Below are positions 1 to 45,229 of a stretch of DNA of 45,229 nt, one piece after another (position 1 is the first letter of the stretch; each line of letters starts with the position of its first letter). The DNA comes from a virus. The stretch lies in IMG/VR virus record IMGVR_UViG_3300034072_001022, positions 1 through 45,229 of that record; one strand, given 5' to 3'. The translations under genes and the position numbers were made by a program. Below the pieces are notes generated by a model. It was not told where the DNA came from and did not search any database. It worked only from the letters and a program-made list of their open reading frames with translations.

Positions 1-155
1 CGGCGTACCGGTTGGTCTGCGCGCCGGTCAATCGCTGCATCGAACTCCGCCTCGAAGAGCAGCGCGCCGCCAGGTCGGCCGCCGCCGGCGGAAAAGACTC
101 ACCGTCCGCCCAAGCGAGCGGGTCCTACCGGGCACCCTCACGCACGGGGACGTAG
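1..155 (+). CDS. 3' end of junction-spanning hypothetical gene (second copy of 45072-45226)
   Basis: This is the tail of the 114-residue protein that starts at 44882. Only the last ~50 codons are present here, ending in TAG at 153-155. The polar Ala/Ser-rich C-terminus differs from the right-hand copy at one residue (Tyr here, Ser there). See the entry at 44882 for the full gene. No function recognised. Confidence 0.8.
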   Translation, partial: AYRLVCAPVNRCIELRLEEQRAARSAAAGGKDSPSAQASGSYRAPSRTGT

Positions 156-158
156 AGT
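1..158. repeat. terminal redundancy, left copy (assembly overlap)
   Basis: Bases 1-158 match 45072-45229 with two differences (A at 127 versus C at 45198; A at 134 versus C at 45205). A gene reads continuously across the join, so the molecule is circular or circularly assembled. The first difference changes Tyr to Ser in that gene and the second is silent. Whether the overlap is an assembly artefact or a real terminal repeat cannot be told from sequence alone. Confidence 0.9.
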
Positions 159-203
159 CGCGTTTTCGGACTGTTTTTCAACTTCACTAAGGGGGTTCCG
201 GTT

Positions 204-1058
204 TTGACTACTGAACATGAAATCATTGAACGCAACGAGCTGATCGATCCGAATGCGCTGATACCGCACCCGGATAACAGCATGACGCACGGGGATGCTC
301 AGGTTACGCAGCTGGTGGCCAGCTTCGAGCAGTTCGGCTTCAACGGTGTGATCGTCATTGACGAAGACAACGTCGTGCTGGCTGGTCACGGCCGGCGGCT
401 TGCCGCGATCCGGATGGGATTGCCAGCGGTACCGTGCATGCGGCGTGTCGGGCTGACCGATGCGCAGAAGCGCGCGTACATCATCATCGATAACGACCTC
501 GGCCGCGCCGGCGAGTACGACGACGCGATCCGCAATGCGCAGCTGGCGCTGGTCAGCGATGCCGGCTTTGACCTGGCGCAGTTCGGGATCTCGACCGAGG
601 CCCTGGCTGCGGCCCTGGTCGATGGCGCCGATTCCGCTGCGCCCGCCGAGTCCTCGGCGCCGGCGGTGAAGCGTCGCCGCGGCATTGCGGCGATCGACGA
701 TGCCATCGCCGAGCGCGAACGGCAGATCAACGTCGAGGGCTGGACGCCGGCCCATGACGACAAGCACGCCAATGGCGAACTGGTCGACGCGGCGGTCTAT
801 TACCTCTCCGCGGCGCGAAGTGGTGCTTTCGAGTTGCCGGCAGGCTGGCCGCTGCCGGCAGAGTGGTGGAAGCCATCCAGCGCCCGGCGCAACCTGATCA
901 AGGGCATTGCCTTGGCGCTTGCCGAACTCGAGCGAATGGATCGCGGCGCGGCCCGGACGGCGGCGATTGCCAAGGCGGCGACAGAAGCCGCGGCCAAGGC
1001 GGCCGAGCGTGCGGCGGCCCGTTTCGACGGCGCGGGCAAGAAAAAGCCGGCGAAGTGA
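204..1058 (+). CDS. ParB/Srx-fold nuclease-like protein with conserved phage C-terminal domain
   Basis: A 284-residue protein starting at TTG 204, chosen because AAGGGGGT lies just upstream (189-196) and no in-frame ATG is near. Residues ~10-110 form a ParB-like domain with a PHPDN loop and LAGHGRRLAA, the position of the GERR nucleotide-binding motif of ParB. Residues ~165-250 contain an ERERQ...EGWTPAHDD motif and a WWKP..ARR segment seen in many phage proteins of unknown role. The extreme C-terminus is Ala/Lys-rich. Proteins of this type often sit immediately before the small terminase gene, as here, which suggests a link to packaging or DNA modification; that is inference. No ParA is encoded nearby. 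A second, unrelated ParB-domain protein lies at 31240-33474. Confidence 0.75.
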   Translation: MTTEHEIIERNELIDPNALIPHPDNSMTHGDAQVTQLVASFEQFGFNGVIVIDEDNVVLAGHGRRLAAIRMGLPAVPCMRRVGLTDAQKRAYIIIDNDLGRAGEYDDAIRNAQLALVSDAGFDLAQFGISTEALAAALVDGADSAAPAESSAPAVKRRRGIAAIDDAIAERERQINVEGWTPAHDDKHANGELVDAAVYYLSAARSGAFELPAGWPLPAEWWKPSSARRNLIKGIALALAELERMDRGAARTAAIAKAATEAAAKAAERAAARFDGAGKKKPAK

Positions 1059-1078
1059 TCAAAGGGGAGCGCTGAGTA

Positions 1079-1771
1079 ATGTCCGGAACCATCCCGCACG
1101 ACGCCGCCGCCAGGTTGCTCGACCTGACGCCCGATGAGCTGACCAAGCTCGTCGGGCGCGGGGTGATCCCGCGCGTCGACCGCAACGCCTACAACCTCGC
1201 CCCGCTGGTGATCGCCTATGTGCGGTTCCTGCGGGACGAGGCCGGACGGGTCGAGCGGGCGCCGACGCAGGCTGAGATTGCCGCGCACCTGGACATCAGC
1301 GACCGTCGCCTGCGGGAGCTGCTGACCGAGTTCGGCCTCGATCACAAGACGGTTCCGCTGGCTGAGATCCGCGTGCGCTACTTGCGCAAGCTCCGCGAAG
1401 AGGCCGCCGGCCGATCGGCACAGGGCAACATCGATCTGCCGACCGAGCGGGCGCTGCTGGCGCGCGAGCAGCGGATCGGGCAGTCGATCAAGAACGAGGT
1501 GGCGCGCAAGACCTATGGACCGATCGAGGCGCTGACCGATGTGCTGTCGAGCGCATCGCAGGCGGTTGTCGATCACCTTGACCAGATCCCGGCGGGCATT
1601 GCCCGCGTCTGCCCGGACCTGCCGCAGCCGGTGCGCGATCTGATCATGACCGAGCTCGCCCGCGCGCGAAACGAGATGGTGCGCAAGACCGCATCCCTGA
1701 TCGCCGATGAGCTTGACCCGGGCGATATCCAGGAAGAAGAGCCAGAACCCCAAGAATCCGACGAGGACTGA
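1079..1771 (+). CDS. terminase small subunit, Nu1/DUF1441-like
   Basis: A 230-residue protein with RBS GGGGAGCG before ATG 1079. The first ~60 residues resemble the winged-helix DNA-binding fold of lambda Nu1 (AARLLDLTPDELTKLVGRG, then a proline-containing wing). A second helix-turn-helix-like segment (PTQAEIAAHLDISDRRLREL) follows at ~60-85. The middle is helical and the C-terminus is acidic (EEEPEPQESDED), as expected for the segment that contacts the large subunit. The role is recognition of packaging-site DNA in the holoterminase. Its position two small genes and a Lar gene ahead of the lambda gpA-type large subunit supports this. Confidence 0.8.
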   Translation: MSGTIPHDAAARLLDLTPDELTKLVGRGVIPRVDRNAYNLAPLVIAYVRFLRDEAGRVERAPTQAEIAAHLDISDRRLRELLTEFGLDHKTVPLAEIRVRYLRKLREEAAGRSAQGNIDLPTERALLAREQRIGQSIKNEVARKTYGPIEALTDVLSSASQAVVDHLDQIPAGIARVCPDLPQPVRDLIMTELARARNEMVRKTASLIADELDPGDIQEEEPEPQESDED

Positions 1772-1772
1772 C

Positions 1773-1991
1773 ATGGACGAACGATTTATCGAACAGGCGC
1801 AGGAACTGCAGGACATGCTGGTCGCCAACGCCATTGCCTCGGCCGCTCAGGCGGTCGAAAAGCGGTTGCCCTGGATCGGCTGCTGCCACTACTGCGAAAC
1901 GCCGCTGCCGCAGGACGTGAACTTCTGCGATGCGGACTGCTGCGCGGATTACGAGGCCGTTGAGGCGGCGAAGAAGAGGGCAGGGCGATGA
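1773..1991 (+). CDS. small zinc-ribbon protein
   Basis: A 72-residue protein starting one base after the preceding stop. It carries CCHYC and FCDADCCADYE, a CxxC...CxxxC arrangement typical of short phage zinc fingers with the FC(D/S)xxCxxD(W/Y)E signature (DUF2116/TraR-like). The N-terminal half is a helix and the C-terminus is basic. The function is not established; a DNA- or RNA-polymerase-binding accessory role is possible. It overlaps the next gene by four bases (ATGA), so the two are translationally coupled. Confidence 0.65.
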   Translation: MDERFIEQAQELQDMLVANAIASAAQAVEKRLPWIGCCHYCETPLPQDVNFCDADCCADYEAVEAAKKRAGR

Positions 1992-2362
1992 GTGAGGCCA
2001 TGAAAGAAGCGTCTGATGGCGTTGTGATTTCCCTAGCTGACGATTCCCTCGTCGACCCTGCTATTGCCCAGGTTGCGGCTACCCTGTGGAACGAGAAGGA
2101 CGGCCGGATGTGTAGCGCGGTGCAGATCCTCGTCCGGCCGCTCGATGTGCGCGGCGACGAGGCGGGCGGGCACCCCGGTGAAGAGTTCGTCATGGTGACG
2201 ATTACCCGCGACGAACTGCGCGCGATGCTCGACTTCGTCGAGGAGGACTGGCGCCTGACTGTTCAGTATGCCGGTGACCCGAACGCAGAAGTCAGCGGAA
2301 CCGGAACTGCATCCGCTGGGCTGCCTAGTTCGGCGGCTGCCGGATCAGAGAAAGGAAACTGA
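1988..2362 (+). CDS. hypothetical protein
   Basis: A 124-residue protein beginning in an ATGA overlap with the upstream zinc-ribbon gene. It is acidic, with a predicted beta/alpha centre (EEFVMVTITRDELRAMLDFVEEDW) and a low-complexity Gly/Ala/Ser tail. I do not recognise a family. Its place in the packaging operon and its coupling to neighbours support that it is expressed. Confidence 0.6.
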   Translation: MSEAMKEASDGVVISLADDSLVDPAIAQVAATLWNEKDGRMCSAVQILVRPLDVRGDEAGGHPGEEFVMVTITRDELRAMLDFVEEDWRLTVQYAGDPNAEVSGTGTASAGLPSSAAAGSEKGN

Positions 2363-2364
2363 CT

Positions 2365-2712
2365 GTGCAAAAACTCAAGCCGTGCCCGTTCTGTGGGGGT
2401 GTGCCAGAAATGGACACATTGCGAGGGTATCGCAACTATAAGACCGGCCGCATGGAGAATGAGATTGCCGTGTACTGCACCTCGTGCTTAGCGGATATGT
2501 CTGTTTGCTATGCCGACGTTCCTGAAATCCAGCCGGAGCAGGTTGCGGACATGTGGAACAAGCGTGAAGCGGACGACTTGGCTGCGCTTGTTGCGCGCCT
2601 CGTCCGGGCCCTGCGGAACGCCGCGCCAGAGCATGAACTGCCTGCGATGGCAGTTGACTACTTGCAGCGCAGCGGGCTTTGCGGGTCGCCATTGCGCGAG
2701 ACGACGAACTAG
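2365..2712 (+). CDS. Lar family restriction-alleviation-like zinc protein
   Basis: A 115-residue protein starting at GTG 2365, preceded by GAAAGGAAAC. The N-terminus KPCPFCGG followed ~30 residues later by CTSC and then MWNKR matches the Lar family (two CxxC pairs and a terminal WNxR). In the Rac prophage, Lar alleviates host type I restriction by modulating the modification activity. Here it is extended at the C-terminus by ~50 residues of helix. Many phage Lar-like proteins are named by similarity only, so the anti-restriction role is inferred. The terminase large-subunit gene begins 12 bases downstream. Confidence 0.65.
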   Translation: MQKLKPCPFCGGVPEMDTLRGYRNYKTGRMENEIAVYCTSCLADMSVCYADVPEIQPEQVADMWNKREADDLAALVARLVRALRNAAPEHELPAMAVDYLQRSGLCGSPLRETTN

Positions 2713-2723
2713 AAATTCCGCCC

Positions 2724-4796
2724 ATGACCATCAACCTCACCCTCCCGCCCGAAACCCGCGCCGCGATCCGCAAGGCCATCGAAGCCGGCCTGGCGCCGCT
2801 GCGCGCCGACAAGCCCGTGCCTTACAGCATCTGGGCGGCTGAGAATTTCGAGCTGGATGAGGAATCAAGCCACCAGCGCGGGTTGTTCGTGCCGTGGCCG
2901 TTCCAGATCGGGTGGATGGATGCTTTCTCGAATGACGACATCTTTGAGGTCGACGTCGAGAAGGCCAAGCGGGTCGGCTATACGAAAACCGTCGTCGGCT
3001 TTGCCGAGTACGAAGCCCGGCATCGTCGCCGCAAGCTGGGCATCTGGCAGCCGACCGACGACGACCGCGACAGCTTCGTCAAGTCAGAAATCACACCGTG
3101 TTTCGACATCTGCCGGGCGCTTGATCCGGTGCGCCGCCTCGGCCGCGATGACGATACGATCAAGTTCAAGCGCTTCCGCGGCTCGGTGCAGCACTACCTC
3201 GGCGCCAAGGCCGCGCGCAGCTTCCGCCGGATCACCATCGCTACCGCGATTCTGGACGAAGTCGACGCCATGGATCAGGTCGTTGAGAAGACGATTGACC
3301 CGGTCACTGGCGCGATCGGCCGCCTCGAGGGCGCGCCTTTTCCCAAGGTGATCCTCGGGACCACGCCCCGGCACAAGCTGACCAGCCATGTCCGCCGCCG
3401 CGTCGACAACGCCGATGCGGTCATGGAATACAACATTCCCTGCCCGCACTGCGGCGCGCAGCATCCGCTGATCTGGGGCGGCGCCGAGGTCAATCACGGG
3501 ATGAAATGGGACGCCGGCGACCCGTCGACCGTGCGTCATGTCTGCCCGCACTGCCTGGCATCGATCCGCCAGGGCGACTACCTCGCTATCTGGGAGCAGG
3601 GCCAGTGGCTCAGCCGGTGTGGTGGTTTCGTCTATGACCACATCGCCACGGTCTGGACCGATGGCGATGGCAACCCGCGCAAGCCGCCACGGCATGTCGC
3701 TTTCGTGCGCGCCTGGACAGCCTACAGCCCGCAGCGCACCTGGTCGGACATCGTTCGCGAATTCCTCGAGGCGCGCAAGGCGCAGAAGGTCGGCGACACC
3801 GGCCCGATGCAGGGCTTCAAAAATGAGACCTTGGCCGACGTCTGGGAAGAGTCCTACGACCACACCGACGCCAGCGTCCTGCGCGAACGCGCCAAGACGG
3901 ATCTCGACATCCCCCTGCAGGTCGTGCCGAACGGTGCCGCCAAAGTGCTGGTCGGTATCGATACCCAGGCCGACCGCTGGGAAGCCGTTGCCTGGGCCAT
4001 CGGCCCGAATGGCGAGCGCTGGCCAATCGACTACCGCGTCATCTACGGAAACCCGGCCGTGCAGACCGAGTGGGGCGAAAAGCTCGATCCGATCATCCGC
4101 ACCGTCTATCGCCATATCAATGGCCACGACGTCAAGATAGCCGCCGTCGGCATCGATACCGGCGGCAGCAACTGGACGCACCAGGCCTATAACTACTGTC
4201 GCGAGCGCCAGCACCTCGGCGTTTACGCCACCAAGGGCGATGGCGCCTTGGGCGCGCCGATCAAGATGAAACCGACCTGGGTTGACGTCAATGCCGCCGG
4301 CCGTACGCTCAAGCGCGGCGTCAAGCTCTGGCGCATCTGTACCGACACCGCCAAGGATCTGCTGCACGGGCAACTTGACCAGGTCAAGCAGCCGGGGCCC
4401 GGCTATATCCACCTCAACCGCTACCTGCCGCCGGAGTTTTTCGACCAGCTCACCGCCGAGCACCGCATCCGCGTCCGCCTGGCGCATGGCTACGCCGAAC
4501 GCTGGGTCTGCCCGTCGGGCATCCGTAACGAAGTTCTCGACTGCACGGTGATCTGCATGCTGCTCGAGCAGATCCTCGGCCTGCACAACACGCCGGAGAA
4601 CACCTGGCGCATGTGGCTCAAGGCGCTTGAGCCGGATTTGTTCGCGCCGCCGATGGTGCTGAATGTTGAGGTCGACCGTGCAGAAACCGAAAAAACCACC
4701 CATGTAGTCCAGACGTCTGCACCGTCTGAAGCCCCTGAAAAGACCGAGGAAAACCACGATGACGATGATCTCTTCGCCCCGATCAAAATCCGATAA
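2724..4796 (+). CDS. terminase large subunit, lambda gpA family
   Basis: A 690-residue ATPase-nuclease. ATG 2724 is preferred over an in-frame upstream start at 2679 that would overlap the Lar gene by 34 bases. The variant Walker A of lambda gpA is visible (KAKRVGYTK, ~80-88) with Walker B (AILDEVD, ~176-181). Two CPHC pairs (~240 and ~274) form a zinc-ribbon insertion. The nuclease domain starts near 410, with GIDTQ (Asp ~413), GIDTG (Asp ~478) and NEVLDC (Asp ~606) as likely metal ligands. The acidic C-terminus probably contacts the portal. The enzyme cuts and translocates phage DNA into proheads. Family membership favours cos-type packaging. Confidence 0.93.
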   Translation: MTINLTLPPETRAAIRKAIEAGLAPLRADKPVPYSIWAAENFELDEESSHQRGLFVPWPFQIGWMDAFSNDDIFEVDVEKAKRVGYTKTVVGFAEYEARHRRRKLGIWQPTDDDRDSFVKSEITPCFDICRALDPVRRLGRDDDTIKFKRFRGSVQHYLGAKAARSFRRITIATAILDEVDAMDQVVEKTIDPVTGAIGRLEGAPFPKVILGTTPRHKLTSHVRRRVDNADAVMEYNIPCPHCGAQHPLIWGGAEVNHGMKWDAGDPSTVRHVCPHCLASIRQGDYLAIWEQGQWLSRCGGFVYDHIATVWTDGDGNPRKPPRHVAFVRAWTAYSPQRTWSDIVREFLEARKAQKVGDTGPMQGFKNETLADVWEESYDHTDASVLRERAKTDLDIPLQVVPNGAAKVLVGIDTQADRWEAVAWAIGPNGERWPIDYRVIYGNPAVQTEWGEKLDPIIRTVYRHINGHDVKIAAVGIDTGGSNWTHQAYNYCRERQHLGVYATKGDGALGAPIKMKPTWVDVNAAGRTLKRGVKLWRICTDTAKDLLHGQLDQVKQPGPGYIHLNRYLPPEFFDQLTAEHRIRVRLAHGYAERWVCPSGIRNEVLDCTVICMLLEQILGLHNTPENTWRMWLKALEPDLFAPPMVLNVEVDRAETEKTTHVVQTSAPSEAPEKTEENHDDDDLFAPIKIR

Positions 4797-5103
4797 CTCG
4801 CCTGCCGACGATCGAATTGATGACGACATCCCTACCGTCGTCGAAGAGGAAATGCGCCTGGCCCGGCTGGCCAATATTCCTGCCGACGACATGCCGCGTT
4901 ATGTCGCGGATAGAATCCGGCTGCGCATCGCCGGAGCGGTTAGCTATACGCGCAAGCGCCAAGGGTCGCCGGCCCAGCGCGCCGCCGAGATCCGCCGAAA
5001 ATTCACCGGAGACAACATCGCCGAACTTGCCCGCGAATTTGACCTGACGCCAAATCGAATTCGGCAAATCGTCAATGGCACCTGCATGTCACGGACAAAA
5101 TAA
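4759..5103 (+). CDS. Mor-like transcription activator
   Basis: A 114-residue protein whose start lies inside the terminase gene (38-base overlap), after GAGGAAAACCACG. The C-terminal ~50 residues (RRKFTGDNIAELAREFDLT, then NRIRQIV) match the helix-turn-helix of the Mu Mor/C family, where an FxGxN...ELAxxYGLT motif precedes the recognition helix. The middle (residues 30-75) is helical, as in the Mor dimerisation domain. Mor switches on middle/late transcription in Mu. This gene ends directly in the first 34-bp repeat (5098-5131), an AT-rich element also found before the Rz gene, which makes that element a candidate binding site. The regulatory role is inferred. Confidence 0.65.
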   Translation: MTMISSPRSKSDNSPADDRIDDDIPTVVEEEMRLARLANIPADDMPRYVADRIRLRIAGAVSYTRKRQGSPAQRAAEIRRKFTGDNIAELAREFDLTPNRIRQIVNGTCMSRTK

Positions 5104-5131
5104 TTAATAAAAATTTCACCTAAAAATTTCC
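5098..5131. repeat. 34-bp direct repeat, copy 1 (candidate late promoter/operator or recombination site)
   Basis: This AT-rich stretch is identical over 34 bases to 13935-13968. It contains AAAAATTTC twice in tandem (5109-5117 and 5122-5130, 13 bases apart); each core AAATTT is self-complementary. It includes the TAA stop of the Mor-like gene and lies 25 bases before the W gene. It is conspicuous in GC-rich surroundings. Confidence 0.9.
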
Positions 5132-5139
5132 GCCCCATC

Positions 5140-5154
5140 CCGGCAATCTGCCGG
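5140..5154 (+). promoter_or_regulatory. leader hairpin before the W gene
   Basis: CCGGCA-ATC-TGCCGG forms a perfect 6-bp stem ending two bases before ATG 5157. There is no Shine-Dalgarno sequence here. The same position before the Rz gene has GGCA-TTC-TGCC (13979-13989). A role in translation initiation or mRNA processing is inferred. Confidence 0.45.
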
Positions 5155-5156
5155 TC

Positions 5157-5387
5157 ATGGGAATCTACAGCCACCTCTCCGAATCCGAACTGAGCGCGCT
5201 GCGTGACAAGTTCACGCAATCGCTGACCGAGCGCTTGACCGGCGTTACCGTCCACGCAAACGCCGACAAGCGTGTGCAGTGGGGCGAGAACTCGGTCGAT
5301 CAGATCCGGGCGGCGCTGGCTGAGATCAACGCCGAAATCGACAAGCGGGCAGGGCGCAACCAGCGCCGCCCGATCTACCTGGTGTAA
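5157..5387 (+). CDS. head-tail joining protein, gpW-like
   Basis: A 76-residue protein of the size of lambda gpW (68). It shares the layout: N-terminal helix, short beta hairpin (VTVHANADKRVQWG), a second helix (SVDQIRAALAEINAEID) and a terminal basic segment ending RRPIYLV, comparable to the RRGPAGFYV end of gpW. gpW closes the head after packaging and prepares the tail-joining surface. Gene order (terminase, W, portal B, protease C) is that of lambda. No ribosome-binding sequence is visible, only the hairpin listed above. Confidence 0.8.
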   Translation: MGIYSHLSESELSALRDKFTQSLTERLTGVTVHANADKRVQWGENSVDQIRAALAEINAEIDKRAGRNQRRPIYLV

Positions 5388-5389
5388 CG

Positions 5390-7045
5390 ATGGCACGCCG
5401 CAGTCGCCGCCATCCCGCCGCCCTTCGCGCTGGCGCGCAGCCCGCCGGCCCGATGGCTGTTTCGCACCATGCTGCCAGCGGTTCCGACCTCGCCCTGCAG
5501 GGCTGGAACCCCATCGCCGCCAGTGCCGATGCCGACCTGCTGCCGGATCTCGAAACGATGATGTCCCGCAGCCGGGACCTGGCCCGCAACAACGGGCTGG
5601 TCGCCGGCGGCTTTCAGACGCTCCGCGACAATATCGTCGGCAGCGTGCTCAAGCTATCGGCCACACCTGACTACCGCCTGCTCGGCTGGACGCGTGATCA
5701 GGCGCTCGAATGGGAAAACATCGCCGAAGCCAAGTTCCGCAGCTACGCCGAGATGCCTGGCGAAGTCGATGCTGGCCGCACCCTCGATCTGCTCGGCCTC
5801 ACCCTGCAGGCCCTGACCGGCGCCTTCACCAACGGCGACGCCGTCGCGCTGCCAATCTGGAAGCCGCGCCCGGATGCCCGTTGGTCGACACGCATCAAGC
5901 TGATCGAGGCGGACCGCCTCTGCACGCCCGCGCACCTGGAACACCGCGACGACTGGCGCGGCGGCATTCAATTCGACGAGGATGGCGCGCCGATCAACTA
6001 CGCCTTCCTCAAGCGCCACCCGGGCGACGCCTACGGGCTGTTCGGCGCACGGGCGGCCATCAAGGAATGGGAGATCGTCCCGGCCTTCACCGCCTGGGGT
6101 CGTCGCCGCGTGATTCACCTGCACGACAAGGAGCGCACGGGGCAGAGCCGCGGCAAGCCGATCCTGGCGGCCGTCATGAAAGAATTCCACATGGCGGGGA
6201 AGTACAGCAGCAACGAGCTGCAGGCCAGTGTCGCCTCGTCGCTCGTTGCCGCCTTCCTGGAATCCGATCTTGACCAGGAGAGCGCCGGCGCCCTGTTCGG
6301 CGAAGATCCGCGCGCCGCCTGGAATCAGTCGGTCAAGCAAGCCCAAAGCATCCGCAAGCTCGAAGGCGCTGCGGTCATCCCGCTGCCGGTCGGCGCCAAG
6401 GTCAGCACCTTTACGCCTGGCCGCCCGAATCAGGCCTTTGAAGCCTTCATGCTGGCCGTCCTGCGGCACATCGCCGCTGGTATGAACATGCCCTATGAGC
6501 TGCTGCTCAAGGATTTCAGCCAAACCAACTATAGCAGCGCCCGCGCCGCGCTGCTCGAAGCCTGGCGTTACTTCCTCGGCCGGCGCCGCTGGCTGGTGAC
6601 CACCTGGCTCAAGCCGATCTATGAGCTGTGGCTCGAAGAAGCCGTCAACGCCGGCGAGATCGAGGCCGCCAACTTTTACCAGCAGCGCTACGCCTACACC
6701 CGCTGCCGCTTCATCTTCGGCGGCAAGGGCTGGGTCGATCCGGTCAAGGAAGCGCAGGCCGCCATCCTTCGCGTCGCCGGTGGCCTCTCGACCATGGAAA
6801 AGGAATGCGCCGAGCAGGGCGAAGACTACGAAGAAGTCCTCGACCAGCAGCAGATCGAACAGAAGATGCGCGCCGAGCGCGGCCTGCCGCCCCTCGGCGG
6901 CAGCGCCAACAAGCCCAGCGTCAGCACCGTCTCGCAACAGCAGGACAACCCGGCCGATCCGGAAGACGAGACCGGCCAGCAGAGCACCCGGGCCTTCAAT
7001 GACACCATGGCCCTGCTGGGCCATCCGCAGGAAACCGCGCAATGA
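5390..7045 (+). CDS. portal protein, lambda gpB family
   Basis: A 551-residue protein, close to lambda gpB (533). The N-terminus is basic, followed by the segment in which arginines and NNGLVAGGFQTLRDNIVGS precede the portal core. The C-terminus is Gln/Asn-rich. It forms the dodecameric ring through which DNA enters, to which terminase docks and where connectors attach. It starts two bases after the W stop and overlaps the protease gene by four bases (ATGA). Confidence 0.92.
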   Translation: MARRSRRHPAALRAGAQPAGPMAVSHHAASGSDLALQGWNPIAASADADLLPDLETMMSRSRDLARNNGLVAGGFQTLRDNIVGSVLKLSATPDYRLLGWTRDQALEWENIAEAKFRSYAEMPGEVDAGRTLDLLGLTLQALTGAFTNGDAVALPIWKPRPDARWSTRIKLIEADRLCTPAHLEHRDDWRGGIQFDEDGAPINYAFLKRHPGDAYGLFGARAAIKEWEIVPAFTAWGRRRVIHLHDKERTGQSRGKPILAAVMKEFHMAGKYSSNELQASVASSLVAAFLESDLDQESAGALFGEDPRAAWNQSVKQAQSIRKLEGAAVIPLPVGAKVSTFTPGRPNQAFEAFMLAVLRHIAAGMNMPYELLLKDFSQTNYSSARAALLEAWRYFLGRRRWLVTTWLKPIYELWLEEAVNAGEIEAANFYQQRYAYTRCRFIFGGKGWVDPVKEAQAAILRVAGGLSTMEKECAEQGEDYEEVLDQQQIEQKMRAERGLPPLGGSANKPSVSTVSQQQDNPADPEDETGQQSTRAFNDTMALLGHPQETAQ

Positions 7046-8394
7046 ACTATCCCGCCATCCTCGCCCGCATCTTCAACACGCCGCTGCTGATCCACCCGCA
7101 GAAGCTCGATGCCATGATCGCCGGCATCGGTCCGCGCCTGTTCGGCAATGATCAGCAGGCCGGCGCCATCCTCGCCGCCCTGGCTGCTGGTCGCAATCTT
7201 GCGGTCGACCAGCAAAACCAGCCGGAAATGTTCAGCACCCGCCGGGGCGAACGTGCCGAACGCGGTTACCAGGTCATCGATGGTGTTGCCGTGCTCAACA
7301 CCAGCGGCGCCCTGGTGCATCGCTCCAAGTTCGTCATGGCCGACTGCAGTTTCATGCAGGGCTACAACGACCTGACCGCCGACGTCGAAGATGCCATGGC
7401 CAATCCGGACATTCACGCCATCCTGCGCGTCATGGATACCCCGGGCGGCGAAGTGCAGGGCGTCTTCGAGCACCATGCTCGCATGCTCGAACTCAAGGGC
7501 AAAAAGCCGATGATCGCCATCGCCGACGGTCTTGCCCTGAGCGCGGGCTATCTGGCTGGCATCGCTGCCGACGAACTGGCTATCACCAGCACCGGCTACG
7601 CTGGATCGATCGGCGTCGTCATGCGCCATATCGACTTCTCGGCCGCGCTGGTCAATGAGGGCATCAAGGTCACCCACATCTTTGCCGGCGCCCACAAGGT
7701 CGACGGCAACCAGTTCGAACCGCTGCCTGACGCCGTGCGCGCCGACATGCAGGCCGAAATCAACAGCCTCTACACCATGTTCGTCGAGACAGCCGCCGCC
7801 GCCATTGGCGCCGAGCCGGAGGCCCTGCGCAAGACGCAAGCGCAGACCTACCGCGGCCAGGCCGCCGTCGACGCCGGCCTCGCCAGCCGCATCAGCACCA
7901 CCGATCAGCTCATTTCCGAATTGGCCGGGCAACGCGCCCGGCTATATCCCGTCGGGCAATCCGCCCGCGCAATTGCAACCGGCATTGAAAAGGAGACTTC
8001 CATGAGTGCCACCGAAAACCCGACGGGTAAAGACAACGCGCCCGTCATTACCCAATCCGATCTGGACAAGGCTCGCGCCGAAGGTCATGCCGCCGGCGTC
8101 GCTGCCGAGTCCGCCCGCGTCAGCGGCATCCTCGCGCTGCCCGCCGCCAAGGGCAACCCGGAACTGGCGCAAACCTGCATCAGCACCGGCCTGAGCCTGG
8201 AGCAATCCACCGCCATCCTCGGCGCCGCGCCGGCTGCCAAGCAAGCCCCGGACGCTGCCGCCAACCCCTTCGCCGCCGCCATGGCCGCCACCAAGAACCC
8301 GGATGTCTCGGGGGGTGAAGGCAAGCCGGATGCCGGTGCCGAAACCGAGGATGCGCTCGCCGCGTCCATCGTCGCCACGCTGAATCTCAAGTAA
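7042..8394 (+). CDS. head maturation protease, S49/SppA-like (gpC), with scaffold domain
   Basis: A 450-residue protein. Residues ~80-290 are an SppA/S49 serine protease: LNTSGALV, DTPGGEV (~132-138), the nucleophile in ALSAGYLAG (Ser ~167), and the general-base lysine in GAHKVDGN (Lys ~219). Residues ~320-450 are the helical Ala-rich scaffold region. In lambda, gpC cleaves itself and other prohead components. A second in-frame start with a strong RBS at 8002 makes the scaffold part separately. Confidence 0.92.
   Translation: MNYPAILARIFNTPLLIHPQKLDAMIAGIGPRLFGNDQQAGAILAALAAGRNLAVDQQNQPEMFSTRRGERAERGYQVIDGVAVLNTSGALVHRSKFVMADCSFMQGYNDLTADVEDAMANPDIHAILRVMDTPGGEVQGVFEHHARMLELKGKKPMIAIADGLALSAGYLAGIAADELAITSTGYAGSIGVVMRHIDFSAALVNEGIKVTHIFAGAHKVDGNQFEPLPDAVRADMQAEINSLYTMFVETAAAAIGAEPEALRKTQAQTYRGQAAVDAGLASRISTTDQLISELAGQRARLYPVGQSARAIATGIEKETSMSATENPTGKDNAPVITQSDLDKARAEGHAAGVAAESARVSGILALPAAKGNPELAQTCISTGLSLEQSTAILGAAPAAKQAPDAAANPFAAAMAATKNPDVSGGEGKPDAGAETEDALAASIVATLNLK
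8002..8394 (+). CDS. internal-start scaffolding protein, Nu3-like
   Basis: ATG 8002 lies in frame inside the protease gene and is preceded by AAAAGGAGACTTCC, a better Shine-Dalgarno than that of the full-length gene. Translation from it gives a 130-residue Ala-rich helical protein identical to the C-terminus of the protease. This reproduces the lambda C/Nu3 arrangement, where Nu3 is the prohead scaffold. The internal initiation is inferred from the RBS and the lambda precedent. Confidence 0.78.
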   Translation: MSATENPTGKDNAPVITQSDLDKARAEGHAAGVAAESARVSGILALPAAKGNPELAQTCISTGLSLEQSTAILGAAPAAKQAPDAAANPFAAAMAATKNPDVSGGEGKPDAGAETEDALAASIVATLNLK

Positions 8395-8406
8395 GGAGCC
8401 GCGCAA

Positions 8407-8787
8407 ATGGACACCAAAGCCAAATTCGAAACGCTGGGCACCAACGCCGAGGACAACCTCCTCGCCGGCAATGCTCACCTGCTCGTCGGCCGCAAGATCA
8501 CCATCGCCAGCGGCCAGGGCGTGCTGAAGCGCGGCACCGTCCTGGGCAAGATCACCGCGTCTGGCAAGTACGTCAAGTCGCTGTCTGCCTCCAGTGACGG
8601 TAGCCAGACGCCCGATCTGATCCTGGCCGAAGACGTCGACGCCACCAGCGCCGACGCCATCGGCCTGGCCTATGCCCGTGGCGACTTTGCCGCCCAGGCC
8701 CTCACGCTCGGCACCGCCCACACCGTGGCCAGCATTACCGAGGGTCTGCGCGCCAAGGGCATCACCCTCATCAACATCATCGACTAA
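8407..8787 (+). CDS. head decoration protein, gpD-like
   Basis: A 126-residue protein with RBS TAAGGAGCC. The central glycine-rich beta segment (ITIASGQGVLKRGTVLGKI) and later LILAEDVDATSADA match lambda gpD and related head-stabilising proteins, which trimerise on the expanded capsid. Size and position directly before the major capsid gene fit. Confidence 0.88.
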   Translation: MDTKAKFETLGTNAEDNLLAGNAHLLVGRKITIASGQGVLKRGTVLGKITASGKYVKSLSASSDGSQTPDLILAEDVDATSADAIGLAYARGDFAAQALTLGTAHTVASITEGLRAKGITLINIID

Positions 8788-8798
8788 GGGAGTCTCAC

Positions 8799-9812
8799 AT
8801 GGACATCTTTACCACCGGAGTTCTGCGCCGCGTCGTCCGCGAGCTGCCGCAGCCGAGCCACTTCTTCCTCAACAGCTTCTTCCGCGAGGAACAGCTGGAA
8901 ACCACCGAAGAAATCCACTTCGACGTCGCCAACGGTCGCCGCCGTATCGCCCCGTTCGTCTCGCCGGTTGTCGCCGGCAAGGTCGTCACCGGCAACGGAT
9001 TCCGCACCGACACCTTCAAGCCGGCCTATGTCAAGGACAAGCGCGTCTTCAAGCCGCAGGGCGCCCTCAAGCGTGCCATCGGCGAGCGCATCGGCGGCGA
9101 AATCTCGCCGGCCCAGCGTATGCAGCTCAAGCTGGCCAGCGAAATGATCGACCAGATCGAAATGCTCGGCCGCCGCCTCGAGCTGATGGCCGTCGAAGCC
9201 CTGCGCCGCGGCAAGGCCACGATTACCGGCGAAGAGTACCCGACCGTCGAGCTGGATTTCGGTCGCCATGGCGATCTGACCAAGGCGCTGACCACGACTG
9301 CGCGCTGGGGCGAATCCGGCGTCGAGCCGCTGGACGATGTCGAGAAGTGGGCGCAGGAAGTTGCGCTGCACTCCGGTGCCGCCGCCAACCAGCTGGTCTT
9401 CGACGTCAAGGCCTGGCAGCTGTTCAGTGCCTCGCCCAAGGTTGCCAAGCTGCTCGATCGCTTCCGTGGTGCCGACCAGTTGGTCTCCACCATCGGCGGC
9501 GCCGGCGCCAAGTACATGGGCAACATCGGCACCTACGACTGCTGGGTGTACTCCGATTGGTACGAAGACCCGGGCACCAAGGCGCTCACCCCGTACCTGC
9601 CGGACTACACCGTGGTCATGGTCAGCGTGGATCTGGAAGGCGTCCGTTGCTTCGGCGCGATCCAGGACGAAGAAGCCGGCATCGAACCGATGTCCTACTT
9701 CCCGAAGTCGTGGCTCGAAAAGGACCCGGCCGTCCGCTACCTGCTCATGCAGTCGGCCCCGCTGATGGTGCCGTTCCGTCCGAACGCCTCGCTCTGCGCG
9801 ACCGTTCGCTGA
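8799..9812 (+). CDS. major capsid protein, lambda gpE family
   Basis: A 337-residue protein, near lambda gpE (341), with RBS AAGGGAG. It begins with a short helix and shows family features: FFREEQLETTEEIHFDV near the start, the FKPAYVKDKR segment, YWDCW-like GTYDCWVYSDWY, and a final RPNASLCATV. It builds the HK97-fold icosahedral shell. The preceding gpD and following FI-like genes confirm the head module. Confidence 0.93.
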   Translation: MDIFTTGVLRRVVRELPQPSHFFLNSFFREEQLETTEEIHFDVANGRRRIAPFVSPVVAGKVVTGNGFRTDTFKPAYVKDKRVFKPQGALKRAIGERIGGEISPAQRMQLKLASEMIDQIEMLGRRLELMAVEALRRGKATITGEEYPTVELDFGRHGDLTKALTTTARWGESGVEPLDDVEKWAQEVALHSGAAANQLVFDVKAWQLFSASPKVAKLLDRFRGADQLVSTIGGAGAKYMGNIGTYDCWVYSDWYEDPGTKALTPYLPDYTVVMVSVDLEGVRCFGAIQDEEAGIEPMSYFPKSWLEKDPAVRYLLMQSAPLMVPFRPNASLCATVR

Positions 9813-9827
9813 TCGGGGAGGGTGATC

Positions 9828-9998
9828 ATGAAACTGATTGCACTGGTCACCCTCGTCACCAAGGACGGCGACGTGCCGCCCGGTGACGAGCTCGAGGTCA
9901 AGGATGCCAAGGAAGCCAAGGGTCTGATCGACCGCGGCTTCGCCAAGTCCGCCGAGACGAAGGCCGAAGCCAAGGCCAAGGCAGAAGGTCAGCAGTAA
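9828..9998 (+). CDS. small FI-position head protein
   Basis: A 56-residue protein from ATG 9828, with GGGGAGGGTG as RBS. The first 40 residues (MKLIALVTLVTKDGDVPPGD, then a VKDAKEAKGLIDRG segment) resemble short beta/alpha phage proteins that follow the capsid gene (FI position in lambda). The tail is Lys/Ala/Glu-rich. The exact role is unknown; lambda FI helps terminase dock on proheads, but similarity is by position only. Confidence 0.7.
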   Translation: MKLIALVTLVTKDGDVPPGDELEVKDAKEAKGLIDRGFAKSAETKAEAKAKAEGQQ

Positions 9999-10003
9999 AA
10001 CCC

Positions 10004-10025
10004 GGTGCGCCCGCAAGGGCGCGCC
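10004..10025 (+). terminator. strong stem-loop between head and lysis genes
   Basis: A 9-bp stem (one G-T wobble) with a GCAA loop, centred on GCGCCC and GGGCGC. It has no T tract, so it is not a classic intrinsic terminator. It could be an attenuator or mRNA processing site separating the capsid transcript from the lysis block. Confidence 0.4.
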
Positions 10026-10050
10026 CCTCCCAGGGAAAAGGACAACAACA

Positions 10051-10428
10051 ATGGCAGAACCCTCCACCTCCGCCGGCATGTCGCTCACGGTCATCGGCAT
10101 CGCGCTGCTCGGCCCCATGGCCGGCCCCTATGCCGTCATCGTCTTCGCCGCCCTTGCCGGTGCGATGTGGCCGCTCTCGGCCAGTCAGACCGAAAGCCGC
10201 CTTGCCGGCGCCTGGCTGCTGCTGCGCGTGACCCTGACCGCCGTTGTCCTCACCCTGTTCATCGCCAGCATTATCGAACGCACCTGGGGCGTGCCGCCCT
10301 CCGAATCGCTCGGCTCTGTCGCCCTCGGCATCGGTGCCCTGGGCAATAGCTGGAAAACGATTTGGGAAGCCCTGGGCAATGGCTTGCGCGGCTTCCTGCG
10401 TCGCCTCGGCGGGGGAAAACATGAGTAA
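10051..10428 (+). CDS. holin-like membrane protein
   Basis: A 125-residue protein with RBS AAAAGGACAA. Two to three hydrophobic segments are visible (~10-42, ~52-75 and a weaker one at ~85-100), followed by a basic tail (LRRLGGGKHE). Small multi-span proteins directly before an endolysin are typical holins, which permeabilise the inner membrane at lysis time. No sequence motif proves it. It overlaps the next membrane-protein gene by 8 bases, and the pair may act as holin and antiholin. Confidence 0.6.
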   Translation: MAEPSTSAGMSLTVIGIALLGPMAGPYAVIVFAALAGAMWPLSASQTESRLAGAWLLLRVTLTAVVLTLFIASIIERTWGVPPSESLGSVALGIGALGNSWKTIWEALGNGLRGFLRRLGGGKHE

Positions 10429-10771
10429 CACCCTGATCGTCATCGCCCACGAAACACTCTGCCTCATCATTCTCTGGTCGGTCTTCTGCCGGTCAGTCCA
10501 GTCATCCGATCGCGTGCGTGCAGACGTCCGCACTGCGTTCTTCCTGCTCGGCATCGTCGCCAGCGCCGGCATCGTCGCACCGCTTGCCTGGCAATACACG
10601 CCCGATGCCTTCGGCTTTGCCCTGTTGGCCGCCATTGCCGCCGTCCAGGGCGTAACCGCACATCATTGGTCGGCCGGCGTGCCGGACCGGTTCTACAAAC
10701 CCGGGTGCGCCCCGCGCAAGCGCCGATCCTGTGACATCGATGGAGGGTGCCGCCATGGCATTGACCCTTGA
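10421..10771 (+). CDS. second small membrane protein of the lysis cassette
   Basis: A 116-residue protein starting inside the previous gene (ATG 10421). Three hydrophobic segments (~5-22, 37-55, 60-78) are followed by a Cys/Arg-rich tail that overlaps the endolysin start by 17 bases. Its position suggests a holin partner or antiholin. I do not recognise a named family. Confidence 0.55.
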   Translation: MSNTLIVIAHETLCLIILWSVFCRSVQSSDRVRADVRTAFFLLGIVASAGIVAPLAWQYTPDAFGFALLAAIAAVQGVTAHHWSAGVPDRFYKPGCAPRKRRSCDIDGGCRHGIDP

Positions 10772-11297
10772 CCAACTGCGCAAGTGCATTCCCTACGCCG
10801 GGCCGCGCGCTGCCCTGTTTCACCCGCACCTCGTTGCCGCGATGGCGGAATTCGGCATTGACGCCCCGTTGCGCCAAGCCGCATTTCTCGCACAGGTCGC
10901 GCACGAATCCGGCAGCCTGCGCTACGTCCGCGAAATCGCCAGCGGCGAAGCCTACGACACCGGCCGCCTGTCCGCCCGCCTCGGCAACACACCGGAAGCC
11001 GATGGCGACGGTCAGCGTTTCAAGGGCAGAGGGCTTATCCAGATCACGGGCCGCGACAACTACCGCAGCTGCAGCCTGGCGCTGTACGGAAACGAGCAGC
11101 TGCTCGAGATCCCGTCACTGCTCGAAGAGCCCGCCGATGCCTGCCGCAGCGCCGCCTGGTTCTGGTCAAGCCGCAATCTCAACGCGCTGGCGGATACCGG
11201 GGCGTTCCGTGCGATCACCAAGGTGATCAACGGTGGATATAACGGCTATGCCGACCGGCTGGCCTTTTACGAACGTGCAAAAGCAGTGCTTTGCTGA
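10755..11297 (+). CDS. endolysin, glycoside hydrolase family 19 (chitinase-like)
   Basis: A 180-residue enzyme. ATG 10755 with GGAGGG seven bases upstream is preferred over GTG 10731. GH19 hallmarks are AHESGSL (catalytic Glu ~51), a second Glu ~60, RFKGRGLIQITGRDNY (~88-103) and the C-terminal NGGYNGYADR. It cleaves peptidoglycan glycan strands. No signal peptide is present, so it depends on a holin, consistent with the two membrane proteins upstream. Confidence 0.9.
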   Translation: MALTLDQLRKCIPYAGPRAALFHPHLVAAMAEFGIDAPLRQAAFLAQVAHESGSLRYVREIASGEAYDTGRLSARLGNTPEADGDGQRFKGRGLIQITGRDNYRSCSLALYGNEQLLEIPSLLEEPADACRSAAWFWSSRNLNALADTGAFRAITKVINGGYNGYADRLAFYERAKAVLC

Positions 11298-11314
11298 AAC
11301 CCTGGAGAACTCAA

Positions 11315-11494
11315 ATGATCCTGTCCAGTAACGGAAACTTGGTCAATCCTGACGACCTGGCGCAAACGCTGTCGTACAACGGAAGCGGTCAGCTGTCGCA
11401 CATCGAGGTCACTGCCGGCACCTGGGTCTATCGTCAGACCTATACCTACGCCGACGGAAAGCTCTCGGTCGTTTCGCAATGGGTGAAGCAATGA
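11315..11494 (+). CDS. small YD-repeat-like protein
   Basis: A 59-residue protein with RBS TGGAGAAC. It contains a beta-type motif (LSYNGSGQLSHIEV... YRQTYTYADGKL) like a single RHS/YD repeat. Such short proteins accompany phage fibre genes. It overlaps the next small gene (ATGA). No function is assigned. Confidence 0.55.
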   Translation: MILSSNGNLVNPDDLAQTLSYNGSGQLSHIEVTAGTWVYRQTYTYADGKLSVVSQWVKQ

Positions 11495-11670
11495 ACATCG
11501 CCAACATTGCAGCAAAGCTGAAGGGTGCCTTCGGCTTTGTCACCGCGCAGCAATCGGTCACCGGGGGGATGGGATTCAACGGCCAGATCGTCGACATGGA
11601 CGAGACGCCCGACGAAACCAACACAGAAGACTACCCGGTCGGCACCCTGTTCATCTCGCCGGCAGAGTAA
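11491..11670 (+). CDS. small hypothetical protein upstream of fibre
   Basis: A 59-residue protein. ATG 11491, in an ATGA overlap with the previous stop, is preferred over ATG 11479. The C-terminal half is acidic (DMDETPDETNTEDYPVG). It is not recognised. Its tight coupling to both neighbours suggests it belongs with the fibre/adsorption genes. Confidence 0.5.
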   Translation: MNIANIAAKLKGAFGFVTAQQSVTGGMGFNGQIVDMDETPDETNTEDYPVGTLFISPAE

Positions 11671-11672
11671 TC

Positions 11673-12986
11673 ATGGCGCTCAAGATCAAGACGCTGGCCG
11701 GGCTGGTCAATGCCGCGTTGCACATCAAGACGGCCTCCGGCATCGTGCCGGTGAATCTGCACATCAAGACGGCCGGCGGGATCGAGTTGTTGAACGGCGA
11801 CGTTGGCCCGGTGTATCCGGTCGCGCAACTGCTTGAGTCGTTCGACTCACTGACCGGTTTTTCGTTTGCCGCCGCCTCGACGCAGGCGCTGGATACGTCC
11901 GGACAGTCGCAGGGTACGGGTCGCATTCAGCTACTCGGCAACGGCTCTAATGCCACGCTTTTTGCGACAAAGACATTGGCCGGACCGTTCGTCCCGGCAG
12001 AACTAGGTACTATCGCTTGGCTTGCAAGCAAGACGGCGGCACAGTCTGCGAGCATTTCCGGCCAGCTACTGGTCCTGTCGCGTGGCGGAACCAGCAACCA
12101 AGTGACCTGCATGTTGGACTCGGCGACGAAATCCCGTGCCGGCAAAAAGATGGTGTGCGCGCACATCGCCGAATTCCCGTTGGTCGCCGCCCTCGGCTCT
12201 GGCACGCTGACCGTCAGCCCGCGTTTCTCAACCCTGTCGCCCTACACCGGTGACGTGACCATAGACGCGATGTATGCACAGGCTCAGGGCCGGCCTACCG
12301 TCGTCATCACGTTCGACGATGGCTACAACAGCATGTATGACACGGTCTATCCGATCATGGCGGCGCGAGGGCTGGTCGGTAACTACTATGTGCCGAAAAC
12401 CTCCGGCGTCGATGTAGCCAACCGCGTCACCTCCGCGCAGATCGCAGAGCTTTACGCGGCGGGCTGGGACATGGCATGTGACTCGACGCCGAATGACAGC
12501 AATACTGTCCTGAACGACACAACGGCTGCTGTGGCTGCCATCAATCAGAACCGTGACTGGCTGATCGCCCGCGGCTACACAAGAGCGAAGGATCACTTCT
12601 GCTGGACGGGCGGACTATGGAATGAGGAAACCGCCGCTGCATTCAAGACGGCGGGCTTCAAGTCTGGTCGCACGACCGACCCGCAGAGCTTTCACGACCG
12701 CTTCGGCGTGTTCGACCTGGACATAACGATCCCGAGCCAGGGCGCATCCAGCACAACGGCGCTGTCGGTGCATCAGGCTCGAATCGCCGAAATCAAGGCT
12801 CGTGGCACGACGCAGTTTTTCCACTTCCATGACATTTCAGCCAGTCCGTCAGCAATCGGCTGGCAGGTCGATAAGTTCACGTCACTGATGGATCAGATCA
12901 AGGCCGACCGCGATGCCGGGCTTATCGACGTTCTTACGCTGTCGCAGTGGTGGTCGCGCGTGTCGCGCGCCAGCCTGCCGGCGTAA
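11673..12986 (+). CDS. virion fibre-like protein with polysaccharide deacetylase (NodB/CE4-like) domain
   Basis: A 437-residue protein. Residues 1-45 contain three short repeats of the form (L)xIKTAxGI, an attachment-like region. Residues ~60-200 form a beta-rich domain. Residues ~205-430 resemble CE4 deacetylases: VVITFDDGYNS (Asp 215/216, motif 1), WTGGLWNEET (motif 3 position) and HFHDIS (~384-388, motif 5). The usual metal-binding HxxxH is not seen: the aligned segment reads ACDSTPND (~268-275). Either metal binding differs or the domain only binds glycan. A role in degrading or recognising host surface polysaccharide is inferred. It sits between endolysin and recombinase genes, unusual for a fibre. 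Confidence 0.75.
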   Translation: MALKIKTLAGLVNAALHIKTASGIVPVNLHIKTAGGIELLNGDVGPVYPVAQLLESFDSLTGFSFAAASTQALDTSGQSQGTGRIQLLGNGSNATLFATKTLAGPFVPAELGTIAWLASKTAAQSASISGQLLVLSRGGTSNQVTCMLDSATKSRAGKKMVCAHIAEFPLVAALGSGTLTVSPRFSTLSPYTGDVTIDAMYAQAQGRPTVVITFDDGYNSMYDTVYPIMAARGLVGNYYVPKTSGVDVANRVTSAQIAELYAAGWDMACDSTPNDSNTVLNDTTAAVAAINQNRDWLIARGYTRAKDHFCWTGGLWNEETAAAFKTAGFKSGRTTDPQSFHDRFGVFDLDITIPSQGASSTTALSVHQARIAEIKARGTTQFFHFHDISASPSAIGWQVDKFTSLMDQIKADRDAGLIDVLTLSQWWSRVSRASLPA

Positions 12987-13017
12987 TTTCTAACCCCCTC
13001 AGCACCCGATCCCGTCC

Positions 13018-13944
13018 ATGGGCACCCTCGCGACCCGGCTCCTATCCGCAACGATAGGCCGGGTCGTTCCTCGTTATCGGACGTGCAACGAGTGGGCAGA
13101 TGACTATCGCCAGATCATCGACCAGCTGCCGGTCTGCGAGCATACGAAAGTCAATCGACGCTGCGCCCTGGTGCATGTCCTGGCACACCTCGGCAATGAC
13201 GTCATCGGCTCTGTCCGGCCGCTCCGGGTGGGCAAGGCCATCCGGGACATCGCGGCGACAAGCCCGCAAACCGCGAAGCGCGCCTTGTTCGAGGCGCGTT
13301 CGTTTTTCAACGAGGCCGTCCTGGCCGGCGTCATCGACAGCAACCCGGCCGCGCCGATCAAGCCGCCTCGCGTCCGCATATCCCGGCATCGGATGTCGCT
13401 GGATCACTGGCTGGCGATTCGCGCCTGGTCCGTCGATCATCAGCCGCCCTGGGTGGCGCTGATGCTTGACCTTGCCCTGGTGACCGGCCAGCGCCGCTCT
13501 GACCTCAGCACCATGCGCTTCGCCGACGTGTGGGACGGATACCTGCATGTCGAGCAGTACAAGACCGGCACGCGCCTGGCGTTTCCCGTAGCCCTGCGTC
13601 TCGACGCCATCGGCAAGAGCATCGCCGACGTGATCGAGGCCTGCCGGCCCTATGCCGCACCCGGCGACACGCTGCTGCGCCGAAAGTCAGGCAAGCCGCT
13701 GGTTGATGCCAGTTTGTCGGCCAGATTCGAAGAGGCGCGCGAAGGCGCCGGCCTCGAATGGGCAACCGGCACGCCACCGTCTCTGCATGAGTGCCGGTCG
13801 CTATCCGAGCGCCTGTACCGCGAGCAGGGCATCGATACCCGCGTGCTACTCGGACACAAGCACCAGTCGATGACCGATGCCTACAACGACGACCGCGGGC
13901 TGTCGGCAGGAAAGTGGATCACGCTCGCCATCGGAAATAATTAA
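13018..13944 (+). CDS. tyrosine recombinase (late-operon located)
   Basis: A 308-residue phage-integrase-family protein. All active-site residues are present: Arg in TGQRRSDL (~159), Lys in YKTGTR (~182), HECR (His ~257, Arg ~260), LLGHK (His ~280) and Tyr in DAYNDDRG (~289). The N-terminal ~120 residues form a SAM-like core-binding domain. No clear RBS precedes ATG 13018. Its last three codons lie inside the second 34-bp repeat. It is transcribed with the late genes, unlike the canonical integrase at 29372-30361. It may mobilise or invert the neighbouring module, or be an integrase acquired with it; this is unproven. Confidence 0.85.
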   Translation: MGTLATRLLSATIGRVVPRYRTCNEWADDYRQIIDQLPVCEHTKVNRRCALVHVLAHLGNDVIGSVRPLRVGKAIRDIAATSPQTAKRALFEARSFFNEAVLAGVIDSNPAAPIKPPRVRISRHRMSLDHWLAIRAWSVDHQPPWVALMLDLALVTGQRRSDLSTMRFADVWDGYLHVEQYKTGTRLAFPVALRLDAIGKSIADVIEACRPYAAPGDTLLRRKSGKPLVDASLSARFEEAREGAGLEWATGTPPSLHECRSLSERLYREQGIDTRVLLGHKHQSMTDAYNDDRGLSAGKWITLAIGNN

Positions 13945-13968
13945 TAAAAATTTCACCTAAAAATTTCC
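13935..13968. repeat. 34-bp direct repeat, copy 2
   Basis: Identical to 5098-5131 over 34 bases and in the same orientation. It includes the stop codon of the tyrosine recombinase, as copy 1 includes the stop codon of the Mor-like gene, and lies 24 bases before the Rz gene. The following leader bases are also similar to those after copy 1. Confidence 0.9.
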
Positions 13969-13992
13969 TGCCCCGGCCGGCATTCTGCCCCC

Positions 13993-14469
13993 ATGAATCC
14001 ATGGGTCCTGATCATCTGGTTTTCCACCTTCGCCCTCGGCATCGCCGGAGGCTGGTCCTTGCGTGGCGACCACGAGGACGCCGCCCGGCTGCGCACTTAC
14101 GTCGCTGCCGTCGAGAAAAAGGACGCCGACCAGGTCACGGTCGACCGGCTGGAAACCGAACAAACCAGTGCCAACGCTGACCAGGCGGTCAAGGACCGCA
14201 TCATTACTCGCGAGGTGATCCGCTATGTGCAAGTCACGCCTGCAGCTGCTCGCTGCACTCTCCCTGGCACTTGGCGCGTGCGCCACGACGCCGCCGCCAC
14301 CGGCCAGCCCGGTACGCCCGCCGAGCTGGCTGCTGATGCCGCCGAGCCGGTTGGAGACGATACCGCACTCGACACCGTCGCCGAAAACTACGCCGCCTGC
14401 CGACACGTCATCCGTCAAGTCGAAGGCTGGCAAGCCTGGTGCAAAACCGTAGGGCCGTGCCGTGAGTGA
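13993..14469 (+). CDS. i-spanin, Rz-like
   Basis: A 158-residue protein with an N-terminal membrane anchor (residues ~4-22) and a charged helical periplasmic region (~25-75), typical of an inner-membrane spanin. The Rz1 lipoprotein gene is entirely nested in another frame (14225-14452), the lambda Rz/Rz1 architecture. Together they fuse inner and outer membranes at the end of lysis. The pair is separated from the endolysin by ~2.7 kb holding fibre and recombinase genes. Confidence 0.82.
   Translation: MNPWVLIIWFSTFALGIAGGWSLRGDHEDAARLRTYVAAVEKKDADQVTVDRLETEQTSANADQAVKDRIITREVIRYVQVTPAAARCTLPGTWRVRHDAAATGQPGTPAELAADAAEPVGDDTALDTVAENYAACRHVIRQVEGWQAWCKTVGPCRE
14225..14452 (+). CDS. o-spanin lipoprotein, Rz1-like (nested)
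   Basis: A 75-residue protein in the +1 frame within Rz. A signal sequence ends in a lipobox, SLALGAC with Cys 19, followed by a proline-rich mature part (TTPPPPASPVRPPSW), both diagnostic of Rz1. GAGGTGAT precedes ATG 14225. It is anchored in the outer membrane and pairs with Rz. Confidence 0.85.
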   Translation: MCKSRLQLLAALSLALGACATTPPPPASPVRPPSWLLMPPSRLETIPHSTPSPKTTPPADTSSVKSKAGKPGAKP

Positions 14470-14743
14470 GGCCTTTGCCGCCATGCGCGCCAGCTTGATC
14501 GCCGGCCCGCTTGCCGAGGATGTCACGCTTGCCGGCCAGCCGGCGCGGGCGTTTGTGCATCGCGACGTCGAGTTGGTCGGCGAATTCGGCCAAGTCGTCG
14601 GCCGGCGTATCGAGGTCGAGATCGCATCGGGCAGCGCCGGGTCCGGCGTGCCGTGCCTTGTTGGCGTCCAGACGTATGTACTCGGCGCCGAGGTTGCCGA
14701 CGATGGCCTGTTTGCCCGTTACGTCCTGGAGCCCGGGCTGTGA
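14462..14743 (+). CDS. head-tail connector, FII-like
   Basis: A 93-residue protein starting at GTG 14462, overlapping the Rz end by 8 bases. It is beta-rich, with ARAFVHRDVELVGEFGQVVGRRIEVEIA. Its position before Z- and U-like genes is that of lambda FII, the attachment-site protein for the tail. Sequence similarity by eye is modest. A GTGA overlap couples it to the next gene. Confidence 0.6.
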   Translation: MSEAFAAMRASLIAGPLAEDVTLAGQPARAFVHRDVELVGEFGQVVGRRIEVEIASGSAGSGVPCLVGVQTYVLGAEVADDGLFARYVLEPGL

Positions 14744-15360
14744 AAGTCGGTCTCTCCGTTTCCGGGCTGTACCAGCTCAAGGCGCTGCGCAAGAAAATCG
14801 AGCAGTTTCCCGTCGCCGCTGATACTGCCGGCGCCGCTGCGGCTAATGAGGTTGTTGAGCAGGTCGAGATCGAGGCCGCCCGCGATATCACCCAGGAACT
14901 CAACCTGCCGGCCAGCTACATCCGCGAAAAGTTTCTCTCCCGCAAGGCTAAGCGCCTGGGCGATGTGGCCATTGTCGCCGCCAGAAAACGAGCGGTTAGA
15001 GCCGCAAGATATGCCGCTGAGCAGATCACCGCCCCGGCGCCGCGCGCCAAGGGCGACGCCCTGCGCGGCATCCAGGCAGGTCGCAAGCAGGCCGGCGTGA
15101 GCATCAAAGTAAAACGCGCCGGAAAGCGCACGAAGATTGCAGACGGGTTTTTGTTGCCGCTGCGCGCCGGGAAACAGGATGGCGGAAACGGGTTCGGAAT
15201 TTTTACCCGTCTCGGGGATGTCGTCGAGCAAGAGTACCGAGTCTCTCCTGATCAGGCATTCCGCGCCTGGATCGCCAAACACCGCCCGGACATCGGCGGC
15301 CGTCTGGCCGTAGCCTTCCGCGCCCACTTTGCCCGCGAACTGCGGAAGTTGCGCAAATGA
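14740..15360 (+). CDS. minor tail protein Z-like
   Basis: A 206-residue protein from GTG 14740 (GTGA overlap). The pattern is that of prophage minor tail protein Z (GPZ): N-terminal VSGLYQLKALRKKIEQFP, a central basic region with LPASYIREKFL, and a C-terminal FRAHFARELRKL. Lambda gpZ (192 residues) acts in tail completion before head joining. It overlaps the next gene by ATGA. Confidence 0.78.
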   Translation: MKVGLSVSGLYQLKALRKKIEQFPVAADTAGAAAANEVVEQVEIEAARDITQELNLPASYIREKFLSRKAKRLGDVAIVAARKRAVRAARYAAEQITAPAPRAKGDALRGIQAGRKQAGVSIKVKRAGKRTKIADGFLLPLRAGKQDGGNGFGIFTRLGDVVEQEYRVSPDQAFRAWIAKHRPDIGGRLAVAFRAHFARELRKLRK

Positions 15361-15800
15361 AAGACACCCTGATCGCCATCCGCCTGAAGCAAATTCTGTC
15401 GGGCATTCGGCAAGCCAACGGGTTTGCAACCGACATCGGCGCCAACATCAAGCACGGTAGCCGCGCGCAGGTTGATCCCGGGGTGCTGTACTTGTCGGAC
15501 GAGCAGGAAGACGAGGTTGTCGAGCAGAAAGGCACCAGTGTCGTCCGCCGGCAGCCTTACACCGCCGAGGTCTCCTTGATGTGCCTCGATGACACCCGCC
15601 AGACCATCGCGCATGACGCCATTGCAGACCTCTGCCGCGCGCTCTGGCCAGAGAAGGAAGACGACGAGCTCAAGGCACTGCTCGCCGACCGCCCCGCCTA
15701 CGTCGGCCGCAGCATCAAGCCCCGCACCGACGGGCAAAACCTGGTGACCGTGCAGCTCAAGTTCCAGGTCAAGTTTGTTTTCAACCTCGCCAAACCCTAA
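15357..15800 (+). CDS. tail terminator, gpU-like
   Basis: A 147-residue alpha/beta protein of gpU size (131), lying directly after Z. It starts with a long helix (IAIRLKQILSGIRQANGF) and ends with a beta strand (VTVQLKFQVKFVFNL) as in tail-completion proteins. gpU stops tail polymerisation and caps the tube. Confidence 0.68.
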   Translation: MKDTLIAIRLKQILSGIRQANGFATDIGANIKHGSRAQVDPGVLYLSDEQEDEVVEQKGTSVVRRQPYTAEVSLMCLDDTRQTIAHDAIADLCRALWPEKEDDELKALLADRPAYVGRSIKPRTDGQNLVTVQLKFQVKFVFNLAKP

Positions 15801-15811
15801 AGGAGGCACCC

Positions 15812-16567
15812 ATGTCCAGCAAAGCTGTAGCGCTTTTCCTCGCCGCCGACGTGTACTACCGTTTCAAGAATCCGACGACCGGCGTTTTCTCCAACCCCGT
15901 CAAGATCGAGACGGAAAAGCTCGAGATCAACACCCCGTCCGAACTCACCGAAAAGCTCTCCAAGGGGCGTGACACTTACAACCAGGCCTTCGTTTCGCAC
16001 CGCGTCCCGCAGCCGACCGAGTTCGCCATCGCCTTCAGCGAGCAGAACCGGGACATCTTCGCCATGGCCCTGGCCGGCGTGCTCGAAACCATCAATCTCA
16101 ACGCGGGCACTCTGACGGACCATGAAGTCACTGTCGTGCTGGATGAGTGGGTGCCGATCGGTCACCGTCACATCAATCTGACTGGCCTGGCTGTCAAGAA
16201 TAGTGCCGGCAGCACGACCTACGACCGCGACGTGGACTACGAAATCAACCCGCGCCTCGGCCTGATCAAAGCGCTGTCGAGCGGTGATATCGCTGCCGGC
16301 ACCGTCAAGATCACCGGCACGACGCTGGCCAAGGAAGGCACCCGCATCGTCGGCGCCCGCCAATACGGTCATGTGCTGTCTTTCCAGGCCGACGGCCGTA
16401 ACCAGATCGACAACAAGGATACCTACATCGAGGCCTACCAGGCCACGGTGTCGGCCGATGCTGCCCGCGACTTCCTTTCCGGCGAGATTGACAGCCTGGA
16501 ACTGACCGGCCGGCTGGAAATTCCGCCGAATGGCAACACGCCCTTCGTCATGGAACTCTACGACTAA
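15812..16567 (+). CDS. major tail tube protein
   Basis: A 251-residue protein with RBS AAAGGAGG, the best SD in the tail module, as expected for an abundant structural protein. It is beta-rich throughout. Features are SELTEKLSKGRDTYNQAF, a central domain with DRDVDYEINPRLGLIK (a segment seen in phage tube proteins) and a C-terminal GRLEIPPNGNTPF. Its place between terminator and tape measure supports the call. No G/GT chaperone gene follows, unlike lambda. Confidence 0.75.
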   Translation: MSSKAVALFLAADVYYRFKNPTTGVFSNPVKIETEKLEINTPSELTEKLSKGRDTYNQAFVSHRVPQPTEFAIAFSEQNRDIFAMALAGVLETINLNAGTLTDHEVTVVLDEWVPIGHRHINLTGLAVKNSAGSTTYDRDVDYEINPRLGLIKALSSGDIAAGTVKITGTTLAKEGTRIVGARQYGHVLSFQADGRNQIDNKDTYIEAYQATVSADAARDFLSGEIDSLELTGRLEIPPNGNTPFVMELYD

Positions 16568-16576
16568 GGGTAGGCC

Positions 16577-19357
16577 ATGACCATCGCCTACGATCAGGAG
16601 GTTCAGCTCCGCATCTCCACGACTGCAGAAGGCGGTCAGGAGCTTGACCGCCTGACGTCGAAGATGGAAGGGCTGGAAAACGAGCTGGGTGCCCTCGCCA
16701 AGGCCTCGAAAGAAGCCAACGCAGCCCAGCTCGAAGCTGCCAACAAGCTCAACGACGCCCGCACCAAGCAGGACCAGATCAAGCGCACGCTCAACGAAAC
16801 CAACGAGGCCTACAAGGCGCTCATGGATCAGGTGCGTAAGGGCGGGGAAGGGCAGCAGAAATACGCGGCCGAAGCTGCCGCGACGCGCCAGCGCATGGAT
16901 CAACTGCGCGCCTCGTTCAACGAGGCCGGCAAGGACGTCTTCCGGCTCAACGATGAATACAAGCGCTCGGCCGCGCAAAGTCGTTTCCTCGCTGCCGAAC
17001 AGCGCCGCGTTAGTGGCGAGCTCAAGGAAACCGGTGCTGCTGCTGAACGTGTCCGCGCCCGGTTGCGAGAGCTCCGGGATAGCGCCAAGGAAACCGCCAG
17101 CGTATTCGACGGGATGCGCGGCAAGATCGCCGGGGCCATTGCCGCCGTTGGCGGATTCCTTGCCATCAAGCGCGGCTTCCAGGACGTCACGGGCGCCGCT
17201 GAAACCCTCGATGTGCAGATGCGCAAGATCGAGGCAACCATTCAGGCTACGCAAGGCGCCGCCGGGTTGACCGCCGCCGAGATCGGCGACATGGCCAAGC
17301 GCCTGGACGAGGCAACCCTCGGCAGCGCTGAGGGCTTCCGCAGTGCCGCGGCAAAGTTGCTCACCTTCAAATCCGTGAGCAAGGATGCGTTTGAGACAAC
17401 ACTCAAGCTGGCGCAGGATCTGGCGGCCAATGGGTTTGGTAGTCTGGAAACCAACGTCGTCCAGCTCGGCAAGGCACTGGAGAATCCGAAACAGGGGATA
17501 TCGGCCCTGGCTGAGGCCGGGGTGACCTTTACCGACCAGCAGAAGGCGCTGATTGCCTATCTGGTCGAAACGAGAAAGCAGGCGCAGGCGCAAGGGGTCA
17601 TCCTTGAGGCGGTGGCCGGCCAGGTGTCCGGTGTCGCCAACGCGGTTGGCCAGGGAATGTCTGGCGCTGCCGACCTCGCCGGAAAGCGCTTCACCGACTT
17701 CAAGGAGCTGCTCGGCAAGGGGGTAATCCCGGTCCTGGCCAATATGTACAACGGCATTGCCGATGTGCTCGCGCAGCTCAACAACTCCGGCGCCGTCGAG
17801 CGCTTCGGCGAAGCCGCCGGCCGGGTTTTCAAGAGCGCTGGCGAAGCCTTCCTGCGTTTCGTCGGCCAGGTTGATCTGGATGCTCTGACCGCTCGCATGT
17901 CCACCTGGGCAGATCAGTCCGGCGAGGCGATATCGCGCTGGATTGCTCACCTGGAAAACGCGGGCAATGTCGCAAAGCTGGTGTATTCCAGCATCGCTAC
18001 TGGCGCAAATACCATCCTGTCGGCCATCTACAAGCTTGGTGAGGCATTCTCCGGCGTGGCCAGCAACATTCAGTCGGGGCTGGCAATCATCCTCGACGGG
18101 ATGAGCAAGGTTACCTTCGGCGAGCTATCGGAGCGGTTTAAGGGCTGGGCCGATGAGGTTCGTCTCTCGGCTGAAGCGACTTGGTCGGTGTCCGAAGCCT
18201 ATGCCAGCGAAGCGTCTGCCGCCTTCGATCGCGCCGCCGATAGCGCAGCGAGCTTCCAGGTGGCCTGGGCTGGCCTCACAGAGACGGTGCCGCAGGCCGG
18301 CGCCGCAATTGCCCAGGCTGGCCAGCAGGCGGCGCTGACCGCTGACCAGGTCGATGCGCTCGGAGAAAACACTGAGTTCGTCAATGGTGCGTTGCGGAAG
18401 ACTCCCGATGTGGCTGCCGGTGCTGCGGCTGGGTTGTCTGGCGTTTCGGACGCAGCCCGCGCTGCCGCAGATGCGCAGATGGCGGCAACGAAGCAAGCCC
18501 TTGCAGTCGAAGAAGCCTTCGCCAAGCTTGGACTGACATCGACAGCCACGCTCAAGAAACAAGCTGCTGAGGCGCGGGCGGCCTATGACACGATCAAGGC
18601 AAGCGGATTGGCAACCGCCGAAGATTTGAAAGCCGCCTTCGAGGTTTACGCACAGCGTGCCATCGCTGCAAACAACGGAGTTGCGAGCGATGCGTTGCGA
18701 AGCGAAGCGGCTATGCAGGGCGTGCGAATTGAAACCCAGCGCGCTGCAGAAGCTGCTGACGGTGCGGCGGTAGCATTCGGCAAGATTGCCAAAAACGCAG
18801 GTGCGGCGGCTGATGCTGCAAGTGGCTTAGCCAATTCGTCCGGATCGTTCTTCGAAGGTGGACGCCAGGCCGACCGCGCCGTCGATGTCGAGTCGATGCT
18901 GTACGCGCAGGGCGCCACCATCGAAGAGGCCAAGGCGGCAGCGAAGTATTACGGGGAGCTGTTCGAGCGTGAGCAGGCAACGCTTCTGACGGGCAATCTT
19001 GTCAGTGGTCAGCGCGCTGCGCGCTTGACGAACGTTGCAAACGACCGGGCAATCCAGCAGGCAATCGAACTGGCGAAAGTCGAGTTGGCGACGGGCCAGC
19101 AGGTTGATCTGGGGAACTCGGTTGCGGACTACCGGAAACAAGCCTTGTCGAACGTCAGGTATGGCCCGGGGGTGGACGGACAAGGGGCGCAATCGCAAGC
19201 GATTTCGCGCTCCGGATACCAGTCAAAGACCCAGCCCATGGTCATCCGCCTGGCCAACGGGCAAGACATCTCATTTAACGCAGCCACGCGACAGGATGCC
19301 GACCGCGTCGTCAATCTGTTCAAGCTGCTTGAAGCCTCGGCGAAGACCTCCCTATGA
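16577..19357 (+). CDS. tail tape measure protein
   Basis: A 926-residue protein. Residues ~1-180 are long coiled coil (repeated Glu/Lys/Ala heptads). Residues ~185-215 are hydrophobic (GKIAGAIAAVGGFLAI). Then comes the conserved phage TMP region with DEATLGSAEGFRSAAAKLL and LVETRKQAQAQGVILE. Further Ala-rich helices and a C-terminal globular part follow. By lambda scaling (~0.15 nm per residue) it would give a tail near 140 nm; that figure is a rough estimate. Confidence 0.9.
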   Translation: MTIAYDQEVQLRISTTAEGGQELDRLTSKMEGLENELGALAKASKEANAAQLEAANKLNDARTKQDQIKRTLNETNEAYKALMDQVRKGGEGQQKYAAEAAATRQRMDQLRASFNEAGKDVFRLNDEYKRSAAQSRFLAAEQRRVSGELKETGAAAERVRARLRELRDSAKETASVFDGMRGKIAGAIAAVGGFLAIKRGFQDVTGAAETLDVQMRKIEATIQATQGAAGLTAAEIGDMAKRLDEATLGSAEGFRSAAAKLLTFKSVSKDAFETTLKLAQDLAANGFGSLETNVVQLGKALENPKQGISALAEAGVTFTDQQKALIAYLVETRKQAQAQGVILEAVAGQVSGVANAVGQGMSGAADLAGKRFTDFKELLGKGVIPVLANMYNGIADVLAQLNNSGAVERFGEAAGRVFKSAGEAFLRFVGQVDLDALTARMSTWADQSGEAISRWIAHLENAGNVAKLVYSSIATGANTILSAIYKLGEAFSGVASNIQSGLAIILDGMSKVTFGELSERFKGWADEVRLSAEATWSVSEAYASEASAAFDRAADSAASFQVAWAGLTETVPQAGAAIAQAGQQAALTADQVDALGENTEFVNGALRKTPDVAAGAAAGLSGVSDAARAAADAQMAATKQALAVEEAFAKLGLTSTATLKKQAAEARAAYDTIKASGLATAEDLKAAFEVYAQRAIAANNGVASDALRSEAAMQGVRIETQRAAEAADGAAVAFGKIAKNAGAAADAASGLANSSGSFFEGGRQADRAVDVESMLYAQGATIEEAKAAAKYYGELFEREQATLLTGNLVSGQRAARLTNVANDRAIQQAIELAKVELATGQQVDLGNSVADYRKQALSNVRYGPGVDGQGAQSQAISRSGYQSKTQPMVIRLANGQDISFNAATRQDADRVVNLFKLLEASAKTSL

Positions 19358-19761
19358 GCATTTTTCTGACTGCCGGCAGCACGACGATCGAGCTTGATCC
19401 GGACCTGCAGTGGGTCGATCGGCACAGCTGGTCGCCCGTCGTCCAAAACGTCACGCACAGCGTCAACGGCAACCTGATCATCGACGAGGCGGTCAAGCTG
19501 GCCGGCCGCCCGATCACCCTGCAGCCGCCTGACGCCGCCGCCGCCTGGATGCCGTTGTCGGTGGTGTCTCAGCTCGAAGCGCTGGCCGCCGAGCCGGATC
19601 GCGACATGCAGCTGTCGATCCACGGTACGACTTTCCCGGTGCGCTTTCGCCACACCGATGGCCCGGCCGTTGAGGCCAGTCCGCGCCTGTTCGTCCGCGA
19701 CCCGGCGCCGGGTGGCTTCGGCGACGACTATCTGACAACCCTCCGTTTTATCGAGATCTGA
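19354..19761 (+). CDS. distal tail-type protein (unassigned)
   Basis: A 135-residue beta-rich protein in an ATGA overlap with the tape measure gene. The order tape measure, this protein, then large baseplate proteins suggests a distal tail or tail-tip adaptor. Visible features are LTAGSTTIELDPDLQWVD and the C-terminal DDYLTTLRFIEI. No family recognised with certainty. Confidence 0.6.
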   Translation: MSIFLTAGSTTIELDPDLQWVDRHSWSPVVQNVTHSVNGNLIIDEAVKLAGRPITLQPPDAAAAWMPLSVVSQLEALAAEPDRDMQLSIHGTTFPVRFRHTDGPAVEASPRLFVRDPAPGGFGDDYLTTLRFIEI

Positions 19762-19764
19762 CTC

Positions 19765-22700
19765 ATGGCCATTCTTGCAAGCGATATCAAAATCCTCGAA
19801 TCCGAACGCATGTCGGATACGACCGATGGTGGCGGCCGCCGCACCTCGCGCGAAGTGGTCGATGGTGAGTCGGGCAACATCTTCCCGAAGCTCTCCCGGG
19901 CCGACGTGACCAAGGGGCGCGTCAACATGCGCAAGGTGTTTCCCTCGGTGCGGACGGCGAACCTGGATACCTACGGTGGCGCGCATCTGATCGTTGCCTC
20001 GCCGCCGAGCAACGACAAGGTGCACGTGACGCTGTTTTCGACGGGCAGCGAAACCGATACCCGCAGCGCTGCCCGCGACCGGATCGAATCCTACGTCGCG
20101 GCCGGCCCGGAAAGCCGGCTGGTGTTGATCGGCCGGCAGCTGGTCGGCCAGCAGTCGGTGGTGGCCTACCAGCGCGTCGAGGCGCCGCTGCCGGAAGTCG
20201 GCGACGTCATGTGCCTGTCGACCGAAGAGGCCGGCGTCGTTACCGCACAGCAGTATTTCCGGGTGCAGTCGGTCAATCATGAGGTGCAGACCTTCACCGA
20301 GCAGATCGGCACGACCGTCGTCGAGTTCGATCGCCGGGTTGTCACCCTGGGCACGGGGACCCCGCTGCGCTACGAATTCAACGGGCCCGAATCGCCCTCG
20401 CAGTTGAGCAGCACGCTGCGGCCGACGCGCCTGCGCACGACCTCCTTTGTCGACGCGGCGCGCTATTACGGAATCCGGCCGCTGGCGGCAGCGGTGTCGG
20501 CCGGCGCCTTGTCCCTGCGGCTCGACAGCATCTACAGCCAGCTGGTGCCGACCGCCACCCGCGAAACCGCGCTGGCCAACACGCCGATGGACAGCGTCGG
20601 CGGCCTGCTGCCGACTGCGACCGCGCTGCGCAACGAGGTGCTGGCCACCGCCGGCTGGCCGGCCGGGCAGACGCGCCGGGCGTTGCGTTCGATCGATCCG
20701 GGCAGCGCTACACTGGCGGCGGCCGGCATGGCCTCGGTCAGCGACGATGGTGCCGGAAAAATCGAGGGGCCGGGCTTTACGGGTACGGTCGACTACGATA
20801 CCGGCGTGATTTCCCGCACCGGTGGCAGCGTCGGCGCCGCGACCTGGACGCTGTCGTACCGCCCGGCGGTGCGCGCAACGCAGATCGCGCACACCCGGGA
20901 AACCTATGTCACCGCCGCCAACCGCGGCCTGGTGTACATCTTCACGCTGTCGCCGCTGCCGGCGCCGGGCGCGGTCAATCTGTCCTTCCGGGCGCAATCA
21001 AAATGGTATCTGCTCAGCGACGATGGCGCTGGCGTCGTGCGCGGCGACCAGGCGGCATTCGGCAGCGGCACCATCGATTACACGACCGGCGTCATGACCG
21101 TGACCCTGGGCGCGCTGCCCGACATCGGCAGCTCGCTGCTGCTGGCCTTTGCCTCGCCGGCGCATTACGTGATCCGCGCAGGCGGCACCGCCGATGCCGG
21201 ACCGGTCGAGCAGCGCATCGTGCTCGATGGGCCGATCCAGGCCGGCTCGCTTGACCTGGTCTATACCGCCGGCGGCACCGACTACACCGCCGCCGACAAC
21301 AGCGGCGGCGCCATTGCCGGCGATGGTTTGACCGGCACCGTCGATTACACCGCCGGCGTGCTGCTGCTGCGCTACACGACGCGGCTGCCGGATGCCTTGT
21401 CGACCGTGCGCGTCGAGTACAACAAGCTTTCGGCGACAACGCCCGGCGAGCAGGTGGCGCGCACGGTCACCGTCGTGGCGGCCGCGTCGATGGCGCTGGG
21501 CGGCGGCGCGGCGGCCAACACCGTCACCGGATCGGTGCCGTTCGGCGGCAAGGGGCTGATGGTCAAGGACAACGGGGCCGGCCTGCTGGTCGTCCTCGGC
21601 GGCCAGGCGCTTGGCGCGGCCGGCGGCCTCGAGGCGGCAATCGTCTCTGGTGACCAGGTTGTCGGCACGGTCGATTACGCGACCGGCGCCGTCGCGATCA
21701 CCGGCGGCGTGGTGGTCGATGGCCGCAAGTGGGAGCCGGTCCTGGTGATTACCGGCACGCGGCCGTATAACGACTTCTCCGGTCGCTTCGAACCGATCTA
21801 CGGGCCGGCGCCGAGCGGCGATGGTGAATGGGTCGAGGCCACCGCCACAGTGACGCTGAGCAGCGGTTCGGCCAGTTTTGGCTTTCAGGCCTCGGGCGTC
21901 AGCGCCTCGGCCGCCCTGGTGCAGCGCGCCGTCGGCTTTGCCGATGCGCCCCTGCGCCTGGCGCTGCTCGCCAGCGTCGGCGACAACCTGGTGCCCGGCG
22001 GCACGATCATCCGCATCGGCGGGCTGGATTACATCGACCGCAACGGCACGCTGTACGCCGGCGTTTCGCCCGATACGGGCGTCGGCACCTCGGCCGGCAC
22101 GCTCAATTACGATGCGGGCACGCTGACGCTGAGCTATTGGGCACCCGGCGCCTCGGCGGCGGTGTCGGTTCTCGCCGGGCTGTCGGTCTATGGTGAGGCC
22201 AGCTGTGCCGAGGTCAGCCAGCGCACTGCCGGCGCGCCGCTGCGCCCGGGGTCGTTCTACGTTTCGGCTACGTCGGTGACCGGCGAGGCGCTGAGCGGCC
22301 AGGCCAACAGCGCCGGCGAGATCACCGGCACCGGCGTCGAGGGCTATATCGACCAGCTGACCGGCATCTACCGCGTGCGCTTCGGTGAGCTGGTCGCCGC
22401 TGCCGGCAACGAAAGCGCCTGGTGGTTCGACCCGGCCAACGTTGTCGCTGGCCAGGTCTGGCGCCCGACGCTGGTAGTGCCGAGCAGCGTGCGTTACAAC
22501 GCGGTCATGCTCACCAGCATCCCGCTCAATGCCGACCTGATCGGCCTTGACGCCGTCCGGCTGCCGTCGGATGGCAAGGTGCCGGTGGTCCGCGTTGGCG
22601 ATCTGGGCGTCGTGCATAACGTCCAGTCGGTGGCGCTGCCCAACCCGCCGACCGCCGGAGCGACTTACTCGGTCGGCCGCGACGACGTCAGCGAGATCTG

Positions 22701-23388
22701 GCTCGAGGACCAGACCGGCAAAAAGGTCGGCCCGACGCAATACAGCTACTCGCTTGACGATGGCACCGTGACGATGGCCGGGTCCCTGGCCCTGAGCGGC
22801 TACACGCAACCGCTCAAGGCAATGAGCCGGATCTCCGACATGGTGCTCGTTTCCGACGCGCAGATCGATGGCACCGTCGCTTTCGACCCGCCCCTGGAAC
22901 GCGATTACCCGGCCGCCGGCAGCTACTTGTCGACCGCCCTGGAGTTCGGCGACGTCGTCGCCCGCGTGACCAACGTGCGCGATCAGCAGACATTTGCCGG
23001 CTGGGATGCCGCAGGCGTGGGCGCTACCGCTGAGTACAACGTGATCGATTACCCGATCGAGGTGCTCAACAACGGAGCCGTCAGCGAGCGCTGGCGGATC
23101 TCGTTCCAGACGACAAACACATTTCAGGTGATCGGCGAATCGCTCGGCGTGATCGCGGTCGGCAACACGTCGACCGATTGCCAGCCGGCCAACGCCTTGA
23201 CCGGACTGCCGTACTTCACCTTGCGCGCGGCAGCCTGGGGTAGCGGATGGGCGGCCGGCAACCAGCTGCTGTTTGAGACCATTTCGGCGGCGCCGCCGGC
23301 CTGGATCGTCCGCACCGCCGTGCCGGGCGCCTCGGTCAACGGGGATGCGTTCAGCCTGCAGTACCGCGGCGACGCGGACGCCGAATGA
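19765..23388 (+). CDS. large beta-repeat tail structural protein
   Basis: A 1207-residue protein. The N-terminal ~230 residues form a conserved-looking tail domain. Then a beta-repeat recurs at least six times, with the core G(T/V)(V/I)DY(T/A)(T/A)G and variants: at ~340, ~430, ~525, ~630, ~765 and ~860. Each repeat is preceded by an acidic turn such as DDGAGVV or DNSGGAI. The C-terminal 150 residues differ. The repeats suggest a long fibrous or baseplate shaft. Its position after the tape measure and before lectin-like and hub genes supports a virion role. Host-receptor binding is possible but not shown. Confidence 0.7.
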   Translation: MAILASDIKILESERMSDTTDGGGRRTSREVVDGESGNIFPKLSRADVTKGRVNMRKVFPSVRTANLDTYGGAHLIVASPPSNDKVHVTLFSTGSETDTRSAARDRIESYVAAGPESRLVLIGRQLVGQQSVVAYQRVEAPLPEVGDVMCLSTEEAGVVTAQQYFRVQSVNHEVQTFTEQIGTTVVEFDRRVVTLGTGTPLRYEFNGPESPSQLSSTLRPTRLRTTSFVDAARYYGIRPLAAAVSAGALSLRLDSIYSQLVPTATRETALANTPMDSVGGLLPTATALRNEVLATAGWPAGQTRRALRSIDPGSATLAAAGMASVSDDGAGKIEGPGFTGTVDYDTGVISRTGGSVGAATWTLSYRPAVRATQIAHTRETYVTAANRGLVYIFTLSPLPAPGAVNLSFRAQSKWYLLSDDGAGVVRGDQAAFGSGTIDYTTGVMTVTLGALPDIGSSLLLAFASPAHYVIRAGGTADAGPVEQRIVLDGPIQAGSLDLVYTAGGTDYTAADNSGGAIAGDGLTGTVDYTAGVLLLRYTTRLPDALSTVRVEYNKLSATTPGEQVARTVTVVAAASMALGGGAAANTVTGSVPFGGKGLMVKDNGAGLLVVLGGQALGAAGGLEAAIVSGDQVVGTVDYATGAVAITGGVVVDGRKWEPVLVITGTRPYNDFSGRFEPIYGPAPSGDGEWVEATATVTLSSGSASFGFQASGVSASAALVQRAVGFADAPLRLALLASVGDNLVPGGTIIRIGGLDYIDRNGTLYAGVSPDTGVGTSAGTLNYDAGTLTLSYWAPGASAAVSVLAGLSVYGEASCAEVSQRTAGAPLRPGSFYVSATSVTGEALSGQANSAGEITGTGVEGYIDQLTGIYRVRFGELVAAAGNESAWWFDPANVVAGQVWRPTLVVPSSVRYNAVMLTSIPLNADLIGLDAVRLPSDGKVPVVRVGDLGVVHNVQSVALPNPPTAGATYSVGRDDVSEIWLEDQTGKKVGPTQYSYSLDDGTVTMAGSLALSGYTQPLKAMSRISDMVLVSDAQIDGTVAFDPPLERDYPAAGSYLSTALEFGDVVARVTNVRDQQTFAGWDAAGVGATAEYNVIDYPIEVLNNGAVSERWRISFQTTNTFQVIGESLGVIAVGNTSTDCQPANALTGLPYFTLRAAAWGSGWAAGNQLLFETISAAPPAWIVRTAVPGASVNGDAFSLQYRGDADAE

Positions 23389-23612
23389 CCGCGGTCACGG
23401 TCACGATCCGCGATCGCCAGGGCAACCCGGTGATCCGGTCCATACGTCTGCACCGGCTCGATACCGGCGCCGTGCTCGCCGAGGGGCTGAGCAACGGGGT
23501 CACCGGCCGGGTGCGTTTCGAGGTCGATTTTTCCGGCGAAGCCTACGCCGTCGCGCTTGACGACGTCGGCGGGGTGGTCGAGGAAATGCAGTGCAGGAGG
23601 GTGCGGATTTGA
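23385..23612 (+). CDS. small beta-sandwich tail protein
   Basis: A 75-residue protein in an ATGA overlap. VTVTIRDRQGNPVIRSIRLH resembles a carboxypeptidase-regulatory/Ig-like domain. The C-terminal domain of the next protein (VDDADGNPVDCVVRVHRSLT) looks paralogous. A tail-surface or spike accessory role is likely. Confidence 0.6.
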   Translation: MTAVTVTIRDRQGNPVIRSIRLHRLDTGAVLAEGLSNGVTGRVRFEVDFSGEAYAVALDDVGGVVEEMQCRRVRI

Positions 23613-25186
23613 ATATCGCGTTTGACCCGAAGTGGTCTGATGTCGTCATTTCGACCCGCTTTAGCGGGACGACCGGCGAAACGCTCACGTGCAACGACAA
23701 GACCCGTCAGCGATTCACGGCAACAGGTTGCTCGATTGCCGAGCATCCGCAGTTCCCTGGCGGCGCCCTGTATTTTGATGCGGCGCCAGCCAATCGGTAC
23801 GTGTGGTCGACATCGGCCGCGCTGTCCCTGGGAGAGCATCTTTTCGAGATTGACTTCCTGGCAACGTCGCTCGGCGCTACGGGGTATCGCGGCCTGTTCA
23901 AGCATCCTAGCGATATGCTCATGGCTCGCATTGACCCGGTAGCTTCCGCGATCGAATTTGGGGTGCGCTCGTCAGCTTCGGCGGCCTGGTCGATGGTGTC
24001 TTATACGATCCCGGATCTCGACGAGTTTCTCGGCGTGCGGCATACGTTGCGCTGCGTCATGACCGTGACCGCACTGATCATGGAGCTGGACGGTCAGGTC
24101 GTGGCGACTGCGGCGCATGGGCTCACGTCGTTTTCCGCCTCGGCAAACAGCTTATTGATCGGCACCGTCGCCGATGTGAACAACAACGCCGGTCGCTGGA
24201 TCGGTTACCTTGGCCAGATCCGCTGGACGAGGGCGCTGCGTCCTGACGAGATGGGGCAGCCGATGCCGGTGCCTTGGCCGATTGGGGCCTCGGCTGATCC
24301 GCAGCGCGCCGCCGTGGTCTTTCACTCGCGGTTCGATGGCCCGAATCTTTCGCAAGCGGCCGTCGACATCAAGGGCAAGTCGATTGTTTTCGTCGGGGCG
24401 GCGCGCCTCGAATCGACGTTGGCGTGGGCTGGCCGATCGTCGTTTCGGGCGAATGGCGGATATGCACTGATCGACCATCCTGACCTGGTGCTTGGTGCCG
24501 ATGATTTTACGTTTGAGTTTTTCGTGGCGCGCACCGGCAACAGTGGCCAGCGTGAGTACCTGTTCTCGCTGATGGATGCGGATGGGCTGGATCATGCCGT
24601 CTCGCTGTCGGCTTCCGGATTCGGCGGCTATCTCTATTTGCGGGTTGCCGGCATTGATGTGGCGACAATTGCCGCCGCCGGCCCGGAGAACGTTACGTTC
24701 TACTGGTATTCGGTGGTTCGGCAGGGGTCTAACCTGGCGGTGTTTCGCAATAACATTCGGGTCGCACTCGTTAACGTCGGCGACGGTCCGATTGCCAGCA
24801 ACGGGCAGCTGGTTTTTGGCAAGGGTGGCGCTGCCGCGCCAGGCAACCAGTCGCTATACGACTACGTCGACGAGGCGCGATTTACGCGCGGGTATTCGCG
24901 GGTCTCGCCGCTGCTGACGTCGACGACGCCGCCGGCTGACATGTTCCCGGCTTTTGGCCCCCGCGCCATCTCCGGTCACGTCGACGACGCCGACGGCAAC
25001 CCGGTCGATTGTGTCGTCCGCGTGCATCGGTCGCTGACCGGGCAGATGGTCAGCCAGGGGCGGACTGCGGCCGATGGCAGCTTCGTGCTGCCGGTTGCAG
25101 ATATCGACGAGCATTACTGGACCGCGCATCTGCCGGGTAAAAATGCGCTGATCTTTGACCATGTGGTGCCTGAGCTGGTGACCTGA
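23609..25186 (+). CDS. lectin-like tail protein (two LamG/concanavalin-type domains)
   Basis: A 525-residue protein. TTG 23609, with AGGAGG eight bases upstream and in a TTGA overlap, is preferred over GTG 23591. Two jelly-roll lectin-like halves are seen: residues ~15-210 (ALYFDAAPANRYVWS, LIIGT-type strand, LGQIRWTRALRPDEM) and ~235-420 (SFRANGGYALIDHPDLVLG, FEFFVARTG, VDEARFTRGYSR). The terminal ~70 residues form a regulatory Ig-like domain similar to the preceding small gene. Such proteins usually bind glycans at the tail tip; the ligand is unknown. Confidence 0.72.
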   Translation: MNIAFDPKWSDVVISTRFSGTTGETLTCNDKTRQRFTATGCSIAEHPQFPGGALYFDAAPANRYVWSTSAALSLGEHLFEIDFLATSLGATGYRGLFKHPSDMLMARIDPVASAIEFGVRSSASAAWSMVSYTIPDLDEFLGVRHTLRCVMTVTALIMELDGQVVATAAHGLTSFSASANSLLIGTVADVNNNAGRWIGYLGQIRWTRALRPDEMGQPMPVPWPIGASADPQRAAVVFHSRFDGPNLSQAAVDIKGKSIVFVGAARLESTLAWAGRSSFRANGGYALIDHPDLVLGADDFTFEFFVARTGNSGQREYLFSLMDADGLDHAVSLSASGFGGYLYLRVAGIDVATIAAAGPENVTFYWYSVVRQGSNLAVFRNNIRVALVNVGDGPIASNGQLVFGKGGAAAPGNQSLYDYVDEARFTRGYSRVSPLLTSTTPPADMFPAFGPRAISGHVDDADGNPVDCVVRVHRSLTGQMVSQGRTAADGSFVLPVADIDEHYWTAHLPGKNALIFDHVVPELVT

Positions 25187-27132
25187 TGGCCGGGTATCGC
25201 GCGCCCCGCGGCAACCAGGTGCATGGCACCTTTCCGGCTGGCATCTACACGCCGCCGGCGCCGACGGCGATTGTCGGCGTCTTCCCGGTTTACGTGCCGG
25301 TCCGGCGCCAGCTCGTGGCGACACTGTCGGCGCCGTGGCGCGCCGGCGACACGCGGGATCGTGAGATCTCGGCCGCGGCGCCCTCGGCGATGCCGGCCGA
25401 TCTGCTGAGCGTGATCAAGTCGCCAGCGTCGTCGCCTGTGGGTGCTGACGCAGTAATTCCCTGGCCACCGTCGATCGTGCGCGATGCCGATCCGGTGGCG
25501 ATCCGCTACACGGCCTATTCGGCACGCCTGGCGGCGGTGACCTCGTTGCCCTGGGGGTTGTCGCGCATCGTCGATGTCGCGGCGCTGTTGCCCTGGGGGG
25601 CTTACTCGGCCTGGCTGGCCGCGCGGCTGGCCAGTCGCTGGCCCGGCGCCGTGCCGGCGGATGCCGACAGGGCAGGGCGCTGGCGTGGTCAGCGCGTGCC
25701 AGGCTGGCGCCTGGTCGATGATCCGCTGCATCCGGCCGACGACGTCCGTATCGAGGTCATCGGCGGCGGCTTGCGCGGCCGCTTTCCGGCCGGCGACTAC
25801 ACGCTGCCGGCGGGTGGTGCGGTGCACGGTCGCTTTCCGGCCGCTGCCTACACGCCACCGCCCGTGCTTTACCCGGGCACCGCCGACATGCCGCTGCCGC
25901 TGCGCGCCGTCGAGTTCGAGGTCGGGCCGCGCCGCGAGCCCTTGCTCGATGATGCTGGCCAGCCGGTCATGGTGTCGGCGATTGTCGATACGCATCGCCA
26001 GGCGCCGTGGCCGGGCGCCGTCGATCGCAGTCGGGCGGTGCGCGTGCCATGGCTGCGCTACTCGCGCCAACTCAACCCGGGCTGGGGCGTGGTCGTGCCG
26101 CCTGGCCCGGTGACCCCTGAGCCTGGCCAGCAGATTGTCATCCCTGTCAAAAGGACCTACATCGTGGTCAACGAAGTTTATCTACTGCGGGTGGCGGATA
26201 GCGCGCTGCTCGATCCGCTGCAGCTGTCGATCACGGTCGACTGCGATTCCTGGGTGGTTTCCTGGTCAGGCTCGGTGCCGTTTTCCCAGCGCGATCTGGT
26301 GTGGCCAGGTGAGGACCCGGTGCAGCTACTGGCCGGGATCAACGGTTATGAGTTTGCGTTGCGCGTCGACAAGGCCGTCCAGGCTCGCCAGTTCGGCCAG
26401 CGCGTGATTTCGATCAGCGGCCGCGGCGTTGCCGCCGAACTGGGGGCTGATCTCGCGCCCCTGGTCGATTACGCCAACGCCACCGCAATGACCGCGCAGC
26501 AGCTGATCAACGCGGCCCTGGAGTTCACCGACTACGACCTGGCCTGGGACATCGCCGACTGGCTGGTGCCGGCCGGCGCACTCGGCCTGCGCGGGGCCCC
26601 GGCCGACGTGGCCAGACACGTCGCCGAGGCGGCCGGGGCGGTGCTGCAGGCGTCGTGGTCGGGCAAGCAGCTGCGGATGCTGCCGCGCTACCCGGTGCTG
26701 CCATGGGATTGGTCGACTGCGGTGCCGGACGTCATCATCCCGGCGGCGGTTTCCGAGACGGATTCGATCGAGTTCGTCGAAAAGCCCAATTACAACCTGG
26801 TCTATGTCTCCGGCGAGCAAGCCGGCGTGCTGGGCCGGGTCAAGCGCGCCGGCAGTGCCGGCGACAAGCCCGCGCCGATGGTCACGCATCCGCTGATCAC
26901 GCACGCCGACGCCGCTCGTCAGTGCGGCAGCAGCATCCTGGCCGACACCGGCAATCGGGTGCTGCTGCAGACCACGATGCCGGTGCTCGAAGAGTCGGGA
27001 ATCATCGGCGTCTGCCTGCTGGCCGAATTTTCTGACGGGGCGAAAACCCGGCGGGGAATCACCCGCACCAACACGATCACGGCCAGTCTGCCGGTCGTCC
27101 GACAAACCCTGACAATCGAGGCCGCGCCATGA
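25186..27132 (+). CDS. tail hub/baseplate-like protein
   Basis: A 648-residue protein starting at ATG 25186 (TGATG overlap). The N-terminal ~300 residues are Pro/Ala-rich with three copies of a G(T/R)FPAxxYTxP motif (~14, ~204 and ~220). The C-terminal ~330 residues look like a gp27/late-control-type hub: VSWSGSVPFSQRDL, SISGRGVAAELGADL, NAALEFTDYDLAWD and LPRYPVLPWDW. In siphophages this protein nucleates the tail tip. No lytic domain is seen. Confidence 0.65.
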   Translation: MAGYRAPRGNQVHGTFPAGIYTPPAPTAIVGVFPVYVPVRRQLVATLSAPWRAGDTRDREISAAAPSAMPADLLSVIKSPASSPVGADAVIPWPPSIVRDADPVAIRYTAYSARLAAVTSLPWGLSRIVDVAALLPWGAYSAWLAARLASRWPGAVPADADRAGRWRGQRVPGWRLVDDPLHPADDVRIEVIGGGLRGRFPAGDYTLPAGGAVHGRFPAAAYTPPPVLYPGTADMPLPLRAVEFEVGPRREPLLDDAGQPVMVSAIVDTHRQAPWPGAVDRSRAVRVPWLRYSRQLNPGWGVVVPPGPVTPEPGQQIVIPVKRTYIVVNEVYLLRVADSALLDPLQLSITVDCDSWVVSWSGSVPFSQRDLVWPGEDPVQLLAGINGYEFALRVDKAVQARQFGQRVISISGRGVAAELGADLAPLVDYANATAMTAQQLINAALEFTDYDLAWDIADWLVPAGALGLRGAPADVARHVAEAAGAVLQASWSGKQLRMLPRYPVLPWDWSTAVPDVIIPAAVSETDSIEFVEKPNYNLVYVSGEQAGVLGRVKRAGSAGDKPAPMVTHPLITHADAARQCGSSILADTGNRVLLQTTMPVLEESGIIGVCLLAEFSDGAKTRRGITRTNTITASLPVVRQTLTIEAAP

Positions 27133-27353
27133 TTTCGAACCTTTGGAAACGACTGCGCCAGATCCTGCCGGAGCCGCCGCTGCTCGCCGGCGAGGTCGTG
27201 GCGTCAAGCAGCTACGGGGTGACCGTTGAGCTGCCCGATGGCCAGCGCATCAAGGCGCGCGGGGCTGCCTCTGTGGGCAGCAATGTTTTCGTCCGCGCCG
27301 GCGCCGTCGAAGGCCCGGCGCCGGCGCTGCCGGTGGTGGATATCGAGATATGA
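27129..27353 (+). CDS. small beta-barrel tail protein
   Basis: A 74-residue protein in an ATGA overlap. An amphipathic N-terminal helix (LWKRLRQIL) is followed by an OB/SH3-like strand pattern (VASSSYGVTVELPDGQRIKA). It lies at the end of the tail operon next to the hub. Function unknown. Confidence 0.55.
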   Translation: MISNLWKRLRQILPEPPLLAGEVVASSSYGVTVELPDGQRIKARGAASVGSNVFVRAGAVEGPAPALPVVDIEI

Positions 27354-27514
27354 ACGGTCAACTGGTCGATCTGGCCGAATATCGGCGCACCCATGGGCCG
27401 CTGCTGCGCCACCTGGTCGCCGCGCAGCGTTGCTGGCTGGCCTGGTGGCAGTTGTCCCTGGTTGTGTCAGGCTTTGGCCGCGGGCGGGCAAAGCATCCTG
27501 GCCAGCAGGTCTAG
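27350..27514 (+). CDS. small hypothetical protein, last rightward late gene
   Basis: A 54-residue product in an ATGA overlap. A short N-terminal helix (LVDLAEYRRTHG) precedes a Trp-rich hydrophobic segment (CWLAWWQLSLVV), possibly membrane-associated. It runs 48 bases into the oppositely oriented gene at 27467, so the two operons converge here. Coupling to the upstream gene supports expression. Confidence 0.5.
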   Translation: MNGQLVDLAEYRRTHGPLLRHLVAAQRCWLAWWQLSLVVSGFGRGRAKHPGQQV

Positions 27515-27763
27515 CTGCTCGTCGCTGCCCGGCGGCACGCCGCCACACTGGCGGATCGCATGCGCGAGACACATGCGCAGCATCCAGTCCTGCACGGGCT
27601 GAGGAATGGGGCGGTCGCCGCGCCGCCATTTGCCGAGGTCGTTGGTCGTGTAGCTCGCCCCTAGATCGGCGTTGACCGCCTCGACCAGCGCCGCCGCGGC
27701 GGTGCGGTCGGTGTGGCCAAGGTGCTTGAGGGCGTCCGTCGTGGATTTGACCAGGTCAGACAT
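27467..27763 (-). CDS. small HTH-type DNA-binding protein
   Basis: A 98-residue protein with RBS GGGGAGG. TTNDLGKWRRGDRPIPQPVQ, with helices on each side, looks like a compact Cro/YdaS-type helix-turn-helix. The Pro-rich C-terminal part carries two cysteines. It is last in the leftward operon that starts at the 28737-28764 promoter. It may autoregulate that operon, but this is inference. Confidence 0.6.
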   Translation of the reverse strand: MSDLVKSTTDALKHLGHTDRTAAAALVEAVNADLGASYTTNDLGKWRRGDRPIPQPVQDWMLRMCLAHAIRQCGGVPPGSDEQLDLLARMLCPPAAKA

Positions 27764-28082
27764 CGCCAGCCTCCCCGAGCGCCATTTCCCTTGCCCATAC
27801 GCGCCCGGCTTCGTCCATCAGCCGGGTAATTCGCGAGCGAAAAGCGCCTGGTTCGCGCATGGCTGGATTCGCCTTTAGCCAGGCGACCAGCGCATCATCG
27901 CCGCCGAGCAGCCAGCCGGTCCACTCGCCGACACCTTCGGCCGCACAGTGGGTGCCGATCGTCGGCTGGGGGAAAACAACGCCCTCAACGAACTGGACGA
28001 TCAGGCCGCTGTCGTGGGTGGCGGTCCACTTTTTTGGGTCGACCGACCAGTGGCGGTGCCAGTTTCGGCGGGCGTTACCCAT
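27756..28082 (-). CDS. hypothetical protein
   Basis: A 108-residue protein. ATG 28082 is chosen because MGNARRNWHRHW gives a natural N-terminus and only 8 bases overlap the upstream gene; a longer frame to 28265 would overlap it heavily. It is rich in Trp and Gly (EWTGWLLGGDDALVAWLK). No family recognised. It overlaps the next gene by 8 bases. Confidence 0.6.
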   Translation of the reverse strand: MGNARRNWHRHWSVDPKKWTATHDSGLIVQFVEGVVFPQPTIGTHCAAEGVGEWTGWLLGGDDALVAWLKANPAMREPGAFRSRITRLMDEAGRVWAREMALGEAGDV

Positions 28083-28332
28083 TGAGGATGCGCTCGCCGA
28101 GGCGCTGGCTGTTCTTGAGGGAAAGGTCGCAGGCCCAGCGCGATGCGGCGCCGTAGACCGCTTTCCCACGCGGGCAGGAGACCATGCGGAAGGTGTTCCA
28201 GCCTTCTTTTGTGTGTGCCAGGACGGTGCCGTCCGGCAGGATGTCGCCGGCGGGAATGCGATCACCCGGAACAGCCTCCCCGGAAAACACCTGGCGGCGG
28301 TCTTTTTTGTCGAGCTTGGAAAAAATGCTCAT
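28075..28332 (-). CDS. hypothetical protein
   Basis: An 85-residue protein starting at ATG 28332, after GGGAGC. Central beta segment (GEAVPGDRIPAGDILPDGT), then TFRMVSCPRGKAVYG. Not recognised. A stem-loop (28352-28368) separates it from the upstream gene. Confidence 0.55.
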   Translation of the reverse strand: MSIFSKLDKKDRRQVFSGEAVPGDRIPAGDILPDGTVLAHTKEGWNTFRMVSCPRGKAVYGAASRWACDLSLKNSQRLGERILNG

Positions 28333-28351
28333 TGTCTTGCTCCCAAAGGAG

Positions 28352-28368
28352 CCGGGGACGAACCCCGG
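28352..28368 (-). promoter_or_regulatory. intercistronic stem-loop
   Basis: CCGGGG and CCCCGG pair across a 5-base loop (ACGAA). There is no T tract. It may protect or attenuate the leftward transcript. Confidence 0.35.
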
Positions 28369-28379
28369 CATGACATCAA

Positions 28380-28667
28380 TTAACCGATCAGGGCCATCTG
28401 GATGTTGGCCAGATGGAAGGCGCGGTTGTCAGCGACAGGGCAGAAATTCTTGGCCGGGTTCGTGATGATGTTCAGTTCGGCGGCGTGATCGGCCATCCAG
28501 GCGGCGCCCTTGGCGCGGGCCGTTTCGATCTGGCGGGTGGCGAATTCAACCGCCTTCTCGGTCGGGGCCGATTCGATCAGCAGCGAAGCCATGACTTCAA
28601 AATGCTCGGCGGCGAGTTCGGCGCTGATGGCGATCTTGACGGTGGGCTTCTTGGTGGTCTTTTTCAT
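28380..28667 (-). CDS. hypothetical protein, first gene after strong leftward promoter
   Basis: A 95-residue protein with RBS AAGGAG at ideal spacing. After a Lys/Thr-rich start it is mostly helical (AELAAEHFEVMASLLIESAP). No recognised family. A consensus-like promoter with an internal operator lies ~70 bases upstream, so this protein should be well expressed when the operator is free. Confidence 0.6.
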   Translation of the reverse strand: MKKTTKKPTVKIAISAELAAEHFEVMASLLIESAPTEKAVEFATRQIETARAKGAAWMADHAAELNIITNPAKNFCPVADNRAFHLANIQMALIG

Positions 28668-28736
28668 TTTGAATCTCCTTGGAGAGGCCCGCTGCCGGGG
28701 GCCGTCGGTTGGTAGCGATGCGCTATCCATGGCTCT

Positions 28737-28764
28737 ATTATAGGGCAAAAATGCCCTACGTCAA
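28737..28764 (-). promoter_or_regulatory. sigma70 promoter with embedded operator dyad
   Basis: Reading leftward, TTGACG (28764-28759) and TATAAT (28742-28737) are separated by 16 bases. A perfect 7-bp inverted repeat, TAGGGCA-AAAA-TGCCCTA (28741-28758), fills the spacer and reaches into the -10 box. A bound protein would block RNA polymerase. The HTH protein at 27467 is one candidate, untested. Confidence 0.75.
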
Positions 28765-28777
28765 GTGTATTTTTCAA

Positions 28778-29095
28778 TTATTTTTCGCTTTCCGCATGCC
28801 AGGTTTGGCGATAATCAAACAGCCGTTCGCCGAAAGCATCGTCCTCCAGGCGCTCGAACCCCGTGATCACCAGGCAGCTGGCGTCCATGTGAATCACGAC
28901 TGCATCAAGTAGCGGCGGCAGCGATTCTTCCGGGTTTGCCGGATTCGTCGCTGTTGCCCTGCGGGTATGACGCCGGCCCTGTTCGTCCAGGTGTTCTCGG
29001 ATCTCGATCTTCCACGGGCCGGAGTAGCGAAAAGCGATCTGGTAGCGGGGGAGGTGGCAGCCGCGCTCGAGCAGCCTGGCGATTCTGTAGGGCAT
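28778..29095 (-). CDS. LexA-controlled small protein (candidate induction factor)
   Basis: A 105-residue protein from ATG 29095; an upstream in-frame GTG at 29128 would place the LexA box inside the gene. No SD is visible, so initiation may be leaderless. The sequence (RIARLLERGCHLPRYQIAF... LDAVVIHMDASCLVITGF) matches nothing I know. A near-consensus LexA box lies 6 bases upstream. Since the phage repressor has no peptidase domain, this protein could mediate SOS induction, as Tum does in phage 186. That is inference by analogy only. Confidence 0.6.
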   Translation of the reverse strand: MPYRIARLLERGCHLPRYQIAFRYSGPWKIEIREHLDEQGRRHTRRATATNPANPEESLPPLLDAVVIHMDASCLVITGFERLEDDAFGERLFDYRQTWHAESEK

Positions 29096-29100
29096 GATAT

Positions 29101-29120
29101 TACTGTGTATATAAACAGTT
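29101..29120. promoter_or_regulatory. LexA (SOS) box
   Basis: TACTGTGTATATAAACAGTT matches the LexA consensus (CTGT-N8-ACAG core) at 17 of 20 positions by eye. It lies directly in front of the leftward gene at 28778-29095. Confidence 0.85.
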
Positions 29121-29147
29121 ATTGTCACAATACCATGCCTGGCGATG

Positions 29148-29370
29148 CTTCTACAAAACGAACATTGACCCAGCTTTTACGCACCTTCGCGGCCCGCTGT
29201 TTTATGGAAACTTGTAGAAGATTATTTGCTTTAAACACGCCTGAAACCCGCGCGGATTCTAGCTTTTGTTGGTGTTTAAGGCGTAGAATCCGCGATTTTA
29301 CACACCATAGGCAAATAGGGCGATTCGCGGCTTGTGATTGTAGAAGCTTCTACAAAAAAAATTGTAGAAG
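29148..29370. other. candidate attP: five copies of TTGTAGAAG
   Basis: The 9-mer TTGTAGAAG or its complement occurs at 29148-29156 (complement), 29212-29220, 29338-29346, 29347-29355 (complement) and 29362-29370. The last two form inverted 9-bp arms around a 6-bp spacer, the geometry of a tyrosine-recombinase core. The third and fourth make a perfect 18-bp palindrome. The block ends two bases from the integrase stop codon. Alternatives are operators for another DNA-binding protein. Confidence 0.6.
29231..29294. repeat. two interleaved inverted repeats
   Basis: TTAAACAC (29231-29238) pairs with GTGTTTAA (29272-29279). CGCGGATTCTA (29251-29261) pairs with TAGAATCCGCG (29284-29294). The arms alternate, so an RNA copy could form a pseudoknot. 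They lie in the middle of the candidate attP. Confidence 0.7.
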
Positions 29371-29371
29371 A

Positions 29372-30361
29372 TCAGATTTTTCGCTGCAGCGTGTCCACCT
29401 GCTGCGCCTCTTCGATCTTGATGTAGCGGTCGCTCATGGCTTTCGTGGTGTGGCCAAGTAGCGCCTGGTAGTCGATTCCTGCCTGCTTCGCGTCCGTTGC
29501 GGACTTGGCGCGGATGTCGTGAAAATGGACGTCGTCGATCCCCGCTTTTTCTCTTGCCTGCTGCCACCAGGTATTAATCGTCGCGTAGCTGTAGGGCTTC
29601 CCGCGCTGAGTGCACAGCAGGTAGAGTCCTCGCACGGGGCGCGGGATCGCTTTGGCGGATTCGATCACCGCCTCGAGCGTTGCCGATCGCCGGAAGAGCT
29701 GCAGCTTGCCGGTCTTGATCTGCTTGATGGTCAGGCCATCTGCAGTCCAGTTGCTCAGGTGAATGGCCAGGATGTCGGAGATCCGCGCCGCCGTCACGTA
29801 GCTGATATCCATCGCGGCTTTCAGGATCGGGTGCGCGTGCTCGCGAATTGATCGATATTCGGCGTCGGTGATATACCTGCCGCGGCTCTTGAGGCTGTGA
29901 CGCTTGATTTCGGCGACCGGGTTACGGTCGATAAACCCCTTGCGCACCGCCAAGCTCATGACGTTGGACAACAAGGCGCGGCCGAGGTTGGCCTGGCTTT
30001 TCGACGGGTGATCGTCCATCCATCCAGCTACATGGTGAGGCTTGATGTCGGCGGCGTAGCCGTCCTTGAAGTAGGCCTTGACCTGTTTCGAGACGCTCTC
30101 GTAACAGATCCTCGATGACGGGGCCAGGGCAGAAAATGCCGGCGACGAGATCCATGCGTCGATCAGGTTGTCGATGCGGTTTTCTTCGCGCGGACCGTTC
30201 TCGAGCTCTGCCCACTGGCGCCTGGCCTCGGCGAGATCGCTGCCCAGCGGTATCCACCGGCGCGGCGTGGTGCTCGTGACGTAGTAGTAGGCTTTGCCCT
30301 TCTGCGCCATTCGCGGCGGCAGATCGAGGTTGTTTTTTCGGCGGCGTCCCATGGTCGGCAT
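29372..30361 (-). CDS. integrase, tyrosine recombinase
   Basis: A 329-residue protein with RBS GAGGGC before ATG 30361 (a second ATG at 30352 is possible). The N-terminus MGRRRKNNLDLPPRM is typical of phage integrases. A core-binding domain spans ~60-160. The catalytic residues are Arg ~193 (TAARISD), Lys ~217 (KTGKL), HDIR (His ~281, Arg ~284), LLGH (His ~304) and Tyr ~313 (SDRY). It lies next to a DUF4224-type gene and the candidate attP, so it is the likely canonical integrase. Confidence 0.92.
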   Translation of the reverse strand: MPTMGRRRKNNLDLPPRMAQKGKAYYYVTSTTPRRWIPLGSDLAEARRQWAELENGPREENRIDNLIDAWISSPAFSALAPSSRICYESVSKQVKAYFKDGYAADIKPHHVAGWMDDHPSKSQANLGRALLSNVMSLAVRKGFIDRNPVAEIKRHSLKSRGRYITDAEYRSIREHAHPILKAAMDISYVTAARISDILAIHLSNWTADGLTIKQIKTGKLQLFRRSATLEAVIESAKAIPRPVRGLYLLCTQRGKPYSYATINTWWQQAREKAGIDDVHFHDIRAKSATDAKQAGIDYQALLGHTTKAMSDRYIKIEEAQQVDTLQRKI

Positions 30362-30384
30362 GCTATGCCCTCATCGTTATCTGT

Positions 30385-30609
30385 TCAAGCCGCCCGCACC
30401 AGGGCTGCTCTGTTCGGTTTCCATGTCCGCTCGGATTCGATGCGAGCACCGGATAGCATTGCCTCGGCATGCTGACGACTGACAATGGGCTTCCCGCCAG
30501 CGGATACCTCAAACCGCCAGCCTCTGGCCGTCAGCCATCGCCGCTGGTCGGCATTGCGCTTGTAGCCGGTGAGCTCGTGTATCTCGTCGTCAGTCAGGAA
30601 CATCGTCAT
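30385..30609 (-). CDS. DUF4224-like protein, possible excisionase
   Basis: A 74-residue protein with RBS AAGGGA before ATG 30609. FLTDDEIHELTGYKR, then RWLTARGWRFEVSAGGKPIV, fits the DUF4224 pattern. Members are short and lie immediately upstream of integrase genes. A recombination-directionality role is often suggested but not proven. Confidence 0.7.
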   Translation of the reverse strand: MTMFLTDDEIHELTGYKRNADQRRWLTARGWRFEVSAGGKPIVSRQHAEAMLSGARIESERTWKPNRAALVRAA

Positions 30610-30611
30610 GA

Positions 30612-30959
30612 TCAATCCCTTGCCAAGTGAAACCGCCACGGCTTGACCGAGCGGTCGACCTGCACAACGCCGTCGTCCACCAGCGCGTTGATGTGCGTCC
30701 AGACCGTTCGCACGGTCTTTCCTGTGGCCTCGGCCAGGCTGTTGGCGTTGTGCGTGCTGCCGGCAACCAGGTCGATGATCCTGGCGCGGGTCTCGGCTGC
30801 GTCGGCCAGCTGTTGCGCCATCCTCGGGCCGCGGGCGCGGACGGCCTTGCCCGGCGCCGCGGCGCAGAAGTTGCGGCGGATGTTGCCCTCGCTGGCGCTC
30901 GAAATCTCCGGCGGCTGCTCGATCGGCGCCGGGAACAGTGTCGCTGTGATCAGGTTCAT
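30612..30959 (-). CDS. winged-helix DNA-binding protein
   Basis: A 115-residue protein from ATG 30959 (TGGAGG upstream). The C-terminal ~60 residues form a winged helix: TRARIIDLVAGS, TGKTVRTVWTHINALVDDG and VQVDRSVKPWRFHL. The N-terminal half is unstructured and Pro/Ala-rich. It overlaps the upstream gene (ATGA). The target is unknown. Confidence 0.65.
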   Translation of the reverse strand: MNLITATLFPAPIEQPPEISSASEGNIRRNFCAAAPGKAVRARGPRMAQQLADAAETRARIIDLVAGSTHNANSLAEATGKTVRTVWTHINALVDDGVVQVDRSVKPWRFHLARD

Positions 30960-31243
30960 GCGGCCTCCAGGACCGTGCAGTGACAATGCACGCGATGGCG
31001 AACGACCTGGCCGGATTCGAGCAGGCCATCGAGCGCGTGGTAAAACTTGCTCTTGGTGTAGCCGAGATCACGCTGCACCTTGATTGCCTGGGTGCGGCCG
31101 TGCGTGCGCAGGTAATCGATGATCGTCTGCCGGGTTTCAACCGTGCTGATTTCGACCGGCGGCGGCAAGTGTCTGGCGCGGTCGTTCTCGTACCACCAGG
31201 TGCCGAGTTGGCATTGATTGAGGGCAACCGACAACAGGCTCAT
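30956..31243 (-). CDS. winged-helix DNA-binding protein
   Basis: A 95-residue protein. TRQTIIDYLRTHGRTQAIKV, then GYTKSKFYHALDGLLESGQV, is a clear MarR/ArsR-like helix-turn-helix with a wing ending in two histidine/cysteine pairs (HRVHCHC). It is probably a distant paralogue of its downstream neighbour. It overlaps the ParB/H-NS gene by four bases. Confidence 0.65.
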   Translation of the reverse strand: MSLLSVALNQCQLGTWWYENDRARHLPPPVEISTVETRQTIIDYLRTHGRTQAIKVQRDLGYTKSKFYHALDGLLESGQVVRHRVHCHCTVLEAA

Positions 31244-33474
31244 GACTGCGCCGCCTCGAACATGTCGGCGGTCTTGCTGCAGCGGGCCGGCTGGTTGGAC
31301 ACCTTGATCTCTTCCAGGGTGCCTCCATCGCTTAGCCAGGCCTCAACCCATTTCGGCTTTCGGCCACGGCCGGACCAGCAGAGATCGTGGTCGTCCGGAT
31401 GGCGGTATTCGACGAGCGGCGATGCGCTGTAGCGTTTTCCGGTCACCGGCACCGGTTCTGCATCGCCCGATGTGAAGGCGTATTTAGTTCCGGTCGGTTC
31501 TTCGTACATCTCGATTTCTTCGGCCAGCGCGGTGAACTCGGCGCCATCGTCAAGCGTAATGCTTGCAACGGGCTGGCCATTGAAAAGGGTCGCGCCAACA
31601 TCCCGAACGGTCCCGATCTTGCCGAGGCAGTCATGTTGTTCCATGCCCATTCCGCAGCCGATGATCCGCACGCGGTCGCCAATGGCGAACGTCGGCGACG
31701 TCCCTTTCGGTTTTTCCATCCCTTCCTCGGCGACAGCCGAGGCTCGATCTTGCTCTTCCTTGCCGCTTGCCGGGGTTTCGTCGGCTGTTCCTTCCGCCGC
31801 CTGCGCAGCGGTTTTCGCGCCGGAATCCTCCTGCGCCTGCGCAGCGGTAATCGGTGCAAGGGGGCTTTCAGTGGCTTCGCCGGGCGATTTTTCGATGTAT
31901 TTGTCATCGACGCCGGCCTTTTTTGCCATTTCGAGCAGCAGCGTCGGCGGATACTGCATCGACCATTCGCTGCACATCGATCCGCCGACGATCAGCAGGT
32001 CGATGGCCAGCAGCCACAGGTCGGGCAGGGGCATTTCCTCGATCTGCGTTTCCATGCGCTCTTTTCGCGCGGTGAAGTTCCGCCCCTCGGTCTGCCAGAT
32101 GGCCAGCACCTTGCGCAGCAGGTCGCCGTCGGCCGCGCGGTCGAACAGGCGGCGGACGATCTTGCGCATGATGGTCACTGCCAGCGGCGAATCCGGTAGG
32201 GCGTAGAACATGCCGGCGAGGTGGTTGAGCATGGCCTTGCGGGTTTCGTCCAGCAGCTTTTCGCGCCAGGCACGCTCGAGACGCAGGGCTTCCTCGGCCT
32301 CGGCCTGTTTCTCGGCCGCAGCAGCCTGTTTGCTGTTGAGGCCGGCTTGCTTCATGACCTCGGCGACGTTCTCGGCGCGCACGGTTTTGACCAACACGCC
32401 CCGCTTGACGTCTTCGACCATGACGACCTTGGCGGCATCGCCGAGGATCTCGGCGTAGGTGCGCTTTTCCGGGTCGTCGTGGCAGCGCTCGGTCAGATCG
32501 ACAAGGCCGGCGCGCTCGAGGTCGAAGCGATCGATCCCGTATGTACTGATCTTCGCCGCCTTTTCGCCGGTGATCACCTCGGCACCGTCGCTGGCCGCTG
32601 CCTCTACCTGGCGAGCGAAGTGCGCGGCCTTCTTGGCGTTGAAACAGGTCGGATCAGTGCAGACGTCTTGACTGCCGACGTCGGCGAAAATTTCGGGCTG
32701 GTTGCCGGTGCGCTTGGGGCAGTCGTGGCAGCGGCCAGCGTCCGGCAGAAGCGCCTTGTCGCCGCGCGGAAATGGCGCGTCGGCCAGCTTGAGCATGTAG
32801 CGATCGCGGATCAACTGCTGCGCCCTTCGCACGGACATGATGTCGCCCCGGTGATCCGTCTCAGTGATTTCCTTCACCGCCTGGGCGCGCAGCTCGTCAC
32901 TGGGGATTCGCGCAACGAGCAGCGCAGTCGACGCATTCAGCAGACCGCCGCGGAACAGCCGGCGCGAATCTTCGTCCAGGGCGAGCAGCTTGAGGCGGCC
33001 GAAAATGTAGCTGCGGCTCTTGCCGATCTTCTCGGCCAACTGGTCGGCGGTGTAGCCGTAGCGCTGCATCATCAGGCCGTAGCCTTCGGCCTCTTCGAGC
33101 TCGTGCAGATCTTCGCGCTGCAGGTTCTCGATCACCTGCAGTTCCAGCACCTGCTGGTCGCTCAGGTCACGGCAAAGCACCGGCACGTACTTGAGGCCGG
33201 CCGCCACTGCCGCCCGGTAACGCCGCTCGCCGGCGACGATCTCATGCAGCGGCATGACTTCGCTCGTCCAGGGCAGGTCTGCCGGCCAGGGGCGGACCAG
33301 CAGCGGCTGCATGACGCCGTGCAGGCGGACGCTCTCCGTCAGCTCGGCCAGCTTCTCGGCCGGGAAGGTCTTGCGCGGGTTGGTCGGGGAAGGGTGCAGC
33401 AGCGCAACCATGGCCGGCTCGCTGCGGCAGGCTTCGAGCTGGGCGGTGTTGGTGTCGGTGGCTTGGTCGGTCAT
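31240..33474 (-). CDS. ParB-family protein fused to an H-NS-type DNA-binding domain
   Basis: A 744-residue protein with RBS CGGAGC. Residues ~20-225 are ParB: AGERRYRAA (~81-89), ENLQRED (~116-122) and a KIGKSRSYIFGRLKLL helix-turn-helix (~149-164). Residues ~248-282 hold CHDCPKRTGN and CTDPTCF, a zinc-type insert seen in phage/plasmid ParB proteins. A helical region follows, then a KOW/SH3-like domain (~606-665, FAIGDRVRIIGCGMG). The end (~687-725) matches the H-NS C-terminal domain: HPDDHDLCWSGRGRKPKW, then GGTLEEI. H-NS domains bind AT-rich minor grooves. No ParA partner is encoded. Roles in silencing, replication or partition are all possible. Confidence 0.85.
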   Translation of the reverse strand: MTDQATDTNTAQLEACRSEPAMVALLHPSPTNPRKTFPAEKLAELTESVRLHGVMQPLLVRPWPADLPWTSEVMPLHEIVAGERRYRAAVAAGLKYVPVLCRDLSDQQVLELQVIENLQREDLHELEEAEGYGLMMQRYGYTADQLAEKIGKSRSYIFGRLKLLALDEDSRRLFRGGLLNASTALLVARIPSDELRAQAVKEITETDHRGDIMSVRRAQQLIRDRYMLKLADAPFPRGDKALLPDAGRCHDCPKRTGNQPEIFADVGSQDVCTDPTCFNAKKAAHFARQVEAAASDGAEVITGEKAAKISTYGIDRFDLERAGLVDLTERCHDDPEKRTYAEILGDAAKVVMVEDVKRGVLVKTVRAENVAEVMKQAGLNSKQAAAAEKQAEAEEALRLERAWREKLLDETRKAMLNHLAGMFYALPDSPLAVTIMRKIVRRLFDRAADGDLLRKVLAIWQTEGRNFTARKERMETQIEEMPLPDLWLLAIDLLIVGGSMCSEWSMQYPPTLLLEMAKKAGVDDKYIEKSPGEATESPLAPITAAQAQEDSGAKTAAQAAEGTADETPASGKEEQDRASAVAEEGMEKPKGTSPTFAIGDRVRIIGCGMGMEQHDCLGKIGTVRDVGATLFNGQPVASITLDDGAEFTALAEEIEMYEEPTGTKYAFTSGDAEPVPVTGKRYSASPLVEYRHPDDHDLCWSGRGRKPKWVEAWLSDGGTLEEIKVSNQPARCSKTADMFEAAQS

Positions 33475-33570
33475 GACGGGCTCCGGTAGGTGGCGGTCAT
33501 TTTTGATGTAAAAGTCGGTTTTATCGGGTGTTATGCGGCGCGGGCGCCGTCTATCCTGTGTTGGGCAGCA

Positions 33571-33807
33571 TCAAAACAGCCCAGGATCGCCAGCGCTCGC
33601 CGGGTTGGTTTGCGCTTCAATGTCGGCCTTCCACGGATTGCACGCTTGGATGCCGTCATCGTCCTCGTCGTCTGCTGCATCTTCGAGATCAAAAAACCAG
33701 CCGCATGCAGCGCATCGTTGCGTCCGGTCGTCATGGCCAAGCTCAATATCGTCATCATCAAGATCGGCCGGGTTGTGTTCTTTGCATCTGCACATCGGGC
33801 AAGCCAT
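33571..33807 (-). CDS. small acidic zinc-ribbon protein (integron-cassette-like position)
   Basis: A 78-residue protein with RBS AAGGAA. CPMCRCKEHN and RCAACGWFFDLEDA form a CxxC...CxxC zinc ribbon, followed by a run of acidic residues. The start codon lies ~26 bases after the end of the attC-like site at 33831-33900, as in an integron cassette. A lone GCCCAAC box on the minus strand (33566-33560) follows the stop within five bases. Function unknown. Confidence 0.65.
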   Translation of the reverse strand: MACPMCRCKEHNPADLDDDDIELGHDDRTQRCAACGWFFDLEDAADDEDDDGIQACNPWKADIEAQTNPASAGDPGLF

Positions 33808-33830
33808 TTCAGTTCCTTTCCGGGCGTCTG

Positions 33831-33900
33831 CCGCCCAACATTTCAGTCAACGCGGACCTTCGCGCTACGCGCTCGGCCCGTTACCGCCAGCGTTGGGCGG
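33831..33900 (-). repeat. integron attC-like recombination site
   Basis: Read leftward, the outer boxes are GCCCAAC and GTTGGGC (R''/R', extended to 9-bp complementarity at both edges). The inner boxes 33884-33875 and 33858-33846 pair as GTAACGGGCC with GT(C)AACG(C)GG(A)CC, leaving extra bases unpaired as in attC. A GCGC-GTA-GCGC apex (33862-33872) completes the hairpin. The 3' end TTGACTGAAATGTTGGGC resembles known attC ends. The upstream gene's stop codon (33865-33867) lies inside it, as is usual for cassettes. Confidence 0.8.
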
Positions 33901-34197
33901 AATCCACCAGAACCGCTCAACCCGCCCGGCGATTCGCCTCTCCACACGCTGGCAGCCAAGCTCACGCAGTAGCACGCTGAGGCGGATGACCTCGTCGCGT
34001 GACATGCGGGTCATGTCGCGCTGCAGGGCGCCTTTGCAGATGTCGTGCAGGGTGAAATGCTCGGTGCGGTTGTTCAGCCAGTCGGTGACTGCGCTGCGCA
34101 GTCCGCTCTGGCCCTGCAGGCCGGCGCGGATCGCGGCAAGCGTGCGCTGGATGTAGCCGCGCCCCTTGCGGCTTTCGCGGGTAACTAGCAGGGCCAT
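33865..34197 (-). CDS. small protein with primase-type C-terminal winged helix, ending inside attC
   Basis: A 110-residue protein from ATG 34197 (GGAGG upstream; an ATG at 34212 lacks an SD). Residues ~60-100 (MSRDEVIRLSVLLRELGCQR... RFWWIPP) resemble the end of the primase-helicase at 42056 (TRDVQTRIGWALRKLGCRK... RFWYDPP). After the PP the last nine codons (NAGGNGPSA) are encoded by the attC-like site. The native C-terminus may therefore have been replaced. Confidence 0.65.
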   Translation of the reverse strand: MALLVTRESRKGRGYIQRTLAAIRAGLQGQSGLRSAVTDWLNNRTEHFTLHDICKGALQRDMTRMSRDEVIRLSVLLRELGCQRVERRIAGRVERFWWIPPNAGGNGPSA

Positions 34198-35051
34198 GAC
34201 GTCGGCCTCCATTCGGCACCGCGCACGGCCTTGCCGGCGGGGTAGATGGCATAGACCTCGGCGAAGCCGTTGGCGCGGGCGGCGGACATGGCCAGCGCCT
34301 GGGCGTTCTTGCCCAGCTTGGTGCGGCGCAGGGGCTTGCGCGGCGTGACCACAACATAGCCGGCTGGCTCGCGGTGCTCGACGGTTGCCGTCGTGCGGGT
34401 ATTCGCCTCGGCGAGTGCTGCTTCGAGGTCGGCGATCCGGGCATGGGCCTCGGAAAGTTTCGCGCCCATGTCGACCTTGACCTCGTCGATCATCGCGGTT
34501 GCTTTGTCGAGACCGCGTTCGGTCAGGTCGATCAGGCCTTTGTTGAGGATCTCGACGCGTTCAAGTTCGGTGATCCTGCCGTTGCGCTCGGACAGCGTAA
34601 GCTCAAGCTGCTCAATCTTCTTCGCCTGGTTACTGAGCGTTTCCGTGGCCAGCGCGTGACCCTGTTTGCGCTCGCGGATTTCTTGCTGCAGTTCTTCGAT
34701 CTTCGCTTCCAGTTGCGCGGTCGACAGATGGGGTTCCTCGGCCTTCGTCGCGGACTGGGCGGCCGTGTCACGCCGAAATGCCTTTGCCGGTACATAGGGC
34801 GCCGGCGGGGCGATGACCTTGCCGCCGATGGGCAGCCAGTATTCCCACTGCTCGCCGCCGCCGATGTCCTTGGGCACGGTGACCTTGACGCGGGCCAGGT
34901 CGCCGCGGGTGGCCAGGTTGTTGAGGGTGGTTGCCAAATGCGCGGGGTTTGCCTTGAGCGCCTTGGCCAGCGGGCCGCAGCGGGTGCGGGCCGCGCTGTT
35001 GGCCTCGAACCAGTCGAGGACCTTCTCGGTCATGTTCCTGTCGTTGGACAT
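34185..35051 (-). CDS. coiled-coil protein with N-terminal winged helix
   Basis: A 288-residue protein with RBS AGGAG. Residues ~5-70 look like a winged helix (EKVLDWFEANSAARTRCGPL, then TLNNLATRGDLARVKV). Residues ~108-215 are a long coiled coil (EEPHLSTAQLEAKIEELQQE and similar heptads). A C-terminal basic domain (~225-288) contains TPRKPLRRTKLGKNAQALAM. It resembles phage replication/recombination accessory proteins in layout only. It overlaps the next gene by 13 bases. Confidence 0.6.
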   Translation of the reverse strand: MSNDRNMTEKVLDWFEANSAARTRCGPLAKALKANPAHLATTLNNLATRGDLARVKVTVPKDIGGGEQWEYWLPIGGKVIAPPAPYVPAKAFRRDTAAQSATKAEEPHLSTAQLEAKIEELQQEIRERKQGHALATETLSNQAKKIEQLELTLSERNGRITELERVEILNKGLIDLTERGLDKATAMIDEVKVDMGAKLSEAHARIADLEAALAEANTRTTATVEHREPAGYVVVTPRKPLRRTKLGKNAQALAMSAARANGFAEVYAIYPAGKAVRGAEWRPTSWPC

Positions 35052-35425
35052 CAGTAGTGCTCCTCTTGTGCGTCAATGGGAATCAGCCGGTGTGCCGTGC
35101 TGGTCATGCCGGCCATGAGGATCTCGCGCAGGCAGTCGTCGAGGCCAAGATCGGGATCGGCGGCCTGCAGGCGCTCAACCAGTTGCTCGAGGCTGGCGAA
35201 GTCGCTGGCGCCGAGGGGTATCTGGATCGTCGTCGCGAAAACGCTGTCCGGCACCGTGGCGTAGGGCGTCAGCGCGGTGGTCAGCGCATCGATGTTGTGC
35301 TGCTGGGTGCGAATCTCGACCGCCAGGCGCTCAAGCTCGGCGACGATGCGGGCGCTTTTGGTCCGCAGCATCGGCACGCCGTACCAGGCGCCGGCCGGGG
35401 TCAGGGTGTTTTCGACGGGCTCCAT
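35051..35425 (-). CDS. hypothetical protein
   Basis: A 124-residue protein from ATG 35425, in a TGATG overlap with the ATPase gene. It is mostly helical (RIVAELERLAVEIRTQQHNI), with acidic C-terminal sequence. Not recognised. Its stop overlaps the start of the coiled-coil gene by three bases. Confidence 0.6.
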   Translation of the reverse strand: MEPVENTLTPAGAWYGVPMLRTKSARIVAELERLAVEIRTQQHNIDALTTALTPYATVPDSVFATTIQIPLGASDFASLEQLVERLQAADPDLGLDDCLREILMAGMTSTAHRLIPIDAQEEHY

Positions 35426-35796
35426 CAGGCCTGCCTCGCCGGCATGTTGATCAGGTAGCACCGCGGGAACTCGTCCAGCGGACCACCGTCGCCGGGCAAG
35501 CCGCAGAAGATGAATTTCTTCGGCTTGGGTGATTCGCCTGCGAACAGGCTTTTGAGTTCGCCGGGCAGTTCGGCAAAGTTCGGGATGCCTTCGACGATGA
35601 TCGTGTCGACCACGGTGGCGCATGCCGCCTTCCAGCCCGCCGTCCGGGTAAAGTCGATCACGTTGCACTCGATATAGCTGCCGTGCCGCTTGGCAATGGC
35701 GCGGGCCAGGGTGGTTTTACCGCAGCCCTGGGGGCCGCGCAGCACTAGCGGCATGCCCGGCTTGAGCGTGTAGCGCAGGTAGTTGGCGGAGATCAT
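35425..35796 (-). CDS. small P-loop NTPase
   Basis: A 123-residue protein with RBS GGAGG. Walker A is clear: RGPQGCGKTTLA (~20-31). A hydrophobic strand (DTIIVEGIP, ~64-72) may be Walker B with an unusual acidic residue, and a KKFIFCGLP strand may carry sensor 1. It is only half the size of a typical AAA+ domain, so it may be truncated or act as a nucleotide-binding adaptor. It lies in the early operon with replication-associated genes. Confidence 0.7.
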   Translation of the reverse strand: MISANYLRYTLKPGMPLVLRGPQGCGKTTLARAIAKRHGSYIECNVIDFTRTAGWKAACATVVDTIIVEGIPNFAELPGELKSLFAGESPKPKKFIFCGLPGDGGPLDEFPRCYLINMPARQA

Positions 35797-36005
35797 GCTT
35801 GCCTCCAGGTCATGCGCTGGCCGGGCGGAAACAGCGCCTGGTAGGCGCCGCGCGCTTGCGTCAGCTGGCGGCGGATCAGGTGGATGTCGTGCTCGAGATT
35901 GGCACGCTCGATCGGGGCCTGGGTTTCAGCCAGGCGCGCCAGGCGGTCGTCGAGCTCGATCTCGATACGCCGCATGCGCAGGTAGGCGATCAGGCGGGCA
36001 ATCAT
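35793..36005 (-). CDS. small coiled-coil protein
   Basis: A 70-residue, highly charged helical protein (RLAYL-type start, then EIELDDRLARLAETQAPIER) in ATGA overlaps with both neighbours. Not recognised. Confidence 0.55.
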   Translation of the reverse strand: MIARLIAYLRMRRIEIELDDRLARLAETQAPIERANLEHDIHLIRRQLTQARGAYQALFPPGQRMTWRQA

Positions 36006-36139
36006 TTGCGCAACCCCGGCACCGCGGCAATGCCGGGCACGCCGCTGACGGTGAAAACCAGCCCAAATTCGCGGCGGGCTGACGGGTAGGCGGCGCAGAG
36101 CGCGATATGCACGCGCAGGGCGGATAAGTGCAGACGCAT
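36002..36139 (-). CDS. very small hypothetical protein
   Basis: A 45-residue product from ATG 36139, preceded by AAAGGAG at good spacing and ending in an ATGA overlap. The strong RBS and coupling are the main support. The sequence is moderately hydrophobic with no known motif. Confidence 0.5.
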   Translation of the reverse strand: MRLHLSALRVHIALCAAYPSARREFGLVFTVSGVPGIAAVPGLRK

Positions 36140-36151
36140 GGACTACTCCTT

Positions 36152-36349
36152 TCAGTGAAAACCGGTCAGCCGGCAGACGAGGGCGCGCAGCTGCGCGGGG
36201 TCGCGGCGCTTGCCGACAAAGACGTTGCCGCCGTGAGTTTTGCGGTACACAAGGAAATCACCGGATTTTTCGGCGACGAAACAGCCGTGGTCCTTTGCGA
36301 TTTGCTTGGCTTCCTTGATCAGCTGGATGGGGTTGCGGGCGCTGGCCAT
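36152..36349 (-). CDS. small conserved phage protein
   Basis: A 65-residue protein from ATG 36349 (CGGAGC upstream). A helix (NPIQLIKEAKQIAKDHG) is followed by a beta hairpin (DFLVYRKTHGGNVFVGKRRD). This helix-plus-hairpin pattern is common in short phage early proteins with unknown function. Confidence 0.6.
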   Translation of the reverse strand: MASARNPIQLIKEAKQIAKDHGCFVAEKSGDFLVYRKTHGGNVFVGKRRDPAQLRALVCRLTGFH

Positions 36350-36351
36350 GG

Positions 36352-36528
36352 CTATTTGCTCCGGTTGTTGCGCTTGATGCGCATGCCGAGTTCGTGCCAG
36401 CGGGCAATCGAAAACATGTTGGCCGGCACGCCGTGCTTTTCGAGGTAGCGGAAGGTGGCGAAATCGCCCCAGCGCTCGCGGTTCTTCGCCGCGCGCACCG
36501 CCGCAATCGCTTGAGGGCTGGCGCTCAT
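36352..36528 (-). CDS. small hypothetical protein
   Basis: A 58-residue basic protein with RBS GGAGGG. It overlaps the methyltransferase stop (ATGA). It carries NRERWGDFATFRYLEKHG and RWHELGMRIKRNN, suggestive of nucleic-acid binding. Not recognised. Confidence 0.55.
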   Translation of the reverse strand: MSASPQAIAAVRAAKNRERWGDFATFRYLEKHGVPANMFSIARWHELGMRIKRNNRSK

Positions 36529-38219
36529 GCTGCCCTCCGGATGGAAAGCCAGGGCGCGTTTGCCTCGAGAAAATCAGCGGCATCCACCGGATCGACCGAG
36601 TTGCCGACCATGCGCACCTGGGTGGATTTCGAGAACCGGCGGCCGTCGTGGCCGCGGTCGATGATGTAGTCGGCCGGGAAGTCGTTGGCGTTGTACAGCT
36701 CGCGCGGCTCCAGCATGCGCAGGCCGATATCGACGATCACATAGGGCGTGCCGGCGATGGTGACGGTAACCAGGGCCATGCGGTCCTTTGTCGTGATCGT
36801 GGTCAGCGGGTCACCGAGGTCGGACCACTGGCCGCCCTGGCCGTAGTAGCGCATCAAAAAGGCGGCGACGCGCAGCGCGCCGGCTTCTTCGGTCGGTGAC
36901 AGAATTGCAGTCACCAGCTGTTGCTGGCTGCCGCTGTTGGTGACCGTCGAGAAAGGCTCGTCCGCAGCATGCCCGGGCGTCGTGTTGAAACCGCCGTTGG
37001 CCTGCATCAGGTAGGCAGTCGCCAGCGCCCGATGGTTTTCGGTCAACACTGTGCCCATGGGGTCAGACGGCGATGACGGCTTACCCGCATACTCGGGGCC
37101 GCCGGTACCGACGAGGATGGCGGTTCCGACGGCATGCTTTCCGGTGCCGACGACGGTGCCCAGCGGCTGCTCGATGTCCATGACGCGCGGCGCCTGGCCT
37201 TCGTGCTCGCCGTAGCCAGTTTGAACCAGTGTTGGTGCAACCAACGCCCGACACCCGCCGTTTTCCGTCGCAATCGTGCTGATCGGCTGGCGGATGTCCT
37301 CGACCTTTCCGCCGTGCGCCATGTTCACGATAAACGGCTTCGGGTTGTCGAGAACGAACTTGCGAATCCCCGTAGCGATCCGCTTCATCGTCGCCTCGGC
37401 CAGCGGGCGCTCGCGTTCGAAGATCGAGCGGCAGGGCAGCGAGAAGTCGATGCAGTCGGCGGCCGGCTTCCAGCGCCTCTGCCCTTTCTTCGGTTCCTTG
37501 AAGAACTTCGGCTCGGGGAAGGTAATCGGGTGGCCGTCGCGGCGGGCGATGAAGAACAGGCGGGTGCGCGTCGTGTGGCCGCCGGCATCGGCAGCGCAGC
37601 GGACGCGATAGTCCCAGCGGTAGCCCAGCGCATCGAAGGTGGCAACGAACCGGCACCAGGTCTGGCCCTCGCGCTTCTTGTCCGGCACCAGGTACTGATC
37701 CTGCACCGGCACGCGCTCACCCTTGTCGGCGACGGCCCAAGTGGTTTTCCCCTTGGCGTCCACCACGCGCTTGAGGCAGCGGCCGGTGGCCGGGTCGCGC
37801 TTGGCAACCAGCGGGCCCCATTTCAGCATCTGCTTCACGTTCTCCATGCTGATCACCTCCGGGCGAACCTGCCCGGCCCAGCGCGGCAGCACCCAGCCCA
37901 GCCCGCGAATTTTCTTGCTGCGCGGCTGTCCGCCAGCGGCCTGGCTGTGGTGCGTGCAATCCGGCGAACCGTGCAGCCAGCCCACCGGGCGGCCCTGGGT
38001 GACCGTGCGCGGGCAAACTTCGAAGACATCGGCAACGAAATGGCGGGTCTGCGGGTGATTCATTCGGTGCATGGAAAGCGCGTCGTCGTTGTGATTGACG
38101 GCGATGTCCGGTGACCGGCCGAATGCGCGCTCGAACGCGAGCGACATCCCGCCGCCGCCGGCGAAAAGATCGACGATCAGCTTGCCGTTGAGGTCGAGCA
38201 TGAGTTGGCGGGCGCTCAT
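36525..38219 (-). CDS. DNA (cytosine-5) methyltransferase with five-repeat central region
   Basis: A 564-residue protein with RBS GGAGGG. Motif I is DLFAGGGGMSLAF (~17-29), motif IV is GSPDCTHHS with catalytic Cys ~88, motif VI is MENV (~125-128), motif VIII is TRTRLFFIA (~217-225), and motifs IX/X are RELYNANDFP (~506-515) and QVRMVGNSV (~534-542). Between VIII and IX, a ~30-residue unit with a (D/E)xP(L/I/M)xT(I/V) core occurs five times (~308, 347, 384, 419, 467). No cognate restriction enzyme is nearby, so it probably shields phage DNA from host restriction. Confidence 0.9.
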   Translation of the reverse strand: MSARQLMLDLNGKLIVDLFAGGGGMSLAFERAFGRSPDIAVNHNDDALSMHRMNHPQTRHFVADVFEVCPRTVTQGRPVGWLHGSPDCTHHSQAAGGQPRSKKIRGLGWVLPRWAGQVRPEVISMENVKQMLKWGPLVAKRDPATGRCLKRVVDAKGKTTWAVADKGERVPVQDQYLVPDKKREGQTWCRFVATFDALGYRWDYRVRCAADAGGHTTRTRLFFIARRDGHPITFPEPKFFKEPKKGQRRWKPAADCIDFSLPCRSIFERERPLAEATMKRIATGIRKFVLDNPKPFIVNMAHGGKVEDIRQPISTIATENGGCRALVAPTLVQTGYGEHEGQAPRVMDIEQPLGTVVGTGKHAVGTAILVGTGGPEYAGKPSSPSDPMGTVLTENHRALATAYLMQANGGFNTTPGHAADEPFSTVTNSGSQQQLVTAILSPTEEAGALRVAAFLMRYYGQGGQWSDLGDPLTTITTKDRMALVTVTIAGTPYVIVDIGLRMLEPRELYNANDFPADYIIDRGHDGRRFSKSTQVRMVGNSVDPVDAADFLEANAPWLSIRRAA

Positions 38220-38222
38220 GGC

Positions 38223-38612
38223 TCAGCCCTCCGCCGGCTCGTCGTTGCCGACCAGCTCGCGGGCCTCGGCAACCAGGTAGGCCAGCATGCCGGCGCCGAT
38301 CTCGCCGACCTCGGGATTCAGCGCGGCAATCCGGCGAATCAGATTCAGGCGGCGATCAATGAGGCCGACGTGGCCGTCCTTGGTGAGGCCGATGCCGATG
38401 CCGGCCTCGTTCGCCAGCTCGGCCTGCATGTCGAACAGGTCGCGACGCCAGCCATCGGCTTCGCAGTAGGCGTTCTGGAGTTCGTGCTCCAGCACCTCGA
38501 TGCGCTCTTCCTGCTGGCTGACGAAACGACGCAGGTGCTCAAGCTCAAGGGCTTCCAGCCGGCGCTGGATGCGGCGCAGCTGGCTATCCGGGGTGATGAT
38601 CTTGTCGGGCAT
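38223..38612 (-). CDS. coiled-coil early protein, first gene of leftward operon
   Basis: A 129-residue protein from ATG 38612 with RBS AGGAG. Residues ~10-60 are coiled coil (LRRIQRRLEALELEHLRRFV). It is the first gene after the PL-like promoter and OL operators, the position of N in lambda, though no arginine-rich RNA-binding motif is seen. Function unknown. Confidence 0.6.
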   Translation of the reverse strand: MPDKIITPDSQLRRIQRRLEALELEHLRRFVSQQEERIEVLEHELQNAYCEADGWRRDLFDMQAELANEAGIGIGLTKDGHVGLIDRRLNLIRRIAALNPEVGEIGAGMLAYLVAEARELVGNDEPAEG

Positions 38613-38637
38613 GGTCGGCTCCTGGTGGTGTGGAGCC

Positions 38638-38666
38638 ATTACACCAAACGGTGAACGTCAAGTCAA
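38638..38666 (-). promoter_or_regulatory. PL-like sigma70 promoter
   Basis: Leftward TTGACT (38666-38661) and TGTAAT (38643-38638) are spaced 17 bases. Both boxes overlap operator copies, so repressor binding would shut off the early operon (38612 leftward). Confidence 0.75.
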
Positions 38667-38679
38667 CACCATTCGGTGT
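38641..38679. promoter_or_regulatory. OL-like operator pair
   Basis: Two copies of a 14-bp palindrome: ACACCAAACGGTGA (38641-38654) and ACACCATTCGGTGT (38666-38679). The same sequence is found at 39792-39805 in front of the Cro-like gene. Confidence 0.85.
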
Positions 38680-38683
38680 ATTT

Positions 38684-38714
38684 TTGAGAAAATAAAACCC
38701 GGACGGAGCCGGGT
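38684..38714 (-). terminator. intrinsic terminator of the secreted-protein gene
   Basis: Leftward, ACCCGG-CTCCGT-CCGGGT (38714-38697) is followed by TTTTATTTTCTC. It stops transcription of the 38749-39204 gene before the PL region. Confidence 0.8.
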
Positions 38715-38748
38715 GTCTAGTCAATCAGTGTGGCAATTTGCGGAGCGG

Positions 38749-39204
38749 TTAATCCATGGCGCTGGCGCTCACCCCGTAGATGAAATGTCCGTCTGGTGAG
38801 GTATAGCAGAACAGCGGTTTGAATCCTGTGTAGCCGCCATAGCTGTTCTTCGCGTTCACCTGTACAGCAAAAATGCGCGCCGCAACTTGCTTGCTCCCTA
38901 GCTTGTAAGAAACCATTTTCCCGCCGCTGGCCTCGCCGACTTTAACGCTATCAGGGTCTTTCCATGCAAGTCGCCTAGGGCCTTCACTGCTGCATATTGC
39001 CTTTCCCTGTTCTATAGCATCGGCATTGCCAAGTGTCTTATTTGCTGTCTCCAGCAACGGGTCGTACGTTAATGGCATTGTTTCCGATCTCCTTGCCCCT
39101 GGGCAGGGTTGATCCTGGATAACAGTCTTTTTGTCGATGGTGCATTTGTATTGCGCAAAAGCGGATGATGAAACGATTGCCAGTAGAACAGCGAAAAATC
39201 TCAT
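38749..39204 (-). CDS. secreted protein, candidate lysogenic conversion gene
   Basis: A 151-residue protein from ATG 39204 (GAGG upstream). A signal peptide is clear (MRFFAVLLAIVSSSAFAQ), then YKCTIDKKTVIQDQPCPG, a DUF4124-like start, and further cysteines near the C-terminus. It lies in the lambda rex/sieB position between repressor and PL, with its own terminator. This arrangement fits a prophage-expressed periplasmic protein, for example superinfection exclusion; that function is inferred. Confidence 0.65.
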   Translation of the reverse strand: MRFFAVLLAIVSSSAFAQYKCTIDKKTVIQDQPCPGARRSETMPLTYDPLLETANKTLGNADAIEQGKAICSSEGPRRLAWKDPDSVKVGEASGGKMVSYKLGSKQVAARIFAVQVNAKNSYGGYTGFKPLFCYTSPDGHFIYGVSASAMD

Positions 39205-39248
39205 GTCGGCCTCGGGTGTCGTCAATTGCAGAAAATCAGGCCACGATA

Positions 39249-39276
39249 TTTACATAAACTTGCCGCGTTCAGACAA
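39249..39276 (-). promoter_or_regulatory. possible promoter for secreted-protein gene
   Basis: Leftward TTGTCT (39276-39271) and TGTAAA (39254-39249) are 16 bases apart in an AT-rich gap. It would express the gene independently of the repressor operon. Confidence 0.35.
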
Positions 39277-39294
39277 TAGGATGCCGACATTTTT

Positions 39295-39732
39295 CTAGCG
39301 GGATGATTTGTGCGTTTTCCTTACAAGAGGATACTGCGCAGCAATTTTAGATGTCTCGTACAGAACGACTGCTAAGCCATCCATGTCGGTTGTGTGCAAC
39401 AGCTTAATAATTTCATCAATTCTCAACTCCCGCGGTCCTTTTGCGACCGGTAGTTGCACATAGGTCTGCGTTGGTGGCTCGCTAGCAACAAACTCTGTTG
39501 CGGCTGAGTCTCTCCCGGCAGGATATAGCAGCCAATCGCTGCCGAGATCGGGCCGGATAAGCGGTCCTATCTCCATTGAAATTGCGTGCCCAAAGGATTT
39601 TCGGCCGGCAGCCATATCGTTAATTTGGCGCACAGGTTTGTTGGCGCGCCGTGCAACTTCTGTCAGCCCGAGTAGCTCGATTTGAGTTTTGAGCAACGCG
39701 GCCCGAGCGGCGGCAAGTTCTGTTTTGTTCAT
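39295..39732 (-). CDS. CI-like repressor without peptidase domain
   Basis: A 145-residue protein. The N-terminal HTH (TEVARRANKPVRQINDMAAG, ~23-44) is followed by SMEIGPLIRPDLGSDWLLYP, a layout typical of phage repressors. The C-terminal ~60 residues are helical and lack the S24 Ser/Lys site. No SD precedes ATG 39732, so the mRNA may be leaderless, as for lambda PRM. It is divergent from the Cro-like gene across three operators. Confidence 0.75.
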   Translation of the reverse strand: MNKTELAAARAALLKTQIELLGLTEVARRANKPVRQINDMAAGRKSFGHAISMEIGPLIRPDLGSDWLLYPAGRDSAATEFVASEPPTQTYVQLPVAKGPRELRIDEIIKLLHTTDMDGLAVVLYETSKIAAQYPLVRKTHKSSR

Positions 39733-39741
39733 TTTTTTATT

Positions 39742-39805
39742 ACACCAAACGGTTGATTTTTTAGATATTCACGAAATGGTGTTGCGCGCATACACCATTC
39801 GGTGT
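39742..39805. promoter_or_regulatory. OR-like operator triplet
   Basis: Three copies: ACACCAAACGGTTG (39742-39755), TCACGAAATGGTGT (39769-39782) and ACACCATTCGGTGT (39792-39805). They fill the gap between divergent repressor and Cro-like genes. The two outer sites are nearly the same as the OL pair. Confidence 0.85.
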
Positions 39806-39810
39806 AGTCT
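39782..39810 (+). promoter_or_regulatory. PR-like promoter
   Basis: TTGCGC (39782-39787) and TAGTCT (39805-39810) are spaced 17 bases and overlap the third operator. Transcription would start near the Cro ATG at 39818, giving a leaderless mRNA. Confidence 0.45.
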
Positions 39811-39817
39811 GATGGTC

Positions 39818-40102
39818 ATGGATACTTTCAGAGATTTTTTTATGGGCCTTTCGATGTCGGACCGCGACGCGTTCGCTAGGCGCTGCGGAACGTCCAGAGG
39901 GCACTTGACTAACATCGCTTACGGGAAGACCTGCGCCGAGTCGCTCGCAATCAACATCGATCGAGAGTCGAAAGGGGTGGTTCGTTGCGAAGTGCTCCGC
40001 CCGGACGTTGACTGGGGATACCTGCGAGGCACTTCCACGGTCAACGCCGAAAAATCGGGATTTTCCAATCCGGGCGCGCCCGGTGTTCAGGAGGTTGCTT
40101 GA
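39818..40102 (+). CDS. Cro/YdaS-like regulator
   Basis: A 94-residue protein. ATG 39818 is preferred (ATG 39812 also possible); no SD is visible. AFARRCGTSRGHLTNIAYGK (~19-38) is the HTH. VRCEVLRPDVDWGYLR (~55-70) is the signature of YdaS-type Cro proteins. The end GVQEVA is also the end of the protein at 40558. It should oppose the CI-like repressor. Confidence 0.8.
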   Translation: MDTFRDFFMGLSMSDRDAFARRCGTSRGHLTNIAYGKTCAESLAINIDRESKGVVRCEVLRPDVDWGYLRGTSTVNAEKSGFSNPGAPGVQEVA

Positions 40103-40108
40103 TATGAA
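40080..40108 (+). repeat. seam repeat copy 1
   Basis: Bases 40080-40100 are identical to 40703-40723. Bases 40089-40108 (AGGAGGTTGCTTGATATGAA) are identical to 40543-40562. The repeat codes for the end of one protein and supplies the RBS for the next. Confidence 0.9.
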
Positions 40109-40109
40109 T

Positions 40110-40463
40110 TCACGCCCGCACATGCAGAGCATTCCAGGTTGCCTCGAAGGCCGCAGCGTCGCCGCACATGAAGAGAACAAGGTCGCCGTCACTGGCGGTG
40201 GCAATGACCATCTCGACACGGGCAGCGGCGGTGTCTGCCCGCGCGATCTCGATCTTGTTCAGGGTGCCGAACATGCCATTGCCGTCGGCGGCGGTGCCGA
40301 GCAGTTCGATGGCGGCATTGGCGAAGCTCGGGTTGTCAGTGAGTCCGCTCGGCCACTCGGCAACGATGACCGCGGCGCCGATCTGTTTGGTCTTGGTGGT
40401 AACGATAGCCACAGGCAGCGTGGTGCCTATGTCGGAGGGGACAAGCCTTCCGTGTATTTCCAT
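40110..40463 (-). CDS. hypothetical protein in reverse orientation within immunity operon
   Basis: A 117-residue protein from ATG 40463 with RBS CAGGAG. It has ordinary composition (PVAIVTTKTKQIGAAVIVAE, then a C-terminal DLVLFMCGDAAAFEATW), unlike the overlapping rightward frame. Not recognised. It sits between two rightward seam repeats, as if inserted into an older gene. Confidence 0.6.
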   Translation of the reverse strand: MEIHGRLVPSDIGTTLPVAIVTTKTKQIGAAVIVAEWPSGLTDNPSFANAAIELLGTAADGNGMFGTLNKIEIARADTAAARVEMVIATASDGDLVLFMCGDAAAFEATWNALHVRA

Positions 40464-40542
40464 CTTGATACTCCTGAGAAAGTGCGTGGCGTGATTGATT
40501 TGAACCCGCTTGGAGCGCGTCGAGTGGTGAGCCATCCGGAAA

Positions 40543-40562
40543 AGGAGGTTGCTTGATATGAA
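40543..40562 (+). repeat. seam repeat copy 2
   Basis: AGGAGGTTGCTTGATATGAA, the RBS and start region of the gene at 40558, identical to 40089-40108. Confidence 0.9.
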
Positions 40563-40725
40563 AAACGCTCTCCAAAGCATCCCCGCTTGGGACGGAATTC
40601 CGAGGATTAGTGCTTGGCTAGCAGACTGTGTGCCGCAATCTCCCCAGCAGCAACAGCAGGTGCGGAGCTGGGTTGCGGGATTGCTCAGTGAGGCTGGCCC
40701 GGCCGGTGTTCAGGAGGTTGCTTAA
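40558..40725 (+). CDS. small regulator-position protein
   Basis: A 55-residue protein with RBS AAGGAGG. MKNALQSIPAWDGIPRISAW is followed by a Gln run and the C-terminus GVQEVA. It occupies the CII-like position downstream of Cro, but no HTH is obvious. The next gene starts immediately after its stop. Confidence 0.55.
   Translation: MKNALQSIPAWDGIPRISAWLADCVPQSPQQQQQVRSWVAGLLSEAGPAGVQEVA
40703..40723 (+). repeat. seam repeat copy 3
   Basis: Identical over 21 bases to 40080-40100; here it supplies the RBS for the gene at 40726. Confidence 0.9.
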
Positions 40726-40947
40726 ATGCCAGAAGGTACCTATACCCACTCCACTGACGATTACCCGCGTGAAGGATGCAAGGCAACCATTCACGTTCGT
40801 CCGCATGGATACGCGCTGGAAATCACCGGCCCGAACAATCTGCCGATGGAAGCCTACGCGACAGTCAGCTCCCCTGCCGCCATCTCCCGCATGTTGCGGG
40901 AGTGGTGCGAAGGGAAAAAGCCGGCTCTCAAGGGCGAGGGCGACTGA
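40726..40947 (+). CDS. small hypothetical protein
   Basis: A 73-residue protein with RBS CAGGAGG in the seam repeat. CKATIHVRPHGYALEITGPN is a beta hairpin, followed by a helix (PAAISRMLREWCEG). Not recognised. Confidence 0.6.
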   Translation: MPEGTYTHSTDDYPREGCKATIHVRPHGYALEITGPNNLPMEAYATVSSPAAISRMLREWCEGKKPALKGEGD

Positions 40948-40952
40948 TGCGC

Positions 40953-41141
40953 TTAGCCCTCGGCATCGACATGGTAAAGCTCGTTGAACTCGACCTGCGC
41001 CAGAAAACCGTCCTTGGGGCCGCGATTTTTCACGCGGTAAAAGCCAAGATCGCCTGCGCCAAAGTACAGCGGTGCATCGTCGGGATATCCCTCGAGCCAC
41101 TGGCGAAGTTCGCCCACTGTCATGGTTTTCAGATTGTCCAT
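40953..41141 (-). CDS. small conserved phage protein
   Basis: A 62-residue protein from ATG 41141 with RBS AAAGGAT. MTVGELRQWLEGYPDDAPLY is the common start of short phage proteins, and GFYRVKNRGPKDGF follows. Convergent with the gene at 40726. Function unknown. Confidence 0.65.
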   Translation of the reverse strand: MDNLKTMTVGELRQWLEGYPDDAPLYFGAGDLGFYRVKNRGPKDGFLAQVEFNELYHVDAEG

Positions 41142-41225
41142 GGTCCGATCCTTTCGTAATAGGTTGATGCGAGTGGAATCAGCAATCTATCACACTGGAT
41201 CGGGCCGCCCGGCTTGGGGGATGGC

Positions 41226-41504
41226 TCAGTGACATACCTGGGGCGTTCCCGATATCACCGCGTCGATCCGCATCCGGCGGAACCAGGTCACTGCATGTGC
41301 GGTGAATTCCTCGTCGGTGCCGCCGTCGCGCAGCGATCCGGCGAGCGCAGCCTCGGCGGCGGCCAGCACCCGGGCGGTGCCGGGGTCGTCGCAGCACACC
41401 GTGGGCAGCAGCGCCAGGCAGACGGTTTCCAGGGCCAGCGCCCGCGCCAGCGTGTCGCGGTAGGCGGTTTCCAGCTTGCTGAGTCGGTCTTCGATGTCGT
41501 CCAT
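41226..41504 (-). CDS. small helical protein
   Basis: A 92-residue protein from ATG 41504 with RBS GAGGCG. DDIEDRLSKLETAYRDTLAR begins a coiled coil; several cysteines lie in CLALLPTVCCDD. Its promoter region would be shared with the rightward operon at 41590. Not recognised. Confidence 0.55.
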   Translation of the reverse strand: MDDIEDRLSKLETAYRDTLARALALETVCLALLPTVCCDDPGTARVLAAAEAALAGSLRDGGTDEEFTAHAVTWFRRMRIDAVISGTPQVCH

Positions 41505-41589
41505 GTCGGCGCCTCGTGTCGTTGTGTCGATGGTTGCATTCTCGGCGGCGCCGCTCGCGGTCGCTCCCATACTCCCGTGAGGCATTGAT

Positions 41590-42063
41590 ATGTCATCGGT
41601 CCATGCTGATAGCTACGAAAAGCTGAAGTTGCGGTTCCGTCCGCTGTTCCTGGCGTGCCAGGCCACGCTGCGCGAATGGCCGGGCGGTGGGTCGGAAATC
41701 TGGCGCGTGCTCGATCGCCACGTCGAAAACACCTGGGGGCAGTTCAACCCGGCGCACTACGGGGCCGCGCCGTCGCTGCTGACCTTCCTCGAAACCTTGG
41801 AATACACGCGCTCGCGCCGCATCGCGCATGCCCTGGGCGAGATCTCGGGCCATGTGACACTGCCGGTGCGTCTGGATCGTGTCTATGCCGCAACGCGTGA
41901 GCAGGCGGCGGATCACCTGGGCGCCGCCATGCGGCCGGTGCTTTACAACCTGCACGATTACGCCTCGTCTCGCCCCAATCTGGCACAGCGACAGGCGATG
42001 CAGGCGGACCTTCTGCGCTTGATCGATGCCGCGCACGTCATGCTGACGAGGCTCCATGGCTGA
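41590..42063 (+). CDS. hypothetical protein before primase-helicase
   Basis: A 157-residue protein from ATG 41590 after GTGAGGC. Mostly helical, with conserved-looking WRVLDRHVENTWGQFNPAHY. It overlaps the primase start by 8 bases (ATGGCTGA), so the two are co-translated. A replication accessory role is likely by context only. Confidence 0.6.
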   Translation: MSSVHADSYEKLKLRFRPLFLACQATLREWPGGGSEIWRVLDRHVENTWGQFNPAHYGAAPSLLTFLETLEYTRSRRIAHALGEISGHVTLPVRLDRVYAATREQAADHLGAAMRPVLYNLHDYASSRPNLAQRQAMQADLLRLIDAAHVMLTRLHG

Positions 42064-44596
42064 TATCGAGTGGTCTCGCATCGCAAAGACAGCGCTCGAT
42101 AGCGTTGATTCGCTGCTGCCGAAATGGTTGCCCGACGGTAGAAAGGCCGCCGGAAAGGAGTATCTCGCGCTCAATCCGATGCGAGCTGATGATCACAAGG
42201 GATCTTTCTCTGTCTGCACGTTGACGGGGAAGTGGGGCGATTTCGCGACCGATGATGTCTATGGCGGGGATTTGATATCGCTCTACGCCTACCTCTTCAC
42301 CGCCGGCGACCTTGTCCAGGCCGCCAAGGATCTTTCCCGCGACCTCAACATCCCGGATGCCGTGCCGCCGCTGGAAAAAGGCAAGGGAAGAGCAGCGAAG
42401 CCCGCGTCAGCGCCTAAGCCGCCGCCAGTCGCCAAGCCTGCACCCGCGCCCGGGCAGGAAGACAAAGGCGAATGGATCGTCATCTTCCCGGTGCCGGAAG
42501 GCGCGCCAGCGGTTCGGGCGGCCCATGAGTTCCGCGGCGTGCCCGACCGACGTTGGACTTACCTAGGGCGCAGCGGTGAGCTGCTCGGCTACGTCGACCG
42601 CTACACCACAAGCGACGGGGGCAAGGACATCGTGCCGTGGACATTCACCCGTCATAGCACCAAGGGTGCGCAGAAGTGGTGCAACAAACAATGGCCGGAG
42701 CCGCGCCCGCTTTACGGATTGCAAAAGCTCGATGCCTACCCGGACGCGACCGTGCTACTCGTCGAGGGCGAGAAGTGCGTCGATGCCGGCGCCGCTGAGC
42801 TGCCGCCGGATCGCTACATTACGCTGACCTGGCCGGGCGGAGGCAACGCACTCGGCAAGGCAGACTTTTCGCACCTGGCCGGGCGCCGCGTGGCCACCTG
42901 GGCAGACTGCGACGCCAAGCGCAAGAAGTTGACCAAGGCCGAAGTCGATGCCGGCGCCGATCCCCTGGCGCAGCCGCTGCTGCCGGAGGCGGATCAGCCC
43001 GGCGTCAAGGCCATGCGCAAGGCGCGCGAAGCGCTGCATGCACTCGGCTGCGAGCTGCTCGATGTCGAGATTCCGGCGCCTGGCGAAAAGCCGGATGGCT
43101 GGGATATCGCCGATGCGGTTGAGGATGGCCTGCGCGGTGAGGCGCTGCTGGCCTGGATCGATGAGCGGGCAAAGCCGTGGGCGCCTGCGGACCCGGAAGC
43201 GGACGCTGCAGCATCGCCGCCGCCGGGGCCGCCATCTCCGCCGTCCGGGGATGCGCCGCCGCCGTCCGATGATGGTGCCGGCGTGCCCTGGTACAAGCTG
43301 CTGCATCGCACCGATAAGGGCCGCATTTCGGCCTGCGCCGCCAACGTCTATGACGTCCTGGCCAATGACTGGCGGTGGCAGGGCGTCATCGCTTACGACG
43401 AGCATGCTCAGCGTGTCGTCAAGCTCAAGCCGCCACCCTACGCCACCGGCAAGGTCGGCGAGTGGGACGACCAGGACGATACACAGACCGCCATGTGGAT
43501 GACGCGGCGCTATGACTTCGCGCCGGCCTCGCCGCTGGTGCTCGAGGCCGTCGAATCCCTGAGCCGCGTTCATTCGTTCAACCCGGTGCAGGACTGGCTC
43601 AATGGGCTGGCGCCCTGGGATGGCGAGCGCCGGATCGGCGGCTGGCTGCTGCGTTACCTGGGCGTGATTCCGCGCGCTGACGACCAGGGCAAACAGGCCG
43701 AATACCTCAAGCGCTGCGGCGCCTGGTTCATCATGGGCATCGTCGCCCGCGCCATGCAGCCAGGCTGTCAGTTCGACTACTGCCTTGTGCTCGAAGGCGA
43801 GCAGGGCAAGCGCAAGTCGACCGCGCTGCGGGCGCTGGTGCCGCAGCAGTGGTTCGGCGATACCGACCTCGATCTCCAAAACAAGGACGCGATGGTCGCG
43901 CTGCAGGGCAAGCTGCTCTACGAAATCTCGGAGATGGGCGCCATTGCGCGCTCAGAAGAAAAGCGCCAGAAATCATTCCTGACCCGCCGCTTCGACGAAT
44001 TCCGGCCGCACTACGGGCGCCGCAACATCAGCCTGCCGCGTCGCGTCGTCTTCGCCGGCACGACCAACGATTGGGAATGGAACAAGGACCCGACTGGCGG
44101 GCGTCGATTCTGGCCGGTCATGGTCGGCTCGATCGATGTCGAGGCATTGGTCGCCGACCGCGATCTGCTCTTTGCCGAGGCGCTGCATTACTGGCGTGAG
44201 GGCTATCGCTTCCACCCGACCCCGGACGAGCAGAAAACCCTGTTTGATCCTGAGCAGCTGGCGCGCGAAATGCCCGACAGTCTGGTCGATGGTCTGCACG
44301 ACTGGGTCTATAAGCAAGTGGCGCCGTTCTCAGCCTACACGGCAATGACCGAGGGGCTGAAGATGGACGCCAGCAAGATGACGCGCGATGTGCAGACGCG
44401 CATCGGCTGGGCCTTGCGCAAGCTGGGCTGCAGGAAGTTCGAGAAACGAAACGGGATGACCCGCTTTTGGTACGACCCGCCCAAACAAGAGGGCGAGCAC
44501 GACCAGGCCAAGGCGACCACAGAAAGTACGCCGTCGGCCAGCAGCGGGACCCCGGATCAAGCCAGCCAGGAAGGTGGCCGCCGTGCCGGTTTCTGA
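42056..44596 (+). CDS. primase-helicase: TOPRIM plus VapE-type P-loop domain
   Basis: An 846-residue protein. Residues ~1-100 are a primase-like N-terminal region (SFSVCTLTGKWGDFATDD). The TOPRIM part has LLVEGEK (~234-240) and WADCD (~282-286). A Pro-rich linker (~387-404) separates it from the VapE/superfamily-3-like ATPase: Walker A is GEQGKRKST (~581-589), then LYEISEMG and FAGTTNDWEWNKD. A final winged helix (~790-815, TRIGWALRKLGCRK) is shared with the gene at 33865. It would prime and unwind phage DNA. The iteron array begins 10 bases after its stop. Confidence 0.9.
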   Translation: MADIEWSRIAKTALDSVDSLLPKWLPDGRKAAGKEYLALNPMRADDHKGSFSVCTLTGKWGDFATDDVYGGDLISLYAYLFTAGDLVQAAKDLSRDLNIPDAVPPLEKGKGRAAKPASAPKPPPVAKPAPAPGQEDKGEWIVIFPVPEGAPAVRAAHEFRGVPDRRWTYLGRSGELLGYVDRYTTSDGGKDIVPWTFTRHSTKGAQKWCNKQWPEPRPLYGLQKLDAYPDATVLLVEGEKCVDAGAAELPPDRYITLTWPGGGNALGKADFSHLAGRRVATWADCDAKRKKLTKAEVDAGADPLAQPLLPEADQPGVKAMRKAREALHALGCELLDVEIPAPGEKPDGWDIADAVEDGLRGEALLAWIDERAKPWAPADPEADAAASPPPGPPSPPSGDAPPPSDDGAGVPWYKLLHRTDKGRISACAANVYDVLANDWRWQGVIAYDEHAQRVVKLKPPPYATGKVGEWDDQDDTQTAMWMTRRYDFAPASPLVLEAVESLSRVHSFNPVQDWLNGLAPWDGERRIGGWLLRYLGVIPRADDQGKQAEYLKRCGAWFIMGIVARAMQPGCQFDYCLVLEGEQGKRKSTALRALVPQQWFGDTDLDLQNKDAMVALQGKLLYEISEMGAIARSEEKRQKSFLTRRFDEFRPHYGRRNISLPRRVVFAGTTNDWEWNKDPTGGRRFWPVMVGSIDVEALVADRDLLFAEALHYWREGYRFHPTPDEQKTLFDPEQLAREMPDSLVDGLHDWVYKQVAPFSAYTAMTEGLKMDASKMTRDVQTRIGWALRKLGCRKFEKRNGMTRFWYDPPKQEGEHDQAKATTESTPSASSGTPDQASQEGGRRAGF

Positions 44597-44605
44597 CCGC
44601 AAAAC

Positions 44606-44862
44606 TTCCATACCTGTTCCATACCTTGGAAAAGGTATGGAAGCTGGAAAGCCTTGTGCCGCAAGGCTGTTCCATACCTTCCATACCTTCCATACCGACA
44701 GCGCGCACCCGTGTGCGAGTGGGCGGGCGCGGGCACCCGCGTGCGTGTACACGCGTGTGCACCGGGCTTTTTTCAGTATGGAAGGTATGGAAGGTATGGA
44801 AGAGGGCCACAGCACAAGGGTTTTGGACGTCCACACCTCTGCCACACCTCGCCAAGGTGTGG
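44606..44862. repeat. 9-bp iteron array (candidate origin or packaging site)
   Basis: TTCCATACC or its complement occurs nine times: 44606, 44617, 44634 (complement), three in tandem at 44670-44696, and three complements in tandem at 44775-44801 (the first with one mismatch). The two triplets form a long inverted repeat around a GC-rich alternating segment with a GCGTGTACACGC palindrome (44743-44754). The pair 44617-44642 folds into an 11-bp hairpin with a GGAA loop. CCACACCT-AGGTGTGG (44842-44862) is a related hairpin. This 285-base gap has no gene. Confidence 0.85.
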
Positions 44863-44881
44863 AAGGAAAGGAGCGAGCAGC

Positions 44882-45226
44882 ATGAAGGAAATCATCGCCA
44901 AGATGCGTGCGGACTTCGTCCTCATCGGCGAAGACCGCATTCAGTCGGGCCAATGGACCGAGCAGGACTTCGAGGATATCGGTGCAGCGATCAAGGAAGC
45001 CATCGACAGCAATGAGCCGACGCAGGTGCTGACCTGGGCGCGCTGGCTCGCCGACCTGTCCGCATGGGTCACGGCGTACCGGTTGGTCTGCGCGCCGGTC
45101 AATCGCTGCATCGAACTCCGCCTCGAAGAGCAGCGCGCCGCCAGGTCGGCCGCCGCCGGCGGAAAAGACTCACCGTCCGCCCAAGCGAGCGGGTCCTCCC
45201 GGGCCCCCTCACGCACGGGGACGTAG
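44882..45226 (+). CDS. hypothetical protein spanning the circle junction
   Basis: A 114-residue protein from ATG 44882 (GGAAAGGAGCGAG upstream). It is mostly helical (KEIIAKMRADFVLIGEDRIQ; DFEDIGAAIKEAI), then a basic Ala/Ser-rich tail. It lies directly after the iteron array. Function unknown; an iteron-binding role is conceivable but unsupported. Confidence 0.65.
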   Translation: MKEIIAKMRADFVLIGEDRIQSGQWTEQDFEDIGAAIKEAIDSNEPTQVLTWARWLADLSAWVTAYRLVCAPVNRCIELRLEEQRAARSAAAGGKDSPSAQASGSSRAPSRTGT

Positions 45227-45229
45227 AGT
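45072..45229. repeat. terminal redundancy, right copy
   Basis: Matches 1-158 with two differences; see the left copy. Confidence 0.9.

Follow-up and report, generated by a model that had tools for sequence, protein, structure and literature searches.

Comparison of the two identical 34-bp repeats of a virus record (IMGVR_UViG_3300034072_001022, analysed over its 45,229 nt and called the window below) with paired sites in other phages indicated that, with a probability of about 0.87, they serve as the activator-binding elements of two late promoters, near-leaderless first genes included. In the proposed mechanism, a dimer of the Mor-like protein encoded at 4759–5103 would bind the dyad that stands in for a −35 element in each repeat, assisted by the AT-rich stretch upstream; the host sigma-70 RNA polymerase would use a −10-like box lying 6–7 nt before the ATG, and transcription would begin at the start codon or within a few bases of it. 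The head block, which ends with a recombinase gene, would be transcribed from the left promoter and the Rz/tail block from the right one, and the leading gene of each block would have an mRNA with little or no leader. Near-leaderless late mRNAs were predicted because the ATG stands at a fixed distance from the dyad, the Shine-Dalgarno (SD) sequence is missing and a −10-like xAxxxT motif precedes the ATG. The original prediction had offered two readings of the repeats, as sites from which the Mor-like protein starts two late transcripts or as sites of the recombinase. The comparative anatomy supports the former, from which we infer both the binding and the transcript starts; a sibling prophage that lacks that recombinase and retains both sites speaks against the latter.

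The repeat pair and its gene context

The features of the window are the following:
4759–5103, + strand: Mor-like late activator gene, 114 aa (PF08765, phrog_532), the proposed binder of both repeats
5098–5131, + strand: left 34-bp repeat, an AT-only, UP-element-like upstream part (5098–5110) followed by a dyad; putative role assigned after the relatives and Mu Pm
5111–5129, + strand: left dyad AAATTT-cacctaa-AAATTT, centre at 5120, 37 nt before the ATG
5144–5149, + strand: candidate −10 box CAATCT of the left late promoter
5157–13944, + strand: late operon 1, extent predicted from gene order, with a small ORF (5157) and the portal (5390), S49 protease (7042), decoration (8407), major head protein (8799), polysaccharide-deacetylase (11673) and late tyrosine recombinase (13018) ORFs
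13018–13944, + strand: additional tyrosine recombinase gene at the end of late operon 1, dispensable for the sites in relatives
13935–13968, + strand: right 34-bp repeat, composed as the left copy
13948–13966, + strand: right dyad, centre at 13957, 36 nt before the ATG
13981–13986, + strand: candidate −10 box CATTCT of the right late promoter
13993–19761, + strand: first part of late operon 2, which continues further (extent predicted from gene order), with Rz-like (13993), major tail protein (15812) and tape measure (16577) ORFs
29372–30361, − strand: second tyrosine recombinase, 329 aa (PF00589, E 8.3e-17)

The two copies lie on the same strand and differ at no position. Their AT-richness was borne out, as the two 34-base stretches with the highest AT content in the window lie within 2–3 bases of them; all 13 bases of 5098–5110, upstream of the left dyad, are A or T, and the right copy is built likewise. 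Each copy contains, as had been noted, the stop codon of the preceding ORF (the Mor-like one on the left, the recombinase on the right), but this overlap looks incidental, since the stop occupies bases 4–6 of the left copy and bases 8–10 of the right one. By chance, two identical 34-mers would occur in 45 kb with a probability of about 3e-12 (45229^2/2 divided by 4^34). Beyond the 34 bp the likeness continues for 21 bases, giving 55 bp at 89% overall, and extends to just before the next start codon at both places. No third copy was found in the window at up to 13 mismatches, the sole other match being that of one copy with its own reverse complement. The dyad centre lies 36–37 nt from the next ATG in both copies, a feature that the original prediction had not mentioned, and the xAxxxT motif stands at its predicted place in both; the window dyad taken alone is without significance as a dyad (p 0.25–0.48). 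The record carries a terminal redundancy of 158 bases.

The two gene calls on which the readings depend proved right. The Mor-like protein matched PF08765 with an E value of 3.9e-10 (40.1 bits vs. the curated cut-off of 24.9) and the phrog_532 family "late transcriptional activator" with 1.8e-10, and the 13018–13944 protein matched PF00589 (E 3.8e-18). The second recombinase gene, at 29372–30361, had been overlooked in the original prediction, and its product is more likely to be the integrase than the late recombinase is. Close relatives of the window activator or of the 34-mer were absent from the viral contigs and phage records searched, and those of the activator of locus L017 were likewise absent from the collections searched; the late recombinase of the window, unlike its activator, has close relatives there. 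As neither the activator nor its site has a close relative, the window was interpreted by anatomy rather than by close homology.

Paired sites at Mor-like loci of other phages

To avoid choosing phages by their recombinase, genomes were searched with the Mor family, which gave matches in 68/399, 50/300, 29/369, 58/399 (overlapping the 300), 24/53, 2/7 and 10/17 genomes, and regions were fetched mostly around the weaker, window-like matches. In each locus, the 260-bp stretch at the Mor stop codon was then compared with the remaining sequence, other 260-bp windows serving as controls; both strands were compared in a set of 69 loci and the same strand only in sets of 39 and 29. The Mor window outranked every control in 21 of the 137 loci (11/69, 2/39 and 8/29), where about two were expected, and 116 loci failed the test. 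Nine loci of the 69-locus set had been chosen earlier, by way of either the recombinase or the activator of L017, and L017, L027 and L096, besides L135, are among the 11 winners of that set. PF08765 was matched by the L096 and L027 activators only with our own iterated profile and not in Pfam. Nineteen of the 21 winning stretches are dyads by eye; L208 (a coding-like repeat) and L270 (a duplicated gene stretch) passed the rank test and were dropped as non-dyads. In the same test the window itself was outranked by one of 169 control windows, probably owing to the terminal redundancy.

The anatomy of 45 sites from 23 phages was tabulated, with dyad centres and ATGs placed by eye. The table leaves out L135, L136, L111, L311 and L313, which are near copies of L017, L027 and L315, and includes L204, L234, L256, L006 and L007 (whose site lies outside the tested 260 bp), added by eye, as was the short-dyad locus L264, which had failed the rank test (13/69); L253 also has short dyads. 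Dyad length varies from 12 to 29 bp across the relatives. The ATG was found at a fixed distance from the dyad centre in 30 of the 45 sites, with the reservation that about a dozen sites had several possible start codons, of which the distance-fitting one was chosen (among them L007 left, L017 left, L236 right, L234 right, both sites of L304, L306 right, both sites of L253, and L264). The distance was 36.0–41.5 nt in the 19 long-dyad sites (mean 38.3, sd 1.5) and 44.5–46.5 nt in the 11 short-dyad sites (mean 45.0, sd 0.7).

A hexamer beginning 13 or 12 nt before the ATG, with A in second and T in last position (xAxxxT), was present in 23/30 fixed-distance sites and in 17/302 control ORF starts (Fisher 7e-19); the idea of this motif, like that of the hairpins described below, came from the first set of sites, and the second set had already been seen before the tabulation. 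An SD-like word preceded 2/30 fixed-distance starts vs. 131/302 control starts. In the other 15 sites the ATG lies 53–85 nt from the dyad centre, and 8 of them have an SD-like word. A start site about 40–45 nt from the dyad would give this division into near and far ATGs: an ATG at the start site would yield a leaderless mRNA, and one further on would leave room for a leader with an SD sequence.

The sequence of the sites varies between phage groups and is common to the copies within one phage. L007 carries a different 31-bp sequence in two exact copies, one at 3189 that precedes the portal operon and one at 8306 between the recombinase gene and a protease-capsid gene. At the corresponding two places L017, L027 and L096 have other sequences still, of which that of L096 occurs a third time. 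Thus, it is the arrangement and not the sequence that is conserved. One site adjoins the 3′ side of the Mor-like gene in all tabulated phages except L007, where it lies 290 bp further, and L006, on whose contig the activator gene was not seen. L006 has one clear site and its portal block is on the opposite strand; by eye, a degenerate site, below the 72% limit, seems to precede this block in that orientation. The ORF following the second (or last) site encodes a major-capsid domain in 12 of the 13 phages tested, mostly fused to a protease domain: L231, L236, L221, L243, L204, L215, L256, L234 and L007 (9/9 second-site proteins), as well as L017, L027 and L006. The exception is L096, in which the third site precedes a head-tail attachment gene (Phage_attach). 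One first-site gene product, checked alongside the second-site proteins, gave no domain match. In the window, the second site precedes the Rz-like gene and the tail genes. Across 22 phages, Mor similarity correlates with site similarity (Mantel r 0.55, reached in 0/5000 permutations), a relation confounded by common descent.

Candidate hairpins at the −10-like box

Potential hairpins were found around the −10-like boxes, in the window at two places:
5140–5154, + strand: candidate hairpin CCGGCA-ATC-TGCCGG, just before the ATG (z −2.5; −1.4 in the fixed window)
13979–13989, + strand: candidate weak hairpin GGCA-TTC-TGCC (z −0.5)

For all sites, folding was evaluated against shuffled sequence in a fixed window of 50 nt beginning 15 nt behind the dyad centre. 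The mean z of the first set was −1.44 (28 sites), the phage averages being negative in 14/14 phages, compared with −0.14 for 933 tiled windows and 0.05 for 90 gap-preceded starts (p about 1e-5). The second set, picked by the repeat alone, showed a smaller effect (mean z −0.91, n = 17, vs. −0.15, n = 698; p 0.005). Only the composition-corrected z differs: raw hairpin free energy was not clearly different from the controls (p 0.08). In some phages, for example L306 and L027, the arms of the copies differ by eye and nevertheless pair within each copy.

By analogy with gene e of T4, the GC-rich hairpin around the −10 box may silence read-through RNA; an insulating or operator role may be considered as an alternative to the gating of translation. 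We put forward only tentatively, as a suggestion more doubtful than the promoter assignment itself, that across a wide range of temperate tailed phages and prophages (mostly from Burkholderiales in the sample) one Mor-type activator opens two or three leaderless late operons, each promoter lying inside a GC-rich hairpin that would shut the start codon in read-through RNA, and that only the RNA made from the late promoter, without the 5′ arm, would be translatable. If this is true, the capsid gene would be locked doubly, at transcription and at translation.

Competing explanations and comparison with Mu and T4

The hairpin at the −10 box could also belong to an operator, as would suit repeats read by another phage or host regulator (a repressor or a second activator) instead of the Mor-like protein. 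This is unlikely considering that in all tabulated phages but L007 and L006 the Mor-like gene is immediately followed by a site, that Mor and site similarity are correlated, and that Mu Pm has such a dyad.

It is improbable, too, that the repeats are crossover sites at which the 13018–13944 tyrosine recombinase would excise or exchange the 8.8-kb block. The att/res sites of tyrosine recombinases have inverted arms around a 6–8 bp core, and the copies in the window are direct and dyad-like in the same manner, with 6-bp arms around 7 bp that are without significance as a dyad. Moreover, the right copy adjoins the recombinase gene, and a site follows the recombinase gene in L006, L007, L017, L027 and L096 as it does in the window. 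Against this stand two sibling prophages, G001:C3 (L017) and G014 (L135), colinear over about 36 kb at 85–94% identity. Between the portal gene and the second site, G001:C3 has an ORF with a GDS motif and the recombinase, and G014 has only a related ORF and no such recombinase (tblastn gave at best E 1.4, and PF00589 was matched only at 652–1194), yet G014 has kept both sites, at 18551 and 22455. The right site of G001:C3 is not an integration point, since phage genes continue past it, and each of the two prophages has another PF00589 gene near the left end. A second PF00589 gene is likewise present in L007, L096 and the window, where it is that of the 29372–30361 recombinase. In addition, eight Mor loci found independently of the recombinase have paired sites without a PF00589 protein between them, and relatives of the recombinase mostly have another gene directly behind them and, by eye, no dyad; among relatives the presence of the site is not tied to the cognate recombinase. 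Chance or a recent functionless duplication, such as a recombination by-product copying an intergenic stretch, would account for the identity of the copies but is hardly credible, as many phages have paired sites, unrelated in sequence, in the same locations and with the same spacing.

The repeats as activator-binding parts of late promoters most likely represent a variant, not seen before, of the Mor/C promoter kind known from Mu. The open-licence literature, searched by titles and abstract openings, gave no report of leaderless late promoters or of non-Mu Mor-driven late promoters arranged in this way. This reading provides a rule for finding late promoters in many uncharacterised prophages, namely to take the stretch behind the Mor-like gene and find its twin. 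It places the predicted transcript starts with a precision of a few bases and implies that major structural genes would be translated without a leader.

According to the parts of the reports consulted, a Mor dimer centred at −43.5 replaces the −35 element in Mu Pm, with an UP element just upstream (PMC4390567), and four late promoters of Mu (Plys, PI, PP and Pmom) have related dyads, to which the activator C binds (PMC4287176). The window and its relatives resemble Pm in having a Mor-family activator, a dyad that would replace the −35 element, an AT-rich UP-type stretch upstream and a candidate −10 box (PMC4390567). The centre-to-ATG distance of the short-dyad relatives (44.5–46.5 nt) is close to the −43.5 of Mu from its start site, whereas the window dyad is centred 36–37 nt from the ATG, and the Mu element has 16 bp with 5-bp arms around 6 bp compared with the 19 bp and 6-bp arms around 7 bp of the window (PMC4390567). 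As with Mu C, one Mor-family activator would drive several late operons through a common dyad (PMC4287176). Unlike in the case of C, the first target operon of the window follows the activator gene immediately, and transcription seems to start at or close to the ATG; the Mor gene and C are separated by three ORFs in the Mu record, and no Mor-to-C relay of the Mu type was seen here.

In T4, inhibitory hairpins cover the start region of gene e, soc, 49 and I-TevI, as described in the part of the report consulted (PMC3014915). The arrangement of the gene e type, in which the late promoter lies within the DNA encoding the 5′ arm of the hairpin, is like that proposed for the Mor phages, in which a function of the hairpin is so far a prediction; T4 differs in its promoters and in the use of SD sequences (PMC3014915).

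Genome ends and composition

Positions 1-158 and 45072-45229 of the window are identical at 156 of 158 bases, and this terminal redundancy indicates that the genome is circular or terminally redundant. An imperfect long inverted repeat with 72-nt arms (76%) lies at 44627-44844, accompanied by short GTATGGAAG repeats near 44768. The GC content falls to 0.50 at 39001-40000, compared with about 0.64 for the genome.

Two tyrosine recombinases

The window carries two genes of the PF00589 family:
13018-13944, plus strand, extra tyrosine recombinase, last gene of late operon 1
29372-30361, minus strand, another PF00589 recombinase
The minus-strand gene is the likelier integrase of this phage.

A variable gene beside the extra recombinase

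A variable carbohydrate-active gene followed by the extra recombinase was found at 11673-13944 of the window, at 8650-10915 of prophage locus L017 and in the related loci L003, L094, L098 and L018. Ten of the 34 ORFs upstream of the recombinase were put through a domain search, in which the ORFs of the window and L003 matched polysaccharide deacetylase and those of L094 and L098 matched GDSL esterase (with a weaker match in L018 and L008). Phage_cement_2 was identified at the start of the ORF in L094 and L007, and the ORFs of L100, L104 and L017 gave no domain match. The start of the window's deacetylase ORF carries a 37-bp coding repeat (11719-11794, two copies, 39-bp spacing) with an LHIKTA motif. 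In the relative L006, the portal block (1-1060) is inverted with respect to 1081-5362, which comprises the upstream gene, the recombinase and the capsid block.

The cassette is a difference between L017 and its sibling prophage L135, and the pairing of a carbohydrate-active gene with a tyrosine recombinase is perhaps a module for swapping surface enzymes.

Follow-up and report, generated by a model that had tools for sequence, protein, structure and literature searches.

A probable inverted integron cassette in a phage operon, and a likely class of phage-borne integrons

The attC site and the genes around it

The window, by which we mean the whole 45,229-base IMG/VR virus record IMGVR_UViG_3300034072_001022, contains a run of minus-strand genes into which an integron attC site is set (Table 1). 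Gene A ends inside the site, and gene B and a gene for a ParB-like protein follow it on the same strand. The fusion of ParB with an H-NS domain is unusual-looking, and the same operon region also carries a C-5 cytosine methyltransferase (36525-38219) without an attC site nearby. The tyrosine integrase of the record was considered as a cassette recombinase and rejected, as it is an ordinary phage enzyme and not an IntI; a search of the record with TIGR02249 (IntI) gave no match, so that the earlier statement that no IntI is encoded here holds.

Table 1. Features of the window that bear on the attC site and the proposed cassette
Feature	Position	Strand	Remarks
attC site, as top strand	33833..33898	+	Placed by covariance model, fold and motif scan; minus strand is the predicted recombined bottom strand
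R'' box	33833..33839	+	GCCCAAC
L'' box	33846..33852	+	GT(C)AACG, extrahelical base at 33848
L' box	33879..33884	+	CGTTAC
R' box	33892..33898	+	G^TTGGGC; right cassette boundary, cut between 33892 and 33893
Second G^TTGGGC	33560..33566	+	Left cassette boundary, 4 nt beyond the gene B stop
Inferred cassette	33561..33892	+	332 bp, inverted gene B plus attC; from boundary repeats and flank joining
Gene A	33865..34212	-	115 aa; residues 108-115 and stop read from attC DNA
Gene B	33571..33807	-	78 aa; CxxC...CxxC, zinc-ribbon-like, acidic stretches
ParB-like protein	31240..33474	-	H-NS C-terminal domain
Phage tyrosine integrase	29372..30361	-	Ordinary; not IntI

The complementary outer boxes, the inner boxes with an unpaired base and the GCGC apex on which the original prediction of an attC site was based are all present. 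The outer arms are extended by two further pairs (CC at 33831-33832 with GG at 33899-33900), the inner boxes pair G33846, T33847, A33849, A33850, C33851 and G33852 with 33879-33884 and leave C33848 unpaired, and the hairpin apex has the form GCGC-loop-GCGC. A motif scan for RYYYAAC...GTTRRRY arms with a bulged L box found this site as the sole occurrence in the 45,229-base record. To score the site we built a covariance model from 33 aligned attC sites of bona fide integrons, nearly all from IntI-adjacent arrays of Burkholderiales genomes and a few from class 1 integrons, with the window excluded. The prediction was borne out by a significant plus-strand score of 48.0 bits (E = 3.7e-10, such E-values being rough), well inside the 20-80 bits spanned by the sites of real integrons on the same model, while a sequence profile gave 26.3 bits against 12.0 for the best of 100 shuffled windows. 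When the minus strand of 33833-33898 was folded with DNA parameters, the minimum-energy structure was the canonical attC (-14.4 kcal/mol), with a mean R-stem probability of 0.95, or 0.99 with the 9-bp arm.

A search of 72,556 plasmids with the site returned two nearly full-length matches, both of them attC sites between aadA2 and cmlA1 in class 1 integrons. In other phages, too, the stretches most similar to it are attC sites. An Rfam search at the site found nothing relevant, and a direct nucleotide search of known phages gave no match. Judged from sequence and predicted fold, the site is a genuine integron attC, functional in form, and its recombination by IntI is predicted. A second, weak match to the attC model lies on the minus strand at 2278-2334 (24.8 bits, E 3e-4), antisense to the local genes; its R boxes (GCCGAAC/GTTCGGG) depart from the consensus, and it is perhaps a decayed site.

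The probable cassette and its orientation

A cassette ends at the G^TT of its R' box, and its gene is usually, although not always, oriented as its attC. In the window the side of the L-box bulge and the covariance model both place the attC top strand on the plus strand, while the surrounding genes are on the minus strand, so that the site runs against the genes and lies antisense to a co-directional phage operon. The layout noted originally, in which one gene stops inside the site and the next starts just beyond it, is indeed seen, but its reading as a sense cassette was rejected on the evidence of the bulge and the model. Because the site is inverted, the cassette is to be sought on the side of gene B, rather than as gene A plus the site. 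The next plus-strand GTTRRRY leftward of the attC is at 33560, and GTTGGGC occurs on the plus strand of the record in only two copies, at 33560 and 33892. The segment between them has G^TT on both sides, one attC and one gene, as a cassette does, and departs from the usual co-orientation in that gene B is antisense to its attC. The earlier inference that a phage without IntI had captured a cassette is thereby supported, with the cassette being the gene-B side.

Joining 33560 to 33893 deletes the cassette and gives gene A back a normal end (FWWIPPNTG*). The predicted empty-site junction would be CTATCCTGTG joined directly to TTGGGCGGAATCC, with gene A then ending NTG*. A direct search of viral and genome contigs gave no relatives of gene A; its only detectable homologue (L088/L089) ends IYYTTPAAE*, is equal in length to the cassette-free gene A, and ceases to be homologous at the cassette junction. 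Among the sequences searched there was no closely related phage with the empty site, and no attI was obvious at 33560.

Gene B has no Pfam family, and its single-sequence AlphaFold model, with a mean pLDDT of 46, carries no usable information; its sequence resembles that of a small zinc ribbon and has acidic stretches. Direct scans gave no relatives in viral contigs, phages or plasmids. A search of the cassette arrays found homologues with 42-58% identity in the phage arrays L308, L374, L463 and, weaker by E-value, L261/L420/L499. A further homologue adjoins intI, and is co-directional with it, in the bacterial integron L207. In this Burkholderiales integron (L207, 13010-14001), where the array genes listed have the sense orientation, the homologue sits between intI and the first attC in the inverted orientation that phages show; the arrangement suggests possible traffic between phage and bacterial cassette pools, and it is the sole hint that phage cassettes may be donated to host integrons.

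Polarity of attC sites in viral and bacterial loci

We scanned IMG/VR with two attC patterns and scored the resulting loci by the covariance model and the sequence profile, with gene strands assigned by our own dicodon gene caller (96% strand accuracy). In the pattern-found viral loci, which were picked by a Burkholderiales-type integron motif that also bounds their host breadth, both neighbouring genes were antisense to the site in 404 cases and sense in 6, vs 7 and 73 in IntI-linked bacterial arrays. Counted per locus, the viral contigs, which overlap and are not independent, gave 167 antisense, 3 sense and 4 ties, against 2 antisense, 32 sense and 6 ties for the bacterial arrays (Fisher p ~1e-31). 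A control that used the motif and the side of the bulge only, with no model, gave 120 antisense and 3 sense in viral loci, and 0 and 13 in bacterial ones. Among the bacterial IntI loci a clearly antisense array was seen in one alone (L181/L210, contig 3 of G063), whose 19.6-kb contig could itself be a phage.

Spacing is tight in viral and bacterial arrays alike, with stop, site and next start falling within a few tens of bases. The array units are mostly 300-800 bp, and lie all on one strand in 121 of 123 loci. Phages with a related parB gene also have attC matches antisense to the operon, at least five of them in L142.

Phage integron integrases and the architecture of the arrays

Among 50 attC-bearing viral records, four have an IntI above the curated TIGR02249 cut-off and 23 have a terminase of the one family tested. 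A scan for IntI showed that at least 80 viral contigs encode it, and 80 viral loci were kept. Upstream of viral intI we counted 95 antisense attC sites and no sense ones, and the genes there are overwhelmingly co-directional with intI (L443 is a textbook inverted array with IntI). The standard relation between intI and attC is thus kept, and it is the genes that have flipped, forming an apparent operon with intI on its 3' side. In a tree of IntI sequences the phage and bacterial labels are clustered, with 4 changes vs a shuffled mean of 27.

The portal family of the window phage occurs in 21 of 50 IntI-bearing viral records, and the terminase family in five of 50 of a largely overlapping set. 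The parB genes of L421 and L434-L436 have intI directly upstream of them, in the slot that the cassette takes in the window. The window itself holds no complete integron, there being no intI in the element, and it has no counterpart of the downstream, co-directional intI present in the 80 other viral loci. Its gene order suggests a member of this group that has a single cassette and no intI, the cassette lying in the slot upstream of parB where related phages keep that gene; its lineage may have lost intI or may never have had one.

Two further observations concern individual phages. Virus Rctr41k (KX853513; L501, 68-5678) has an integrase-like xerD with a 46% match to phage IntI, 3' of a co-directional run of small genes, and the covariance model found no attC in it. 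An exact 74-bp repeat (3391-3464 and 5057-5130) inside the array of the IntI-bearing phage L434 is possibly a duplicated cassette end.

Probable cassette movement and gene content

Breakpoints of similarity between viral contigs fall at attC sites with a sharp edge: 48 of 150 lie within 20 nt of the R' core, where 7.5 are expected. One pair of contigs (L324 and L328) is 99.6% identical over 6 kb and differs by one 534-bp single-gene unit flanked by the repeat GCCTAACGC; this unit recurs in another context in L296 (99.6%). A second pair of this type is apparently formed by L381 and L407. In an alignment of 125 sites, nearly all of them viral, 90% of paired cells are standard pairs, covariation is 0.401 vs 0.130 in shuffles, and the least variable features are the R-box core, the extrahelical base and the G^TT core. 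Together these patterns suggest that the phage cassettes are moved by IntI catalysis.

The 351 genes directly behind antisense attC sites form 264 families with a median length of 100 aa. Pfam searches of 110 family representatives and gene B recognised Mom (2), Acb2/Tad1 (2), Tad2, Lar, NADAR, RNA ligase, N6/N4 and C5 DNA methyltransferases, and others; ten cassette genes of L324, L381, L443 and L142 gave no Pfam family. In a control set of 111 similar-sized genes taken elsewhere in these contigs, the families listed, which were all but 6 of those recognised, have functions that are ordinary for phages (NinB, terminase small subunit, tail, lysis, RusA and Cro). The comparison is suggestive of an enrichment of the cassettes for counter-defence genes, although the counts are small, and we infer a role of the cassette pool in counter-defence.

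Interpretation and alternative explanations

We hold it very probable that 33561-33892 is a cassette of attC and gene B, inserted at G^TT and belonging to a phage-specific, inverted kind of integron, with IntI acting in trans. The cassette would have entered gene A through a G^TT site at its 3' end, next to parB, and recombination would act on the folded bottom strand of its attC, with IntI from the host or a co-resident phage supplied in trans because the record encodes none. In the phage-specific integron proposed here, the attC top strand would point away from intI, as is standard, and the cassette genes would be inverted. They would then be co-directional with intI in one phage operon of the form promoter-(attC-gene)n-intI, so that a single phage operon could read all of them, and the cassettes would probably be transcribed from a phage promoter.

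Several other accounts of these observations have to be weighed. If the site were a hairpin of phage RNA or DNA with a mere likeness to attC, such as a terminator, a translation control or a replication signal, the strong hairpins that the sites form and their place directly before start codons in a transcribed operon would be accounted for. We know of no terminator, however, that requires the three features named above as the least variable of the aligned sites; similarity between viruses breaks at G^TT, with whole units moving, and IntI accompanies some arrays. On these grounds the terminator or RNA-element reading was rejected, and we regard a mere resemblance as extremely unlikely. Were the viral contigs with inverted arrays bacterial integron fragments miscalled as viral, the polarity contrast would be uninformative on phages, and some contigs do show no hallmark gene of the two families tried; about half nevertheless carry a terminase or portal, though one family was tested per set, and bacterial arrays show the opposite polarity, by which this very improbable account is largely refuted.

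A simpler origin, in which an ordinary bacterial cassette hopped once to a secondary, attG-like G^TT in a phage and no phage-specific system exists, would agree with the single site and missing intI of the window, and with the resemblance of its attC to the sites of host integrons. Cassette insertion at attG sites of bacterial genomes has been described (Loot et al., 2024, as covered in PMC12901181), and the window resembles such cases in that its cassette sits at a G^TT where neither attI nor attC can be recognised; it differs from what is related there in that position, polarity and gene family suggest a phage cassette pool rather than a random insertion. Against this origin, most host cassettes share the orientation of their attC (73 vs 7), but the cassette of the window is antisense, as is the rule with few exceptions in phages. 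Inverted phage arrays also contain relatives of gene B, and in related phages the slot beside parB is occupied by intI. We consider a single captured host cassette improbable.

Relation to known integrons and significance

Integrons are bacterial gene-capture platforms, of which a few captured copies have been reported in phages. The phage elements described here are like class 1 and sedentary chromosomal integrons in their R'', L'', L' and R' boxes, extrahelical base, bottom-strand hairpin, G^TT boundaries and cassette size and, in the IntI-bearing phages, in the geometry from intI to attC. They differ in that the cassette gene is inverted with respect to attC and co-directional with intI, and in that a phage operon encloses the array. 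Qi et al. (2023; PMC9892861) have reported phage-borne integrons, CALINs and attC sites; in the available text of that study, attC sites and IntI occur in tailed phages as they do here, five of six tested phage attC sites recombined with attI1 under IntI1, and the virulent phages TJE1 and PH101 have arrays that are typically oriented. Two phages of that study that we examined, Shewanella phage M16-3 and Vibrio phage p16, carry arrays that are for the most part divergent, as is canonical. The same available text gives no description of inverted arrays co-directional with intI, and a search of literature covering few subscription journals and no preprints found no published account of them. Phage-borne attC sites are thus already known, while the inverted operonic architecture is apparently undescribed.

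We think it likely, with less assurance than for the window's own cassette, that tailed phages have their own widespread class of integrons, with a pool of cassettes rich in counter-defence genes that is shuffled at attC and read from the phage operon rather than from Pc, and that the window is a reduced example of it. If so, such an integron, adapted to phages and reversed in cassette polarity, would give them a dedicated means of collecting and swapping small genes, many of them apparently anti-defence (Mom, Tad1/Acb2, Tad2, Lar and DNA methyltransferase are among the recognisable families). It raises the question of gene traffic between the phage and bacterial cassette pools. The antisense attC beside each gene offers a sequence handle for discovering counter-defence genes, and part of the mosaicism of phage early operons would be explained.
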